From Hyalangium ruber (GTDB lineage Bacteria; Myxococcota; Myxococcia; Myxococcales; Myxococcaceae), in assembly GCF_034259325.1 (NCBI RefSeq), contig NZ_JAXIVS010000014.1, positions 1 through 64,000 of the forward strand: a stretch of DNA of 64,000 nt. The letters run 5' to 3'. The notes beneath the pieces are model-generated. The model did no database searches. It saw only the letters and a list, made by a program, of their open reading frames with translations, and was not told the origin of the DNA. Position numbers and translations under genes: made by a program. Shown one piece after another: positions 1-64,000 of this stretch. How positions within the stretch are numbered: position 1 is the stretch's first letter; each line of letters begins with the position of its first letter.

Positions 1-1
1 T

Positions 2-58
2 GCGCTCGCTGCCATCGAGAACCCGGGCACCGTCACGCTGCCGAAGGCCCAGGGCTGA
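2..58 (+). CDS. 3' end of an unidentified gene (partial)
   Basis: Only the last 18 codons lie in the window, ending TLPKAQG and a TGA at 56-58. The upstream part is cut off by the window edge, so no family can be named. The reading frame is open and its codons look coding, but so short a piece cannot be proven. It runs in the same direction as the metallohydrolase gene that follows. Confidence 0.35.
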   Translation, partial: ALAAIENPGTVTLPKAQG

Positions 59-149
59 CCACCTCTCCCTCCGTGCGGCCAAGGACGGGGCAGCTCCGTG
101 TCGGGACGGGGCTCGGCGAGGACTTACGATCCGCAACGCCACCATCAAA

Positions 150-890
150 GTGGAATACGCTGGCACGACCTTCCTGATCGACCCCATGCTGGCAAAGAAG
201 GGCGCCTACCCTGGCTTCGAGGGCACCTACAACAGCCACCTGAGAAACCCGCTGGTGGAGCTGCCCATGCCGGTGAACGAAGTGATGAAGGCGGATGTGG
301 TGATCGTCACCCACACGCACTTAGATCATTGGGATGACGCGGCCAGGCAAAATCTGCCCAAGAACATGCCGATCTTCGCGCAGAACGAAGAAGATGCCGA
401 AAGCATCCGCAAGGACGGTTTTACGGACGTGCGTGTTCTGACCGAGAACACCGTCTTCAACGGCACGCGCCTGAGCAAGACCGGTGGCCAGCATGGCGAT
501 GACAAGATGATGACGGATCTCGGCAAGATCCTTGGCAAGGTCTCGGGCGTGGTATTCGAGCGCCCCGGCCATAAGACCGTGTATGTGGCCGGCGACACCG
601 TATGGAACCGCCATGTGGAGGAGTCGATCCAGAAGTACCAGCCGGATGTGATCGTCCTCAACACCGGGTATGCGCGCGTGCTGGGCTATGACGGTTCGAT
701 CATTATGGGCAAGGAAGACCTTTACCGCGCCTACCAGTCCGCGCCGAAGGCCATGGTGATTGGTACCCACATGGAATCGGTCAACCACGCCACTCAGTCA
801 CGTGCGGAGCTGCGGGACTACATTGCGGAAAAGGGCCTGAACCCGCAGCGCGTGCGGGTGCCGGCGGATGGCCAGGCGTACAGCTTCTGA
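150..890 (+). CDS. Metallo-beta-lactamase-fold hydrolase (UlaG-like), 5' end uncertain
   Basis: The protein is a soluble metal-dependent hydrolase of the UlaG-like branch of the metallo-beta-lactamase superfamily; its substrate is unknown. The metal motif HTHLDH is at residues 55-60, and later metal-site regions are visible as GDTVW and GTHMES. The only start in frame is GTG at 150, but recognisable family sequence continues upstream of it (LTIRNATIK, from about position 123), and no ATG/GTG/TTG or ribosome site precedes that stretch. The true N-terminus was therefore probably lost, or the gene is fused or truncated at its 5' end. Codon choice (many GAA and AAG-poor runs) is less GC-biased than in the neighbours, which suggests acquisition from another lineage. 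A good terminator follows. Confidence 0.82.
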   Translation: MEYAGTTFLIDPMLAKKGAYPGFEGTYNSHLRNPLVELPMPVNEVMKADVVIVTHTHLDHWDDAARQNLPKNMPIFAQNEEDAESIRKDGFTDVRVLTENTVFNGTRLSKTGGQHGDDKMMTDLGKILGKVSGVVFERPGHKTVYVAGDTVWNRHVEESIQKYQPDVIVLNTGYARVLGYDGSIIMGKEDLYRAYQSAPKAMVIGTHMESVNHATQSRAELRDYIAEKGLNPQRVRVPADGQAYSF

Positions 891-964
891 GCTTCCGCGG
901 GTGGCCTTGCACCCTAAGGCCCGTCTCGCCTGCCTGCCTGCTCGTCACGAGCCCCAGCACGGAA

Positions 965-1002
965 CCCCGTGGCGCCAGCAAGGTGCCACGGGGCTTTGTT
1001 TT
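965..1002 (+). terminator. Rho-independent terminator after the metallohydrolase
   Basis: A 12-bp stem (left arm 965-976, right arm 982-993, one G-U pair) with a 5-nt AGCAA loop is followed by CTTTGTTTT. This is the clearest intrinsic terminator in the window and it separates the metallohydrolase from the lipoprotein gene. Confidence 0.85.
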
Positions 1003-1124
1003 GGCCTAAGTCCACAGCGATTTCGGGCTCACCCCCCTTTGCAAAGCGCCCGTCGTCCCTACCTTCCTGCCCGCATGAAAGGGCTCCCCGCATGAGCGCG
1101 GCAGCCCCCTTCGAGGAGGAACAC

Positions 1125-1328
1125 GTGACGAAGAAGCTTCTGCTGGGTGCGGTGCTGGGTGCGCTGGTGGCCGGGACGGGCTGCCACCGCAGCACGCGAG
1201 AGAATGCCGAGGACAAGGCGGAGAAGGCCGGCGATAAGGTCGAGGACGCCGCCGACGACGCCAAGGATAAGGCCGAGGACACCGTGGAGAAGGCTGGCGA
1301 CAAGATCGAGGATGCCACCGACAAGTGA
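1125..1328 (+). CDS. Small highly charged lipoprotein
   Basis: A 67-residue protein starting at GTG, chosen because GAGGAGGA lies 4 nt upstream. Residues 1-20 form a lipoprotein signal with lipobox AGTGC. After the cysteine the protein consists almost only of K, E, D and A in two imperfect copies of an amphipathic unit (EKAGDKVEDA and EKAGDKIEDA), predicted to be one long charged helix. This resembles LEA-like or YtxH-like stress and spacer proteins, but no specific family is claimed. It is probably attached to the inner or outer membrane. The prolyl oligopeptidase frame begins just downstream. Confidence 0.75.
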   Translation: MTKKLLLGAVLGALVAGTGCHRSTRENAEDKAEKAGDKVEDAADDAKDKAEDTVEKAGDKIEDATDK

Positions 1329-1465
1329 CGCCTCGCCGGAGGCCACGCTCGTCCTGGAGGTTCGCCAGGACGAGCAGCTCGGCTAAAGGTGCCGAAGCCC
1401 CAGTCGGGAGCGCGGAACATCTTCCGCCGACCTCCTTCCGGATGCGCATACGCTTGGCCCGCTCG

Positions 1466-3559
1466 ATGATGAAGAACCTGAGCCAGGCCCTGGCATTTCC
1501 CACGGCACGACGCGATCCGGAGAGCGGCTACACGCTGCACGGCAGGTGGTTCGACGATCCTTACGCTTGGCTGGAACGGCTCGACACCGTGGAGTCCCAG
1601 GCGTGGATCGCGGCGCAGGAAGCAGTCACGCATGCGGTGCTGCGCGCGGTACACGGACGCGAGACGCTGAGGGCAGCGGTCGATCGCTCCGCGCGTTATG
1701 CACGGCTCTCGCCGCCGATTCCCGCCGGACCGCACGGCCGCGAGTTTCTCTGGCAGGCGGACGCCAGCGACGACAAGCTCAAGCTCATGCTCCGGCGCGG
1801 CAAGGACGCGCCGCTCGAGACGGTGCTCGACCCCAACACGTGGGCGAGCAACGAGGCGTTGGTCTTCGCCGTCCCGTCACCCGATGGGAGGCGGGTCGCG
1901 TTCGGGAAGGCCATTGGCGGGACTCAGTCCGCGGTGATCCACGTGCTCGACGTCGACACGGGACGGGTGCTCCCCGACAGGCCTCGCGGTACGAGCCACA
2001 CGTCGCTGGCCTGGCGACCCGACGCCTCAGGGTTCTTCTACGCGGCGTGTCCCGAGCCGGGCGAGGTGCCCGAGGAAGACGCGGAGCACTGGAACGCCAT
2101 CTACGAGCACCGGCTTGGCTCGGGAGTGCCGGCCCGCCGGCTCTTCGGCGACGACCATGAGAAAGAGCTCTGGTGCTCCGTCAAGATCAGCGAGTGCCGC
2201 CGCTTCGCCGTGCTCTACAAGTGGGACTACGTGCATGCCAACGTGGTCTACCTCCTGCGCCTGGCGGATGACGCGCTCGTGCCAGTGGCTCCCGTCATGC
2301 GGTCGCTCAACCAGGTGCAGGTGGTCGGTGACACGCTGCTCGTTCAAACCGACCTCGACGCACCGCGCGGTCGGCTCTGTGTCGCGTCGCTGGTGGCGCC
2401 GACAGAGTGGCGGACGCTCATCCCCGAAAGCGCGGACACGCTGCAGACGGTCACCGGTGTGGGCGGCCGGCTCTACGCGGTCTACTCGCATGCGGCAGCG
2501 CATCGCGTGCGCATCCACGCCGAAGATGGCACCTACCTCCGAGACCTTGCGTTGCCAGCCCTCGGCTCGGTGAATCGCAATGAGGGCGAGGGCATCGTCA
2601 GCGGCATCAGCGGCGCCTGGAGCGGCGGCGAGGTGTGGGTGAGCTTCATGTCGTACGTGCAGCCGCCATCGGTCTACCGGTATGACTACGCGACGGATCG
2701 CCTGTCGCCGTACCACGTGCCCGACGTCGGGCTCGACGCGTCTGAGTATGTGACGGACCAGGTCTGGTACGAGTCGCGCGACGGTACGCGGGTCTCGATG
2801 TTCCTCATCCACCGGAAGGGGCTGCCTCGCGACGGGCGCCAGGCGGTGCGGCTGAGCGGCTACGGTGGCTTCAACATCTCGGTGGAGCCGCGTTTCTCGG
2901 CGCTCAACGCCGCCTGGCTGAAGCTGGGCGGCGTGCTCGCCTTTGCCAACGTGCGAGGTGGCGGCGAGTACGGCCGTGCCTGGCACGAGTCGGCGTGCAA
3001 GACGCGGCGGCAGAACGCCTTCGATGACTACCTCGCGGCGGCGCGGTGGCTCGTCTCGGCGGGCTACACGAGTCCCTCCAGGCTTGCCTCGCGCGGCAAC
3101 AGCAATGGCGGCTTGCTCGTTGCCGTCACCGCCATGCAAGCGCCCGAGGCCTTCGGAGCCGTCTTCTGCCGTGCGCCCACGCTCGACATGCTGCGCTTTC
3201 CGACCTTCGGCGCCTTGAACTCGGCAACGGTTGAATACGGCTCGCCCGAAGACCCGGTCGAGGGCGCATATCTCTCCGGCTATTCGCCCTACCACAACGT
3301 CCGAGCCGATCGCCGGTATCCGGTGATCGCCTTCGTGTCAGCGTTGAACGATCGGATCGCGCCGCCACACGACCCGCTCAAGATGGTCGCCAGGCTCCAG
3401 GCCGAAGGCACGCAGGGCGGACCCTATTTCCTGCTGCCGCTCCGGGACTCGGGGCACGGAGGAGGCACCACGCTGACGGCGCTCATCGAACAAGACGTCG
3501 ACGAACTCAGCTTCTATTGCTGGGCGCTCGATGTCGCACCGTCAACGCGCAGGCTCTAG
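1466..3559 (+). CDS. Prolyl oligopeptidase family serine peptidase (S9A)
   Basis: The protein hydrolyses short peptides, typically after proline. An N-terminal beta-propeller (about residues 70-420) gates a C-terminal alpha/beta-hydrolase domain. The catalytic triad is visible: Ser546 in GNSNGG, Asp629 in ALNDR and His664 in SGHGG. Length is 697 residues from ATG 1466, normal for the family. Other in-frame starts are 1442 and 1469; none has a good ribosome site, so the start is uncertain by about 8 codons. There is no signal peptide, so it is probably cytoplasmic. It runs convergently towards the isocyanide synthase gene. Myxobacteria carry several such peptidases; a role in maturing the neighbouring product is not supported by sequence. 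Confidence 0.93.
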   Translation: MMKNLSQALAFPTARRDPESGYTLHGRWFDDPYAWLERLDTVESQAWIAAQEAVTHAVLRAVHGRETLRAAVDRSARYARLSPPIPAGPHGREFLWQADASDDKLKLMLRRGKDAPLETVLDPNTWASNEALVFAVPSPDGRRVAFGKAIGGTQSAVIHVLDVDTGRVLPDRPRGTSHTSLAWRPDASGFFYAACPEPGEVPEEDAEHWNAIYEHRLGSGVPARRLFGDDHEKELWCSVKISECRRFAVLYKWDYVHANVVYLLRLADDALVPVAPVMRSLNQVQVVGDTLLVQTDLDAPRGRLCVASLVAPTEWRTLIPESADTLQTVTGVGGRLYAVYSHAAAHRVRIHAEDGTYLRDLALPALGSVNRNEGEGIVSGISGAWSGGEVWVSFMSYVQPPSVYRYDYATDRLSPYHVPDVGLDASEYVTDQVWYESRDGTRVSMFLIHRKGLPRDGRQAVRLSGYGGFNISVEPRFSALNAAWLKLGGVLAFANVRGGGEYGRAWHESACKTRRQNAFDDYLAAARWLVSAGYTSPSRLASRGNSNGGLLVAVTAMQAPEAFGAVFCRAPTLDMLRFPTFGALNSATVEYGSPEDPVEGAYLSGYSPYHNVRADRRYPVIAFVSALNDRIAPPHDPLKMVARLQAEGTQGGPYFLLPLRDSGHGGGTTLTALIEQDVDELSFYCWALDVAPSTRRL

Positions 3560-3667
3560 CGTCCTGTGTGCGGGTGGCGGTGGGTGCCCGTCCCCTTGGC
3601 AGGACCTTATGTACTGCGCGGAGATGTGGAGCGCCGCTGCGCCCACGGTCAATCGAGGCTGCTCAGC

Positions 3668-4600
3668 TCAGTCCTGCTGGAAGTGGCTGGGCTTGCCGTC
3701 GAAGTGTACCAGGCGCCCGAGTCCCTCGGCCTTCGCGCGCGGCATGAGGGTCCAGGTGCCGTCCGCGCGGCACAGGGCCGACGAGTGCCAGGGGGTGGTC
3801 CAGGCGTCGGGGGCGTCGAGGAGGCGGATGCCGAATTTGGCCGCGCCGATGGGCTGGGGGTGGATGGACAGTCTGACGGCGTTCGGGTGGTGCTCGGCGA
3901 TGAGGTTGCCCCAGGCGCGACTGCGCTGGATGACGCCGTAGGCGCGCTGCCGGCAGGAGCGTTGGAGCGCGGAGCGGCTGCCAGACCAGTCGTGGGTGTC
4001 CTCGACGAGGAAGCGGGTGATGCCCCGATAGAGGGCGAGGGTGTCGTCGTTGGAGTGGACCTCGGCGCGCACGTCGTCCAGGGCGGGGGCATAGCGGTTG
4101 TGGGCATGGGCGCGTTTCGCGGGGTGCGGGAGGTCGCCGAAGACGTCGCGCAGGTCGAAGACGCGCAGCCTCTCCAGGCCCAATCGATCGATCTGTGTGC
4201 GGAGTTCGTCGGTATAGGCGTCGATGTGGTCGTCGGGAACGCCGACGAGGTCACCGAAGATATGTCCGTCGGAGCAGATGATCATTCGGGCGCCGGGCCG
4301 GTGGATCCGCTGGATCTCGAGGCACAGGGTGTCCAGGAAGGTAAGGGAGAGGCGCTCTCCGTGGTCGGGCAGGTGGCCGAGGACCTTGTCCGGGTTGGGG
4401 GACTTGCAGGGGAAGCCGGGCAAGGTGAAGACGACGGGGGCGTCGTCGCTCACGAATGCGGCGATGCCGCGCAGCTGGTGGGGGAACGCCTGCGCGGGGG
4501 CGGGGGTCAGGTCGGTCGTGCGGTGGTGACGCAGGAGGAGGTTCAGGATCGACGCGCTGATGCTCGTGGGGAGGGTGTCGAGGGTGTTCGTCTGCAACAT
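3668..4600 (-). CDS. Isocyanide (isonitrile) synthase, PvcA/DIT1 family
   Basis: This enzyme family converts the amino group of an aromatic amino acid (Tyr or Trp) into an isonitrile, using ribulose-5-phosphate as carbon donor. The 310-residue protein shows the family signatures FPCKSPNPDKVLG (63-75), LPDHGERLSL (77-86) and DGHIFGDLVG (111-120). The ATG is preceded by AGGAG at 6-nt spacing. It lies 79 bp downstream of a P450 gene on the same strand, very likely one transcript. The usual partner PvcB (Fe/2-oxoglutarate oxygenase) is absent nearby; as in yeast DIT1/DIT2 and fungal xanthocillin loci, the partner here is a P450. The substrate, Tyr or Trp, cannot be told from this reading. Confidence 0.9.
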   Translation of the reverse strand: MLQTNTLDTLPTSISASILNLLLRHHRTTDLTPAPAQAFPHQLRGIAAFVSDDAPVVFTLPGFPCKSPNPDKVLGHLPDHGERLSLTFLDTLCLEIQRIHRPGARMIICSDGHIFGDLVGVPDDHIDAYTDELRTQIDRLGLERLRVFDLRDVFGDLPHPAKRAHAHNRYAPALDDVRAEVHSNDDTLALYRGITRFLVEDTHDWSGSRSALQRSCRQRAYGVIQRSRAWGNLIAEHHPNAVRLSIHPQPIGAAKFGIRLLDAPDAWTTPWHSSALCRADGTWTLMPRAKAEGLGRLVHFDGKPSHFQQD

Positions 4601-4679
4601 GGAGGTCTCCTGGCGCGTCGGCGGGATGCGGCCGAGCGCAGTGGGGTAGTGGGTGGGGTGGGTCGGCGGGGTGTCGGTG

Positions 4680-5942
4680 TCAGAGGCGTCGGCCGTAGCC
4701 GACGGGCAGGTGGTGGGTTCCTCGGCCGAGGACGGCCGGAATCCACTCGAGGTCCTCGTCCCTGATGGACAGGTGCAAGCCGGGCAGCCGAGCCAGCAGG
4801 GTGCCGAGGGCGATCTGGAGTTCGGTGCGGGCCAGGGCGGCGCCGGGGCAGAAGTGGATGCCGTAGCCGAAGGCGAGGTGGGGGTTGGGGCTGCGGTCGA
4901 AGTCGAGGGTGTCGGGCTCGGGGAAGCGGTGCGGGTCGCGGTTGGCGGCGCACAGGGAGACGATCACCGAGTCGCCGGCGGGGACGCGCGTGCCGTGCAG
5001 GTCGCTGTCCCGGTCGAAGAAGCGCCAGGTGGTCAGCTCGAAGGCGCTGTCGTAGCGCAGGAGTTCCTCGACGGCGCGGGGTAGCAGGTCCGGGTTGTCG
5101 CGGAGGCGGGCGAGCTGGTCGGGGTGGCGGAACAGGGCAATCAGGGCGGTGGTGATCTGATTGGTGACTGGCTCCTGCCCAGCGACGAGGAGCTGGAAGA
5201 TCATCGAGCTCAGCTCCTCCTGGGTCAGCTCATGGCGCTCGCAGGCCACGACGAGGCGGCTGAGCAGGTCGTCGGCTCCATGCTTGCGTTTGTGGGCCAC
5301 GACGTCGGCGATGTAGCTCTGCAGGCCGTGCAGGCGTGCCTCGTACAGCGGTCGCCCGGGGTCGGTGGGGCCGACCGGCTGGACGACCTTCCCCCAGTCG
5401 CGGTCGAAGCGGCCTGCCAGCTCGGGTGGGAGACCGATGAACTCGGCGAGGACCTGGAAGGGGAAGCGGGCGGCGAAGCCGGTGACCAGGTCGGCAGGGC
5501 CGTACTCGGGTAGCCCATCGACCAGCGCGTCGGCCAGTTCCTGGAAACGAGGGCGGAGCTGTTCGACGCGTCGGGGGGTGAAGGCGTCCGTCACGAACCG
5601 GCGCAGGCGGGTGTGCCGGGGCGGGTCCTGGTGGAGCAGATGCACCTGGAGCTGGGAGTGCTGCGGCTCCGGCATGATCGAGGCGCGAGCCCGCCAGCGC
5701 TCGTTGCCTCGGTCGTGGTTCTTTCCGAGGCGCTCGTCGTTCAGCGCGGAGCGCGCGGCCTCGTAGCCGGTGACGAGCCAGGCGTGAACGCCGCTGGGGA
5801 AGAGCACGCGATGGACCGGGCCGGCCTCACGCATCCGCTCATAAAGGAGGTAGGGGTTGGCCTTGTAGGGACAGCCTGTGAGAGGGACCGGGTCGGGCAA
5901 GGTGTCCGGCTCGGCGGGGGGCATGGGTTCATGGCGGGGCAT
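4680..5942 (-). CDS. Cytochrome P450 paired with the isocyanide synthase
   Basis: A class-I bacterial P450 of 420 residues, with no membrane anchor, needing a ferredoxin and a reductase. The haem loop is FGYGIHFCPG with Cys365 as thiolate ligand, and the K-helix ExxR is E293-R296. The I-helix reads AGQEPVT (254-260): the usual Thr of the AGxET oxygen-activation motif is Pro. That departure is seen in some P450s doing aryl coupling or other non-hydroxylating chemistry. The ATG has GAGGAGA upstream. It is first in the transcript with the isocyanide synthase, so it likely acts on the amino-acid isonitrile by decarboxylation or oxidative dimerisation (inference). Confidence 0.93.
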   Translation of the reverse strand: MPRHEPMPPAEPDTLPDPVPLTGCPYKANPYLLYERMREAGPVHRVLFPSGVHAWLVTGYEAARSALNDERLGKNHDRGNERWRARASIMPEPQHSQLQVHLLHQDPPRHTRLRRFVTDAFTPRRVEQLRPRFQELADALVDGLPEYGPADLVTGFAARFPFQVLAEFIGLPPELAGRFDRDWGKVVQPVGPTDPGRPLYEARLHGLQSYIADVVAHKRKHGADDLLSRLVVACERHELTQEELSSMIFQLLVAGQEPVTNQITTALIALFRHPDQLARLRDNPDLLPRAVEELLRYDSAFELTTWRFFDRDSDLHGTRVPAGDSVIVSLCAANRDPHRFPEPDTLDFDRSPNPHLAFGYGIHFCPGAALARTELQIALGTLLARLPGLHLSIRDEDLEWIPAVLGRGTHHLPVGYGRRL

Positions 5943-6231
5943 GGGTTCTCCTCAGAGGGCGAGCTCGGGCTGGGAGGGGTCCAGCCAAAGAGCGTCGACG
6001 AAACGTTCGAGGCGCAGGCGCTAGCCCCACTCCACGAGGGTTCGGCTCAGCTGCGGCTCACGTGGATAGAGAGGTGAAATAAATTTGTGCGGGCACTGCG
6101 TGACGGGCCCAGCCGGCCCGGGTACTCGGCATTCGTGCAAGGCACGCCCGGTGTACGCGCGGCATCACAAGCGCGAGGGAGGCCTTTCCTCGCGCGTGTC
6201 ACACGGGGCGCGGTCGTCGCTCTCTCCATGT
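5943..6231 (+). promoter_or_regulatory. Divergent intergenic region between the two P450 transcripts
   Basis: A 289-bp region must hold promoters for both the minus-strand P450/isocyanide synthase pair and the plus-strand P450/ferredoxin pair. The only AT-rich spot is GAAATAAATTTGT at about 6075-6087, a candidate promoter core. No clear dyad operator is seen. On the minus strand, 22 codons (5952-6020) ending LDPSQPELAL and a TGA just before the P450 ribosome site look like a gene remnant. Confidence 0.45.
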
Positions 6232-7461
6232 ATGAGCACGAGAGATTCCAGTCGTGGGGATGCTCAGGCGATCCCCGATTCACCGCCGCGCTATCCGTTC
6301 GGGCCCGTCCGGGCCTTGGACCTCCATCCGCGGTACGCGGAGCTGTGCCGGGAGGAGCCGATCAGTCGCGTGAAGATGCCGTTCGGTGGTGAAGCGTGGC
6401 TGCTGACGGGCTACGCCGAGATCAAACAATTCCTGGCCGACCCGAGGTTCAGCTCCCTGGAAGCCACGGAGCCGGATACCGCCCGAGTCACCCCATTGCC
6501 GTTGCGGCCCGGAAACCTGCTCACGATGGATCCACCGGACCACACGAGGATCCGCCGCGTCGTGGCGAAGGGCTTCACGATGCGGCGGGTGGACCTGCTG
6601 CGCGACCGGATCCGTGACGTGGTGGACGCGCAACTCGACCTGCTCGTCGCGCAGGGACCCCCGGCGGACCTGGTCGCCAGTCTGGCGGTCCCGCTGCCGG
6701 TCGTGATGATCTCCGAGCTGTTCGGCATCCCCTACTCGGATCGAGAGCGGTTCCGCCGGTACTCCGACGTCTTCGTCGCCACCACGGCCTACGACGCCGC
6801 CGAGATCGACCGGTCCCGGACGGCGCTGGAGGAGTACTTCCAGGAGTTGATGGAACAGCGCCGCTCATCCCCCACGGAGGACCTCGTCAGCGCCTTGCTG
6901 GAGGCGATGGACACCGAGCGGCTGACACCGCTCGAGGCCGCTCGAACTGGTATCGGGATTCTCATGGCCGGCCACGAGACGTCGCTCAGCATGATCTCGA
7001 ACAGCTGCTTCCTGTTGCTCTCCCAGCGCGAGCACTACGCCCGGCTGGTGGCCGAGCCCTCGCTGCTGCCGACGGCGGTCGAGGAGCTGCTGCGGTACAT
7101 CCCGCTGCGCTCGACCGGGAGCTTCCCGCGGCGAGCGAAGGAGGACGTCGAGCTGGCCGGCGTACGGATCCGCAAGGGGGATACGGTCATCTTCCAGCGC
7201 GCGTCCGGGGATCGTGACGAGCGGGTCTTCACGTGCCCCGAGAAGATCGACCTCGCCCGTAGACCCAACCCGCACCTCGGTTTCGGCCACGGGGCGCATC
7301 ACTGCCTCGGAGCATCTCTGGCCAGGGTCGAGTTGAGCCTCGCGATTGAAGGCCTGATCAATAGGTTCCCGGACCTGCGGCTCGCGGTCCCTAGCGACGA
7401 GGTGCCGTGGAAGCCCGGGCTGATCGCCCGCTGCCCCGCACGCATCGAGGTGACGTGGTGA
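6232..7461 (+). CDS. Cytochrome P450 coupled to its own ferredoxin
   Basis: A 409-residue soluble bacterial P450. The I-helix has canonical AGHET (246-250), the K-helix ExxR is E285-R288, and the haem loop is FGHGAHHCLG with Cys358. The start ATG 6232 (MSTRDSS) was chosen because it gives the family's normal length; a longer frame opens at 6085, but its extra 49 residues look non-coding. No strong ribosome site is present. Its stop overlaps the GTG of the ferredoxin gene, so the two are translationally coupled. Being divergent from the isocyanide synthase/P450 pair, it is probably the second tailoring oxidase of the same product. Confidence 0.92.
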   Translation: MSTRDSSRGDAQAIPDSPPRYPFGPVRALDLHPRYAELCREEPISRVKMPFGGEAWLLTGYAEIKQFLADPRFSSLEATEPDTARVTPLPLRPGNLLTMDPPDHTRIRRVVAKGFTMRRVDLLRDRIRDVVDAQLDLLVAQGPPADLVASLAVPLPVVMISELFGIPYSDRERFRRYSDVFVATTAYDAAEIDRSRTALEEYFQELMEQRRSSPTEDLVSALLEAMDTERLTPLEAARTGIGILMAGHETSLSMISNSCFLLLSQREHYARLVAEPSLLPTAVEELLRYIPLRSTGSFPRRAKEDVELAGVRIRKGDTVIFQRASGDRDERVFTCPEKIDLARRPNPHLGFGHGAHHCLGASLARVELSLAIEGLINRFPDLRLAVPSDEVPWKPGLIARCPARIEVTW

Positions 7462-7700
7462 GCGCCGGAACTTCCCTGCCCCGCCGCTGGCGGGTGCGAG
7501 TCACGGAGAGCTGTGCCGGTTGCGGGCTGTGCGTCATCGCGGCAGACCGCTACTTCCACCTCGTGGACGACTACTCACAAGCCCAGCACACCGAGGTCGA
7601 TCCGGACGAGGCCGTGATCGCGGCGGCCGAGCTGTGCCCGATGAACGCCATCGAAGTGGTCGACGCCGAAACCGGCGCCGAGGTGGTGCCCACGCACTGA
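7458..7700 (+). CDS. Ferredoxin for the adjacent P450
   Basis: An 80-residue single-cluster ferredoxin that passes electrons to the P450. The start is GTG 7458, overlapping the P450 stop by 4 nt (GTGA). The cluster motif reads CAGCGLC, then a distant CP (ELCPMNAI). P450-linked actinobacterial ferredoxins usually have a non-Cys residue at the second position of this motif and bind [3Fe-4S]. Here all positions are Cys, so a [4Fe-4S] cluster is possible. No ferredoxin reductase is encoded nearby, so a reductase from elsewhere in the genome must serve. Confidence 0.9.
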   Translation: MSAGTSLPRRWRVRVTESCAGCGLCVIAADRYFHLVDDYSQAQHTEVDPDEAVIAAAELCPMNAIEVVDAETGAEVVPTH

Positions 7701-7741
7701 ACTGGCCTCAGGCCCCGTTGGGCGGTTTGTCATCCGCGTGC

Positions 7742-7770
7742 TTGACAAGAAATAAGCATCTACTTATGTG
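7742..7770 (+). promoter_or_regulatory. Promoter with overlapping operator of the ArsR gene
   Basis: TTGACA (7742-7747) is a perfect -35 hexamer, and TATGTG (7765-7770) lies 17 bp on as a weak -10. Between and across them is an AT-rich dyad, ATAAG (7752-7756) - 6 nt - CTTAT (7763-7767). Such a dyad over the promoter is where ArsR-family repressors bind, so the gene that follows probably represses itself and the UvrA-like gene. Confidence 0.62.
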
Positions 7771-7776
7771 TCATGC

Positions 7777-8106
7777 ATGCAGAGCGCGGTCGTGGCCGAG
7801 GACAAGATCTTCCAGGCGCTGGCGGACCCCAGCCGCCGGGCGATCTTCGAGTCGCTCACGCGTGGCGAAGCGGCGGTGAAGGACCTCACGGCGCGCTTCG
7901 ACATCTCGCAGCCGGCGGTCTCTCAGCACCTCGCCACCTTGAAAGAAGCCGGCCTGGTGAATGGCCGGCGCGAGGGGCGCTGCGTCTACTACCGGGTGGA
8001 GCCGCGCGGCCTGAAGCCGCTCATCGACTGGATTGCGCACTACCGCGCCTTCTGGACGGAGCACGTCGATCGCCTCGAAGAACTGCTGAAGAAAATGGAC
8101 GAATGA
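7777..8106 (+). CDS. ArsR-family winged-helix repressor
   Basis: A 109-residue DNA-binding repressor. The winged helix is clear: KIFQALADPSRRAIFESL at the N-terminus, recognition helix ISQPAVSQHLATLKEAGL, and the wing GRREGRCVYYRV. No CxC metal-binding pair in the alpha3 helix is present, so it belongs to the non-metal ArsR group that often senses small molecules or pairs with a neighbouring effector. ATG 7777 is preferred; GTG 7768 is an alternative. A dyad operator overlaps its promoter. The UvrA-like gene starts 79 bp downstream on the same strand, a pairing common in actinobacteria. Confidence 0.92.
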   Translation: MQSAVVAEDKIFQALADPSRRAIFESLTRGEAAVKDLTARFDISQPAVSQHLATLKEAGLVNGRREGRCVYYRVEPRGLKPLIDWIAHYRAFWTEHVDRLEELLKKMDE

Positions 8107-8185
8107 GTTCCATCGACAAGCGCTGGTCGTGGCGATCGACCGCTGTCCACACAAACCGTTGATACTCGATAACAGGATCGCGAAC

Positions 8186-10642
<2,457 letters not shown>

Positions 10643-10736
10643 GCGAGTCCGCCGCGTAGGACAGGGAGGCTGCGGCCCCGGGTGCGCATGGTTCGGAGAT
10701 GGGTTGATCCGAAGATCGACTCGCGCGGACACGACA

Positions 10737-10765
10737 ACGCCCCCGGCCGACAGCTCCGGGGGCGT
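10737..10765 (-). terminator. Hairpin terminator between convergent genes
   Basis: A perfect 10-bp stem (10737-10746 with 10756-10765) and a 9-nt loop lie between the ends of the UvrA-like gene and the LysM gene. Neither side has a strong T-run, so termination may be only partial or may need Rho. Confidence 0.55.
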
Positions 10766-10795
10766 GGGTCGCGACGGCAAGGCGCCGTGCGGCGA

Positions 10796-11431
10796 CTAGA
10801 TGATCGGCATGAAGATCTTCAGCCCGCTGCGGCCACTCGCGCCCAGCGTGTTTTGCTCGATGAAGTCGCTCACGGACGAGCGCCCATCGCCGGTGGTGAT
10901 GGCGGTGTGGCCGTAGATGCTGCCAAGGCGCGAGGGGGTCCTCTCCCAGGTGAGCACCAGGCCGGGGATCTTCAGCGCCTCTTCGAGCGACATGTTGACC
11001 TGCTTGAACTTGTCGCGCGGCAGGTTGTCGTCGATCTGGTTGCCGTTGCCCCAGACCTTGAAGCCGAAGGCGTTCTGGATGGCCCGGCTCACGCCGGTCG
11101 CGCACAGGCCCTGGCTGTTGTAGCCGCCCATGCCCATCGCCGCCGCGCGGCCCGCTTCCGCCAGCCGGCGCATCGAGGGCGTCGCACTGCCCGGGGCACT
11201 GGCGCCCTGGGTCCCACCGACATTCCCGCCGCTCTGAGAGCCACCGGTGCTGCCCGAGTTAGCGCTGGGCTCGAAGCTGTCGCCCTGGCCGGGGATGCGC
11301 AGGGTGTTGCCCGTGTAGATGAGGTCCGGGTTCGCGATGTTGTTGACGCGCGCCAGCTCCGAGACGCTGGTCTTGAAGCGAGCGGCCAGGGCCGAGAGGG
11401 TGTCGCCTTGACGGATGCGGTAGGTGGACAA
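10796..11431 (-). CDS. LysM plus CHAP-like peptidoglycan hydrolase without signal peptide
   Basis: A 211-residue protein. Residues 2-46 are a LysM peptidoglycan-binding domain (TYRIRQGDTLSALAARF ... TLRIPG). A Gly/Ser-rich linker follows, then a C-terminal domain with CHAP/NlpC-like layout: Cys110 in GLCATGVSRAI and His175 in YGHTAITTGDG. The start is TTG 11431, chosen because AAGGAG lies 7 nt upstream and the LysM begins at residue 2; longer frames read into the neighbour's promoter. No Sec signal or lipobox is present, so it is either cytoplasmic, released by lysis, or exported as an effector through a phage-tail-like or type VI apparatus. No such apparatus genes are in this window. Confidence 0.82.
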   Translation of the reverse strand: MSTYRIRQGDTLSALAARFKTSVSELARVNNIANPDLIYTGNTLRIPGQGDSFEPSANSGSTGGSQSGGNVGGTQGASAPGSATPSMRRLAEAGRAAAMGMGGYNSQGLCATGVSRAIQNAFGFKVWGNGNQIDDNLPRDKFKQVNMSLEEALKIPGLVLTWERTPSRLGSIYGHTAITTGDGRSSVSDFIEQNTLGASGRSGLKIFMPII

Positions 11432-11558
11432 AGTCGTTCTCCTTGACCGATTATCGAGGTGTCCCTCGCGGAGTTGCGCTGGGGTTCTCGAATTCTTGGA
11501 AAACCCCCTCCTTCGCTGGCGGCGCCGCCGGGTCTCTTCGGGGGCAAGGAGTGTTTCC

Positions 11559-13298
11559 ATGCGTCCTCCCCCTCGCCGCTCCTCTGGGCCGGGCCTGCTC
11601 TCGTGGCTGCTCATCCTGGGGGTGCTCGGGGTGGCGGTGGCGCTGCCCCTGCTCGGAGCCTGGGTGGCCTCCACGCTGGCCATCCATCACGGCGCCCCCG
11701 TGGCCTGGAGCGTGGCCGCGGGCCTGGGGCTCGGCCTGGGGCTGCCCCTGCTCTGGGAGGTGTGGAGTCTGCCCCGGCGCCAGCAGGGCCGGCCCGCCCG
11801 CCCGCGCTGGTTGCGGCTGCGCACCCGGTTGCTGCTGCGCACCTGGGCGGTGAACCTCGTGTTCCTCGCGGGCGCGCTGCTGCTCTCGCCCCGAGGCGTC
11901 TTCACCGCGCTCTCCACCCGAGGCGACTGGATGCTGCCGCCCTCCGGAGGCCCCGTGGTGGAGACGGCCCGGAGGCTCCTCTTCGTCGCGGCGGATGGCG
12001 TCGAGTGGGCCTACGTCCTGGCCACGGACAACCCCTATCGCGACCAGCTCATCGCCACCGCGCCCCGGCCCCCGCCTCCTCCCGCCCGGCCGGCACCGTT
12101 CGTGCCGCCCGTGCTCGTGCCGCCCGTACCCGTGCCGCCTCCCTCCGAGACGCCTGCCCCCCAGCCGATCCCTCCCACGGACGAGGTGCTCGGGGAGGAG
12201 GATCCCCTGGAGGACAGTGACGCGCAGGTGATCATCTCCTGGAAGACGGAGCCGCGTCCCCCTGAGCCCGAGCCCGAGGTTCCGGCAAAGCCCACCGAAC
12301 CGAAGGTCGACGTGAGGGGGCTCAAGTCCTCCTGGCAGAATCCGGGGCTCCGGGCGCCCTCGGGGCCGGCAGAGAAGGGAGGCGCTGTCGCCTATCCGCT
12401 CCCCGACGTGCTCCACCCCCGCGTCGCCTCCCTTCCCCGCTCCGTGGAGACGGATCTGGTGTCCGTCGCGAAGTACCTCGTGGAGGGGGAGAGCGACCCC
12501 TTCCAGCGCGTCAAGGCGCTCCATGACTACGTGGCGGATCGCGTGGAGTACGACGTGCCGGCATACCGCGCGATGAAGATTCCGCCGCAGCCTCCCGAGG
12601 CCGTGTTCGAGAGGCGCCGGGCCGTGTGCGCGGGCTATGCGAACCTCTTCGCCGCCATGGGGCGCGCCGTCGGGGAGGAGGTCTTCACCCTCTCGGGCGA
12701 GGCCATCAAGCCCGGAGGGGAGAAGGAGCTGGAGTCCCATGCCTGGAACGCGGTGCGCATCAACGGCGACTGGTACCTCGTGGACGTCACCTGGAACGCG
12801 GGCTCGGTGGGTGGGGACCTGTTCACCCGCCGCTACCGGACGAAATACCTCTTCATGCCTCCCCAGGAGTTCTTGCAGAGCCATCTGCCGGAAGATGCTG
12901 GCTGGCAGTTGTTGGATGTGCCGCTCGAGCGGGGTGAAATCCTACGGCAGGCCCGCGAGAGCCATGTGAGCCGCGGCGGTTCGCTGCCGGCCAGGACCGA
13001 GACGGCGGCGGAGGAGAAGCGGGAATGGGAGGGCATCCGCATCCTCCAGCCCCCCCGACCGCTCGAGGAGGTCCGTGGGCGCTTCATCGTGGAGATCGAC
13101 AACCCCAAGCGCCTGCCGACCGAGATCTCCCTCCTCAACCTCCAGGATGGCAGCAAGGAGGACTGCTTCTCCCAGTCCTGGGGCACGCGGTACAGCTGCT
13201 CGGTGCCGCGAAAAGGCCTCTACCGGATCCAGGTCTTCGCTGGCCCCCAGACGCCTCCGAAGCTCATGGCGCAGCTCGAAGTCCAGGGGACGAATTGA
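11559..13298 (+). CDS. Membrane-anchored transglutaminase-like protein
   Basis: A 579-residue protein. The first 150 residues hold about three hydrophobic segments, then a long Pro-rich linker (about 165-220). The catalytic domain of the transglutaminase/protease superfamily follows, with triad Cys357 (RRAVCAGY), His394 (ESHAWNAV) and Asp409 (LVDVTWN). The last ~130 residues are beta-rich and unassigned. The ATG has AAGGAG 7 nt upstream. The domain should face the periplasm and act on peptides, as protease or cross-linker. The gene is divergent from the LysM hydrolase, so both may share regulation and work at the cell wall. It ends head-on against a P450 gene. Confidence 0.87.
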   Translation: MRPPPRRSSGPGLLSWLLILGVLGVAVALPLLGAWVASTLAIHHGAPVAWSVAAGLGLGLGLPLLWEVWSLPRRQQGRPARPRWLRLRTRLLLRTWAVNLVFLAGALLLSPRGVFTALSTRGDWMLPPSGGPVVETARRLLFVAADGVEWAYVLATDNPYRDQLIATAPRPPPPPARPAPFVPPVLVPPVPVPPPSETPAPQPIPPTDEVLGEEDPLEDSDAQVIISWKTEPRPPEPEPEVPAKPTEPKVDVRGLKSSWQNPGLRAPSGPAEKGGAVAYPLPDVLHPRVASLPRSVETDLVSVAKYLVEGESDPFQRVKALHDYVADRVEYDVPAYRAMKIPPQPPEAVFERRRAVCAGYANLFAAMGRAVGEEVFTLSGEAIKPGGEKELESHAWNAVRINGDWYLVDVTWNAGSVGGDLFTRRYRTKYLFMPPQEFLQSHLPEDAGWQLLDVPLERGEILRQARESHVSRGGSLPARTETAAEEKREWEGIRILQPPRPLEEVRGRFIVEIDNPKRLPTEISLLNLQDGSKEDCFSQSWGTRYSCSVPRKGLYRIQVFAGPQTPPKLMAQLEVQGTN

Positions 13299-13317
13299 CC
13301 GTCCGAGCGTGCGCCGC

Positions 13318-14538
13318 TCAGTTCTTCGGAAAGCGCACGTGGAGCGAGCTGGGCCCGCGATCCTGCAAGTTGGAGCCCTGGTAGTTGTAGGGCGTGCCGA
13401 CGAGCTCCCAGCGCGGAAGCGTGAGCAGGGCGCGCAGGGCCTCCTCGGCCTCCAGCCGAAGGAGAGAGGCCCCGGGGCAGTAGTGCGCACCGACGCCGAA
13501 GGTGACATGCCGGTTGGGCGTCCGGTGGATGTCGAAGCGATCGGGATTCGGAAACACCTCGGGGTCTCGATTGGCCGACGCGGTCATCGCGTGGACGAAC
13601 CGCCCCTTGGGGATGTGCGTGCCGCCGAGCTCCGTGTCCTCCACGCACAGCCGGTTGATGGACAGGACGGAGGGCTCAAGGCGCATGCTCTCCTCGATGG
13701 CGCCTCGCATGAGCCCCGGGTCCGCCCTCAACGCGCTCAGCTGCTCGGGGTGCTTCAGGAGCGCGAGAACGGTGTTGGTGAGCTGGTTCGTCGACGTGAC
13801 GAAGCCCGCGCCGATCATCTGGAAGGACTGGAAGACGGCCTCGCCCGTGAGGTGGGCGTTGCCCTCCTCCCCCGCGATGAACTGGCTGATGAGGTCGTCT
13901 CCGGGCGTCGCGCGGCGCTTCTCCAGGAGGTCTCGCAGGTAGGCCATCATGTCATTGGAGGTTCGCCGCACGGAGCTCCGCACGTCGTCCGTGTTGACCG
14001 CTGCCCCCGAGGGCTTGAGCAGGTCCTTCGCCCAGCGCATGAACCGCGGCCGGTCCGCCTCGGGGAGCGCGAACAGCTCGGCGATGGTGTTGAGGGCGAT
14101 GGGCTCCGCGAAGTCGGCGACGACGTCCATCTCTCCTTGGCGACGTCCCTTCTCCAGGGTCCGCTCCACGAGCGCGGCGAGCCGAGGTCGGAAGCGCTCG
14201 AGCGCCGCGGTCGTGAAGCTCTTCATGATGAACTGGCGCAGCACCGTGTGCCGAGGCGGATCCTGGAAGAAGACGAGCCGGGACCAGTCCGCGAGCATCT
14301 CCTTCGAGGCCGTATCCTCTCCCAGCAGCCCGAGCCCTCCCAGCAGCTCGTTCGCGCGCCGCGAGGAGAAGTGCGGGCTCTTGGTGAGCGCCTCGATCTC
14401 GGCGCCGCGCGTGAGGATGAAGCACTGGTAGGGCTCGAAGAAGTAGACGGGAGCCTGGGTTCGCAGCCGCTCGAACGTGGGGAACGGGTTGGCGAAGAAG
14501 CTCTCACTCATCAGATCGATACTGGCGCTCACGCTCAT
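13318..14538 (-). CDS. Cytochrome P450 (third in window)
   Basis: A 406-residue soluble P450. The haem loop is FGVGAHYCPG with Cys354, and ExxR is E283-R286. In the I-helix the sequence AGFVTST (244-250) keeps the Thr but has Val where the acidic residue of AGxE/DT normally sits, so proton delivery must differ. ATG 14538 was chosen for its GGAGGAAC ribosome site; 14559 is an upstream in-frame alternative. No ferredoxin gene adjoins it. It stands alone 27 bp after an ArsR gene on the same strand and could be co-transcribed with the AHSA1/ArsR pair. Its substrate is unknown. Confidence 0.92.
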   Translation of the reverse strand: MSVSASIDLMSESFFANPFPTFERLRTQAPVYFFEPYQCFILTRGAEIEALTKSPHFSSRRANELLGGLGLLGEDTASKEMLADWSRLVFFQDPPRHTVLRQFIMKSFTTAALERFRPRLAALVERTLEKGRRQGEMDVVADFAEPIALNTIAELFALPEADRPRFMRWAKDLLKPSGAAVNTDDVRSSVRRTSNDMMAYLRDLLEKRRATPGDDLISQFIAGEEGNAHLTGEAVFQSFQMIGAGFVTSTNQLTNTVLALLKHPEQLSALRADPGLMRGAIEESMRLEPSVLSINRLCVEDTELGGTHIPKGRFVHAMTASANRDPEVFPNPDRFDIHRTPNRHVTFGVGAHYCPGASLLRLEAEEALRALLTLPRWELVGTPYNYQGSNLQDRGPSSLHVRFPKN

Positions 14539-14565
14539 CGTTCCTCCGGGCAGACTCACCCTGCA

Positions 14566-14892
14566 CTATCCCCGCTTCTTCTTGCCCCGCGCCACTTCGG
14601 TGGCCAGGGCATCCAGCCGCGGCGTCCAGAACGCACGGAACCTGCCCAGCCAGGCATCCACCTCGGCCAGGGGCGCGGCGTCCATGGCGTACAGCCGCCG
14701 CGGTCCGTCTACCCGCACCGTGGCGAAGCCGCTCTCTCGCAGGACCTTCAGGTGCTGCGAGACCGCCGACTGGGTGATGCCGAACTCGCGCTGGACCACG
14801 GCGACGATCTCACCCGAGGCGTGCTCGCCTTCCGCCAGCAGCTCGAGGATGCGGCGGCGAACCGGATCGCCAAGGACGTCGAAGGCATGCAT
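14566..14892 (-). CDS. ArsR-family regulator paired with an AHSA1 protein
   Basis: A 108-residue winged-helix regulator: FDVLGDPVRRRILELLAEG, recognition helix ITQSAVSQHLKVLRESGF and wing VDGPRRLYAM. There are no metal-binding Cys residues. Its ATG overlaps the stop of the preceding AHSA1 gene by one base (TGATG), so translation is coupled. ArsR/AHSA1 pairs are widespread and usually ArsR comes first; here the order is reversed. It probably controls the pair, and perhaps the P450 downstream, from the promoter near 15545. Confidence 0.92.
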   Translation of the reverse strand: MHAFDVLGDPVRRRILELLAEGEHASGEIVAVVQREFGITQSAVSQHLKVLRESGFATVRVDGPRRLYAMDAAPLAEVDAWLGRFRAFWTPRLDALATEVARGKKKRG

Positions 14893-15518
14893 CAGCCGCC
14901 TGTATAAAACGCCGCCGTGCGCTCGGCCATCCCTCGGGCCACTTCGGGGGCCTCGCCCGCCGCCGCGTGGGCCGCGCCCCAGGCTTCGGCGCTCGCACGG
15001 ATGAAGGCCTTGGCCTCGTCCGAGGCCATCCAGGCGGGGTTGGCTTCCGGGGGGACGGTGTCTCCGTTCTCGACGTGCCGGCCCAGGCCCAGGAAGCCCA
15101 GGTCCCAGCCTACGCCCGCGCCGCCGGGCCCGAACTGGGTCCAGAACTGCTCGACGTCGGCGGAATGCACGATGTGCTCGAGCGTCAGCCGCGTGTCCTT
15201 GCCCTCCGGTGCGAGGCGAACGGTCACCCAGCTCATGCCGCCGCCCATCTCCCAGGTGACGTCGAAGGCCGTGGGCGGGTCGCAGCGGGTGATGGTCCCG
15301 CCAGCGTTGCCCTTGAGCTGATATCGACCGCCCAGACGCAGCTCCCCCTCGATGGGCATGAACCAGCGCGGGATGCGCTCGGTGTGGGTGAGGGCGTCCC
15401 ACAGGTCCTGGGGGTCGGTGTGGTAGACGCGGGTGGCGATCACCACTCGGGCCGGTTTGCCTTCGTGCTCGCGCTCGACGAACTCGCGTACCTGGGCGCC
15501 AATGGCGTTGTGCAGCAT
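14892..15518 (-). CDS. AHSA1/SRPBCC-domain protein
   Basis: A 208-residue protein of the START/SRPBCC fold (activator of Hsp90 ATPase 1-like). Typical features are RVYHTDPQDLWDALTHTERIP near residue 30, the GGRYQLKGNAGG strand pair, and RLTLEHIVHS. Such proteins have a deep hydrophobic cavity and bind small ligands; most bacterial members have no known reaction. The ATG has GGGGAGG at 7-nt spacing. Upstream, the region to 15577 is AT-rich (CTAATATAAGG on the minus strand) and probably holds the promoter. It forms a coupled operon with the ArsR gene. Confidence 0.88.
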   Translation of the reverse strand: MLHNAIGAQVREFVEREHEGKPARVVIATRVYHTDPQDLWDALTHTERIPRWFMPIEGELRLGGRYQLKGNAGGTITRCDPPTAFDVTWEMGGGMSWVTVRLAPEGKDTRLTLEHIVHSADVEQFWTQFGPGGAGVGWDLGFLGLGRHVENGDTVPPEANPAWMASDEAKAFIRASAEAWGAAHAAAGEAPEVARGMAERTAAFYTGG

Positions 15519-15615
15519 GTGCGAACCTCCCCTTCCAGGGTCGTTACAGGCTGTCCTTATATTAGTGCCGTCTTAAATGCCTGCAAGCCACGAAGTGCGC
15601 GGGGATAATCGCGGG

Positions 15616-16446
15616 ATGGAAGATCCAATCCTGGTCCGGGTGGTCGAGGCGCTTCGGCACGTTCAAGGCCTGTCCGCGCTCGTCCTTGGCGGTTCGCGAG
15701 GGCGGGGAACGGCGGGCCCCAAGTCCGACTACGACATCGGCCTGTACTACGAGCCGGATGCTCCCTTGGACATCGAGGAGCTGCGCTCGGCCATCGCCCC
15801 GCTGGTCGATGACCCTTCGTCGACGGTGACCCAGAGGGGCGAATGGGGCCCGTGGATCAACGGCGGGGGCTGGCTCACCATCGGCGGCGTCGAGGTCGAT
15901 CTGCTCTACCGCGACCTCGGCCGCGTGAGCGCCATCATCGCCGACGGGCGGGAGGGTCGCTTCTCGATGAACTACCAGGTGGGGCACCCCCACGGCTTCT
16001 GCTCCACCATCTGGATGGGCGAGGTCGCGACGTGCCAGCCGCTCTTCGATCCGTCCGCCCGCATCGCCGAGCTGAAGCGCCAGACGTGGCCGTATCCAAA
16101 GGCACTGAAGGACGCGCTGATCTTCCGCTTCGGCTGGGAGGTGGACTTCGCCATCGACAACGCCGAGATCGCGGCCCGGCGCGCCGAGCGCACGCACATC
16201 GTGGGGTGTGCCTACCGGTCGCTGAGTTGCATGGCCCAGGTGCTGTTCGCCCTCAACGGCCGCTACCTGATCAACGAGAAGGGCGCCGTCGCCGAGGCCG
16301 CGACCTATCCGCTGACGATCAAAGGTCTGGCCGAAGCGCAGAACGAGCTCTGGAAAGACATCGGTGATGGGAACCACGAGGGCGCGCTGCGCCGCCTGCG
16401 AGACATGTCAGGCAGCCTGCGGGCCCTCGTCTCGGGTGCCTCTTGA
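15616..16446 (+). CDS. Nucleotidyltransferase-domain protein
   Basis: A 276-residue protein with an N-terminal Pol-beta-type nucleotidyltransferase core: the GGSRGRGTAGPKSDYDIG segment carries the GS and DxD motif that binds metal and NTP, and VEVDLLYRD supplies the third acid. The remaining ~170 residues are helical, as in aminoglycoside- or antitoxin-like nucleotidyltransferases. ATG 15616 was preferred to 15577, since the family begins close to the core. Its substrate is not evident; antibiotic-type adenylylation is possible but not shown. It ends 12 bp before the convergent DUF1552 gene. Confidence 0.85.
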   Translation: MEDPILVRVVEALRHVQGLSALVLGGSRGRGTAGPKSDYDIGLYYEPDAPLDIEELRSAIAPLVDDPSSTVTQRGEWGPWINGGGWLTIGGVEVDLLYRDLGRVSAIIADGREGRFSMNYQVGHPHGFCSTIWMGEVATCQPLFDPSARIAELKRQTWPYPKALKDALIFRFGWEVDFAIDNAEIAARRAERTHIVGCAYRSLSCMAQVLFALNGRYLINEKGAVAEAATYPLTIKGLAEAQNELWKDIGDGNHEGALRRLRDMSGSLRALVSGAS

Positions 16447-16458
16447 GGAGGACACCCT

Positions 16459-18039
16459 TTACGCCTGCCGGAGCCCGACGACTTCTCCGTAGCCGCCGGG
16501 GATGAAGAAGTCGTGCGTTTCCATGCCCATGATCCGCAGCGCGGTGGTCACGACGTCCGCGGACCTGGGCACGCGGCTCGAGGGCTGACCGGTCTCCTCG
16601 ATGATGTCCACCGGGACGCCGAGCCCGCGATTCGTGTACGAGCCCACCTGCCGATTGCCCGCCACGTTTCCGCCCGCGAAGCAGACCGAGGTGAAGGGGT
16701 GGTGGTCATCCGGCAGGGAGTAGGTGCCGTCGCTTCCGCGAGAGGCCCAGCTGCGGCCGAACTCACTCATCACCAGCACGAGCGTGTCATCGAGCAGCGT
16801 CTTGCCCGGCTTGCCGGGGGCAGGAGCGGCCTTGAGCTCGCCCAGGAAGCGCGCGACGCAGTCCATCAGTCCGCGGCCGTGCGCGCAGCTGTAGCCATGG
16901 CCCAGGGCGTTGTGGGTGTCGAAGTCGAGCTGCAGCGAGACATGCACCGAGGTGCAGAGGTCCGACTTGAGCAAGCGCAGCGCGAGATCCATCCGCGGGT
17001 CGAGCCCGGTGAGGTGGAAGTTCGCGGTGCCGAAGGTGTACGTGAAGGACTGGTTCGACAGGTAGCTCGACAGGTACGCGGGGCGGTTCGTCCGCAGCGT
17101 GGCGATGCCCTGGGTTCCTTCCAACAAGGACACGACATCCGTCGCGAGCACGCGAGAGACCGACGACAGCGAGCCATGCAGGCCTTCGAGGTAGTTGTCC
17201 ACCTTCGCCGTCGAGCGGTCCATCAACTGCTGGGCGCGCGTGAGCGAGAAGCGCTCCACCGTGGTCGTCTTCAGGGTGCCGCCGGTGGGCTGACCGCGCG
17301 CGTCCAGCTCGGGACCTTCGGTGCGAGCATCGAGCCCCGTCCACCAGGGGTTGTCCGCGGGCTTCGCGGAGAGCTGCGGTTTGAGCGCTTCGATGGACGG
17401 CACGCGCACCGGCGAGGCGTGTGAGGGCAGCCCCATTCCGAGCGGCGTGCCGCGCTCACCCGAGACGACCACGAACGGCAGCGGCCTGCTCTCGCGGTGC
17501 TGCTCGAACAGGTGATTGGCGATGATCGAATGAACGGCCGGTGCCCGGTAGTCCGCGCCGGCCACACCGCACATCGAGGAGATGAACGCGCTCGAGTGGT
17601 CGTTGGTGCCCTGGTCGATGCCGTGCAGCACGCTCAGTTGCTCATGCAGCGCGAAGTGCGAGTAGCCGTACATGAGCGGGCTGAAGCCGCCGCGCGCGGC
17701 GGGGTTGCCAGGGTCCCACGACCGCCAGGTTCGCAGCGGCTTGTAGGGACCGTTCGCGGCCGCGAGGTCCACCACCTTGCTCGCGTCGAAGAAGACGGGC
17801 TCGCCGCTGTAGCTGGAGGGCGCCGGGATGCAGCGCGGAATGTCCGCGTCCTCCAGCGGGGTGAAGTAGTACGCTGGCCGGTAGCCACCCGGGATGTAGA
17901 GCACCGCGAGCCGTGAGGGGACGTCGATTCCCGCGGCGTGCGCGGTGCTCGAGCCGAGCAGCCCCGCGCGGTCGAGGAGCGCGAGCTGTCCCGCGCCGAG
18001 GGCCCACTTGAGCAGTGTGCGACGAGAGGTGTTTCTCAT
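16459..18039 (-). CDS. DUF1552 protein with Tat signal
   Basis: A 526-residue exported protein. The N-terminus SRRTLLKWALGAG is a twin-arginine signal, cleaved near AHAAG, so it folds in the cytoplasm before export. The rest is DUF1552, a sulfatase/alkaline-phosphatase-like fold shared with DUF1501 (LVLVMSEFGR near residue 415 is a typical motif). Biochemical function is unknown. It is last in a three-gene operon, 12 bp after the haem lipoprotein gene. DUF1552 paired with DUF1588/1592 cytochromes is characteristic of planctomycetes and myxobacteria and may act in oxidative periplasmic catabolism. Confidence 0.88.
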   Translation of the reverse strand: MRNTSRRTLLKWALGAGQLALLDRAGLLGSSTAHAAGIDVPSRLAVLYIPGGYRPAYYFTPLEDADIPRCIPAPSSYSGEPVFFDASKVVDLAAANGPYKPLRTWRSWDPGNPAARGGFSPLMYGYSHFALHEQLSVLHGIDQGTNDHSSAFISSMCGVAGADYRAPAVHSIIANHLFEQHRESRPLPFVVVSGERGTPLGMGLPSHASPVRVPSIEALKPQLSAKPADNPWWTGLDARTEGPELDARGQPTGGTLKTTTVERFSLTRAQQLMDRSTAKVDNYLEGLHGSLSSVSRVLATDVVSLLEGTQGIATLRTNRPAYLSSYLSNQSFTYTFGTANFHLTGLDPRMDLALRLLKSDLCTSVHVSLQLDFDTHNALGHGYSCAHGRGLMDCVARFLGELKAAPAPGKPGKTLLDDTLVLVMSEFGRSWASRGSDGTYSLPDDHHPFTSVCFAGGNVAGNRQVGSYTNRGLGVPVDIIEETGQPSSRVPRSADVVTTALRIMGMETHDFFIPGGYGEVVGLRQA

Positions 18040-18051
18040 GGTGTCCTCGGC

Positions 18052-19113
18052 TCAGTAGGTGATCCACAGCGGGTGACGGATGAGCGCCGCGCAGACGCCA
18101 ATCCAGCCCAGGCGCGTGCTCCGCGCCTCGAGCGGGAGATAGACCTGCTCGTACAACGCCTGCGCTTCCGCGTCCGAAGGCGGCTGTCCGAGCATGCGCA
18201 GGTAGAGCGTGCGCAGGTTCTTCCGCACCGCTTCCGGGTTGGTGGCGGAGGTGTCGGCGAGCGTCACGTGGCGCAACACCGCCGGGTTGTTCCTCTTGTC
18301 CACCGCGCGCGCACACCAGGCCTGCGACATCTGGACCAACGTCTGCGCGGCGGAGGGACCGAAGCCCACGTCCTTCTTGCGGTACAAGAGCGAGTTGCCG
18401 CCTCCCAGCGCCTCGAACCGCTCGACGCTGCGGGAGTCGGAGACGTACTCGTTCGAGATGCCGGGCGACCAATCTCCGGGCCACACGAAGAGCTTGCCGC
18501 CATTCACCACATACGCCTTGTTGCGCCAGTTGGGGTCGCTGGTGCTGACGAAGTCCTCGAGCGTGAGCCCGAGCTGCTCCATCAAGCTCACCACCATCTC
18601 CTCGGCGGCCAGCCGGCGGACGTGGAACTCCTCCGGCACCGGAGTCTCCAGCTGCACGGGCCGAGCTGGCAGGTCGCGAATCCAGGCCTCCACCTGCTCG
18701 ATGGTCAGGGTGACTTGACCGTTGGTGACGAGCGCGCTGTAGGGCTGACCGAGCGGCATCTGGGGATAGCTTCCAGGTGCAACTCCCTTGAGCAGCTGGA
18801 TCAGCATGCTGTTCTCGGGCTCCCCGCGCTTCACGTACCGCTCGTTGTACACGAGCCCGCTCTCGAACGCGGCGAGCGAGACGAAGAACGGCTTGTTGCC
18901 GGTGAGGTGGCAGCCCTCGCACGCGGGCGCGAGCGCGCGTCGGATCTCGTCGTTCTTGCTCGCGGCCTCGCAGCTCTCGCCCTCGTCTGGATCCGGGGCA
19001 GCGGGGGGAGGCGTGTGGTGGATGTTGGTGGTGCTCTCCCCGAAGCAGGCACCCGTGGTGAGCGCCAGTGCGGCCAGCGCGGCGGCTCCCAGTATCGAAC
19101 GCAAGGTGCGCAT
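18052..19113 (-). CDS. Haem-c-binding lipoprotein of the DUF1552 operon
   Basis: A 353-residue lipoprotein. The signal peptide ends in lipobox TTGAC, then there is an acidic/Pro linker. A single haem-c site CEGCH (Cys65, Cys68, His69) follows, in a planctomycete-cytochrome-like setting. The C-terminal part contains a DUF1592-like helical segment (LRTLYLRMLGQPPSDAEAQA). ATG 19113 overlaps the previous stop by one base (TGATG), with GGAGGGG upstream; GTG 19116 is an alternative. It probably receives electrons in the periplasm from, or passes them to, the partner encoded just upstream. Confidence 0.82.
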   Translation of the reverse strand: MRTLRSILGAAALAALALTTGACFGESTTNIHHTPPPAAPDPDEGESCEAASKNDEIRRALAPACEGCHLTGNKPFFVSLAAFESGLVYNERYVKRGEPENSMLIQLLKGVAPGSYPQMPLGQPYSALVTNGQVTLTIEQVEAWIRDLPARPVQLETPVPEEFHVRRLAAEEMVVSLMEQLGLTLEDFVSTSDPNWRNKAYVVNGGKLFVWPGDWSPGISNEYVSDSRSVERFEALGGGNSLLYRKKDVGFGPSAAQTLVQMSQAWCARAVDKRNNPAVLRHVTLADTSATNPEAVRKNLRTLYLRMLGQPPSDAEAQALYEQVYLPLEARSTRLGWIGVCAALIRHPLWITY

Positions 19114-20942
19114 CACAGGCCCCTCCGCAGCTCGGGCTGTTCGAAGAGGTAGCGCAGGAAGGGCCGGAGCTTGCGGTCCCGTGCGACGAACTCCCTGGCG
19201 AGCTTGTCGATGAAGCCCTTCTCCGTGGCCGGGTTCAGCTCCCGGCCGATGAACATCGCGTAGAGCCTGCGCGAGGCGCAGCGATCGAACTCGCCGGAGC
19301 GGACGAGGAGCTTTCCGAACCCGAGCGGGCCCATCGTGCCATCGCCGTGCTCACCGAGCAGCGTGTACGTCTCGGGCATCGTGTCGAGCATCACCGCTTC
19401 CGGGTTGGCCTGGAGCTGCTCGGGGGTGACCGGGGTCAGCAGGGTGTTGGGAAGGAACGCGTTCTTCCAGCGATAGCCCGGCGAGTTGCCGGTGTGCGGG
19501 TACTGCCCGGACAGCCACTCTCGCGTGATGCGGTGACGGCCCATGCCCGGGATGAAGGGCCACGGGACGTAGTAGCTCTGGAACGGACTGAAGTCCCACC
19601 GCTTGAAGGAGATCGCCGCGGGATCGAGCGTCTTGTGGCAGTGCTGGCACGTTCCGCCGGTGGCGGGATCGGTCTCGAACGGAGGGAAATGCACGTCCGC
19701 GGGAGGCGGCGAGAAGCTCTGACAGGCGAATATCTCCAGGAAGCGCGCGGCTCGGACGCGCTCGCGCGGGAAGGAGGACATCGCGCCGATCATGGTGAGC
19801 ACCCCGGCGGCGGGAAGTCCCTGCGGCGCTTGGGTCGTGGTGCGGGGATCGAAGCGGTAGGTGCGATCGAGACTGCCGGAGCGCGCCCGGTCGCTGGTGA
19901 GCGCGAGGTGGAAGGGCTCCAGGTCTTCGACCACGAACTCGCGCCACGCCTGAGGATCGTTCGGCGTGGGGTGCATCGGGTCTCGAGGTGCGTTGTCCGC
20001 GTCGGGGCGCCACCACGTCGTGTTCGCGTCCAGCGCGGTGCTGCCCATCTGCCGGCCGAAGCGCACGTACAGCGAGCGCAGCCAGTTGGTTCCCACCGAG
20101 TAGTTGCCGATGACGAGGTCCGACAGCGGCCGGTCGTGCCACGCCAGGTGCGCGAAGAGGCGCGCGGGTTCCTCGTACGGGTGGCGCCGTTGAACGTTGA
20201 GCGAGTGGTTGCTCGCACTGCCCAGGCCGGCGAGCGGTGCGCACCACACCAGGTTCGGTCCGCAGCCGCACCCGGCGGGCAGCATGGGGTCGTAGTAGCC
20301 ACCGCTGGCGATGCCGCAGTCGAGCGTCCTCCCCTGGGCGTCGGTGACCTGGGTGACGGAGGAGCCGGCCTTGCCGAGCACCGCGACCGTCGTCCCCGGC
20401 GCCCACCAAGGCTCCAGCGTGTGGACTTCGGGCACCGCGGGATTGCCGCTTCCGTCCAGGTCGTTGCACTGCCTACCGGGGTCCGGGAACTCGTTCACAT
20501 GGTAGTACGCGCCCTGGTGCAGGCTGTTGGCTGGGCAGGTGAAGAGGTGGCCGGCCATGTCGCCCTGGTACGCATCGCCAGAGGCGCCGGTGGTGTACGC
20601 ACCCACCGCGAGCCACTCGTGCCCGAAGCGCAGCATGCGCTCGTAGAACTTCGGCGAGGCGAGCGCGTCATCGAGCGTCGAGCGCAGGAGTGTTTCCCGG
20701 GCTTCGGGCGTGGTCGCGGCCTCCATCGCTTCGTACTGCTCGAGGGTTGGCGTCGTCCCGGTGAGCCCGAGCACGATGCGCCGCAACTGCCGCGTGCCGC
20801 TCATCTGGTCGTTGAGAGGCACGGCGGGTGGAGGTGCCTCGGGACCGCATTGCTGGGCGTGCGCGTCGGCCCCGATGAATCCGGACAGAGCGAGCAGCAC
20901 GGCCACCATGGCCGCGCGCTTCAGGTGCAAGTGCCAGTGCAT
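19113..20942 (-). CDS. Haem-c protein with DUF1588/DUF1592-like domains
   Basis: A 609-residue exported protein with signal peptide (hydrophobic AAMVAVLLALSGFIG, cleavage near AHAQ). It carries one haem-c motif CQHCH (about residue 430) followed by DPAAISFKRWD, and a C-terminal helical domain typical of the DUF1588/1592/1585 family (LVRSGEFDRCASRRLYAMFIGRELNP). It is first in the operon with the haem lipoprotein (one-base overlap) and the DUF1552 protein. Family members occur in pairs with DUF1552 proteins, but their reaction is not established. ATG 20942 has only a weak ribosome site; Met12 is possible. Confidence 0.83.
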   Translation of the reverse strand: MHWHLHLKRAAMVAVLLALSGFIGADAHAQQCGPEAPPPAVPLNDQMSGTRQLRRIVLGLTGTTPTLEQYEAMEAATTPEARETLLRSTLDDALASPKFYERMLRFGHEWLAVGAYTTGASGDAYQGDMAGHLFTCPANSLHQGAYYHVNEFPDPGRQCNDLDGSGNPAVPEVHTLEPWWAPGTTVAVLGKAGSSVTQVTDAQGRTLDCGIASGGYYDPMLPAGCGCGPNLVWCAPLAGLGSASNHSLNVQRRHPYEEPARLFAHLAWHDRPLSDLVIGNYSVGTNWLRSLYVRFGRQMGSTALDANTTWWRPDADNAPRDPMHPTPNDPQAWREFVVEDLEPFHLALTSDRARSGSLDRTYRFDPRTTTQAPQGLPAAGVLTMIGAMSSFPRERVRAARFLEIFACQSFSPPPADVHFPPFETDPATGGTCQHCHKTLDPAAISFKRWDFSPFQSYYVPWPFIPGMGRHRITREWLSGQYPHTGNSPGYRWKNAFLPNTLLTPVTPEQLQANPEAVMLDTMPETYTLLGEHGDGTMGPLGFGKLLVRSGEFDRCASRRLYAMFIGRELNPATEKGFIDKLAREFVARDRKLRPFLRYLFEQPELRRGL

Positions 20943-21109
20943 TCATCGACACTACCGAGCAGCCGGTTTGATGGCAAAGCTTAGCCGCCACACAGGGCCT
21001 GACGCGGTGCTTCGTCGTAACGGGCTGCTACCGCGTGTTCCCGCCAGACGCGCTGCGCCGCTATGCGCAGGGCCCCGAGGTAGTATCCCCGGAACTCTGG
21101 GGTGATCCG

Positions 21110-24100
21110 ATGGCGGAATGGAAGATGCTGGTGACCATCGTCCACGAGGGCATCTACGTGGACACGATGGGCGTGAAGTCGCCCAAGCAGACGTTCTCGC
21201 CAACGGAGATCCAGGACATCAAGGAGGCCTTCGCGGATTTCGCCAAGCACCTTCGAGTTCCTCTGGACTCCATCGGGGTGAGCGAGGGGATGTTCAAGCC
21301 GGTCTTCGAGTTCGTCGAGGTGAAGGACGTGCTCACCTGGCAAGCGCGCAAGGAGGACAGCTACGGCCGGGTGCCCGAGCACTCCCAACTCGTGGCGGAG
21401 TTTCCCGGCTGGGCCGTCAAGCAGAGCCCGAGCGATGCGGAGAAGTGGTTCGAGCACCTCGTCTGGGCCGACACGCTCTGCTTCGTCTACCCTCGCCCAC
21501 CCCTGCCTCCAGGCGTGGGGATGATCCTGGCGGATGCCACCTGCATCTGGCTCGAGGGCAAGCCGCTGGTGGGCACCATCAGCGTTCCGCGCGAGCCCGG
21601 CAAGGTCAACCGCAAGCACCTGGGCGACATCCTCGTCCACGAGTGGCTCCACGTCGTGGACTCCTTCCTGCGCGCGGCCCACGGCGCCCGCTCGATCAAT
21701 GGGGTCGACGGCGTGGCGGGTGAGTTCCTCGTCGACTCCTGGCAGGACTTCGATCCAACCTCGACGGACCCTGACAAGCAGTGCAAGACGACCTCACGCA
21801 CCATCGAGATGCTTCGGCCGCACCCGACCCATTCGGGCACCGATGACATCCGCCCTCGGCACCTCTGCAACCGTGGGGACACCACGACGTGGGATCCGCA
21901 CCTCCTTGGCACGTACCTGCATGACACCGTCTTTGACGGGGCTCGCAACAACGTCATCCCGAAGGTCACCCGCACGGTTCCCCCACCCACTCCCGGTGAT
22001 CCCGCGCCCCCTGACAAGGTCTATGCGGGCTATGACTGGGACAAAGAGGACTTCCTGCTGCTCATGTACCAGGATCAGATCCGGCGCACGAAGCCGGCTG
22101 ACTGGAAGAGCAACCTGGGGCGGTCGAGCGCCAAGCTCACCTTGGACGGGCCGATCTTCGGAGGTGAGCCTGGTGACTTCACGGAGGTCGAGCGGGTGGC
22201 GATCACGGCCCTGCTCACTCACCTGCCCCCCGAGGTCCTCAAGGTGCTCTCCAGCGATGGCAGCATCCGCATCATCAAGGGTGAACGCTCCGAGGCCACC
22301 GTTCGCCAGTCCTCGTTCCTCGATGCGAGCACGGTGATCATCGACAAGAGCAATGTGCCCTCCACTCCGCTCGATTTGCAGAAGGCGGTGCTGTTCGAGC
22401 TGGCCCGCGTCTACCTGCGCAAGCGGGTCGGTGGCAGCAAGGTCCGCGATCAGCTCAAGCGCTTCCCCTGGAGCATCGCCAAGGGGCTGCCCTTCTGGGG
22501 CCGTGTGGAGGAGGACTTCGCCCGAGAGTGGGCCCGGCTGACGCCATGGAAGGTGCGTGATCGCGAATGCACCCCTGGGCTGTTCGTCCTATCGCTGCTC
22601 TTCGAGCTGATCGGATGGTCGGAGCCCGATGGCTTCTGGGGCCATGCCGACTTTGGCGGGTGGGTGGGGCTGAAGTACGACGACACGAGCACCTTCGCCA
22701 CCCAGACTCCGCCCCGCGACGTCTATGACGACTTCGCCGACGCCGTGGTTGTCTACGTCTTCGGCGCCGATGCCTATGCGCAAGAGGGCTACTTCAAGAA
22801 GACCTCGAATGCGCTCGCCCCGGGTAAGTACGACTTCATCCGCGACAAGGTGATGGCGGGCCGGCAGTACAAGGAGCGGCAGGTTCCTGCCCCGGTCGTC
22901 GCGCCTGTTACCCCCACCGCCTCGGGAGGCTTCACGACGAAGGCGGAGCCTTGGCATCCCCTGTCAGAGATCGATGGGGGCATGGCGCCTCCAATCGAGG
23001 CGTCTCCCCATGAGTTCTTCGCCACACCCTACCGCCTGCGCCACTCCCCCGGGGGCATGCCCGCGCCTGATCCCGCGATGGTGAAGGCGCTCGCCCACTG
23101 GGACCGGGCGCGCGAGGGAAGCCCGCTGCATACCTTGGAGGAAGTGCAGCGGATCCTCCGCGCCATTCCCAAAGAGGAGCCTGTCGAGGACATGGCGGGC
23201 ATGCTCCGGCTGTTCGCGGCGCATGGCAGCGGGCTGCTGGCTCCAGGGGAGCTGAAGGCCTTGGCTCGGCTCGATGTGCTGATCCTCGCGGATCAGCGCC
23301 TGGCGATCGTCGTCTCCGTGGACGCGGCCGGTGCGGTCACCGAGTGCATCATCAGCGATCCTGCCGCGTCCCTGCTGCTGACGCGAGAGACCACGCTGGA
23401 TCCGCGTCTGGTGCGCTACGTCTGGCGCCCATCCTCCGAGCCTCGGCGCTGGAAGGCGGGAGAGGGCGCGGGCACGGTCGATCTGGATGCGGCGATGCGC
23501 TACCTGCTGCGCACCTGCTTCACCGAGAAGGATGCGAAGTACGGCTATGAGCCGCGGACGATGCCGGGCGCGGCGCTGCTGCTGATCCGCGAGTTGCTGC
23601 ACCCCGCGGGCATCGAGCTGCCTCGGGGGAGCGAGGCAGACCCCCTCGCGGCGCTGCACGCCTTCTGCGAGACGCACGGGCGCGGCTTGGAGAAGCTTGG
23701 AAAGGACGTGCGCCCCGGAGATCTCGTCTGGTTCACGGGAGGCGGAGGGGTGGGGATCATCGATCGCGTGGGTGAGGACGGCACGATTCGCTCGGTCATC
23801 GCGGGGGGCGCGAAGCTGCCCGATGGCCGCAGCGGGCTCGTGCCGCTCATGCCCGTGGATGCGGGGGTGATCCGGTACGTGTGGCGTCCGAGCCTCACGC
23901 CTCGGCGCTGGACAGCCTCGGGCGAGGTCGCCGCACCGCTGTTCGCGGGCGTAGACGCCGCCCTCAATCATTTGGTGGCCAAGGTCGGGCACGAGGAGAT
24001 CATTCGGGAGCGCTCCGAGGTCTCGGGCAAGGAGATCGGTACGGTGGCCATGCTGGCGCTGCTCGTGGACGGCGGAGGGTCGGAGCTGGCGCGCGCCGCT

Positions 24101-25777
24101 TTCGCGGAGCTGCCGCTGGGCGGCACCGACGAGGACTTCCGTCGAGTGGTCGCTGATCGGGGCCGTGGCGTTGTGCCTGCTCCCTTGATGTCCGCATTGC
24201 CGAGAGGCGCCTTCGTCTGGTTCCACAACGCCCACGTGAAAGGCGAGGCGCCCGTGGGCGCCGTGGCCATCGACATGCGTGACGGGCTCCCCACGAAGCT
24301 GGTCGTGCCGGGGGCTCGGCTGGGGCGGACGCCCGCGCTCGCTCTCTACGATGGGCCTGTTGCTCGGGCGGAGCTGCGCTCCGTGTGGCTGCCCTCCGCC
24401 GAGCCGCGCACGTTTGCTGCCGACGGCAACGCGGCCTTCGCCTCGTTCTACGGCCGCATCGACGAGGCGCTGCGGCGTGTGCTGCGCTACATCGGCTGGT
24501 CCAGCGTGAGTGATGAGAGCGGCACCGAGCGCTACTTCGCCAACCCCATCAGCCTGGCGCAGTTGCTGAGCCGTGACGCGCCCGAGGGGTTACGCGGCGC
24601 GCTGTTCGAGCTGGGAAGCGATACCAGCGCGCCGCAGTGGCGGATGGAGCAGTTCGCGCGGTTGCTCGATACCTGGGGTGAAGGGCTGCTCGCTCCCGAG
24701 CCCGCGGCGCTCGTGCCGGGCATGTTCGTGTTGCTGCGTGACCGGCGCGGAGCCGTGTTGCTCTCGGTGGATGCCGGGGCGGGCACGCTGGAGGCGCTGG
24801 TCTCGGGTCCGGCGCTGGCACATGTGCCCGCTTTGCCCATCTCCTCCATCGAGCACGCCTGGCGCCCTTCGGGTGTCCCCCGTGCCTGGGCGCGGCGCGA
24901 GGAGGTGTCGCCCGAGTACCTGAACATCGACGCGCTGCTCAACCGGCTGCGGCGCAACGAGGGGGCCAAGGAGCTCAATACCCAGTACGTGAACACTCCC
25001 AGCGGCCTGATCGACTCGGTCCTGTTCCTCGAGTCCGAGTTCGTGACGCCCGCGCTGAAGTCCGCCCTCAAAGAGGTGGCGTGGAACGACAGCGGAACTC
25101 TCGGCCTCCTCCGCCTCGCCGAGATGCACGGCCAGGGGGTACGCGCGCTGGGTGAAGGGCCAGTACGTGTCGGAGACTTCTTGTTCCAGGAGCAGAACCT
25201 GGGGCTCACCCTGCGAGTCGAGCAGGGCCGGCCCGTGCAGGCCATGTGGACGGGTCGCGTGCTCCAGCGGGGCCCCGTGGAGGCCGCCCGGGTGACGGGG
25301 GTGTGGACTCCCTCGGGCACCCGACGCGTGTGGGCGCGCGCCGGAGAGCCTGTCTCCCTGGCGTATTCCAACGTCAACCGCTTCCTCGATTACCTGGTGG
25401 GCCATCTGGGGCTGCAGCAGCTTGGCGGCGGCCTCACGGTGAACACTCCCTGCGGCTTCGTGAGTGGACTGGTGCTCAAGAGTGATGCGCTGAGCGCCGC
25501 CGTCAGGCAGCGGTTGGAGCAGGGCATTCCGTACTTCTCGGATCCCGCACGCGTGTGCTGGCAGTGCCTCTCCAAGCTTGGCAAGGGGCTGGAGGACTAT
25601 TCCGGCCAGCCACTCGCCCCAGGCGACCTGGTGCGCACGAAGGGAGACGAGCTGGCCGTGGTGGCGAGTACGCGCGAAGACGGCGGTCCGGTGCGGGCGA
25701 TCCGGACACAGCACCGCATCACCCTGGGCCACCTGGAGGCGGAAGAGATCGCTTCCTTCTGGCGGCCCGCTCCCTGA
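21110..25777 (+). CDS. Giant protein with HExxH motif and six degenerate NlpC/P60-like modules
   Basis: A 1555-residue protein of no family I recognise; the frame is open from 21035 but begins naturally at ATG 21110. Residues 1-330 include HEWLH (177-181), a possible zinc-peptidase motif. A second region (400-620) resembles a protease-like domain without clear catalytic residues. From about residue 625 to the end there are six modules of 148-168 residues. Each has a helix with a small-residue/CGF-like turn, a GxGL helix end, a PGDLVWF-like strand and a closing W-R/L/T-PS-xx-PR-W strand (about 770, 923, 1090, 1250, 1398, 1549). The layout recalls NlpC/P60, but only the last module keeps a Cys (NTPCGFV) and none shows the His. 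No signal peptide is present. The F420-reductase-like gene follows 79 bp on. Confidence 0.8.
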   Translation: MAEWKMLVTIVHEGIYVDTMGVKSPKQTFSPTEIQDIKEAFADFAKHLRVPLDSIGVSEGMFKPVFEFVEVKDVLTWQARKEDSYGRVPEHSQLVAEFPGWAVKQSPSDAEKWFEHLVWADTLCFVYPRPPLPPGVGMILADATCIWLEGKPLVGTISVPREPGKVNRKHLGDILVHEWLHVVDSFLRAAHGARSINGVDGVAGEFLVDSWQDFDPTSTDPDKQCKTTSRTIEMLRPHPTHSGTDDIRPRHLCNRGDTTTWDPHLLGTYLHDTVFDGARNNVIPKVTRTVPPPTPGDPAPPDKVYAGYDWDKEDFLLLMYQDQIRRTKPADWKSNLGRSSAKLTLDGPIFGGEPGDFTEVERVAITALLTHLPPEVLKVLSSDGSIRIIKGERSEATVRQSSFLDASTVIIDKSNVPSTPLDLQKAVLFELARVYLRKRVGGSKVRDQLKRFPWSIAKGLPFWGRVEEDFAREWARLTPWKVRDRECTPGLFVLSLLFELIGWSEPDGFWGHADFGGWVGLKYDDTSTFATQTPPRDVYDDFADAVVVYVFGADAYAQEGYFKKTSNALAPGKYDFIRDKVMAGRQYKERQVPAPVVAPVTPTASGGFTTKAEPWHPLSEIDGGMAPPIEASPHEFFATPYRLRHSPGGMPAPDPAMVKALAHWDRAREGSPLHTLEEVQRILRAIPKEEPVEDMAGMLRLFAAHGSGLLAPGELKALARLDVLILADQRLAIVVSVDAAGAVTECIISDPAASLLLTRETTLDPRLVRYVWRPSSEPRRWKAGEGAGTVDLDAAMRYLLRTCFTEKDAKYGYEPRTMPGAALLLIRELLHPAGIELPRGSEADPLAALHAFCETHGRGLEKLGKDVRPGDLVWFTGGGGVGIIDRVGEDGTIRSVIAGGAKLPDGRSGLVPLMPVDAGVIRYVWRPSLTPRRWTASGEVAAPLFAGVDAALNHLVAKVGHEEIIRERSEVSGKEIGTVAMLALLVDGGGSELARAAFAELPLGGTDEDFRRVVADRGRGVVPAPLMSALPRGAFVWFHNAHVKGEAPVGAVAIDMRDGLPTKLVVPGARLGRTPALALYDGPVARAELRSVWLPSAEPRTFAADGNAAFASFYGRIDEALRRVLRYIGWSSVSDESGTERYFANPISLAQLLSRDAPEGLRGALFELGSDTSAPQWRMEQFARLLDTWGEGLLAPEPAALVPGMFVLLRDRRGAVLLSVDAGAGTLEALVSGPALAHVPALPISSIEHAWRPSGVPRAWARREEVSPEYLNIDALLNRLRRNEGAKELNTQYVNTPSGLIDSVLFLESEFVTPALKSALKEVAWNDSGTLGLLRLAEMHGQGVRALGEGPVRVGDFLFQEQNLGLTLRVEQGRPVQAMWTGRVLQRGPVEAARVTGVWTPSGTRRVWARAGEPVSLAYSNVNRFLDYLVGHLGLQQLGGGLTVNTPCGFVSGLVLKSDALSAAVRQRLEQGIPYFSDPARVCWQCLSKLGKGLEDYSGQPLAPGDLVRTKGDELAVVASTREDGGPVRAIRTQHRITLGHLEAEEIASFWRPAP
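22985..25777 (+). repeat. Six tandem protein modules (~450-500 bp each)
   Basis: The module-closing sequences fall at about 23418 (YVWRPSSEPRRW), 23876 (YVWRPSLTPRRW), 24379 (SVWLPSAEPRTF), 24857 (HAWRPSGVPRAW), 25300 (GVWTPSGTRRVW) and 25756 (SFWRPAP). The spacings are 458, 503, 478, 443 and 456 bp. DNA identity between modules is low, so the duplication is old. Confidence 0.78.
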
Positions 25778-25856
25778 GCGCGCTCAACCCGCAGACGCAG
25801 AGGAGCCGGAGATGGAAGAGGAGACTTCTTTCTCCGGCGTTCATACAGGAGGGCAG

Positions 25857-26441
25857 ATGATGGCAGCGAAGATCGGAATCATTGGCAAAGGGAACGTGGG
25901 AGGCGCCCTGCAGCGCGGACTGGCACGCGCCGGCCACGACGTGAGGGCGGTGGGCAAGGACCCCGAGGCCGTGCGTCAGACGGCGGAGTGGGCGGAGGTG
26001 GTGTTCCTGGCAGTGCCTTTCGGCGCGGTGGACGAGACGCTCCGCGAGCTGGGCGAGGCGGTGAACGGCAAGGTCCTGGTGGACACGACGAACGCGCTCA
26101 CTCCCGACATGCAGCTCGCGCTCGGGTACACCACGAGCGGAGCGGAGGAGCTGCAGAAGAAGGCCGCGCGGGCGACCGTGGTGAAGGCCTTCAACACGGT
26201 CTTCTCGAAGCACATGGACACGGGACAGGTGAAGGGCGAGAAGCTCAGCCTGTTCGTCGCCTCCGATGATGCCTCCGCCAAGGAGCGTGTCCTCGGCTTG
26301 GGGCGGGACATCGGCTTCGATGCCATCGACGCGGGGCCGCTGCGCAACGCTCGGTGGCTGGAGTCCCTCGCCTATCTCAACATCCAGCTCGGCTACGTGC
26401 AGAAGCTGGGGCGCGACATCGGGTTCCGTCTCGTGCGCTGA
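25857..26441 (+). CDS. NADPH-dependent F420-reductase-like oxidoreductase
   Basis: A 194-residue single-domain dinucleotide-binding protein. KIGIIGKGNVGGALQRGLARAGHDV is a textbook Rossmann motif (GxGxxG at residues 10-15). AVPFGAVDETL, LVDTTNALTP and VVKAFNTVFS match the F420/NADP reductase (FNO) family. The acceptor may be F420 or another small molecule. The ATG has GGAGGG 3-4 nt upstream; the first two codons are both ATG. It runs with the giant gene upstream and is closed by a strong hairpin shared with the convergent Oar-like gene. Confidence 0.88.
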   Translation: MMAAKIGIIGKGNVGGALQRGLARAGHDVRAVGKDPEAVRQTAEWAEVVFLAVPFGAVDETLRELGEAVNGKVLVDTTNALTPDMQLALGYTTSGAEELQKKAARATVVKAFNTVFSKHMDTGQVKGEKLSLFVASDDASAKERVLGLGRDIGFDAIDAGPLRNARWLESLAYLNIQLGYVQKLGRDIGFRLVR

Positions 26442-26521
26442 TGCCCCACCCTCTTTAGCTCGACATGGGTGAGCACGTTGCCGGAGGCTGCCACGAGCCT
26501 GCCATCGGCGGCGCAATAGGT

Positions 26522-26550
26522 GAGGCGGCGGGTGGGATTCCCGCCGCCTC
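26522..26550. terminator. Bidirectional hairpin between convergent genes
   Basis: A perfect 11-bp GC-rich stem (26522-26532 with 26540-26550) and a 7-nt loop lie between the ends of the F420-reductase-like gene and the Oar-like gene. There is no clear T-run on either side. Confidence 0.6.
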
Positions 26551-26571
26551 TCGTGAAGCGGTGAGACGCGC

Positions 26572-29500
26572 TTAGAAGACGTACCGCGCGCCGAGCTGGA
26601 TGCGCCACCGCGACCGGGTGGGGCTCAGGACGACCGACCGCACCGCCGTGGGCTCGGTGAAGCTGTAGATCGGCCGGTTGTTCGCCGTGTCGTAGCCCAC
26701 CGCGCGGAGGAACTGCGCGCCGTGGGTCTCGAAGTTGGCCTCCTGCTCGAACAGACCCCAGTCGGAGTTGACCAGGTTCAGGACGTTGAAGATGTCCATC
26801 TGCAGCTCGAGGTGCTGGCCCTTGACGAACTCCGGGGCGTTCCAGCCCAGCCGCATGTCGAGGATGTTCTGCCACGGGTTGCGGCACGCGCCGCGCCGGA
26901 CGAAGCCGCCCTTCGCGTCACGGAGGCAGTCCTGGCCATTGATGAAGTTGTTCAGCGCCTCGTACTGCGAAGCATCCTGCAGCGAGATCTGCTCCGCGTT
27001 GGCCGGGATGAACGCCACGTCGTTGCCGCTGATGCCGTCCGCGTTGACGTCGCCGTTGACCGTCCAGGTGTACGGCAGGCCCGACTGGCCCACGTAGATG
27101 AGGCCGGCGTTGAAGCCCAGGGGCAGCGTGGCGGTCGCGGAGAGGGTGACCCGGTGCGTGCGGTCGAACGCCGACGGCCGGACGTTGCGGTTCTGGATGT
27201 CACCGTCGATCGGCGAGAACTGGAAGTTCGAGAGCGCCTGCGAGCTCGTGAGGGACATCCGGTCCACCGCGTTGGTGTAGGTGTAGGCCGCGGTGGCGTC
27301 GACGAGGCTCGCGATGTCCTTGCGCAGCTGGAAGGTGCCGCTGAAGACACGCCCGCCGTTCTTGTTGAACACCTTGATCGCCTGGCGGAGGTTGGTGTTG
27401 TCGATGCGCTCGGGGGTGGAGCGGAAGCCCGTCGAGGCGAACGTGCCGTAGAGCGCCCGGCCCTCGCCGCTGTCCGACTCCTGGCGCACGAGGTTCTCGT
27501 CGGTCGTGTACCAGCCGTTGATGTCCTGCGTGTAGAGCACGTCCACGGTGCTCGTGAGGCCGAAGGGCAGCCGCCGGTCCGCGCCGACCGCCACGCGCAG
27601 GTTCTGGAGGTACTTCGTGTCCGGATCGAAGTAGTCGATCTCACCCTGGTTGACGGGCGACTCCGGCGCGTTGGTGCCGCCCGCGCAGTCGAACGGCTGG
27701 GCGTTCGGATCCGCGGTGAAGCCCGGGACCTGCCGACTGCCGGTGTCCCGCTGGCACGTCAGCTCCACCTGCGACAGGCCGTTGATGCTGTAGGCGTTGG
27801 CGACCCACACGTACGGCGGGCGGCCCGAGAAGACGCCCACGCCGCCGCGCACGATGGTGTTTCCGCCGTCCACGTCCCAGTTCACTCCGAGGCGCGGCGA
27901 CCACAGGGGGTTGCCGCTCGGCACCTCGCCGGTGTTGATGCGGAACGCTTCGTTCTCCAGCAGGCGCTGGTTGACGTTGCCCGCCGACAGGAACGGCACG
28001 TCCACGCGAATGCCGGGGGTGACGCTCAGGCCCTTGAGCGGCGTCCAGGTGTCCTGGAGGTAGAGGCCCAGCTGGAACACGTCGAAGGCGGCGGTGCCGG
28101 GCTCCTGGAGCTCGCTGACCCCGAAGCGACGCTGGAACGCGCTCGCGTTGCCGGCCTCGAAGTCATCCAGGCTGTCGAAGGTCCACACGCCGGTGGCCGC
28201 CTGCAAGAAGGCGTTGCGCAGCTGCAGAATCTCGTTGGTGGTGCCCAGGGTGATGGCGTGGTCCCCCATCTTGTAGGTGAGGCTGTCCTGCAACTGGTAG
28301 ATGTTCTGGTCGAGCTCATTGAGCTGCGAGAACCGCTCGGCGCCCGCCGCGAGCCAGGAGTCGGCCGCGCCAAGCGTGCCGGCCTTCACGAGGATCAGCG
28401 GGAGGTTCAGGCCGGGGTCGCGCTCGTCGCGGATGATGGAGAAGCCCGCGAGGAACTCGTTGGAGAGCCGGCCGTCCAGCCAGCTGGAGACGAGCTTCGC
28501 CCGGCCGATGTGGCTGGCGGTGGCCTGCGCGTAGCCGCTGTTGGACAGCTGGTAGCCATCGCGCATGCGGCCCGGGACGGACGGAGAGGTGGGCGCGCGC
28601 GTCAGCTCGTCCTGGAAGGCGTTGACGAAGTTGTAGGACAGCTCCAGGTAGCTGCCCGGGATGACGCTGGTGCTGACCTTGGCGAAGACGTTGCGGTCCG
28701 GATTGCCCAGCTTCGGGGCCAGGCCATTGCCCGCGTTCGGGACGCCGTAGGTTTCGGCCAGGATCGACGAGAAGCGATCGGCCTCGGCGCTGGTGAAGCC
28801 GGCGCGGGCCGCGTCCGCTTCCGCGTCCGCGCCGCCAATCTGGAACACGTTTCCGAAGGAGGAGGCGCGCTCCTGGAGGTCGGCGGTGATGAAGAAGTGG
28901 ACCTTGTCCTTGACGATCGGACCGCCCAGGGTGAGGCCGTACTGCCAGGTGTTGTAGCTGAGGAACGTCGGATCCGACTGGTTGCCAGCCAGCTCCTTGT
29001 TCTGGAAGTACCCGAAGACCGAGCCGCGGAAGTCGTTGGTGCCGCTCTTGGTGATGGCGTTCACCATGCCGCCGGCGAAGTTGCCGTAGCGCACATCGAA
29101 CGGGGAGACCTGCACGACGAAGGACTCGATGGCCTCGATCGAGAGGGCCTTGGCGCCGGACTGACCGCCCGGCGTGCCGCTGGCCGAGAGGCCGAAGAGG
29201 TCGTTGTAGGAGGCGCCGTCGATCTGGATGTTGTTGAAGCGGTTGTTCTGCCCCGCCATGGAGGTGCCACTTACCTGCGGCGCGGTCGAGATGAGGTCCG
29301 TGAAGTTACGTCCCTGGATCGGCAGATCGATCATCTCGTCGCTGCTCAGCGTCTTGGACGGGCCGGTGCGGCCGCGATCCATGAGCTCGTCGGCCTGGGT
29401 GCCCACGACGGAGATGGATTCCTCCATGGTCTCCAGCTTGAACAGCTCGACATTGACCTGGAGGCGGTTGGCGAGCACCAGCCGCATGTCGGTGCGCTTG

Positions 29501-29787
29501 CGGCCGTAGAAGCCCTCGGAGCTGACCGTCAGGGTGTAGGGGCCGCCCGGGGGCACGTTGTCGAACAGGTACTCGCCGGACGAGTCACTGACCGCGGTGA
29601 AGTTCGCACCCGTTGATTCGTTGCGGAGCTCGACCACCGCATCCGGGAGCGGCTTGCCCTCCGTGGTGGTGATCGTTCCGGTGAGTGCTGCTCCGGTGAC
29701 GCCCTGGGCCAGTGCCGTGGATGCGATGGCCAGGGTTCCGATGACGAGGGCGAGCCTCAGGCGTGATGGACGAAGCGGGTTGTCCAA
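26572..29787 (-). CDS. Oar-like TonB-dependent outer-membrane receptor
   Basis: A 1071-residue outer-membrane beta-barrel. It starts with a signal peptide (ALVIGTLAIASTALAQ), then a carboxypeptidase-regulatory beta-sandwich (residues 35-105), a plug domain (about 125-240, with RNFTDLISTAPQV and QIDGASYNDLF) and a barrel ending in aromatic YVF, the usual assembly signal. The start is TTG with GGAGG upstream. Length and layout match Oar of Myxococcus xanthus, which is needed for export of the PopC protease and for development. Myxobacteria have several paralogues, so this may instead import or export another substrate. It lies 225 bp downstream of the beta-sandwich protein gene, on the same strand. 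Confidence 0.92.
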   Translation of the reverse strand: MDNPLRPSRLRLALVIGTLAIASTALAQGVTGAALTGTITTTEGKPLPDAVVELRNESTGANFTAVSDSSGEYLFDNVPPGGPYTLTVSSEGFYGRKRTDMRLVLANRLQVNVELFKLETMEESISVVGTQADELMDRGRTGPSKTLSSDEMIDLPIQGRNFTDLISTAPQVSGTSMAGQNNRFNNIQIDGASYNDLFGLSASGTPGGQSGAKALSIEAIESFVVQVSPFDVRYGNFAGGMVNAITKSGTNDFRGSVFGYFQNKELAGNQSDPTFLSYNTWQYGLTLGGPIVKDKVHFFITADLQERASSFGNVFQIGGADAEADAARAGFTSAEADRFSSILAETYGVPNAGNGLAPKLGNPDRNVFAKVSTSVIPGSYLELSYNFVNAFQDELTRAPTSPSVPGRMRDGYQLSNSGYAQATASHIGRAKLVSSWLDGRLSNEFLAGFSIIRDERDPGLNLPLILVKAGTLGAADSWLAAGAERFSQLNELDQNIYQLQDSLTYKMGDHAITLGTTNEILQLRNAFLQAATGVWTFDSLDDFEAGNASAFQRRFGVSELQEPGTAAFDVFQLGLYLQDTWTPLKGLSVTPGIRVDVPFLSAGNVNQRLLENEAFRINTGEVPSGNPLWSPRLGVNWDVDGGNTIVRGGVGVFSGRPPYVWVANAYSINGLSQVELTCQRDTGSRQVPGFTADPNAQPFDCAGGTNAPESPVNQGEIDYFDPDTKYLQNLRVAVGADRRLPFGLTSTVDVLYTQDINGWYTTDENLVRQESDSGEGRALYGTFASTGFRSTPERIDNTNLRQAIKVFNKNGGRVFSGTFQLRKDIASLVDATAAYTYTNAVDRMSLTSSQALSNFQFSPIDGDIQNRNVRPSAFDRTHRVTLSATATLPLGFNAGLIYVGQSGLPYTWTVNGDVNADGISGNDVAFIPANAEQISLQDASQYEALNNFINGQDCLRDAKGGFVRRGACRNPWQNILDMRLGWNAPEFVKGQHLELQMDIFNVLNLVNSDWGLFEQEANFETHGAQFLRAVGYDTANNRPIYSFTEPTAVRSVVLSPTRSRWRIQLGARYVF

Positions 29788-30012
29788 GTGACCCCTCCTG
29801 ATACGTGAAGCGGTGGACTGCGGATGTGCTGGGTTCCGCCTGCCGTCTAGTACCTTGGTTGGCGTTGTAAAAGGCCAAAGAGGTGACGGGCGGGTGACAA
29901 TGCAATCCTACCTGGGGAGCGGGTTGACCCAGGGTGTTCCAATATGGCGCACACGGCCCCGTAGGTCGGGTGAGTTTTGTCTGTTAATCCCGTGAGACCG
30001 GGAACTCTGGCA

Positions 30013-32412
30013 TCACGGAGACATGACGATGGTGCCCAGATCCTGGATTTGGACCCCCTCGGGGAAGTCGGGGGCCGTGCGCAGCACCGGTTGGAGCCCC
30101 GGCGCGGACAGCTCGATCCGCTCCTGTCCCGGCTGCTGGATGAGGAGGGAGATTTCCCCATCCTCGCGCCGCACCTCGCGCCCGTTCATCCGGAAGTGCG
30201 TCACGGGTGAGCCATCCAGGTGTACCAGTCGGCCGGTGACGAACACGCCTCGTCCGATCACGAGCCGGACCTCCTGGCCATCGTTCTTCACCCGGGCGCA
30301 GCGCGCCTCTCCATGCACCTCCGTGAGCAGGGAGAAGACGTCGCTGTGGATGCACGCATCGAACTGCTCGCCCGAGATCTGCTCCAACGAGAACCGGCCG
30401 TCTTCATCGGTCTTCATGCTCAGCTGGACCAGGTACCCCGATCTCCGGATGACAGGCATTGGCGCGGGCTGCACCTGCACGGGCACTTGCGGCACGGGGC
30501 GGCCCCTCCAGTCCACCACCCTGCCCGTGAGGGGACGGCCCTTCTCGAAGCGCAGCCGCACCTGGGGCTCGCTCGTCTCATTCACCTCGACCGTTTGGGA
30601 GGCGGTGCGCACGAAGCTCCGCGAGAACAGGTCGGCCGTGACCGTGTAGCGGCCCGCGGTGTCGACATGGATCAGGAACCTTCCCTCCCCGTTCGTCTCG
30701 TCATGGGCCAGCGGCTTCTCTTCCGAGGCGTCCTGCTCGGCCCAGATGCCCACATGGACTCCCGGCAGCGGCATGCCCGTCTCATCCACCACCTCGCCCG
30801 CGATGCGCATCAGCCGCTGCGCTACGATCCGCAGCGGATCCGTCGGGACGGTGAGGGGTCTCTCCAGGCGGTGGACCTGCTTTCCATCGACCCGCAGCTG
30901 GTACTCACCTGCCTGGCTGGCCGGGAGCGAGAAGCGCCCATCCTCGCCGGTGGAGGTCATCTCCCAGCCATGTTCCTCGTCGAGCCGGCGAAGCGTCATG
31001 GTTTCGCCCTGCACCGGCTGGCCCTGGGAGTCTTCCAGGACGCCCTCCACGAGCAGGGCGCGCTTCAGGATGAAGTCCAGCGTCTCCTTGCCCGGCGAGA
31101 AAGGCCGCGCCTCTTCCTCGCTCGTCAGGTGCTGCGTGTCAGTGGCCTGAAGGCGGTACAAGCCTGGGGGCAGCGGCCCCAAGCGGTAGCGCCCCGCGTC
31201 ATCCGTGGATTCGGTGGTCTTCCACTCGAAGTCCTTCACGAGCTCGAAGTCTCCCCAGTCCTCCAAGAAGGCCGAGACCTCAGCGCCCGCGAGCGGCTTC
31301 TGGTCCTCGCCTCGGACCACCCCCTCGATGAAGACGGCGGGCTTCAGCTCCAGCAGGACGTCCAGGCGCTGAGGGTTCTCATCCAGGGAGAGGTACGTCG
31401 TCGCCCCCTTTCCCTGATGCTGGGCGGTGAGCGAATACGCCTGGCGCCCCAGTCCGTCGAAGGAGAAGCGGCCCTCCCCGTCCGTGAGGGTCGAGGCCTT
31501 CTGGCCGTACGGATCGGTGAGGTGGACTGTCGCCGCGGCCACGGGGGCGTTCGCGAGCAGGACACGACCGCTCATCCTCCCAGGTCGCTGGAGTTCGAAG
31601 TTCCGCTCGGACGCGGGCAGGTAGAGCCAGAGCGGGCTCGCCTTCGTGAGCAGGCCCTCCTTGGCGACGACGGCCATGAACTGTCCGGGGGGGAGTGCGT
31701 CGAGATGGTAGTTCCCCTCGGCGTCGGTCAAGGTCTCGTAGAAGCGGCTGTGCGCCGCGAAGACGAGCGTGACGAGCGCTCCCGGGACAGGGGCCTTGGC
31801 ATCATCCGTGACGGTGCCCCAGACCTTGCGCCCCGAGCCGATCCGCAGCTCCACGGACGAGGTCCCCGCGGCCACGGTGGGCCTGAACGCCAGACCCTCC
31901 GGACTCTCCGCCCACACGGCGTACAGCCCGTCCTCCAGGCCCGGGAGCAGGAAGGAGCCATCCTCGGCGGTGAGCGTCCGGGCATGCACGATCGCCTCCC
32001 CTCGCCGCTCCTTCACCAGCTCGGCGAGCCGGTCCGCTTCCTCTCCCCGGAGACATTCGAAGAGCCGCAGGGAGGAGATGCTCCCGCACCGAAGCGTCGA
32101 GAGCGACTCTCCCTCCACGGTGGCGGAGGCGAAGACCCGCGCGCCGTGGAGCGGTCCGTTCGGGCCCAGCACCGTGCCCTGAATGGTGAGTCGAGCGTCC
32201 TCGGAGGAGCCGCCCGGGGGAGCACCCTGGAGCACGCTCGGGCGCACGCGCGTGACGGGCGCGTCCGTGGTGTGCGCGGACCCGGAAGCGGGCTTCTCGG
32301 AGCCGGGCCGCGACGGAAGGAGGAACCAGACCCCGGCTCCCAGCAGCACCAGGCCCGCCGCGAGTTTCCACCCGATTCGCCTCGAAGCGCCGCCGAACGG
32401 GGATGGAGTCAT
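30013..32412 (-). CDS. Membrane-anchored protein of eight carboxypeptidase-regulatory-like repeats
   Basis: A 799-residue protein with one N-terminal membrane segment (KLAAGLVLLGAGVWFLLP, about 16-33) and no enzyme domain. The rest is a string of about eight beta-sandwich modules of the CarboxypepD_reg type. Each begins with a G-x-V strand (IQGTVLG, VWGTVTD, MSGRVLL, IEGVVRG, VEGVLED, IAGEVVD, LTGRVVD, VTGRLVH) and ends near DGRFSL/EGRFLI. The modules extend from the membrane into the periplasm or out of the cell, as in adhesins or scaffolds. The neighbouring Oar-like receptor starts with the same kind of domain, which suggests functional partnership (inference). Confidence 0.85.
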   Translation of the reverse strand: MTPSPFGGASRRIGWKLAAGLVLLGAGVWFLLPSRPGSEKPASGSAHTTDAPVTRVRPSVLQGAPPGGSSEDARLTIQGTVLGPNGPLHGARVFASATVEGESLSTLRCGSISSLRLFECLRGEEADRLAELVKERRGEAIVHARTLTAEDGSFLLPGLEDGLYAVWAESPEGLAFRPTVAAGTSSVELRIGSGRKVWGTVTDDAKAPVPGALVTLVFAAHSRFYETLTDAEGNYHLDALPPGQFMAVVAKEGLLTKASPLWLYLPASERNFELQRPGRMSGRVLLANAPVAAATVHLTDPYGQKASTLTDGEGRFSFDGLGRQAYSLTAQHQGKGATTYLSLDENPQRLDVLLELKPAVFIEGVVRGEDQKPLAGAEVSAFLEDWGDFELVKDFEWKTTESTDDAGRYRLGPLPPGLYRLQATDTQHLTSEEEARPFSPGKETLDFILKRALLVEGVLEDSQGQPVQGETMTLRRLDEEHGWEMTSTGEDGRFSLPASQAGEYQLRVDGKQVHRLERPLTVPTDPLRIVAQRLMRIAGEVVDETGMPLPGVHVGIWAEQDASEEKPLAHDETNGEGRFLIHVDTAGRYTVTADLFSRSFVRTASQTVEVNETSEPQVRLRFEKGRPLTGRVVDWRGRPVPQVPVQVQPAPMPVIRRSGYLVQLSMKTDEDGRFSLEQISGEQFDACIHSDVFSLLTEVHGEARCARVKNDGQEVRLVIGRGVFVTGRLVHLDGSPVTHFRMNGREVRREDGEISLLIQQPGQERIELSAPGLQPVLRTAPDFPEGVQIQDLGTIVMSP

Positions 32413-32641
32413 GGCTGAGGCACCTGGAGCGCTCCCGGGACCGACATCCTATCGGAGCACCCGAAAGAAGCCCAAGGACCCGCTGACACGTTGGCCAACG
32501 TGCCGGCTGACATGTCAGCGCGGATGTCCGGGAGGCGCGCTCCTCCCCGGTGCCGAGCCAAAGCCGCGTATCCACTCGACCTCAGGGCATGGCCCGCCGC
32601 TTGCCAAGGCTGTCATCACCGCACCCTCACAGGAGATGACC

Positions 32642-33421
32642 GTGGCCCTTGTTTCGATCGTCACCACCCTTCTTGCCGTTACGACTCCGCAGGCGTTCCC
32701 CTTCTGCGGGGCAGAGATCCAGCTCAAGTCGTGGAAGGGGGACTACCTGAACCGTCCCGCCAGTGCTCAGGGCGTCAGCTCTTTGGCCTCCGGCGCTGGC
32801 AATACGTGGACCGTCGAGTGCAAGGACGACAAGGTCCAGCTCAAGTCCTCGAAGGGTGACTACCTGCACCGCCCGGACACGGCGCAGGGCGTCACCTCGT
32901 GGGGCACCGGCATTGGCAACGCGTGGACCGTCGAGTCCGCGGGAGAGAAGATCAAGCTCAAGTCGTGGAAGGGCGACTACCTGCACCGTCCGGACAGCGC
33001 CCAGGGTGTCACCTCGTGGGGCACCGGCATTGGCAACGAGTGGACCGTCGAGCTGGCCGCATGCGGCAAGAAGGTCCAGCTCAAGTCGTGGAAGGGGGAC
33101 TTCCTGCACCGTCCCGACAGCGCCCAGGGTGTCACCTCGTGGGACACGGGCATTGGCAACACGTGGACCCTGGAATGCACGGGCAGCAAGGTCCAGCTCA
33201 AGTCGTGGAAGGGCGACTACCTGCACCGCCCCGACAGCGCCCAGGGCGTCACCTCGTGGGGCACCGGCATTGGCAACGGGTGGGCGCCCGAGTTCGCCAG
33301 CGGCAAGCTCAAGCTGAAGTCGTGGAAGGGCGACTACCTGCACCGCCCCGACACCGCCCAGGGGGTCACCTCGTGGGGCACTGGCGTTGGCAACGAGTGG
33401 GCCCTGGCCGTCGTTCCCTGA
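32642..33421 (+). CDS. Secreted six-foil beta-trefoil (fascin/actin-crosslinking-like) protein
   Basis: A 259-residue exported protein. The signal peptide is ALVSIVTTLLAVTTPQAF. Six nearly identical repeats follow, each reading roughly V-Q-L-K-S-W-K-G-D-Y-L-H-R-P-D-S-A-Q-G-V. The first five repeats span 39, 39, 41, 39 and 39 residues. Three ~40-residue foils make one beta-trefoil, so this is two trefoils; the two extra residues between repeats 3 and 4 mark the boundary. The start is GTG 32642, since AGGAG sits 6 nt before it; the ATG at 32636 abuts the ribosome site. The His/Trp-rich foils suggest carbohydrate or protein binding at the cell surface. No known lectin is claimed. Confidence 0.85.
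   Translation: MALVSIVTTLLAVTTPQAFPFCGAEIQLKSWKGDYLNRPASAQGVSSLASGAGNTWTVECKDDKVQLKSSKGDYLHRPDTAQGVTSWGTGIGNAWTVESAGEKIKLKSWKGDYLHRPDSAQGVTSWGTGIGNEWTVELAACGKKVQLKSWKGDFLHRPDSAQGVTSWDTGIGNTWTLECTGSKVQLKSWKGDYLHRPDSAQGVTSWGTGIGNGWAPEFASGKLKLKSWKGDYLHRPDTAQGVTSWGTGVGNEWALAVVP
32717..33421 (+). repeat. Six tandem ~117-bp coding repeats
   Basis: Units begin at 32717, 32834, 32951, 33074, 33191 and 33308 and are very similar at DNA level (for example AAGTCGTGGAAGGG recurs in five, AAGTCCTCGAAGGG in the second). The high identity indicates recent duplication or ongoing homogenisation by recombination. Confidence 0.88.
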
Positions 33422-33451
33422 CCGTCAGGGAAACGCGCCCCTCCAGGTGCC

Positions 33452-35119
33452 TCAGGGAGGATGGGGCACGAGGCTGTGGCGCAAGGGCGGAGCCGCGACA
33501 GCGTGTTTCTGCCCACCGTGCGGCGCTCGAGTCATCGGGGAGGGCGGCATTCGGGGGCTTTGAGCGGTGTCCGCGTCGGGCAGCCGGAAGGTGGCGATGA
33601 GCTGCTGGAGCGACTCCGCCTGCGAGGCGAGCTCCTCGGCGGTCGCGGCGAGCTCCTCCGAGGCCGCCGCGCTCCCCTGCGTGATGTTGTTCATCTGCGT
33701 CATCGCCTCGGACACCTGGCTGACGGTGCGCGACTGCTCGAAGGAGGCCGCGGAGACCCGCCGGACCAGCTCCTCGGTCCCTCGGATCGCCGGCACGAGC
33801 CCCTCGAGCAGCTCGCCGGACAGCGCCGCCGTCTTCACGCTCACGGAGGACTGCACGCTGATCTCCTTCGCCGCCTCCCGGCTCCGCTCGGACAGCTTGC
33901 GGACCTCCGAGGCGACGACCGCGAACCCCTTCCCGTGCTCCCCCGCCCGCGCGGCCTCGATGGCCGCGTTCAGCGCCAACAGGTTCGTCTGGTAGGCGAT
34001 CTCCTCGATGATGCCGACCTTGGCCGCGATGTCCGTCATCGCCCGCACCGTCTGCGAGACCGCCTGCCCACCCTCCTCGGCCTCGCGCGCCGCCTGGATG
34101 GCCATCTGCTCCATCGCCCGCGAGCTCTCGGCGTTCTCCTGGATGCTGCGGCTCATCTGCCCGAGGTTGGTGCTCGTCTCCTCCGCGGCGACGGCCTGCG
34201 CCGACGTGCCCTGGGAGAGGCTCGCCGAGGAAGAGGCCAGCTGCCCCGCCGCCGCGTTGAGCGTGGTGGCGCCCATCCGCACCTCCGCCATCATCTCGGA
34301 GAGCCTGCGCACCATCTCCTTCAGGGCGAAGAGGAGGCTGGCGCGGTCATTGACCCGCGTCTCCACATGCACGGACAGGTCGCCGTCCGCCACCCGGCGC
34401 ACCATCTCCGCCGCGTATCCCGGCTCTCCGCCAAGCTGCTCGGAGATCACCAGCGTCGTGAGCGAGCCGACCACCAGCGCGAGGACCACGGCCGAGGTGA
34501 TGACGACCCACACGAAGCTCCTGAAGTCCTCGTACGAGGCCGTCGCCTGATCCGAGAAGTGCTGCATCGCCGCCAGCTTGTGCGTCTCGAGATCGCGGAT
34601 CACCTCCTCGAGCTGGTTCTCGATCTGCCGGACCTGCACCACGCCCGCGTCGGTGTAGAGGTCCTTGCTCGTCTGCAGGAGCCCCGGCAGTTGCCCGGTC
34701 GACGCCCGCCGCAGGACCTGATCCTGCTCCTGCTGGAGCTTCGCCATGAGCTTGTCCACCTCTTCGACCTTGCTCTGCTGGACCGGGTCCGAGTTGGAGA
34801 TCCGCTGCCGGTAGACCGAGAAGGCCTCCTCGAACGCCTTCCGGCTCGCCGCCATCTCCGCGAGCCGGCTGTCGAGCCGCTGCGTGCCCACGTCCAGCAC
34901 CACGTTTCGCAGGGTGCGGGACATGTGGAGCATGTGTACGTCCGCGGTGATCAGCTTCGAGAGGCCGACCGCGTGGCGCTCGTGCATCGTATCCAGGCGC
35001 TCGTCCATCTGAGCCATGCCGCGCAGTCCCTGCACGCCGACGAACACCGCGAGCAGCATGAGCAGCCCGAAGCCCAGCGCGAGCTTCGTGACGACCTTCA
35101 AGTTGCGGAACCAATTCAA
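33452..35119 (-). CDS. Methyl-accepting chemotaxis protein
   Basis: A 555-residue chemoreceptor. It has a first membrane helix (about 10-30, [20 protein letters not shown]), a periplasmic four-helix-bundle sensor (30-185), a second membrane helix (about 190-212), a HAMP linker and the signalling coiled coil with the invariant hairpin [20 protein letters not shown]. The C-terminal tail is Pro-rich and has no CheR-docking pentapeptide. The start is set at TTG 35119, giving LNWFRNLK, the usual beginning in myxobacterial receptors; ATG 35149 would add ten residues but abuts its ribosome site. It is divergent from the PAS histidine kinase. No che genes adjoin, so it is an orphan receptor. Confidence 0.92.
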
Positions 35120-35297
35120 GGCGCTTCCCCCACCTTCCAGGGGGAGCATCATCCCCTGGAATCTGGCGGCGCCCCAAAATCCGGAGCACGCACGCTCGCC
35201 TTGCTGCCGCGAGTGGCGGTAGCGGTGACATGTGCCCCCTATGACGTACCCCGGGGCTGCTGTGTATCGTGGGCGGGGACCCTGGACGGCACTGACC

Positions 35298-36893
35298 ATG
35301 AATGACACACCGCTTCCTGCCCCGCGCCTGTCGCGCCTGGGCGAAGAGCTGTTCGATGTTCGCCACCACGCGCTGATCCGAGCCATCCTCGACAACATCT
35401 CCGAGGGGGTATCCATCGCGGATGCCAGCGGAGAGTTCGTCTACGTCAGCCCCTTCGCGATCAAGCTGTTCGGCGTCGGGCTGGATCATGGCGCCAAGCC
35501 CGAGGAGTGGAGTTCGCGGTTCGGCATCTTCCGCGCCGATGAGGTGACGCTCTTCCCCGTCGAGGAGATGCCCATCTGGCGGGCCCTGAAGGGGGTGGAG
35601 GTCCGGGACGTGGAGATGTTCATCCGCAATCCGGAGGTGCCCCAGGGGCTCCACATCCGCACCAGCTGCTTCCCCATCCGCGACGCCCAGGGCCAGCTGT
35701 TGGGCGCCATGGCCGTCAGCCGGGACGTCGACAAGCAGTGGCGCATGGAGGACGAGCGGCGCCGCAGCAAGCAGAACTTCCGGCTGCTGGTGGAGACGGC
35801 CCAGGAGGGCGTCTGGACCATCGACGAGGAGGCGCGCACCACCTACGTCAACCGCTACATGGCCGATTTGTTCGGCTACAGCTCCGAGGAGATGTACGGC
35901 AAGACGTGCCTCCACTTCATGACCGAGGAGTCGAGGCGAGTGGCCACCGAGAGCCTCCAGCGGCGCGTGCGCGGACAACCCGAGGTGTTGGATCTCGAGT
36001 TCATCCGCAAGGACGGGAGCCACATCTGGACGAGCATGTCCACCTCGTCCTTCTTCGACGAGCAGGGGCGCTACGTCGGCGCGCTGGCCATGGTGACGGA
36101 CATCACCCGGCGCCGCGCGGCCGAGGAGCAGGTGCGCCAGCTCAACTCGGAGCTGGAGCGCCGCATCGCCGAGCGCACCGAGCAGCTGGAGTACTCCAAC
36201 CGCGAGCTGGAGGCCTTCGCTTACACCGTGGCGCATGACCTGCGCGCCCCGCTGCGCAGCATCACCGGCTTCAGCGACGCGCTGGTCGAGGAGTTCGGGG
36301 AGCGGCTCGAGGAGGTGGGCCGTGGCCATCTGAAGCGGGTCGTCTCGGCCGCCAAGCACATGTCCGAGCTCATCGATGGCATCCTCGCGCTCTCGCGCGT
36401 CAACAGCACCGAGCTGGTGGCGCGCTCCTGCGAGCTGTCGACGATGGCGCGCGCCATCATCGAGCAGCTGCAGGCCGAGCAGCCCGAGCGCAAGGTGCGG
36501 GTGAGCATCCAGGAGGGGCTGGCGGATCGCGGCGACCCTCGGCTGCTGCGGGCGGTGCTGGAGAACCTGCTGGCCAACGCCTGGAAGTTCACCCGCGGCC
36601 GCGAGGTGGCGGAGATCGAGTTTCGCGCCACACAGGACGCGCGGGGTGTGCGCACCTACGTGGTGAGCGACAACGGGGCGGGCTTCGACATGGCCTACCG
36701 GGACAAGCTCTTCGGGGTCTTCAAGCGGCTGCACTCCCAGAAGGAGTTCGAGGGCACCGGGGTGGGGCTGGCCACGGTGCAGCGCATCATCCGCCGGCAT
36801 GGGGGCCGCGTGTGGGGCGAGGGAGAGCGGGGCCAGGGCGCCCGCTTCTTCTTCACACTCGGAGAGCACCCCTTGTCCTCTCAGAAGGTATAG
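35298..36893 (+). CDS. PAS-domain sensor histidine kinase
   Basis: A 531-residue cytoplasmic kinase with no membrane segments. Two PAS domains (about 25-145 and 155-280) precede a short coiled coil, a HisKA domain with phospho-acceptor His313 ([10 protein letters not shown]), and an HATPase domain with N box ([11 protein letters not shown]), G1 (VSDNGAGFD) and G2 (GTGVGLATV). The architecture resembles bacteriophytochrome-like kinases but lacks the chromophore domains. No response regulator is encoded next to it. ATG 35298 was chosen because it lies just before the first PAS; no strong ribosome site is visible. The acyl-CoA ligase gene follows 39 bp on. Confidence 0.92.
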
Positions 36894-36932
36894 GAGACAG
36901 GGGAGAACGAAGTTCGTCCAGGAGGCGCGCAG

Positions 36933-38612
36933 ATGGAGAAGGTGTGGCTGAAGCACTACCCCGAGGGGATGCCGAGCGAGATCGACCCGCGTGAGTACCC
37001 GTCCCTGGTGCATCTGCTGGAGGAGTCGTTCCAGAAGCATGCCTCGCGCCGCGCCTTCGTCTGCATGGACAAGGCGTTGACCTATGGCGAGCTCGACCGA
37101 CTGTCGCGCCAGCTCGGCGCCTGGCTTCAGTCGCGTGGGCTGCAGCCCAAGGCGCGCGTGGCCCTCATGATGCCCAACGTCCTGCAGTACCCGGTCGCCC
37201 TGGCCGCGGTGCTGCGCGCGGGCTACACCGTGGTCAACGTCAACCCGCTGTACACCCCGCGCGAGCTCGAGCACCAACTGAAGGACAGCGGCGCCGAGGC
37301 CATCATCCTCCTGGAGAACTTCGCGGGTACCCTCCAGAAGGTGGTGGACACGACGGCGGTCCGCCACGTGGTGGTGGCCAGCATGGGCGACCTGCTGGGA
37401 GGCGTGAAGGGCACGATCGTCAACTTCGTCGTGCGCAACGTGAAGAAGCTGGTACCCGCCTGGTCCCTGACCGGCCACATCCGCTTCAACACGGCCTTGT
37501 CGGAGGGCCAGGCGCTGTCCCTCCAGAAGGTGGAGCTGAAGCCCGAGGACGTGGCCTTCCTCCAGTACACCGGCGGAACCACGGGCGTGTCCAAGGGGGC
37601 GACGCTGCTGCACCGCAACGTGGTCGCCAACGTGCTCCAGTCCGAGGCGTGGATGCAGCCCTCGCTGCGCAAGGGCGCTCCCATCGAGCAAATCATCACC
37701 ATCACCGCGCTGCCGCTGTACCACATCTTCGCGCTCACGGTGTGCTGCATGCTGGTCATGCGCAGCGGCGGAATGGCCGTGTTGATTCCCAACGCGCGCG
37801 ACATCCGCTCGCTCATCCGCGACATCCGCAAGTGGAAGTTCCACATGCTGCCGGCGGTCAACACGCTCTACAACGCGCTGCTCCACCACCCGGAGTTCGA
37901 CACGGTGGACTTCTCCCAGCTGCGGGTGGCCAACGGCGGTGGCATGGCGGTGCAGGAGGCGGTGGCCCGCAAGTGGTTGGAGCGCACGAAGTGTCCCATC
38001 GTCGAGGGGTATGGCCTCTCGGAGACCTCTCCGACGGTCTCCTGCAACCCGACCGACACCGACAGGTTCACGGGCACCATCGGCTTGCCCGTGCCGTCCA
38101 CCGAGCTCGAGCTGCGTGACGATGACGGCAAGCCCGTGCCGCTCGGCGAGCCTGGGGAGATCTGCGTTCGTGGCCCGCAGGTGATGGCCGGCTACTGGAA
38201 CCAGCCGGGCGAGACCGCTCGGGTCATGTACGCGGATGGCTTCCTGAAGACGGGAGACATCGGCGTCATGGATGAGCGCGGCTATACGAAGATCGTCGAC
38301 CGAAAGAAGGACATGATCCTCGTGTCCGGCTTCAACGTCTTCCCGAATGAAATCGAGGGCGTGGTGGTCGAGTGTCCGGGAGTGCTGGAGGCGGCGGCCG
38401 TCGGCGTGCCGGACGAGCACTCCGGCGAGGTGGTCAAGCTGTTCGTCGTCAAGCGCGACCCGGCGCTGACCGAGCAGACCGTTCGGGAGTTCTGCAAGGA
38501 GCGACTGACTGGCTACAAGCGCCCGAAGCACATCGAGTTCCGCTCCGAGCTGCCGAAGACGAACGTGGGGAAGATCCTCCGCCGCGAGCTGAAGGAGAAG
38601 AAGTCGGCGTGA
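36933..38612 (+). CDS. fadD: Long-chain fatty acid--CoA ligase
   Basis: A 559-residue AMP-forming ligase that activates long-chain fatty acids to acyl-CoA for beta-oxidation or lipid synthesis. The P-loop-like motif YTGGTTGVSKGA is at about 212, the central motif GYGLSETSP follows, and KTGDIG and DRKKDMILVSGFNVFPNEIE mark the hinge to the C-terminal domain, with the catalytic Lys near the end (TNVGKILRREL). The ATG has AGGAGGCGC upstream. Length is normal for FadD. It may be co-transcribed with the histidine kinase. Myxobacteria have many paralogues, so the exact chain-length preference is open. Confidence 0.93.
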   Translation: MEKVWLKHYPEGMPSEIDPREYPSLVHLLEESFQKHASRRAFVCMDKALTYGELDRLSRQLGAWLQSRGLQPKARVALMMPNVLQYPVALAAVLRAGYTVVNVNPLYTPRELEHQLKDSGAEAIILLENFAGTLQKVVDTTAVRHVVVASMGDLLGGVKGTIVNFVVRNVKKLVPAWSLTGHIRFNTALSEGQALSLQKVELKPEDVAFLQYTGGTTGVSKGATLLHRNVVANVLQSEAWMQPSLRKGAPIEQIITITALPLYHIFALTVCCMLVMRSGGMAVLIPNARDIRSLIRDIRKWKFHMLPAVNTLYNALLHHPEFDTVDFSQLRVANGGGMAVQEAVARKWLERTKCPIVEGYGLSETSPTVSCNPTDTDRFTGTIGLPVPSTELELRDDDGKPVPLGEPGEICVRGPQVMAGYWNQPGETARVMYADGFLKTGDIGVMDERGYTKIVDRKKDMILVSGFNVFPNEIEGVVVECPGVLEAAAVGVPDEHSGEVVKLFVVKRDPALTEQTVREFCKERLTGYKRPKHIEFRSELPKTNVGKILRRELKEKKSA

Positions 38613-38720
38613 GCGGGGCAGCCAGGGAGGACTCGCTCCAGAGGGTAGGAGCCGAGTCCTCCCCGTGCCGCCGTTACGCCGGACTCAGCGGATCCGCTGG
38701 TTGACGAGGATCCGCGTGGG

Positions 38721-38966
38721 TCACTCCGTCGGTGTGTCGAACGCTCGGCCTCCGAAGGAGGGCCGCGCCATGATTTCCCGCGCCAGACGGTCGCTGAAGG
38801 CGCTCCCCTCGCGGGCGTACGCCTCGGCCTCTTGCGAGGTGAGGCGTACCCGCACCGAGGTCATGGCGATGCCGCCGACCACCACCTCGATGAGCAGCGC
38901 CCCCTCCTCCTCGCGCAGCACGCGATAGAGGAGCGGGCTCTGGTAGAGGACCTGCTCCCGGCTCAC
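38721..38966 (-). CDS. Small conserved-looking protein coupled to a lipoprotein gene
   Basis: An 81-residue protein of no recognised family. The start is GTG 38966, which overlaps the stop of the upstream lipoprotein gene by 4 nt (GTGA), so translation is coupled; GGAG is not needed ahead of it. The central part (ALLIEVVVGGIAMTSVRVRL) is a beta hairpin-like stretch followed by a helix. No signal peptide or membrane segment is visible. The longer frame to 39083 overlaps the lipoprotein gene and is not used. Confidence 0.65.
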   Translation of the reverse strand: MSREQVLYQSPLLYRVLREEEGALLIEVVVGGIAMTSVRVRLTSQEAEAYAREGSAFSDRLAREIMARPSFGGRAFDTPTE

Positions 38967-39586
38967 TTGATCTCCGTCACCTGGGCCTGGTTGACGGGCG
39001 CGTTGATGACCATCACCTCCGGCACGCCGCCCGAGGTGTAGCCGCCGAACTTGAAGCAGTCGGTGTCCTCGGCGGTCTGGCACTTCCAGACGCCCGGATC
39101 GCTGTCCACCGGCAGCCGCGCGCAGCTGCCCGAGGCGTTCAGGTCCAGCGTCATCATTCGCAGCGGGCCCTCGAAGTTCTTCGCGGGCAGCCCGAGCGCC
39201 TGGCCCAGCACCTCGGGCGCGTGCGTGTCGCCCGTCTTCGACTTGTTCACGGCGTCCGTGATGACGGCCGTCGGAGCGGCGAACAGGTAGCAGCCGGTGT
39301 CGTCACAGCGCCCGAAGTTCGTCGCGCCCGTCGCCACGACGTACTTCTGATAGAGGTCCTCCTTCATCAGCCACGACACCTTCATGTCGGGGAAGTTCTT
39401 CGCCAGGTGCTGCTCGATGCCGTACGGCTGGGCGCGCTGATCGGCCTCCTTGGAGATCTCGGCCTGGCGCGTGTCACACGCCGCCAGGGCGGGAGGCGGC
39501 GTCGGCTGCGTGGGGGCGGGCTCGACGTGCTTGCAGCCGACGACGAGCAGACAGCTGAGGAGAAGGTTTCGGACCATCCAGTTCAT
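38963..39586 (-). CDS. Lipoprotein of unknown function
   Basis: A 207-residue lipoprotein. The signal ([15 protein letters not shown]) ends in lipobox VVGC, then there is a short Pro/Thr spacer. The mature part contains six Cys residues in pairs ([21 protein letters not shown]), probably forming disulfides in the periplasm. It does not match a family I can name. ATG 39586 has GAGG 8 nt upstream; the longer frame to 39733 is not used because it lacks a ribosome site. The small gene after it is translationally coupled. Confidence 0.78.
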
Positions 39587-39755
39587 GGGAAAAACCTCGA
39601 TTGAAGCGGGTGATGTGGCGGCGGCCCCTTTAATCGATATTCCCAGGCGCCTCGCGGATTTGTTACGCAGCGCACGCGGGGATGGTAGTTGCTCCCCTGC
39701 GACGGTCGTCTCTGGTACTTCCGTCCTGCGCACCCCTCACATGGAGCATGTGAAC

Positions 39756-40271
39756 ATGGCAAACGCCAAGGTCTTCTTCGATATCTCGATTGGTTCCAAG
39801 CCCGCTGGCCGCATCGTCATCGAGCTCTTCTCGGACGATGTCCCCAAGACGGCCGAGAACTTCCGCGCCCTCTGCACGGGCGAGAAGGGCATCGGCCAGC
39901 AGGGCGTTCCGCTGCACTACAAGGGCTCGAGCTTCCACCGCGTCATCCCCCAGTTCATGTGCCAGGGCGGTGACTTCACCGCTGGCAATGGCACCGGCGG
40001 CGAGTCCATCTACGGCGAGAAGTTCGCGGACGAGAACTTCAAGCACAAGCACACCGCCCCGGGCTTCCTGTCGATGGCCAACGCGGGTCGCAACACGAAC
40101 GGCTCGCAGTTCTTCCTCACCACCGTCGCCACGCCCTGGCTCGACGGCAAGCACGTCGTGTTCGGCAAGGTCATCGAGGGCATGGACGTCGTGAAGCAGA
40201 TCGAGTCGGTGGGCTCGCCGTCGGGCACCACTCGGCAGCAGGTCAAGATCGAGGACAGCGGGCAGCTCTGA
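39756..40271 (+). CDS. Peptidyl-prolyl cis-trans isomerase, cyclophilin type
   Basis: A 171-residue cyclophilin that speeds cis-trans isomerisation of prolyl bonds during folding. All core motifs are present: [17 protein letters not shown], with the catalytic Arg; [17 protein letters not shown]; and [12 protein letters not shown]. There is no signal peptide, so it is cytoplasmic, and it is of the eukaryote-like (CypA) type rather than the short bacterial PpiB form. ATG 39756 has GGAG 9 nt upstream; 39741 is an in-frame alternative. A hairpin follows. Confidence 0.95.
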
Positions 40272-40297
40272 GTCGGTTCCTCGGTTCGTCGTGTCAG

Positions 40298-40328
40298 GGC
40301 CCACCTGTGCCTGGTGCGCGGGTGGGCC
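40298..40328 (+). terminator. Hairpin after the cyclophilin gene
   Basis: A perfect 8-bp stem GGCCCACC / GGTGGGCC (40298-40305 with 40321-40328) with a 15-nt loop, followed by TTTG. It is a modest intrinsic terminator. Nothing further is recognised in the 230 bp up to 40558. Confidence 0.5.
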
Positions 40329-40558
40329 TTTGCACGGGCGCACGGGCTGGGGCGCAGGTCGCGGGTCCCTCGTCTCGGCGCGGGGCCCCCCGTCAGCGGA
40401 CGGGTCCTCCCGCGCCGGCCGTCCCGCTCTCCCTCGGCTCACGGACCCTCGTCACTCAGTGGGTTCGCGCTTCCCTCGGGCTCGCTCCCGCCAAAGCTGT
40501 CTGGTTGTCTGACAGGTTCGGATGGACCCGCACTGGCTGCGTGCTTCCAGGGGGCTGA

Positions 40559-41044
40559 TCAGGTTTCGACGGAGCCGGTGAGGATGCCCGCCAGCGCTCC
40601 CTCTTGGGTTCGGCCAACGACGAAGACGGAGATTTGTCCATCCACGGAGCCGCGGTGGGCTTCTCCGAAGCGGATGACCCGCAGCTCCTGGAGGTGCTCT
40701 TCCAGTGCCTGACGAATTTGGCTCCACTGGCTCGCGTACTTCCCCGACTCTGGATCGCTTGGGTCCGCGACCTCGGTGCGGCGGGCCAGGAAGTCTCCGG
40801 CGCTCTTGACCTCCACTGCCTTCTCGGCGAGCCGCGGCAGGGGCGTGGGGCTGAGGAACACGTCGGTCCTCCCGTCGTGCTTTGCCGAGAGCCACGTCAC
40901 CACCGCCTCGGGGGTCACCTCCGTGACTCGGGCCTCCGGCGCGGACACGAAGACGACCCTCGCGTCGCTCTCGCTGATGAACACCAGGCCTTCGGCCGCC
41001 TTCTCCACTTCCTTCCGCAGCTTCTCCAGCGCCTCTGCTGACAT
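40559..41044 (-). CDS. Nuclease A inhibitor-like protein (NuiA family)
   Basis: A 161-residue cytoplasmic protein resembling the NuiA family, which blocks the sugar-nonspecific nuclease NucA by inserting its C-terminal region into the active site. Family-like segments are LRKEVEKAAEGLVFISESDARV at the N-terminus and SQIRQALEEHLQELRVIRFGE in the middle. No NucA-like nuclease lies nearby, so its partner, if any, is elsewhere. The ATG has GAGGG upstream. It lies last in the minus-strand run, 62 bp after the winged-helix gene. Confidence 0.72.
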   Translation of the reverse strand: MSAEALEKLRKEVEKAAEGLVFISESDARVVFVSAPEARVTEVTPEAVVTWLSAKHDGRTDVFLSPTPLPRLAEKAVEVKSAGDFLARRTEVADPSDPESGKYASQWSQIRQALEEHLQELRVIRFGEAHRGSVDGQISVFVVGRTQEGALAGILTGSVET

Positions 41045-41106
41045 GGTGCCCTCATGGCCGGGTGACGGCGGGGATGCTAACGCGACCACGCCAGCCGCGA
41101 CGTCCG

Positions 41107-42267
41107 TCACCCGAGCGTGGTGAAGCGGACGTCTTGGGCCCGGGCGTCGGCGGCGGCGAAGGAGAGGAGCCGTGCGCCCTCCTCGGTCAGGGCCGTGCGC
41201 TCCGGCTTGGACAGGCGCCGGAAGGGCTCGATGCGCAGGGTGGCTGTGTCGCGGTGGCGCTGGAGCTTCCAGATTCCGTGGACGAAGCCATCCACGAGCA
41301 CGGTGCCGGGGACCAGGCCGTTCGCCGTTCCGATGCGCTTGCGGTTGTCCTCGGAGATGACGCGGGTCCGGTCGGCGTGGGAGAGGAGCAGGTTGTCGTA
41401 CTCGGGCAGGAAGCGGATCGGAGCCGGGGTGTCCGGGTCGGGCCGGGGCGCGCCGGGCAGATCCCACAGCTCGTGGCCGTGCTCGTCCCGGAAGGCGCGC
41501 AGGCGCGGCCGGAGTCGCTCGGTCACCTCGCGCAGGCCGGTGAGGCCCGACCATGTCTGGAGGTCTTTCACGGTGGCCGGGCCGAACGCGGCCAGGTACC
41601 GGCGGACCAGCGTGTCCGGCGAGGTGTCGGAGCCGAGGGGACGGCCGAGCCAGGCTTCGGCGGTGGTGGAGGTGGCCTGCCCGCTCTCGCCCCAGAGGCC
41701 GCGAGGAGGCACCTGGACCAGCGGCAGCAGGTTGCGGAGCGCGTAGGCGAGGGAGGCACCGTCGCGGTCGGGCCACCGCTCCTGCAGCAGCGCACCGAGC
41801 TCCGCGTGGGTGCGGGGTTGTTCCTCGAGCAGCGCTCGGCCGGCCGACAGGAGCGCTTCGAGGTCCATGCCCGCGATGCGGCGTCCGTAGGGACTGCCGA
41901 CGTACAGGCCGCGCTCCAGGACGGGCTGCAGTACGGGGCGCAGCGCCAGACAGTCGCGCGCGGTGACCAGGTGGAGGGTCGCGCGCATCATCGCGAGGCG
42001 GACCGCTCGCCGGTCGCTGATCAACCGGGACAGCGCGTCGGGGGTGAATCCCTCCAGGCGTGTCCACAGGCCTATATAAGGTGTGTTGGGTGCCTGGGCC
42101 TGCATGCCGACCAGGTGCTCCAGGGTCTTGGCCACGCTCCACTTCTCCCGGCGCAGGAGCAGCTGGCGCTCCAGCGTGGCGCGGTTGAGCGCTCTCTGCG
42201 TGAGCACCTCTCCCGCCCCGCCCTTCCCACGAGAGGAGGTGGCCTTCTTCGACGGTCGTGCGGGCAT
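41107..42267 (-). CDS. Winged-helix DNA-binding protein (HTH_42 / AlkZ-like)
   Basis: A 386-residue protein of the winged-helix HTH_42 family, to which AlkZ-type DNA glycosylases (interstrand-crosslink and alkyl-base unhooking) belong. Signatures are [20 protein letters not shown] near residue 55, [17 protein letters not shown], and [19 protein letters not shown] around 275. AlkZ carries a catalytic QxQ motif; here QAQ (57-59) fits it, so repair activity is plausible. No glycosylase activity is proven from sequence. It lies 11 bp after the secreted-protein gene. Confidence 0.82.
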
Positions 42268-42278
42268 GCGCGGTGTGC

Positions 42279-42791
42279 TCAGTCTCCCGCGGACTGCACT
42301 TTCGCGCCGTCGATGAGCTGGGTGCTCGGTGGGATGGCGGTCTTGGGCAGGTAGTAGGCTTTGCCCTGGTAGCTCAGCTCGTAGGACTTGGGGTGGACGC
42401 GCGCCACCTCGATGTAGAGCACCGCTGTCCCGGTGCCGCCGTCTCCCCAGGTGGAGAGGAACGGCAGCCCCTCGCCGCAGCCCACGTAGCGGCCGCGCTC
42501 CGCATCCTCATAGCCGAGCACCATGTTGTAGGACTTGCTCGCATCGAAGCTTCCCCCCGGCCAGCCGCAGAGCTTGCGGCCCTGGAAGGACAACCCCTGG
42601 CCATCGAGCACGAAGGCGGGGGTGCCCTTCAGGTCCTTGCTGCTGTAGGCGCTCAGCTTGGGGGGCTGGCTCCCATCGGTGATGAAGAGGTATTTGCGCC
42701 CCTTCACCAGCACCGTGCGAGGGCCCTCCGCGGCCCACGTGGCTGGTGCGAGCAGGAGGGCGAGGAGTCCCAGCAGAGGTCCGTAGCGCAT
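42279..42791 (-). CDS. Secreted hypothetical protein
   Basis: A 170-residue exported protein. The signal peptide is [21 protein letters not shown], cleaved near TWA-AE. The mature part is beta-rich with two Cys (KLCGW and VGCGE) that could pair. No family is recognised. The start at 42791 was chosen because the signal peptide begins there; the track of open frame to 43004 overlaps the NuoM-like gene and is not used. It runs 11 bp before the winged-helix gene and 52 bp after the NuoM-like gene on the same strand. Confidence 0.72.
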
Positions 42792-42843
42792 GACCCAGGA
42801 GGATAGCCTTCCCGGGCTTCTCTGACACAGCAGCGGCAGTGCC

Positions 42844-44370
42844 TCAGTGGCTCCCGGCGTGCGCGGGGGCGGGCGTGCCTCGGACGGAGGCCACCTGCCC
42901 CACCATCTTGCCCACCTCGTGCTCGCGCACGCGGAGCAGCGGACCGGGCAGCAGCCCTCCCACGAAGACCAGCGCGAACAGCCCGAGGGCCGCGACGCGC
43001 TCACGCGGGAGTAGGTCCTCCACCGTGTCCAGCAAGCTCTTCTGCTCCTGCGACACTCCGCCCAGGAACGTCTTCTGGAAGGCTCGGAAGAGCGTGATGG
43101 CGCAGATGGCCGTCGTCAGCAGCAGCGGCAGTGCCACCAACGGGTGCGCCTCCAGCACGCCGTGGAGCAGCAGATCCTCCCCCACGAAGCTCAGCGTCCC
43201 CGGGAAGCCCACCGTCGCGAAGCTCAGCAGGAAGAAGAACGTCGCCATCCGGGGCGCCTTGCGCACCAGCCCTCCCAGCCGCGTCATGTCCGTGGTCCCT
43301 GTTCTCGCGCCCAGCGCCTCCACCACCAGCTTCAGCCCCGTCAGCGCCACCCCCGCCGCCACGCTCTGCAGCAGCACTCCCGCCACGCTCTGCGTGTTCA
43401 TCGTCGCCAGCCCCGCCAGCATCAGCCCCGACTGGCTCACCAGCAGGAAGCCCACCGTGCGGCGCAGATCCACCTGCGCCAGCGCCAGCACCGCGCCGTA
43501 CAGCCCGCAGAACAGCCCCACCGCTCCCAGCATCGTCTCACCCGCAGCCCAGGCCTCCGGCAGCAGCGGAATCACCACCCGCACCAGCAGGAACAACCCC
43601 GCATGCACGTTCACCAGCAGCAGGCTCAGTCCGAACGGCCCCCGCCCCATCAACACCGGCAGCCATGAGTGGAAGGGCACCACCGCCATCCGCACGCACG
43701 CCGCCAACAGCAGCAGCCCGAACACCACCGTCTGCCACGAGCCCGGCACCCCGCGCGCCATCAGCCCCGCCAGCTCGAACGGTGCCTCCACTCCCGAGCG
43801 CCAGCCCAGCACGCCCAGCAGCACCGTCACTCCCAGCAACGGCAGCGTGCCCGCGAGCATGTACGTCCGGAAGGTCAGCAGCGTCCGGGACTCCGGTCGC
43901 GCCCGCGCGCTCCGGGAGACGAGGACTCCGGCCGGAATCAGCGTGGCCACCCAGAAGGCGGACAGCAGCGCCAGGTCCTGTGCGCAGAAGAAGCCCAGCG
44001 TCGCGCTCTCGGTGAGCAGCAGCACCGCCAGCGTGTGTCGGTCCAACGCCTGCCGAGGCCCCGCCGCCACCAGGCACAGGGTGAGCAACGCCGTGAGCGA
44101 CAGTGCCACCACGCTGGCGCCATCCACGCCCAGCTGGAGCAGGATGCCCAGCCCTGGCACCTGGCCCCACGTGTCCACGAGCTGCGGCCCGGGCGCTCCG
44201 CTCCGGAACAGCACGATCGCCAGGCCCGCCAACGCCAGGGTCAGCGCCACCACGCCGACGGACACCTGACGGGCCCGCGCCGGCTGGCGGACCCACGACA
44301 GCGCCACCGCGCCCAGCGCCGGCAGCACCACGAGCATCGAGAGAAGAGGAAGAGAAGTCATCGGTCTCAC
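42844..44370 (-). CDS. NuoM-like proton-conducting membrane subunit
   Basis: A 508-residue polytopic membrane protein (about 13-14 helices) of the complex-I antiporter-like family. RMAVVPFHSWLPVLMGRGPF corresponds to the conserved K/H-containing loop of TM7-8, and SATLGFFCAQDLALLSAFW matches TM5. The start is GTG 44370, overlapping the NuoL-like stop by 4 nt (GTGA). Standard Dab systems have a single DabB; here a second antiporter-like subunit follows. It may form a two-pump membrane arm, or help assembly. It is last of the SulP-DabA-NuoL-NuoM cluster. Confidence 0.87.
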   Translation of the reverse strand: MRPMTSLPLLSMLVVLPALGAVALSWVRQPARARQVSVGVVALTLALAGLAIVLFRSGAPGPQLVDTWGQVPGLGILLQLGVDGASVVALSLTALLTLCLVAAGPRQALDRHTLAVLLLTESATLGFFCAQDLALLSAFWVATLIPAGVLVSRSARARPESRTLLTFRTYMLAGTLPLLGVTVLLGVLGWRSGVEAPFELAGLMARGVPGSWQTVVFGLLLLAACVRMAVVPFHSWLPVLMGRGPFGLSLLLVNVHAGLFLLVRVVIPLLPEAWAAGETMLGAVGLFCGLYGAVLALAQVDLRRTVGFLLVSQSGLMLAGLATMNTQSVAGVLLQSVAAGVALTGLKLVVEALGARTGTTDMTRLGGLVRKAPRMATFFFLLSFATVGFPGTLSFVGEDLLLHGVLEAHPLVALPLLLTTAICAITLFRAFQKTFLGGVSQEQKSLLDTVEDLLPRERVAALGLFALVFVGGLLPGPLLRVREHEVGKMVGQVASVRGTPAPAHAGSH

Positions 44371-45785
44371 ACCGTTCCTGTCGACTCGTCACTCGACGAG
44401 CCATTGGACGCCAGCACCTTGGGCTCCGGAGTAGCGCGAGCCCCGGTCTTCGGCGACCAGCCGCTCAGCGCGCCCACCCAGTACCGCTCCGCCTTGTCGA
44501 TCCACTGCCCCACCTGGAGCAGCGGCCGCATCGCCCAGCTCTCGTGCAGCACCTCCAGGGCGAAGCGCTCCAGCGCCAGCCGGTAGAGCCGCCGCACCAG
44601 GCCCTCGGGCAGCGCGCGGTGGACCATCGCCACCGACGGAGCCTGGGCCGTCTGGAGCGCCGACCGCCGCGCCATGACCTCGCGCAGCGCCGACGGAGCC
44701 CGCAGCAACTGCAGGCAGCGCAGGCAGGCGTGGGCCACCAGATGGACCAGCGCCAGCCGGTAGAAGCCCAGCCCCACCTCGGCGAAGATCAACCCCACCT
44801 GCGTGAGCACCCCGTACGCCAACGCGCTCTTCACGTCCGTCTGCACGCGCCAGGCGAGCGTGGCGTGGACCGCCGTCACCAGCCCCACGCCCACCAGCGC
44901 GATGGACACCACCGGAGAGGCCGCGAGGAGCGGCGCGGTCCGCAGCAGCAGGTACACACCCGCGTGGACCGAGAGCGCTCCATAGAAGAGGGCGCTCGAG
45001 GGCGTCGGGCCCTCCATCGCTCGCGGCAGCCAGCTGCTGAAGGGGAACTGCGCCGACTTGCCCATGGCCGCCAGCACCAGGCACAGCCCCAGCACCGTCA
45101 TGGGTACAGCCCCCGCCGTCACCATCGGGCCCGGCCATGGCTTGTCCCCGAGCGCTCCCGCCCACTCGGCCGTCCCCAGCCAGTGGTGCAGCAGCACCGC
45201 GCCCACCAGCAGCCCCATGTCGCACAGCCGGTAGATGGTGAACGCCCTCAACCCCGAGCGCACCGGCGTCGTCCGCTCCTGGAAGAAGGCGATCAGCAGG
45301 GCCGAGGTGAGCCCCACCAGCTCCCAGCCGACGAAGAGCAGGTCCACGCTCCCGGCCGACACCAGCAGCAGCATCCCCGTGGCGAACAGCGCCAGCAGCA
45401 GGAAGAAGCGCGCGAAGCCCGCCTCCCGGTGCAGGTAGTTCACCGAGAACCGGCCGATGAGCAGGGTGATGACGCTGCCCAGCACCATCATCGTCACCGA
45501 CAGCCGATCCAGCAGGAAGGACACCTCGAAGGTGTAGCCCCCGGTGGAGAACCAGGGGCCCACGTCCACCACCAGCACGTCCTTGTGGAGGACCCACAGG
45601 CCTACCGCCGTCCCCACCGAGCCCAGCAGCGAGAGCCACAGCGAGCCGATGACCCAGCGCGACACCGTGCGCTCGCTCGGGGCGCGGTACATCAACATGG
45701 CGCAGCCCAACAGCAGGAAGGCCAGCGCCGGCCACAGCGGCACGGAGGTGGCCAGCAGCCCCACCTCGAAATCACGGAGCTGCAT
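44367..45785 (-). CDS. dabB: NuoL-like proton-conducting subunit (DabB)
   Basis: A 472-residue membrane protein of the NuoL/MrpA antiporter-like family. It shows the expected motifs: LFVGWELVGLTSALLIAFF (TM5 Glu), MGKSAQFPFSSWLPRAMEGPTPSSALFYGA (TM7-8), and discontinuous-helix residues. In the DAB carbon-uptake system DabB feeds ion-gradient energy to DabA, and DabB genes sit next to a DUF2309 gene as here. It lacks NuoL's long lateral helix, as DabB proteins do. It overlaps the DabA gene by 14 bp and the NuoM-like gene by 4 bp, so all are translated as a unit. Confidence 0.88.
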   Translation of the reverse strand: MQLRDFEVGLLATSVPLWPALAFLLLGCAMLMYRAPSERTVSRWVIGSLWLSLLGSVGTAVGLWVLHKDVLVVDVGPWFSTGGYTFEVSFLLDRLSVTMMVLGSVITLLIGRFSVNYLHREAGFARFFLLLALFATGMLLLVSAGSVDLLFVGWELVGLTSALLIAFFQERTTPVRSGLRAFTIYRLCDMGLLVGAVLLHHWLGTAEWAGALGDKPWPGPMVTAGAVPMTVLGLCLVLAAMGKSAQFPFSSWLPRAMEGPTPSSALFYGALSVHAGVYLLLRTAPLLAASPVVSIALVGVGLVTAVHATLAWRVQTDVKSALAYGVLTQVGLIFAEVGLGFYRLALVHLVAHACLRCLQLLRAPSALREVMARRSALQTAQAPSVAMVHRALPEGLVRRLYRLALERFALEVLHESWAMRPLLQVGQWIDKAERYWVGALSGWSPKTGARATPEPKVLASNGSSSDESTGTV

Positions 45786-48700
45786 GGACGGAACCCTCGG
45801 AGCGAAGTGAGGGAGCCCGGGTCCGCTTCGCGGCCGGCTCCAGAGTGGTGTCGATCAACGCCGGAGGCAGGAAGTCCCGATGCCCGCGGTACCACTCGGG
45901 CGAGGAGGCCACCACCGGCAGCGGCGCCTCGGGCGGAGTCTCGGGCTGGAAGCCCTTGGGCGTGAAGCGCTGCATGGCCCCTGTCTGGGGGTCCATGCTC
46001 ACCAGCTGCACCCACCCGTTGCCGATCAGCTCGCGCAGCTCGCGCTGGCGCTCGTAGATGCCGCCCAGCACCGCCACGCTCGCCTCCACGACGATGAGCA
46101 GGCGCACCGGCTCGTGGATCTCGATCATCTGCCGGGGCAGCCCGGTGCGCAGATCGCTCTCCACCCCGTCCATCACCCCGAGCATGCCGGTGAGGTTGTG
46201 CGGCAGCTTGGTGCCACACCCGTAGCGGTCATTGTCGACGCAGGAGAAGTAGTACTCCAGGTTGATGCCCGCGCCCACCGGCCCCACCGCCGCCAGGATG
46301 CGCTCCAGGATGGAGCCCGTGGCGTCCACCGTCGCGTCGTACGACACGAGGAACGAGCGCCGGTCCAGGAAGAGCCCCCGCGACAGCGCGCGGCGGCCGA
46401 CGATGCAGGCCGCGTTGGTGACGTGGCCGAGCTCCGGCCGCGCCTGGCTCAGGTCCACCGCGCGCTCCTCCACGTGCCGCAGCGCCGCGGCGGGCGAAAG
46501 AGTCAGCGGCGCGGACTCGAAGCGGCGGCAGCGCTCGTGCGCCGAGAGCATCCGCGACCGGTCCATCATCTGACGGAACTCCGCCAGCTCTCCCCGCAGC
46601 GCCTCGGGGACGTGCTCGGTGTCGAAGAGCGGCACCTCGTCGGTGGTGGTGTTGTGCAGCCCGCCGATGAAGAAGGTGGTGTCGGGGATATGGATGCCGC
46701 GCGCGCGCAGCTTCGCCCGCACCTCGGGCCGGTTGGCCATCTCCGCGAAGAGGCGCGCGTTGGGGCCACCGTGCCGGCCTCCGCAGGCGCCGCAGTCATA
46801 GGCCGACTGGTGCGGGTTGTTGACGCTGATCGCCCCGTGGCCCAGCAGCACCACCAGCGGGGCGAAGTTCTTCACCAGCCCCACGTTCTCCAGCGTGGCC
46901 GCCACCCGGTCCGCCTGCTCGGCCACCGTGAAGCCCGTGGGCTTCTGGTCCGCCGGCGTGAGGTGTTCGTCCGGGCGCAGGCTCGTCAGCACCGTGCGCG
47001 GGCTGGGCAGCATCTTCCGCGAGAGCGCGCGACGCGCCCGGTCCACCGTGTGCGGGAAGAGCAGGTGCAGCGGCAGCAGCAGCGCCGAGAGCAGCCCCAG
47101 CAGCGGCGTCAGCAGCCAGCCGAACTCCAGCGAGTGCGAGCCGCTGTGCAGCCAGTGGTCCACCCTGCCCCACAGCGCGCGCAGCCTCGCGCGGGCCTGG
47201 CCCTGGTGTCCGTGCTCCGGGTGCGGGTGCTCCACCACCTGGTGCTTGGGCGTGACGACCACCGGGCACAGGGCGGCGAGGTTCGCGTCGTCCAGGCCCC
47301 GGTAGTCCACCGCCACGCCGAAGAAGCCCGCCACGCCGAACGTCTCGTGCCGGGGGCTGAGCTCTTCGAAGTGCCGGCGGAAGCCCTCCTCCCGGTCGTC
47401 GATGCAGAAGAGCACCTGGAAGCGCGGGTCGCTCACCGTGCGCAGCGACTCCGGGCGGCTCCGGTTCCGCGCGAGGCCCTGGAGCACGTCCATCCGGTAG
47501 TGGTGCTCATAGGCCTCCTGCCACACCCGGCGGCGCGACGTGGCGTCGAAGGCCTCGAGCCACGCCAGCAGGGCCAGGCGCCGCGAGAGCGGAGAGTCCG
47601 CCACGTCCATGGCCGTCATCCCCGCCAACTGCACGAACTGGAAGAAGCGCCAGCTCCCCTCCTCCGCCGGGCGCTCCAGCGCGGAGGCGTGCTGCGGAGC
47701 CGAGCGCCGGGCGTGCTCCAGCAGCCCCGCCAGCGGGCCGGTGTAGCCCAGGCGCCGCCGCGCCACGTCGCGCAGGGCGAAGCGCTCCAGCGTCAGGCGC
47801 ACCGCCAGGAAATCCATCAGCGAGGCTGGCGGAGAACCCACGGGGCGGTCCGCCGGGTTGTTCTCCAGCCGGCTCATCATCCCCGCCCAGCCGGGCAGCG
47901 CGAGCAGCACGCGCTCGAGGGCCGCGTCCCACCGCGCCTCGGGGATGCCCAGCTCGTCAAGCGCCGCCAACACCACGTCCCGGGCCGACAGGTGCTGGGC
48001 CTCGGCCTGGGCGAGCTCCTTCTCCAGCCCGCCCAGCCACGAAGGCAGCACGCCGCTGCCCCGCAGCTTCATGGCGCGCCAGGCGAGATAGAGCCCCTGC
48101 TCACGGTCGGGCATGCCCCAGTGCGCCACCCCCTGGTCGAGGAAGGCCGAGCACGCGCGAATGAGGTGCGGGTGGACCAGGTCCGCCACGTCCTCGCCCG
48201 TCACGTCCCGCAGCACCTCGCGGTGGCTGCGCGCCCGCTCCGGCTTGTCCGCGTGGGACGGCGCCTGGAGCAAGGGCGCGCGGCAGGCGGCCCACAGGGC
48301 GCTCACCGTGAAGGCCTCGGGGTCGCGGCTCAGCCGCTCCTGGAGCGAGGGCAGGCTGCCATCACCGCCAAAAGCCGCCGCCAGCGCCTGCAAGCCCACC
48401 GTCGCCTCCGCCGCCAGCCACGCCTCCTCCGTGACGGTGGGGCTGGCGGCGCGGCTGATCCGCTCCTTCACCCGCGCCAGGTAGGCCTGGGTGTCCGCCT
48501 CCGGAATGCCCATCCGGTCCAGCGCATCCGAGCGCGACAGCGCGGGCTGGGAGGCCGCGGCCACGTGGAGGCTCGCCTCCAGCGCGGGGCCCAGCAGGGC
48601 CATCGCCAGGTCCGTCATCGTCCAGTCGCGGCCCACGCGGTGCATCCACGCGCGCAGGCCCTCGGTGGAGCGCTGGAGCAGCCGCGTCCGCGTGGCCTCG

Positions 48701-49152
48701 GGCATGTCCGGGCGCAGCCGCTGCGAGGCGGCCAGCTCCGACATCCGCCAGCGCAGCGAGGCCGCCGTATCCACCGGCAGCGGGTAGAGCAGCGCCAGCT
48801 TCTCCAGCTCCCGGCGCGCCAGCGGCCCCGGAGAGCTCTCCACTCCCGGCTCGCTCGCGGCCCGCTCGGTCAGCGCCGCCTCCAGGTCCGCATCGGTGAT
48901 GCGCCCCTGCTGGTACAGCTCGCGGTAGCGCGACTCGGGCAGGTAGGACTCCGTGCCGAAGTGCTCGCTCGCCGCCGCCAGCGCCTCGTGGAACGGCAGG
49001 TGCTGGAAGGCGTGCAGCGTGTTGTGATGGACGAAGACCCCGATGGGGCCCTGCACCGGGAGCAGGTGGGCCGCGTGCGCCAGCGCCTGGCTCAGCCGCT
49101 GGCCTCGGTCCGTCGTGGGGGTGTGCTCACCTGGGGGGTGTGGTTGATTCAT
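45772..49152 (-). CDS. dabA: DabA, inorganic-carbon uptake subunit (DUF2309)
   Basis: An 1126-residue member of the DabA family, which has a beta-carbonic-anhydrase-like zinc site and drives CO2 hydration on the cytoplasmic side of the membrane with DabB. The predicted ligands are Cys583 and Asp585 (FCIDDREEG), His772 (LLGHGAISVNNPH) and Cys787 (YDCGACGGRHGG). The 15-residue gap between His and the second Cys equals that in Halothiobacillus DabA. N-terminal VQGPIGVFVHHNTLHAFQHLPF is also typical. It is longer than the ~830-residue founding member. ATG 49152 is preceded by AGGA, 10 bp after the SulP stop. Confidence 0.92.
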   Translation of the reverse strand: MNQPHPPGEHTPTTDRGQRLSQALAHAAHLLPVQGPIGVFVHHNTLHAFQHLPFHEALAAASEHFGTESYLPESRYRELYQQGRITDADLEAALTERAASEPGVESSPGPLARRELEKLALLYPLPVDTAASLRWRMSELAASQRLRPDMPEATRTRLLQRSTEGLRAWMHRVGRDWTMTDLAMALLGPALEASLHVAAASQPALSRSDALDRMGIPEADTQAYLARVKERISRAASPTVTEEAWLAAEATVGLQALAAAFGGDGSLPSLQERLSRDPEAFTVSALWAACRAPLLQAPSHADKPERARSHREVLRDVTGEDVADLVHPHLIRACSAFLDQGVAHWGMPDREQGLYLAWRAMKLRGSGVLPSWLGGLEKELAQAEAQHLSARDVVLAALDELGIPEARWDAALERVLLALPGWAGMMSRLENNPADRPVGSPPASLMDFLAVRLTLERFALRDVARRRLGYTGPLAGLLEHARRSAPQHASALERPAEEGSWRFFQFVQLAGMTAMDVADSPLSRRLALLAWLEAFDATSRRRVWQEAYEHHYRMDVLQGLARNRSRPESLRTVSDPRFQVLFCIDDREEGFRRHFEELSPRHETFGVAGFFGVAVDYRGLDDANLAALCPVVVTPKHQVVEHPHPEHGHQGQARARLRALWGRVDHWLHSGSHSLEFGWLLTPLLGLLSALLLPLHLLFPHTVDRARRALSRKMLPSPRTVLTSLRPDEHLTPADQKPTGFTVAEQADRVAATLENVGLVKNFAPLVVLLGHGAISVNNPHQSAYDCGACGGRHGGPNARLFAEMANRPEVRAKLRARGIHIPDTTFFIGGLHNTTTDEVPLFDTEHVPEALRGELAEFRQMMDRSRMLSAHERCRRFESAPLTLSPAAALRHVEERAVDLSQARPELGHVTNAACIVGRRALSRGLFLDRRSFLVSYDATVDATGSILERILAAVGPVGAGINLEYYFSCVDNDRYGCGTKLPHNLTGMLGVMDGVESDLRTGLPRQMIEIHEPVRLLIVVEASVAVLGGIYERQRELRELIGNGWVQLVSMDPQTGAMQRFTPKGFQPETPPEAPLPVVASSPEWYRGHRDFLPPALIDTTLEPAAKRTRAPSLRSEGSVHAAP

Positions 49153-49162
49153 GACGTCCTAC

Positions 49163-50818
49163 TCAGGAGGTAAGGCCGAGGTTGGCGCCCGCCGGCTTCT
49201 TGCGCGCGGCGAGCGGGTGCTCGGAGAGGCTCCGGTGCTGCTCGAGCCCCAGGATTCGGAAGTGGCGGCCCTGCTGGGCGAACTCGTGCTCCAGCTCGTG
49301 CAGCCGCTCCATGGTCGTGTGGTCCACCAGCCGCGCGTGCGACAGGTCCAGCTCCACGTGCGTGGCGCCCGACTGCTGCAGCAGGTGCTTCTTGATGGTG
49401 AGGTAGTTGGTGAAGACGGCCGCGTGCCGCACCCGCAGCACCACCCGTCCCTCGCCATGGTGCGTTTCAATCTCCGGCCGGAACAGGCTGCCCATCGGCG
49501 CCCCGTTGAACAGGTGCACCACCGTCTTCAGCGCGATGCCCGCCGCCACGCCCACCAGCAGGTCCGTGGCCAGCGTCACCACCAGCGTGAAGGTGAAGAT
49601 GACGAGCTGCTCGGCGCCGATGCGGAACGTCTTCACGAACTCGCTCGGCGAGGCCAGGCGAACGCCGGTGAAGATGAGCATGGCGGCCAGCGCGGCCAGG
49701 GGAATGCGGTGGATGAGCATCGGCGCGAACGCCACGAAGAGCAGCAGGAACAGGCCGTGGAAGAAGTTCGACAGCCGGCTCTTGGCCCCATAGGTGATGT
49801 TGGCCGAGCTGCGGACGATCTCGGAGATCATCGGCAGGCCGCCCAGCAGGCCGCAGATGAGGTTGCCCACGCCCGTGGCGAGCAGGTCCTTGTCCAGGTC
49901 CGAGCGGCGCTTCTGCGGGTCCAGCATGTCCACGGCCTTGGCGCTCAGCAGCGACTCGATGCTACCCACCAGGGCGAACATCGCCACGTACTTGAGGGAA
50001 ACCCCCGACAGCACGTCGGAGAAGTCCGGGAAGGTGATGGCGGAGAGCAGGTTGCCCGGCAGGTTCACCAGGAAGCTGGGGCCCACCGTGTAGACGTGCT
50101 GCGACCAGGTGAAGGTGTGCTCATGGTCCAGGTCGAAGAAGAGCCCCATGGGCACGGCCGCCATCAACACCAGCAGCGGCGCCGGCACCCGCTTGAGCAC
50201 CGCCACCCGCTTGCTCAGGAACAGGTGGCCGAAGATGAGCACCAGGCTGACGAGCCCGATGAGGGCGATCTCCGGGTTCATCCGCGACAGGCTCTGGGGA
50301 ATCTCCGCCAACAGCGCGAACGGCGCCTTGGCCTGGGGCGTGACGCCCAGCAGCGTGTGGGCCTGCTTGGAGAAGATGATGACGCCGATGGCCGCCAACA
50401 TCCCGTGAACCACCGACGAGGGGAAGAAGTCCCCCAGCTTCCCCGAGCGCAGCACCGCGAAGAGGATCTGCACCACCGCCGCGATGGCGATGGTGGCCAG
50501 CGCGCGGCGGTAGCCCAGGCGCATGTCTCCGCCGCCCAGCTCCTGCACCGCGCCGATGGCGATGGCGATGAGGCCCGCGGCGGGCCCCTTGATGGTCAGC
50601 CGGGCACTGCCCATCCACGTGGTGAGCACGCCGCCCACCACGGCCGTGAGGATGCCGGCCACGGGCGGAAAGCCGCTCGCCATCGCGATGCCCAGGCACA
50701 GGGGCATGGCGATGAGGAACACCAGGAACCCGGAGACGATGTCGCTCTTCCAGGAGGCCGCCCCGGACTCGGACAGGGACGCGGGAGCAGGTGGGAGCTG
50801 CGTGAGGTTCGAACCCAT
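49163..50818 (-). CDS. SulP-family anion transporter with STAS domain
   Basis: A 551-residue permease of the SulP/SLC26 family. About 12-14 helices (residues 25-425) are followed by a cytoplasmic STAS domain (430-545; VVLRVRHAAVFTNYLTI, VELDLSHARLVDHTTMERL). Family motifs include FPPVAGILTAVVGG and KGPAAGLIAIAIGA. SulP proteins carry sulfate or bicarbonate; with DabA downstream, bicarbonate is the likely substrate, as for BicA-like proteins. ATG 50818 has AAGGA upstream. It is first in the cluster and is preceded by a 389-bp region that must contain its promoter. Confidence 0.92.
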   Translation of the reverse strand: MGSNLTQLPPAPASLSESGAASWKSDIVSGFLVFLIAMPLCLGIAMASGFPPVAGILTAVVGGVLTTWMGSARLTIKGPAAGLIAIAIGAVQELGGGDMRLGYRRALATIAIAAVVQILFAVLRSGKLGDFFPSSVVHGMLAAIGVIIFSKQAHTLLGVTPQAKAPFALLAEIPQSLSRMNPEIALIGLVSLVLIFGHLFLSKRVAVLKRVPAPLLVLMAAVPMGLFFDLDHEHTFTWSQHVYTVGPSFLVNLPGNLLSAITFPDFSDVLSGVSLKYVAMFALVGSIESLLSAKAVDMLDPQKRRSDLDKDLLATGVGNLICGLLGGLPMISEIVRSSANITYGAKSRLSNFFHGLFLLLFVAFAPMLIHRIPLAALAAMLIFTGVRLASPSEFVKTFRIGAEQLVIFTFTLVVTLATDLLVGVAAGIALKTVVHLFNGAPMGSLFRPEIETHHGEGRVVLRVRHAAVFTNYLTIKKHLLQQSGATHVELDLSHARLVDHTTMERLHELEHEFAQQGRHFRILGLEQHRSLSEHPLAARKKPAGANLGLTS

Positions 50819-51207
50819 GGGTTTTCCTTTGAGGCAAAAGCCGGCCTCGGCGGCGCTGCCTCCCGCGAACGGGCGGCAACCCAGGCCGGTACAGAGAAGG
50901 GAGAGAGAGGCGATGGGCTAGCGGTGAGCGATCCGCCGAGCGAGGGCACGGCTCCTGGAGACGTCACCTAACTCCTTGAGCAATCCATGTGCCAGGAGAG
51001 ACAGGGCGCCGGTTCCAGGGGGAGCCGAGTGTTGGGTGGGGCCGCCGCTCGGGGCACGGTGCCCCAGGCCCCAGAGGGCGGGGGCATTCTGCCCCAACGC
51101 ACCCTCCCGCCGAGGGAGCCAGCGGGCGACCCGGGCCCCGCTTCCATTGGAGGAGGTTGGTGCGAGTCCCGCGCGTCACGAGATTGAAACGCGAGAGGAG
51201 ACGCACC
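50819..51207. promoter_or_regulatory. Intergenic region between the SulP operon and a small divergent gene
   Basis: The 389-bp region lies between two divergent starts and should hold promoters for both. It is GC-rich with several potential hairpins (for example near 50836-50895 and 51034-51100). No sigma-70-like -35/-10 pair and no known riboswitch fold is recognised. The ribosome site GAGAGGAG of the small gene lies at its right end. Confidence 0.4.
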
Positions 51208-51486
51208 ATGAGCAGCCGCAAGTACGACCCCTACAAGGGCGGCAAGGAGGCTTCCCAGAAGCCCCCGTTCGCCAGCGACCGTGTCGAGCGAGGGCTCGAG
51301 GCCGACGACACCAAGCCCCTCTACGCCGACGCCTCCAAGCACCCCTCGAGCGAGGAGAAGTTCGCCCTCGACAGCGACGCGGAGGTGGGCGGCCGCGTGC
51401 CGGACATCCGCAGCCCCATCGACGAGGCGGACGAGCTGGAGCGCGAGCAGCGCGGCCGCGACCGGGCCGAAGAGGAGCAGAGCTAG
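51208..51486 (+). CDS. Small charged, probably disordered protein
   Basis: A 92-residue hydrophilic protein with no membrane segment or Cys. The N-terminus SSRKYDPYKGGKEASQKPPF is basic, and the C-terminal third (ADELEREQRGRDRAEEEQS) is a charged helix. It may be largely unfolded, like some stress or desiccation proteins, but no family is recognised. ATG 51208 has GAGAGGAG at 7-nt spacing. It is divergent from the SulP operon and convergent with the M16 peptidases, and is closed by the shared hairpin. Confidence 0.7.
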   Translation: MSSRKYDPYKGGKEASQKPPFASDRVERGLEADDTKPLYADASKHPSSEEKFALDSDAEVGGRVPDIRSPIDEADELEREQRGRDRAEEEQS

Positions 51487-51498
51487 CCCGCACAGAAA

Positions 51499-51530
51499 AG
51501 CGCCGGCACTCCCTGAGGAGCACCGGCGCT
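51499..51530 (-). terminator. Hairpin terminator for the M16 operon
   Basis: An 8-bp outer stem AGCGCCGG/CCGGCGCT (51499-51506 with 51523-51530) plus an inner 4-bp stem CTCC/GGAG lies between convergent genes. On the minus strand it is followed by TTTCTGTG, so it mainly ends the peptidase transcript. Confidence 0.75.
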
Positions 51531-51563
51531 CGAAGAGCCCGCATCCTTATATAGGGAGGGCGG

Positions 51564-53087
51564 CTACTTCTTCCCAGCGGCGGCCGGGGCACCGGCCCCC
51601 GCCACCTCCACCGGGGTGAGCCGGCCGAGGTTCAGCGGGCCCACCTGCGTCCGCACCAGCTCGGGGTCTCCCACGAGGATGATCTGCATCACCGCGGGGT
51701 TGAGGTACGCCTCGGCCACGCGCTGCACCTCGGCGGGGGTGGCCTTCTCCAGGCCGGCCACGGTGCGGGCGAACTCATCCATGGGCCGGCGCTTGAAGAA
51801 GAGCGCGGCGGCGCTGGCGCCCAGGCCGGACACCGTCTCGAAGCTGCCCGGGTAGGCGCGGATGAGGCCCTCGCGCGCGGCCTCCAGCTCCTGCGAGGTG
51901 ATGGGGCGGGCCTTGATGTCGGTCAGCTCGCGCATGAACTCGGTGACGGCGGGGCCCGTCACGTTGGCGCGCACCGCGGAGTAGACGGTGAGGGGACCCA
52001 CGCCCAGGCGCGCGTCGGAGCCCGCGCCCGCGCCGTAGGTGTAGCCCTTGGCCTCGCGCAGGTTCATGTTGAGCCGGCTGCCGAAGAAGCCGCCGAACAC
52101 GGTGGTGGCCAGCTCCAGCGCGTACTCATCCGAGTGGCCGATGGCGATGCCCGGGCGGCCCACCATGACGAAGGTCTGCTCCAGGCCGGGCTTGGCCACC
52201 AGGCGCACCAGCTCGCGCGGAGGCACGGGCGGCGCCGGAGGCACTGGAGGCAGCGCGGCCGCGCCCTTCCAGTCCCCGAAGTGCTTCTGGGCCCACGCCA
52301 GCGCCTGCTCCTTGGTGACATCACCCGTCACCACCAGCGCGGCGGCCTTGGGGCCCACCTGCTGCTGGTAGAAGCGCTTCACGTCCTGCAGGGACACCTT
52401 CTCCACCGTGGAGGGCACGCCGCCCACCGGGTGCGCGTACGGGTGCTTCTCGCCGAACACCGCCGTGAGGTAGGCCTGCTGCGCCAGGAAGGACGGGCTG
52501 CCCATGCGGCGCACGAGGTCCGCCAGCTGCTGCTTCTTGCGCCGCTCGAAGTCCTTCGGGGCGAAGGTGGGCTTGCGCACCACGTCCGAGAGCAGCGCCA
52601 GCGCCGGCTCCACGTTGCGCGTGAGCACCCGCACGCCCACGAAGGCGCCGTCCGGGTTGACGCTCACCGAGGGCGACACGCCCAGGTCCGCGAAGGCGTT
52701 GTCCAGGGCGATGGTGTCCTTCCCGCCCGCGCCCTCCAGCAACATCTTGTAGGCGATGTCCGAGGCGCCCGCGAGGCCCGCCGGGTCCTGCGCGCTGCCG
52801 GCGGCGAAGGCCATGCCCACGTAGACGAGCGGCAGCTGGCGCCGGGTGCTCACCAGCACGGTGAGGCCGTTGTCCAGCCTGGCCTCCTCGAAGGTGGGCA
52901 GCACCAGGTCCGGCGGCTTGGCCGGCTGGGGCATCTTCGCGCGGAAGGCCTCGGGGTCCTCCGGCTTGGCGGCCTCGGGCTGGGGCGCGGTGACGGGGGT
53001 GGCCTGCTCGGGCTGCGGAGCGGGCTCGGGGGTGGTGGCGCACGCGGTGAGCGCCAGGGTGCAGAGGGCCATCAGAAGGCGGCGCAT
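51564..53087 (-). CDS. M16-family peptidase-like lipoprotein, catalytically inactive partner
   Basis: A 507-residue lipoprotein (lipobox LTAC, Cys16) with an M16 (insulinase/processing-peptidase) fold. Where active members have HxxEH, this one reads GLAGASDIAYKML (about 106-118), so the zinc site is lost. In M16 pairs such as mitochondrial processing peptidase, one subunit is inactive and supplies a substrate loop; the R/Y pair region near SNQLT-like positions cannot be judged here. ATG 53087 shares a base with the previous stop (TGATG); GTG 53090 is also possible. It is coupled to the active M16 gene upstream. Confidence 0.87.
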   Translation of the reverse strand: MRRLLMALCTLALTACATTPEPAPQPEQATPVTAPQPEAAKPEDPEAFRAKMPQPAKPPDLVLPTFEEARLDNGLTVLVSTRRQLPLVYVGMAFAAGSAQDPAGLAGASDIAYKMLLEGAGGKDTIALDNAFADLGVSPSVSVNPDGAFVGVRVLTRNVEPALALLSDVVRKPTFAPKDFERRKKQQLADLVRRMGSPSFLAQQAYLTAVFGEKHPYAHPVGGVPSTVEKVSLQDVKRFYQQQVGPKAAALVVTGDVTKEQALAWAQKHFGDWKGAAALPPVPPAPPVPPRELVRLVAKPGLEQTFVMVGRPGIAIGHSDEYALELATTVFGGFFGSRLNMNLREAKGYTYGAGAGSDARLGVGPLTVYSAVRANVTGPAVTEFMRELTDIKARPITSQELEAAREGLIRAYPGSFETVSGLGASAAALFFKRRPMDEFARTVAGLEKATPAEVQRVAEAYLNPAVMQIILVGDPELVRTQVGPLNLGRLTPVEVAGAGAPAAAGKK

Positions 53088-54478
53088 CACTTGTTCTCCT
53101 TCGGCGCGGCGGGGGCCTGCTGTGGGGGCACGGCGTGGAGCACCACGCGGGCGTTGGGCCGCAGCATGTCGTTGGCGAAGCGCTTCACCTGCTCGGGCGT
53201 CACCGCCTGGTAGCGCGCCAGGTCCTGCGCCACGTAGCTCGGCTCGCCGATGAAGTGGTTGTAGTTCTGCAGCACGTCCGCCTTGCCGCCGAAGCCGCCG
53301 ATGGACTGCAGCCCCGCGAGGAACGTCGTGTCATAGCGGGTGCGCGCGCGGTTCACTTCCTCGGCGGTGACGCCGTTCTTGCGAATCTCCTCCAGCACCG
53401 CGTCCACCTCCTTCTTCAGCGTGTCGGTAGAGACGCCGGGCCGGGCCACCACCTCGATGGAGAAGACGGACTGGGAGCCCAGGCTCTGCTGCGTGGCGTC
53501 CACGCTCTGGGCGATCTGCTTGTCCATCACCAGCCGCTTGTAGAGGCGGCTGGCCTTGCCGGTGGCCAGCACCGTGGCGAGCACGTCCGCGGTGGCATCC
53601 CCCTCGCTCAAGTAGGCCGGGCTGTGCCAGGCCAGGGTGAGCAGGGGCAGCGTGGCCACTGTCTCCTCGTGGCGGATGACGGTCTCCTGCGAGAGCTTCG
53701 TCGGCGCCACCTGGGGCTTCTCGGGCTTGGGCGCGCTGGGCAGGCTGCCGAAGTACTTCTCCACCAGCGCCTTGGTCTTCGCCACGTCGAAGTCTCCGAC
53801 GATGGCCAGCGTGGCGTTGGAGGGCGCGTACCACTTGCGGAAGAAGGACTTCACGTCCTCGGGCGTGGCGGCCTCCAGGTCCGCCATCGAGCCGATGACG
53901 TCCCCGTGGTACGGGTGCGGCAGCGGGAAGAGCGCGTGCCACATCTTCTCGTGGGCGATGCCGTACGGGGCCGCCTCGGTGCCCTGGCGGCGCTCGTTCT
54001 TCACCACCTCCTGCTGCGTGGTGAGCTTCTCCTGGGTGAGCGCGTCGAGCAGGAAGCCCATGCGGTCGCTCTCCAGCCAGAGCGCCGTCTCCAGGTGGTT
54101 GCTGGGCACCGTCTCGAAGTAGTTGGTGCGGTCGAAGTTGGTGGTGCCGTTGAGGTCCGTGGCGCCCAGCTGCTCGAGCATGGAGATGTGGACGTCATCG
54201 GCCACGTTCTTCGAGCCCTGGAACATCATGTGCTCGAAGAGGTGGGCAAAGCCCGTGCGGCCCTGGGTCTCGTGGTAGGCGCCCACGTGGTACCAGAGGT
54301 TCACCGCCACGACGGGCAGCTTGCGGTCCACGGAGAGGATGACCTCCAGGCCGTTCTTGAGCTTGTACTTCTCATGGGGGATGGCGAGCGCCTCGCGACC
54401 GGGCTCCAGCGGCTTCGCTTCCTGGGCGAGCGCGGGTAGGCCGAGCGCGAGGACGGCAGCGGCGACAAAGGCTTTCAT
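53087..54478 (-). CDS. M16-family zinc metallopeptidase (active subunit)
   Basis: A 463-residue exported peptidase. It has a signal peptide (AFVAAAVLALGLPALAQ) and the inverted zinc motif His79-Leu-Phe-Glu82-His83 in GFAHLFEHMMFQGS, with the third Glu expected about 76 residues on (EVVKNERRQGTE). Two M16 halves are present. It likely degrades peptides in the periplasm together with the inactive partner encoded directly downstream, with which it overlaps. Such pairs are widespread in proteobacteria. ATG 54478 follows AAGGAGG. Confidence 0.93.
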   Translation of the reverse strand: MKAFVAAAVLALGLPALAQEAKPLEPGREALAIPHEKYKLKNGLEVILSVDRKLPVVAVNLWYHVGAYHETQGRTGFAHLFEHMMFQGSKNVADDVHISMLEQLGATDLNGTTNFDRTNYFETVPSNHLETALWLESDRMGFLLDALTQEKLTTQQEVVKNERRQGTEAAPYGIAHEKMWHALFPLPHPYHGDVIGSMADLEAATPEDVKSFFRKWYAPSNATLAIVGDFDVAKTKALVEKYFGSLPSAPKPEKPQVAPTKLSQETVIRHEETVATLPLLTLAWHSPAYLSEGDATADVLATVLATGKASRLYKRLVMDKQIAQSVDATQQSLGSQSVFSIEVVARPGVSTDTLKKEVDAVLEEIRKNGVTAEEVNRARTRYDTTFLAGLQSIGGFGGKADVLQNYNHFIGEPSYVAQDLARYQAVTPEQVKRFANDMLRPNARVVLHAVPPQQAPAAPKENK

Positions 54479-54614
54479 GCGGGGTACAGGCCTCCTTCGA
54501 CAAGGCCTCTGCGCTTAGCACGCGCCACCGCCCGCATGGACAAGGAATGCGGTGGGGAAGAACGTCGCGCGTCGGGTGTTGAGCCTTTCCGCCGGCAGGG
54601 GGGAGACTGCGGGC

Positions 54615-55394
54615 ATGTCCGTCGCAGACGTGCCCCTCGGGCCGCTCACGCCGCGTTGCGCCACCCACCCCCGAGAGCCCGCGGCCGGCACCTGCTCTCG
54701 CTGCGGCGCGTTCTTCTGCGGCGGCTGCGAGCGCTTCATCTTCGGCAAGGTCTACTGCACCGCGTGCTCCCAGCGGCCGGAGATCAACTACCTCAACGAG
54801 TTCCGCCTCAAGCACTGGGGACGGCGCGACGGCGGAGTGTGGATGGCGGGCCTCGCCAGCCTGGGACTCGCGGTGGTCGCGGTGCAGGGGCTGACCCACC
54901 AGCGGCCATGGCCCGCCCTGCCCTTCCTGGCCTGCGCGGTGGCGGGCGGCGTCTTCTTCCTCGGGCTGCGGTGGGGGCGTGAGGCGCTCATCGCCGTTCC
55001 GTTGCTGGGCGCCGTCCTGTCCGCCGTGCGAGGCGATTTCCCGAACGCGGGCTTACTGCTGATCCTCGCCCTGGGCGCCGTCGCCCTCTACTTCAGCCCG
55101 CGCATCCGGCTCTTCTTCCGGGTGCCGATTCCCCCGGAGCAGCTTCAGCGGTTGTGGGACCTCTATGAGAACAACCCACGCGCGCGGGACGCGATGAACC
55201 TGGGCCTCGCCAGCTTCTTCCTGCCGCTGTTCGCGCCGTTCGCCATCGCCCTGGGCGTGGTGGGACTGCGGCGGGTGAACCCCGACGCGGTGCCGCCCGT
55301 GGGCCGCAAGGGACACGCCATCGCCGGCATCGTGATGGGAGTGCTCGCCCTCTCAGGCTGGGTTGCCCTGCTGTTTCCCAGGCTCTATCGGTAG
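54615..55394 (+). CDS. Zinc-ribbon/B-box-like integral membrane protein
   Basis: A 259-residue protein. The cytoplasmic N-terminus carries a Cys/His cluster like a B-box or zinc ribbon (CATH, CSRCGAFFCGGCERF, YCTAC; residues 14-55). It is followed by about six membrane helices and a DUF4190-like C-terminal part (LGLASFFLPLFAPFAIALGVVGLRRV...). Proteins of this form are common in myxobacteria and their function is unknown. ATG 54615 was preferred over 54552 because GGGGGGAG lies before it and the zinc module begins soon after. Confidence 0.83.
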   Translation: MSVADVPLGPLTPRCATHPREPAAGTCSRCGAFFCGGCERFIFGKVYCTACSQRPEINYLNEFRLKHWGRRDGGVWMAGLASLGLAVVAVQGLTHQRPWPALPFLACAVAGGVFFLGLRWGREALIAVPLLGAVLSAVRGDFPNAGLLLILALGAVALYFSPRIRLFFRVPIPPEQLQRLWDLYENNPRARDAMNLGLASFFLPLFAPFAIALGVVGLRRVNPDAVPPVGRKGHAIAGIVMGVLALSGWVALLFPRLYR

Positions 55395-55511
55395 CCTGGC
55401 CCCCGCGCGGATCAGCGTGGGCCCGCATGCCTGGCTGGGGAGTTGTCAGCCGATTGAGCGAAAATCGTTGGAGCTAGAAGCACATCGGCAACCTGTGGTT
55501 CCTTGCCGGTG

Positions 55512-57083
55512 ATGACTTATTCCGAACTTCTCCTCACGAGCCCTGTTAGCCGTTCGCGACTCAACACTGCTTGCCTGGCGCTGGTCGGCCTGGTGATGAC
55601 CCTGGCAAGCCCGGTCGCGCTTGCCGCGGATGGAGGCATCGGCGCGCAGAACCGACCGGACCTCTCCTTCGCGGACATCGCGCCCACGCGCATCTTCCAC
55701 GTGGCGGTGACCGGGCAGGATGGGAACTCCGGTACGGCGGCGAGCCCCTGGCGGACGATCAACTACGCGGTCAAGCGTCTGCGCCCCGGCGAGGCGGCCT
55801 ACGTCCACGCGGGCACCTACTACGAGCGCGTCGACATCGGCTCGAGCGCGGCGGACGGCACGGCGAGCGCTCCCATCCACTTGATGGGTGCTCCGGGGGA
55901 GGCCAAGCCCGTGATTCGCGGCGGCGACTCCAAGAGCGGCTCCATGCTGCGCATCCAGCAGCGCCGCTACTGGGTCGTCACCGGCTTCAACATCCAGGCG
56001 GCGGGCTCGCAGGTGCATGGGGTGCGCTTCGAGGGCGCGCGCTACAGCGTGGTGCGCGACTCCGAGGTGTCGGGCGGCACGGGCCCCGTGGGCGTGGTGT
56101 TCTACGCGGGCGCCGCGGACCTCGGCTTCCTGCGCAACAAGGTGCATCACTACACCTGGGGCAGCAATGACAGCCACGGCATGCTGGTGCTGCCGGACAC
56201 CGCGCGCATCCTCATCCAGGGCAACGAGTCCTGGGCCAACGGCGGCGACTCCTTCCAGTGCCAGGGCCCGGACACCACCTCGGGCACCAACCTTCCGACC
56301 GACATCACCGTGGAGAACAACCGCTTCCACGAGGACCGGGAGAACGCGGTGGACCTCAAGACGTGTGACCGCGTCACCCTGCGCGGCAACAAGTTCTACG
56401 GCTACCGCCCCGCCTCCTCCGCGCCCCAGGGGGCCGCGGTTGTCATCCACTGCTCGGCGCGCCGCATCCTCGTGGAGGGCAACCGCATGTGGAACAACGG
56501 CCGAGGGCTGACGCTGGGCGGGGTGATGATCCTTCCCGAGCCGGTGACGGACGTCATCATCCGCCGCAACCTGGTGTTCGACAGCACCACCGCCAGCGGC
56601 GGCAGCGGCGACGGCCTGCGCGTGGGTACCAGCCGGCGCGTGCGCATCCACCACAACACGCTGGCCTTCCTGCCCGTGGGCGGAATCACCGTGGGCGATG
56701 GCGACAAGGGCCCGGCCGAGGCCGCCGAGGTCTACAACAACATCGTCTACGCCACGCCCCGCGCGATGGACATCCGCCTGACGGGCACCACGAGCTTCAA
56801 GTCGGACCGCAACCTGGCGTACCAGCCGGGCGCGACAGTGGCGTTCCGGGTGGACGGGCGCCTCACCACGCTGGACGGGTGGCGCTCGGCGAGCGGGCAG
56901 GACCGCTCCAGCAGCGTGGCGGATCCGCTCTTCGTGAGCGAGCCGCGCCTCAATGACTTCTACACCCAGGCGACCTCGCCCGCCCGGGACAAGGCCCTGC
57001 CGCTGACCATCCCCTCGCTGCCGCTGAGCGGCACGGTGTGTGGGACGAGCGCGGACCTGGGCATCCTGGAGTCCTGCCTCTAG
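55512..57083 (+). CDS. Secreted right-handed parallel beta-helix protein
   Basis: A 523-residue exported protein with signal peptide (LVGLVMTLASPVALA, cleaved near LAADGG). It begins with the phrase FHVAVTGQDGNSGTAASPWRTI, typical of DUF1565/pectate-lyase-like proteins. Many short beta-helix turns follow (RDSEVSGG, IQGNESWANGG, VENNRFHEDRENAVDLK, LRGNKFYGY, VEGNRMWNNG). Such folds bind or cleave polysaccharide; no catalytic set could be assigned. ATG 55512 was chosen; TTG 55503 is a possible start. A long perfect hairpin follows its stop. Confidence 0.88.
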   Translation: MTYSELLLTSPVSRSRLNTACLALVGLVMTLASPVALAADGGIGAQNRPDLSFADIAPTRIFHVAVTGQDGNSGTAASPWRTINYAVKRLRPGEAAYVHAGTYYERVDIGSSAADGTASAPIHLMGAPGEAKPVIRGGDSKSGSMLRIQQRRYWVVTGFNIQAAGSQVHGVRFEGARYSVVRDSEVSGGTGPVGVVFYAGAADLGFLRNKVHHYTWGSNDSHGMLVLPDTARILIQGNESWANGGDSFQCQGPDTTSGTNLPTDITVENNRFHEDRENAVDLKTCDRVTLRGNKFYGYRPASSAPQGAAVVIHCSARRILVEGNRMWNNGRGLTLGGVMILPEPVTDVIIRRNLVFDSTTASGGSGDGLRVGTSRRVRIHHNTLAFLPVGGITVGDGDKGPAEAAEVYNNIVYATPRAMDIRLTGTTSFKSDRNLAYQPGATVAFRVDGRLTTLDGWRSASGQDRSSSVADPLFVSEPRLNDFYTQATSPARDKALPLTIPSLPLSGTVCGTSADLGILESCL

Positions 57084-57088
57084 AAAGA

Positions 57089-57131
57089 CGGCAGCCGTGG
57101 TGCCCCAAGGGAAGTGGCACCACGGCTGCCG
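57089..57131 (+). terminator. Long perfect hairpin after the beta-helix gene
   Basis: A perfect 16-bp stem (57089-57104 with 57116-57131), 11-nt loop, starts 5 bp after the stop codon. There is no T-run behind it, so it may serve as a barrier or 3'-end protecting structure rather than a classical terminator. Confidence 0.6.
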
Positions 57132-57346
57132 AGCACCGTTCAGGGCCCGAACACCGGTATCGGGGACCGGGGTCCGAGAGGGGTCCGCGCGGTGATTCCT
57201 GAAAAGGACCCGGCACCCCCGCAAGCGGCCACGGCGATTCGAAGTGGGAGCGCCACGCAGGCCTGGCGTCAGAGTGGGTCCAGCCCCGAAGGCGGTGCGC
57301 GGGGGGGTCGGTTATCCTGAGGCCCTTCCCACCCTTGGAGGAACCC

Positions 57347-57865
57347 ATGAGCCTGGTTCGAGCTGCCCTCGCCGCGCTGGTGTTGGTGTCCCTGCCGGCG
57401 CTGGCCCAAGCGCCGCGTCCCGCGAGCAAGCGCGTCAACATCGACGTGGTGCGCGCGGACATCCACGACGTGCTGCGGATGCTGGCGGAGGTGGGCCGGC
57501 TCAACGTGGTGGTGGCCGACGAGGTGCAGGGCAAGGTGACGCTGAAGCTCAAGGACGTGCCGTGGCGGCAGGCGCTCGACACGGTGCTCTCCTCTCACGG
57601 GCTGGGCCAGGAGCTGCGCGGCAACGTGCTGCGGGTGGCGCCGCTCAAGCAGCTGGCCGAGGAGGCCGCGTCCCGCGCCAAGCTGAAGCAAGCGCACGAA
57701 GAGCTGGCGCCGCTGAACACCTACCTCATCCCGCTGAGCTACGCGAAGGCCTCGGACATGCTGCCGCACGTGCAGGCGCAGCTGTCGCCGCGCGGCAAGG
57801 TGAGCGTGGACGCGCGCACCAACACGCTCATTGTCACGGACGTGGGGCCGGTGACGTTGCCATAG
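57347..57865 (+). CDS. Orphan STN / secretin N-terminal-domain protein
   Basis: A 172-residue exported protein. After a signal peptide (LAALVLVSLPALAQ) comes an STN (secretin and TonB N-terminal short) domain: VNIDVVRADIHDVLRMLAEVGRLNVVVADEVQGKVTLKLKDVPWRQALDTVL. A secretin-type N1-like strand pattern (TYLIPLSYAKASDMLPHVQAQLS, NTLIVTD) follows. It resembles the periplasmic front of PilQ but stops before the outer-membrane barrel, so it cannot form a channel. It may bind a pilus or secretion subunit in the periplasm. The ATG follows GGAGG at 6-nt spacing. Confidence 0.83.
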   Translation: MSLVRAALAALVLVSLPALAQAPRPASKRVNIDVVRADIHDVLRMLAEVGRLNVVVADEVQGKVTLKLKDVPWRQALDTVLSSHGLGQELRGNVLRVAPLKQLAEEAASRAKLKQAHEELAPLNTYLIPLSYAKASDMLPHVQAQLSPRGKVSVDARTNTLIVTDVGPVTLP

Positions 57866-57981
57866 CGAGCGGCTCCTCCGTTCGCATGTCCTCCTGAGGC
57901 GGCGGCGAGCTTCCGTCCCGTGCCTCCGGGCGTGGCGGTGGCCACGCTCAAGGGGAGAGACCGAACACGAGGAGGACGATC

Positions 57982-58956
57982 ATGGCAACGCAATGGGACG
58001 AGAACGTTCAAGGTGCGGAGCCCCAGGGCCAGGGCGAGCGTCGCATCATGACGCCGGAGATTCGCGCGCAGCGCAGCGAGTCCCGGGCGGCGCAGACCTA
58101 TACCTTCTTCCTGAGGGACCTGGAGGCCAAAGGGCTGGACCGGAAGCAGGCGGAGCAGGCGATTCAATCTGTGCTCTGCATCATGGAGCAGCGGTTGATG
58201 AGCGACGAGGCGCGGCACATGGAGGCGCAGCTGCCGCGAAAGGTGGTGGCCCTGCTGGAGCGCTGCGAGAAACACAAGGACCGGCCCTACCAGAAGTTCG
58301 GCCGCATGGAGCTGCTGGCCATGGTGTGCGAGGACCTCGGGGTGGACCTGGAGGAGGCCGAGCGCATCACCTGCGCGGTGCTCTCCACGGTGCGCGAGCA
58401 CATCAGCGAGGGAGAGGCCGAGGACGTGCTGGGCCAGCTGCCGCGTGAGCTGCGCACGCTCTGGGAGCCGATGGGCGCGAGCGCTGGGACGCACCGGAGG
58501 CAGGGCGAGAGGCGCTGGGCCGGCCGGCGTGTCTCCGAGGTGATGACGGCGGACGTGGAGGGGGTGAGCCCCCATGACACGCTGAGGGATGCGGCGGAGA
58601 AGATGCGCACGCTCAACGTGGGGCCGATGCCGGTGTGCGAGGGCGACATCCTCAAGGGCATCATCACCGACCGGGACATCGTGGTGCGGGCGGTGGCGCA
58701 GGGCCTGGACCCCAACACCACGCGGGTGTCACAGGCGATGACCGACCAGGTGGAGTGCGTCTCCGCCGACGAGGACATCTCGGTGGCGGCCCAGAAGATG
58801 CGGGAGGAGCAGATCCGCCGCATCCTCGTGGTGGACGCGAACCACAAGCTGTTGGGCATCCTCTCGCTGGGCGACATCGCCGAGGCGATGAGCGAGCACG
58901 AGGCGGGCCAGACGCTGGAGGCCATCTCCGAGCCCGCTCAGCCGATGGCCCACTGA
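57982..58956 (+). CDS. DUF2267 plus twin CBS-domain protein
   Basis: A 324-residue cytoplasmic protein. Residues 30-160 are a DUF2267 helical repeat (QTYTFFLRDLEAKGLDRKQAEQAIQ and MELLAMVCEDLGVDLEEAERI). Two CBS domains follow (about 180-240: VSEVMTADVEGVSPHDTLRDAAEKM; 245-305: VSQAMTDQVECVSADEDISVAAQKM), a pair that binds adenine nucleotides and reports energy state. The ATG has GAGGAGG upstream. Such proteins usually regulate a partner enzyme or transporter, which cannot be named here. The final tail is short and acidic. Confidence 0.9.
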   Translation: MATQWDENVQGAEPQGQGERRIMTPEIRAQRSESRAAQTYTFFLRDLEAKGLDRKQAEQAIQSVLCIMEQRLMSDEARHMEAQLPRKVVALLERCEKHKDRPYQKFGRMELLAMVCEDLGVDLEEAERITCAVLSTVREHISEGEAEDVLGQLPRELRTLWEPMGASAGTHRRQGERRWAGRRVSEVMTADVEGVSPHDTLRDAAEKMRTLNVGPMPVCEGDILKGIITDRDIVVRAVAQGLDPNTTRVSQAMTDQVECVSADEDISVAAQKMREEQIRRILVVDANHKLLGILSLGDIAEAMSEHEAGQTLEAISEPAQPMAH

Positions 58957-58969
58957 GCCCGGCGGCGAC

Positions 58970-59863
58970 TCAGGGCGCGCGGCGGGGCTCCACCCCCGCC
59001 GGCAGCGGCTGGGGAAGGTTGAGCTCCTGCCCGCACTGGAAGACGAGGTCGCTGGTGTTGGTGTGGAGCTTCTCCAGCCGCTCGCGCACGCCCTTGGCGA
59101 TGGGCGACTTGGGGAACGCCTTGAGGAAGGCCTCGAATCCGGCGTCCACGCTCTGGCGGGTGCCGCACGCGCAGGTGGCCAGGAGCATCGTCTGCTCCAG
59201 CACGAACAGCTCCTCCTTCACGGTGTCGCGGTAGGCGTTGGGGTAGCTCGCCTGGAACTGCGTCCACCCCCGGTAGAGCGAGATGAACTCCCGGCTGCCG
59301 AGCTGGTAGCAGCCCGCCACGTCGGTGATGTGGTCCACGTAGATGCGCGTGGGCGTACCCTGGAAGGTCTGGTGCAGCAGGTCGAAGAAGCGCCGGTCCA
59401 CGTCCGTGCCGCGCAGCTGGGCCGCCTCGAGGAAGAAGCGCGTGTCGGGCAGGACGTAGAGGGCCTCGGAGGTGCCGACGAGGAAGCCGGGCAGCTCGCG
59501 CTCGAAGCGCTTCTTCGGCACCCGCCCGTGGGCGAGCGCATCGTCCCATTCGAGGATGCCCGCGAGGTGCTCCAAGGAGGCGGCCTTGCCCAGGATGAAG
59601 ACATTCTCCACCGTGCCGCCCTGTCCCCGCGCGAGCTTCTCCAGGGCCCGGAGGTAGTCCTCACGGGCCTTCTTCTCAGGAGGCTTCTGCTCGGCGGGCT
59701 TCTGCTCAGCCGGTTTCTGCTCAGCCGGTTTCTGCTCAGCCGGTTTCTGTTCCGGGGGCTTCTGCTCGGCGGGCTTCGGAGGCTGCTGAGCCCAGGCGCT
59801 CGAGGAAGTCAGGGCCACGAGCAGCAAGCCCATCCACCACGGTCTTCTCGGAGAGCGGCGCAT
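58970..59863 (-). CDS. Exported protein with KPAEQ tandem linker
   Basis: A 297-residue protein with signal peptide (WMGLLLVALTSSSAWAQ), then a linker made of six copies of the pentapeptide KPAEQ (one variant KPPEQ). A C-terminal domain of about 240 residues follows, which I cannot assign; it contains Cys pairs (TCACGT and a single FQCGQ) and a conserved-looking YVDHITDVAGCYQLG. The Pro/Lys linker could span the peptidoglycan. ATG 59863 is preferred because GGGAG lies 5 nt upstream. It lies 37 bp downstream of dnaA on the same strand, so it may be co-transcribed with it. Confidence 0.75.
   Translation of the reverse strand: MRRSPRRPWWMGLLLVALTSSSAWAQQPPKPAEQKPPEQKPAEQKPAEQKPAEQKPAEQKPPEKKAREDYLRALEKLARGQGGTVENVFILGKAASLEHLAGILEWDDALAHGRVPKKRFERELPGFLVGTSEALYVLPDTRFFLEAAQLRGTDVDRRFFDLLHQTFQGTPTRIYVDHITDVAGCYQLGSREFISLYRGWTQFQASYPNAYRDTVKEELFVLEQTMLLATCACGTRQSVDAGFEAFLKAFPKSPIAKGVRERLEKLHTNTSDLVFQCGQELNLPQPLPAGVEPRRAP
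59682..59771 (-). repeat. Six 15-bp tandem repeats encoding KPAEQ
   Basis: Six contiguous 15-bp units (59682-59771), four of them nearly identical (GGTTTCTGCTCAGCC on the plus strand). Such short in-frame repeats change copy number by slippage and would change the linker length in 5-residue steps without shifting frame. Confidence 0.85.
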
Positions 59864-59900
59864 CGACACTCCCTACCGCCCTCGGGCGGCGGTGCGCAAC

Positions 59901-61250
59901 TCAACCGCCGAGCTTCTCTTCCAGCTCCTCCAGCTCGCGCTTGACGGTCGCGTCGGTCTCTCGCAGCCCCTCCACCTTGCGCACCGAGGAGATGACGGTG
60001 GAGTGATCCTTGTTGAAGCGCGAGGCGATCTCCGGAAACGAGCTCTTGGTGAGCTTGCGGCACAGGTACATGGCCACCTGGCGAGCGTGCGCCAGCGCCT
60101 TGTGCCGCCGGTCCTCGCGCAGCGCCTCCAGCGTCACCTTGTAGTAGCGCGCCACTTCCTTCTGGATGAGCTCCACATCCACCACGCGGTTGGTGGGCAG
60201 GATGTCCTTGAGCACCTGCGAGGCGAACTCCACCGTGAGCGGCTGCCGCGACAGGCTGTGGATGGCCGACAGCTTCACCAGCGCGCCCTCCAGCTCGCGG
60301 ACGTTCTTCTGGATGTGCTTGGCGATGAAGTGCGCCACGTCATCCGGCAGCATCAGCCGCTCGGCCTCCGCCTTCTTCTGGAGGATGGCCACCCGCGTCT
60401 CGTAGTTCGGCTCGCGGATGTCCGTAATCAGCCCCATGGTGAAGCGGCTGCGCAGCCGCTCCTCCAGGCCGGGAATCTCCGAGGGCAGCGTGTCGCTGGT
60501 GAGGACGATGGCCTTGTTCAGCTCGTAGAGCGTGTTGAAGGTGTAGAAGAACTCCTTCTGTGTCTCCTCGCGCTTGCCCAGGAACTGGATGTCGTCGATG
60601 AGCAGCACGTCGCACTCCTCCCGGAACTTCCGCCGGAAGTCGGACATGCGGTGCTCGCGCACGCTCTCCACGTACTCGTTGGTGAACTGCTCGCTCGACA
60701 GGTACACCACCCGCTGCGACGGATCCTTCTCCCAGATGTGGTTGCCCACCGCGTGGAGCAGGTGCGTCTTCCCCAGACCCGTACCTCCATAGACGTACAG
60801 GGGGTTGTAGTGGTAGCCGGGCTTGTCGGCCACGGCGGCGGCGGCGGCGGCGGGGAGCTGGTTGCTGTCCGACACCACGAAGGTGGCGAAGGTGAAGCGC
60901 ACGTTCAGCCGCGAGGGCCGAGCCGTGTTCACCTTGACTGTCGGTGTGGGCGGCAGGTGTACCGAGGAGGCCGGCGTCTCCACCACTTCATAGGCCACTT
61001 TGACCAGTCCGTCCCCTACCCGAGCGAGCGTCGCCTCCAGCAGGCCGCGGTAGTGGTCGTCCACCCAGTCGCGAAAGAAGCGATCGGGAACACCCAACAC
61101 GAGCGCACCTTCCCGTACCTCCAGGGCGCGCATTCGCTCCAGCCAGGTGAGCGCGTACGTCTTGCCGTCCTGGCGGATGGTATCCAGCGTTCGGGCCCAG
61201 ATAATCCCGGCACTTGGCGGTGTACTGAGGGCTTCGGCGAGGGCGCTCAC
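59901..61250 (-). CDS. dnaA: Chromosomal replication initiator DnaA
   Basis: A 449-residue AAA+ initiator that binds DnaA boxes and melts the replication origin. Domain I is at residues 1-85, a short linker domain II follows, domain III has Walker A GGTGLGKTHLL and Walker B LLIDDIQFLG, and the domain IV DNA-binding helix-turn-helix reads DHSTVISSVRK. The start is set at GTG 61250 (VSALAEALSTP), giving normal length; the open frame continues to 61325. It is divergent from rpmH. dnaN, usually the next gene in other bacteria, is not downstream, which is the case in myxobacteria. Confidence 0.97.
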   Translation of the reverse strand: MSALAEALSTPPSAGIIWARTLDTIRQDGKTYALTWLERMRALEVREGALVLGVPDRFFRDWVDDHYRGLLEATLARVGDGLVKVAYEVVETPASSVHLPPTPTVKVNTARPSRLNVRFTFATFVVSDSNQLPAAAAAAVADKPGYHYNPLYVYGGTGLGKTHLLHAVGNHIWEKDPSQRVVYLSSEQFTNEYVESVREHRMSDFRRKFREECDVLLIDDIQFLGKREETQKEFFYTFNTLYELNKAIVLTSDTLPSEIPGLEERLRSRFTMGLITDIREPNYETRVAILQKKAEAERLMLPDDVAHFIAKHIQKNVRELEGALVKLSAIHSLSRQPLTVEFASQVLKDILPTNRVVDVELIQKEVARYYKVTLEALREDRRHKALAHARQVAMYLCRKLTKSSFPEIASRFNKDHSTVISSVRKVEGLRETDATVKRELEELEEKLGG

Positions 61251-61630
61251 ACGTGTCTCGGTAACGCAAAATCGGCCAGAGGCCGAGGAGCCGCCCGTGG
61301 TAACAAACGCACACTGTACGATCAAGCACCCGGTTCAACCGGCCGGAAAGCCGAGGGTTTCTTCCACCGTTTTTGATCGGCAACGGATGTGCCGCCCGAC
61401 CCCGATTGTGGTGGCGGCCCCCTAACCCCCCAGGTCTTGGGGGGGCCCCTCCGGACTTCACGCGGAGTGCGGGGTCGCAAAAGGGTGGGGAGGAGCGCGG
61501 ACAGGCGGGCGGCGGTGAGGGGAAGGATGAGGTCCAACGTTGACTTGGGTGGGAGAACGGGTTACGAGCGCCGCCTTTTCCCAGAGCCGCGCCGGATCAG
61601 AGGTGCCGCCGTCGTTTCAGGAGTTCAGCC
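61251..61630. promoter_or_regulatory. dnaA-rpmH divergent intergenic region
   Basis: The 380-bp region separates dnaA from rpmH and must contain both promoters; in many bacteria it also includes or lies near the origin. No TTATCCACA-like DnaA box is evident on either strand by eye. Its notable part is a run of C then G (about 61424-61446) that can form a 7-bp CCCCCCA/TGGGGGG hairpin with a 5-nt loop, or a G-rich four-stranded structure. The rpmH ribosome site AGGAG is at 61619-61623. Confidence 0.5.
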
Positions 61631-61783
61631 GTGTCCAAGCGCACGTATCAGCCGTCGAAAGTGAAGCGCAACCGCACCCACGGGTTCCGCAAGCGCAACA
61701 GCACCAAGGCCGGTCAGGAGGTGCTCAAGCGCCGCCGGGCCAAGGGCCGGAAGCGCCTCGTGGTGTCCGCCGCGAAGAAGTAG
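61631..61783 (+). CDS. rpmH: 50S ribosomal protein L34
   Basis: A 50-residue, very basic ribosomal protein: [19 protein letters not shown] is the invariant L34 start. The start is GTG, with AGGAG 7 nt upstream. It opens the conserved rpmH-rnpA-yidD-yidC operon, with 14 bp to rnpA. Confidence 0.97.
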
Positions 61784-61797
61784 GCCGAGGGCCGCCC

Positions 61798-62202
61798 GTG
61801 ACGGCCAGGGGCGAAGCGCCAGCACGCCAGGGAGAAGCGTTTCCCAAGGCCCTGCGCCTGTTGCGCCGTCACGAGTTCCTCCAGGTCCAGGAGGGTGGGC
61901 AGAAGGTCTCGGCCGACTGCCTGCTGGCGCTGTCCAAGCGCAATGGCCGGGCCTACACCCGACTGGGGCTGACCGTCTCCAGCAAGGTGGGCAACGCCGT
62001 GGTGCGCGTGCGCCTGCGGCGCTTGCTGCGCGAGCTGTTCCGCAAGCGGCGCGCGCAATGGCCCACCGGCCTGGACGTGGTGCTGGTGGTGCGCTCCTCG
62101 GGCAAGGACGTCTCCTTCGCTGAAATGGCGCGCGCCTTCGATGGTGTTACCCGCAAGCTGCAGCGGCTCTCCCCGGCCGCGCCCGGAGGGGCCTCCTCAT
62201 GA
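61798..62202 (+). CDS. rnpA: Ribonuclease P protein component
   Basis: A 134-residue basic protein that helps RNase P RNA mature tRNA 5' ends. Family motifs: [14 protein letters not shown] at the N-terminus, and the RNR-like signature [16 protein letters not shown] (residues about 66-81, with R-x-R-x-R-R in place of the usual R-N-R-x-K-R). GTG 61798 is taken as start, with GAGGG upstream. Its stop overlaps yidD by 4 nt (ATGA). The 15-residue N-terminal extension and Ala/Pro-rich tail are additions to the core. Confidence 0.93.
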
Positions 62203-62417
62203 GTCCGCTTGCCTTCCTGCTGTCCCTTCCCATCCGCTTCTACCGGCGGGTGATTGGACCGCTGCTGCCGAAGGTGTGCCGCTTCCACCCCTCGTGCTCC
62301 ACGTACGCGCTCCAGGCCCTGGAGAAGCATGGCGGCCTGAAGGGCAGTGGCCTCACGGTGTGGCGACTGTTGCGCTGCAACCCCTTCCACCCCGGCGGCG
62401 TTGATCCGGTGCCCTGA
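62199..62417 (+). CDS. yidD: Membrane protein insertion efficiency factor YidD
   Basis: A 72-residue protein with the invariant core [26 protein letters not shown] and [16 protein letters not shown], including the three conserved Cys. It is thought to aid YidC-dependent insertion. Translation is coupled to rnpA by an ATGA overlap. yidC starts 51 bp on. Confidence 0.97.
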
Positions 62418-62468
62418 GCGCGGTAGCCGCCCCGCTGGCCCTCTCCGCCGGGAGAGGGGACCTTTCAT

Positions 62469-64000
62469 ATGAACCTTCCTGACGATCCTTTCTCGCCGAA
62501 CCAGAACGACTCGCAGAAGCGGCTGCTGGTAGCCCTCGGCCTGTCCTTCGCGGCCATCACCGTCTACATGCTCTTCCTGGCGCCTCCGCCTCCGCCTCCG
62601 CCCGAGGCCACGGGCCTGGACGCGGGCGTGGCGGTGGGCGGGCCGACGGACGCGGGCACCGCGGGGGTGGGCGCGCCGACGCCTCCCGTGGGGGGCACGC
62701 TGGACGGTATCGCCGTGGGCATGCCGACGGAGGCCGAGGTGCCGGTGCGCACGGTGGAGCGCGCGCGCCAGGAGGCCCGCTACGCCTTCTCGAGCGAGGG
62801 CGCGGGCTTCACCTCCGCGGAGCTGCAGGGCCCGAAGATGCGCGAGCAGCAGGAGCTGACGGTCGCCGAGGGCTTCAAGAAGCTCTTTGGCGCGGAGCTG
62901 CCGCCGCCGCCGCAGATGAACCTGGTGAAGCCGGTGCCGGGCCAGCCGCTGCCGCTGTCGCTCTCCATCGACGGGCCGGCGCCGCTGCCGGCCAACGCGC
63001 GCTGGACGGTGGCCGAGGGCGACGAGGGCCAGGTGCGCTTCTCCACGCGCCGCGGGCCGTGGGAGGTGACCAAGACATTGCAGTGGCCGAAGGCGGGCTT
63101 CGAGCTGGTCTACACGGTGCAGGTGAAGAACACCTCGGCCCAGCCGCTCACCGGCGAGCTGCAGCTCCACCACAACCGCGCCATCGACCCGAACTTCGAG
63201 CACGCGCCCTCCTTCTTCGGAGGCGTGGGCAACCAGAGCCGCGCCGCGTGCCACGTGGGCGAGGACCTGCACAAGCTGGTGCCCGATGACGAGCCGCCCC
63301 AGGACTTCCGGGGCCCGGTGCATTACTTCGGCATCGACCAGCAGTACTTCCTGTCGCTGCTCTACCCGATTGAGGGCCCCCGGGCGGGCCACTGCGTGCT
63401 CACGGCCACGCCCACCGCGCGCCAGGTGACGGCGGGCTTCCCGCTCACGGTGAACGCGGGCGAGACGGTGACGATGCGCTTCGGCGGCTGGTTCGGGCCG
63501 AAGGACCCCGACTTGCTGCAGCTGGTGCCGGGCCAGGACGTGCTAGGCGCCGCGGGCCTCACGGCCGCGCCCTGGAGCCCCGCCATCGGCAAGACGGTGG
63601 ACTTCGGCATCTGGGAGCTGATCTGCCGGCCGCTGCTCTTCTTCATGAAGAAGTTCCACGGCATGACGGGCAACTGGGGTGTGGCCATCATGCTGCTCAC
63701 CCTGCTGGTGAAGCTCGTGCTGCTGCCGCTCACCTACAAGTCCATGGTGGGCATGGAGGCGGTGAAGGAGCTGCAGCCCAAGATGGAGGAGCTGCGCAAG
63801 AAGTACGCGGATGACCGCGAGCGCATGAACCTCGAGGTGATGAAGCTCTACCAGCAGGCGAAGGTGAACCCGCTGGGCGGCTGTCTGCCGCTGCTCATTC
63901 AGATGCCGGTGTGGATCGCCCTGTTCACCGCGCTGCGCAACAGCTTCGACATCTACTGGGAGCCCTTCGTCGGCCCCATCTGGCGGGACCTCACGTACAA
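62469..64000 (+). CDS. yidC: Membrane protein insertase YidC (3' end outside window)
   Basis: The first ~510 codons are present and the gene runs off the right edge. It has a first membrane helix (LLVALGLSFAAITVYMLFLA), then a Pro-rich stretch, a periplasmic beta-supersandwich P1 domain (about 90-370), and the start of the insertase core (NWGVAIMLLTLLVKLVLLPLTYKSM, then LGGCLPLLIQMPVWIALFTALR). The position of the conserved groove Arg (LVR in E. coli YidC TM2) is Lys here (LVK), which still gives a positive charge. The ATG has GAGAGGGGACC upstream. YidC inserts membrane proteins with or without SecYEG. Confidence 0.97.
   Translation, partial: MNLPDDPFSPNQNDSQKRLLVALGLSFAAITVYMLFLAPPPPPPPEATGLDAGVAVGGPTDAGTAGVGAPTPPVGGTLDGIAVGMPTEAEVPVRTVERARQEARYAFSSEGAGFTSAELQGPKMREQQELTVAEGFKKLFGAELPPPPQMNLVKPVPGQPLPLSLSIDGPAPLPANARWTVAEGDEGQVRFSTRRGPWEVTKTLQWPKAGFELVYTVQVKNTSAQPLTGELQLHHNRAIDPNFEHAPSFFGGVGNQSRAACHVGEDLHKLVPDDEPPQDFRGPVHYFGIDQQYFLSLLYPIEGPRAGHCVLTATPTARQVTAGFPLTVNAGETVTMRFGGWFGPKDPDLLQLVPGQDVLGAAGLTAAPWSPAIGKTVDFGIWELICRPLLFFMKKFHGMTGNWGVAIMLLTLLVKLVLLPLTYKSMVGMEAVKELQPKMEELRKKYADDRERMNLEVMKLYQQAKVNPLGGCLPLLIQMPVWIALFTALRNSFDIYWEPFVGPIWRDLTY

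Follow-up and report, generated by a model that had tools for sequence, protein, structure and literature searches.

The window, a stretch of 64,000 nucleotides from Hyalangium ruber (contig NZ_JAXIVS010000014.1, positions 1 to 64,000), carries a four-gene locus at 3668-7700 that we read as a hazimycin-like isonitrile pathway with a horizontally acquired core. In this reading, to which we give a probability of roughly 0.57, an isocyanide synthase (ICS) would supply isonitrile units, a first P450 (P450A) would dimerize them, and a second P450 (P450B) with its ferredoxin would perform an oxidation that replaces amidation by an asparagine-synthase-like enzyme (AsnB). Judging from gene content, an ICS paired with a P450 and lacking PvcB is of an already known type, common in actinobacteria, and what differs here is P450B and ferredoxin in place of AsnB. 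The locus would represent an apparent actinobacterial isonitrile module that has moved to predatory myxobacteria, minus amidation and transport genes and plus a different oxidase; this oxidase turns up again in a second lineage of Streptomyces, one that carries sugar genes. The pathway is small and yields a specific prediction, namely that a P450 performs a step usually done by AsnB or by PvcB/IsnB; if the product binds copper, isonitrile metal handling would be extended to Myxococcota.

Open reading frames and Pfam searches place ICS and P450A on the minus strand, with P450B and the ferredoxin divergent on the plus strand. The features are:

3668-4600, minus strand: isocyanide synthase (ICS; DIT1/PvcA family, PF05141), 310 aa (Pfam, phmmer)
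4680-5942, minus strand: P450A, 420 aa, proposed phenol-coupling P450; I-helix AGQEP, heme motif FGYGIHFCPG (Pfam, alignment)
5943-6228, no strand: intergenic stretch between divergent operons; conserved blocks break at about 6181-6195 in Archangium lansinium
6229-7461, plus strand: P450B, 410 aa; canonical I-helix AGHET, heme motif FGHGAHHCLG (Pfam, orthologue alignment)
7458-7700, plus strand: single-cluster ferredoxin, 80 aa, CxxCxxC...CP, four cysteines (Pfam)
3663-7721, no strand: DNA cassette common to the window and genome G097 (locus L096), flanks unaligned (DNA alignment)

P450A lies 79 bp upstream of ICS on the same strand, and the GTG start of the ferredoxin at 7458 overlaps the P450B stop by 4 bp. 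Pfam recovered PF05141, two P450 domains, and a single-cluster 4Fe-4S ferredoxin domain, in agreement with an earlier note on this DNA that described an ICS with a same-strand P450 facing a second P450 and ferredoxin; the ferredoxin would accordingly be of the 4Fe-4S type. The 289 bp given there for the distance between the P450 genes becomes 286 bp (5943-6228) with the P450B start taken as 6229, a frame that extends back to 6085. No PF02668 (PvcB-type) domain occurs in the ten genes scanned at 1325-14559 (the four and six neighbors), as the claim that no PvcB adjoins the locus had it, and two PF02668 genes are present elsewhere in the H. ruber genome. The window also gave no match to AsnB, Fec, or MFS proteins. 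Block 3663-7721 aligns end to end, at 88%, with a 19.5-kb stretch from another genus (L096), and the rest of positions 1-16000 did not align to that stretch at E ≤ 1e-10. An ArsR regulator at 7768-8106 was considered as a cassette member and ruled out, because L096 contains no match to it and the conserved DNA goes no farther than 7721. We found no sigma-70 consensus site in 5943-6228, no hits in a promoter and terminator consensus scan, and just weak, chance-like repeats at the cassette ends (3300-8200). A third P450 gene (13318-14559, minus strand) lies about 5.6 kb past the cassette, outside the conserved block.

The ICS scored 257 bits against PF05141 (gathering cutoff 26.4; positions 1-266 of 273), and its nearest solved structure is PvcA 3e59 (phmmer against the PDB, E 8e-77), which bears out its placement in the PvcA/DIT1 family. 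Across 93 homologue rows, 51 alignment positions are at least 98% identical. By homology its product should be tyrosine isonitrile acid, although the substrate could differ from tyrosine, since the protein reached 271.8 bits against the NCBIfam TyIsonSynPvcA equivalog, below the curated cutoff of 600 bits.

Our search for relatives, aimed at close relatives with one genome per species, kept the best 80 of 94 loci, 78 actinobacterial and 2 myxobacterial, with two genomes giving two loci each. In 77 of these 78 actinobacterial loci, P450A stands upstream of ICS in the same orientation, the pair being common in Streptomyces and Kitasatospora; P450A is partial in L091 (193 aa) and L092 (202 aa), and the sole miss, L063, keeps a 30-residue piece. 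Matches to AsnB were present in 51 of the 78 (three partial, at 40, 49, and 353 aa), to MFS in 65, to FecB in 63, and to FecCD and FecE in 64 each, some of them partial. In this gene table, absences partly reflect truncation, since the flanks extend 8 kb at most and some contigs end inside them. We chose its identity thresholds manually, it omits L001-L013 (3.3-3.8 kb), and some mechanical gene calls in the relatives' loci were misframed. Eleven loci hold ICS, P450A, MFS, and Fec genes with neither AsnB nor P450B nearby, so neither enzyme is strictly needed. Pfam confirmed the AsnB, MFS, and Fec identities in L061, which has a heavy-metal-domain P-type ATPase downstream, and a Streptomyces plasmid is annotated, in order, with a substrate-binding protein, permease, ATPase, MFS, asnB, P450, and isocyanide synthase. 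ICS relatives at 72-74% identity occur on Streptomyces plasmids (records H1-H6, with H1 holding the full annotated cassette), a possible transfer vehicle.

This ICS, P450A, AsnB, MFS, and Fec cassette appears to match the hazimycin (chalkophore) cassette. In 2024, Matsuda et al. reportedly assigned hazimycins, actinobacterial di-isonitriles that bind copper, to such a cassette of ICS, P450, AsnB, and transporter genes. The choice of hazimycin as a comparison in the earlier note was thus apt, given that the ICS-P450A cassette matches the gene content reportedly assigned to hazimycin. Its picture of a special minimal set defined by the lack of PvcB did not hold up: the ICS-P450A pair is found in 77 of 78 actinobacterial loci (best 80 of 94, scanned in part for PF02668), and the myxobacterial copies nest there. 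A minimal cluster unique to myxobacteria is ruled out by the same count, and PvcB loss is unsupported as a distinguishing feature, because the closest relatives likewise pair ICS with P450A. The H. ruber genome contains no AsnB orthologue (best match 39% over residues 1-399, versus 75-91% for full-length actinobacterial cassette matches), and its best FecCD match, at 45%, is on another contig.

Among 195 Myxococcota genomes, 12 have a PF05141 gene and five of these have the P450A partner. In midpoint-rooted trees whose bootstraps had not settled, the five myxobacterial ICS proteins form one clade (100/100) and the five P450A proteins another (100/99), both nested in Streptomyces. The ICS tree held 93 rows (88 different) and the P450A tree 80, after removal of ten duplicate loci and of rows with fewer than 220 or 350 aligned residues. 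Because the five pairs form a single clade within Streptomyces, they are most simply explained by a single transfer into myxobacteria, and half of the cassette, the ICS-P450A core, was probably acquired from Streptomyces-like bacteria. When positions 1-16000 were compared with the ICS-bearing 19.5-kb stretches of four relatives, homology was confined to 3663-7721. Compared with their counterparts in the four relatives, ICS, P450A, and P450B show 83-92% identity, and the ferredoxin shows 73-82% in the three that have one; for two baseline genes of the window in the same genomes, the values are 65-78% (62469-63998) and 73-81% (53087-54478). Given its higher identity than these baseline genes, a thin control of two genes, the cassette may move as a unit.

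The only alignment elsewhere was to a UvrA-like gene in L113, a separate stretch bearing P450B. The UvrA-like protein of the window (8129-10642) adjoins P450B, and G061 has one 46-59% identical to it (L113:11891-14238) at a distance of 1.6 kb from its displaced P450B, which may be chance. Of five other myxobacterial ICS loci scanned, three have a PF02668 neighbor (L098, L101, and L102) and two do not (L100 and L103). At L101:10118-11818 and L102:3017-4738 (G068 and G147, from two genera), a single frame joins an N-terminal TauD (Fe/2OG) domain to a C-terminal UbiA prenyltransferase; this frame adjoins a distant ICS (42-45% to that of the window) and might encode a fused desaturase-prenyltransferase for an isonitrile. 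In Archangium violaceum (L097:810-7191), radical SAM, ATP-grasp (LAL_C2), MFS, and DUF5916 genes precede the ICS-P450A pair, and the ATP-grasp ligase could replace AsnB there.

In P450A, proline replaces the usual I-helix threonine in 80 of 80 alignment rows. Phenol-coupling P450s without the usual threonine of the acid-alcohol pair have precedents in CYP158A2 and CYP121, and on these precedents the proline of P450A fits phenol coupling. The best solved matches of P450A are PikC and TamI. CYP158A2, a solved phenol coupler (biflaviolin synthase), scored about 223-229 bits against P450A and about 275-278 bits against P450B, so resemblance to a known coupler does not favor P450A. Among the genes scanned in cassettes of the AsnB type, no P450 cluster other than P450A was seen conserved beside ICS; a dimer made there would therefore need P450A.

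At E ≤ 1e-100, with at most nine P450 candidates scored per genome, P450A was found in 5 of 195 Myxococcota genomes and P450B in exactly the same five. Random coincidence of two such sets has odds of about 1 in 2 billion by an arithmetic that ignores kinship. Genus g3 alone supplies three of the five genomes, so the co-occurrence could be owed in part to common descent of the complete set; three other listed genomes of that genus have neither gene. Together with the alignment of block 3663-7721 to L096, this co-occurrence upholds the proposal of the earlier note that the genes belong together. G097 has the same gene arrangement as the window. In A. lansinium, P450B and ferredoxin lie 3 kb from ICS in a different orientation, the conserved blocks breaking between the divergent starts. 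In G061, about 3.7 Mb separates P450B from P450A; in G064, P450B is on a separate contig and no ferredoxin match follows it. All 11 P450B orthologues have AGHET, and the closest solved relatives include a mycinamicin P450, a nocardicin P450, and 4xe3, which we take to be OleP.

We also searched for P450B in 25 actinobacterial genomes that have the ICS-P450A pair (completeness unstated, L088 left out). It was present at 65-69% identity in six of the seven genomes of one ICS clade, the sugar-gene clade, and in none of the 18 others, of which five had just a 44-47% match and 12 have AsnB in the locus. The single miss in the clade is L089, a 12.8-kb contig on which no sugar genes were seen. For three of the six (L081, L082, and L087) the fetched locus itself contains P450B, and for the other three the coordinates place it about 9 kb from ICS. 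There was no P450B match near ICS in 75 of 78 actinobacterial loci (best 80 of 94, flanks of at most 8 kb), and no locus in the gene table has both P450B and AsnB; wherever P450B turned up at 64% or more, the ICS locus had no AsnB match nearby. On plasmids, the search returned 29 records at a limit of 1e-60, all below 60% identity.

The sugar-type loci (L079, L081, L082, L084, L087, L088, and L090) have ICS and P450A and no AsnB match in the loci. Members that we scanned contain deoxysugar genes, an EryCIII-like glycosyltransferase, a FAD monooxygenase, and an ABC-2-type exporter, and P450B at the identity given above occurs in all six of the genomes searched. The two ferredoxins looked at have three motif cysteines versus four in the window. 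We know of no product of these loci, which (with L129-L133) perhaps make a glycosylated isonitrile.

Starting from what can be read in the DNA (gene families, conservation of the pair, nesting in Streptomyces, P450B co-occurrence, and a locus without AsnB, Fec importer, MFS exporter, or PvcB), we infer the chemical steps, their order, and any metal-binding or antibiotic role. ICS would convert L-tyrosine and ribulose-5-phosphate to tyrosine isonitrile acid. P450A would link the phenol rings of two such units, in the manner of DIT2/XanG and as the hazimycin P450 presumably does with its tyrosine isonitrile units. P450B and ferredoxin would add an extra oxidation that takes over from AsnB amidation; its most plausible site is the benzylic/carboxyl end, proposed because P450B occurs where AsnB is absent. 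The two P450s probably do different things, and P450B may perhaps stand in for AsnB or PvcB. The cassette product is likely a dimeric tyrosine-derived isonitrile of the metal-binding antibiotic type. As the earlier note supposed, no described myxobacterial product of this kind appears among the open-license literature matches listed for myxobacterial isonitriles, and a term search for isocyanide, isonitrile, and PvcA gave no occurrence in two myxobacterial cluster surveys (PMC12766979, PMC10435759).

A sharper form of this reading, compatible with it and held only tentatively, makes P450B the vinyl-isonitrile former, acting by benzylic hydrogen abstraction and then decarboxylation as the Fe/2OG enzyme IsnB does in rhabduscin biosynthesis, after which P450A would couple two vinyl units. 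P450B and ferredoxin might then be a P450 system for decarboxylative desaturation of tyrosine isonitrile acid, a reaction hitherto attributed to Fe/2OG enzymes, and the myxobacterial and glycosylated Streptomyces pathways might lead to a new bis-vinyl dityrosine-type di-isonitrile, a proposal we hold equally loosely. P450s can start benzylic hydrogen-abstraction chemistry, but we know of no P450 that forms vinyl isonitriles. The restriction of close P450B homologs to ICS loci with no local AsnB match favors the idea, as does the benzylic hydrogen abstraction with a cationic intermediate that PMC9467999 reports for IsnB/PvcB, leading in IsnB through decarboxylation to vinyl isonitriles. The mycinamicin and nocardicin P450s among the closest solved relatives of P450B weigh against it, and the sequence of P450B does not reveal the reaction.

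It is unlikely that ICS and P450A suffice for the product, which would then be a coupled tyrosine isonitrile diacid, with P450B and ferredoxin as passengers acting elsewhere. The remote P450B of G061 and G064 and the many actinobacterial loci with no P450B near ICS (75 of 78) would suit such passengers, but they sit poorly with the exact co-occurrence in 5 of 195 genomes and the Streptomyces association (6/7 versus 0/18). A slightly less likely alternative swaps the roles, so that P450B couples the phenols and P450A performs the other oxidation; the higher CYP158A2 score of P450B points that way, whereas the constant partner of ICS is P450A, and it is P450A that has the invariant proline while P450B has an ordinary AGHET. 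We consider it improbable that ICS is DIT1-like and yields N-formyl tyrosine rather than an isonitrile, with a formyl-dityrosine-type material as the product. PF05141 does include yeast Dit1, and the title of PMC7345447 gives formyl tyrosine as the Dit1 product, but the only PDB matches of ICS at E ≤ 1e-3 were three bacterial PvcA-type sequences (a comparison without Dit1), and most actinobacterial relatives adjoin Fec-type importers.

The preferred hazimycin-like pathway can be set beside four known systems. With the hazimycin cassette, which reportedly makes a dimeric phenol-coupled tyrosine isonitrile and has AsnB and transporter genes, the window shares the ICS-P450 core with P450A upstream on the same strand; it differs in having no AsnB, Fec importer, or MFS exporter match and in having P450B and ferredoxin. 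Like PvcAB/IsnAB (paerucumarin, rhabduscin), it has a PF05141 ICS and likely a tyrosine isonitrile, but two P450s take the place of an adjacent Fe/2OG partner. The DIT1/DIT2 and XanB/XanG systems of fungi combine an ICS-family enzyme with a P450 assigned to dimerization (excerpts of PMC5974471), so the P450 role that the earlier note drew from them stands, but the parallel is otherwise loose: in the same excerpts XanB has its own dioxygenase domain and XanG is assigned only dimerization, and in the PDB the P450s of the window match bacterial P450s best. The sugar-type Streptomyces loci share ICS, P450A, and P450B without AsnB, and differ in their sugar, glycosyltransferase, FAD monooxygenase, and ABC-2 genes and in their three-cysteine ferredoxins.
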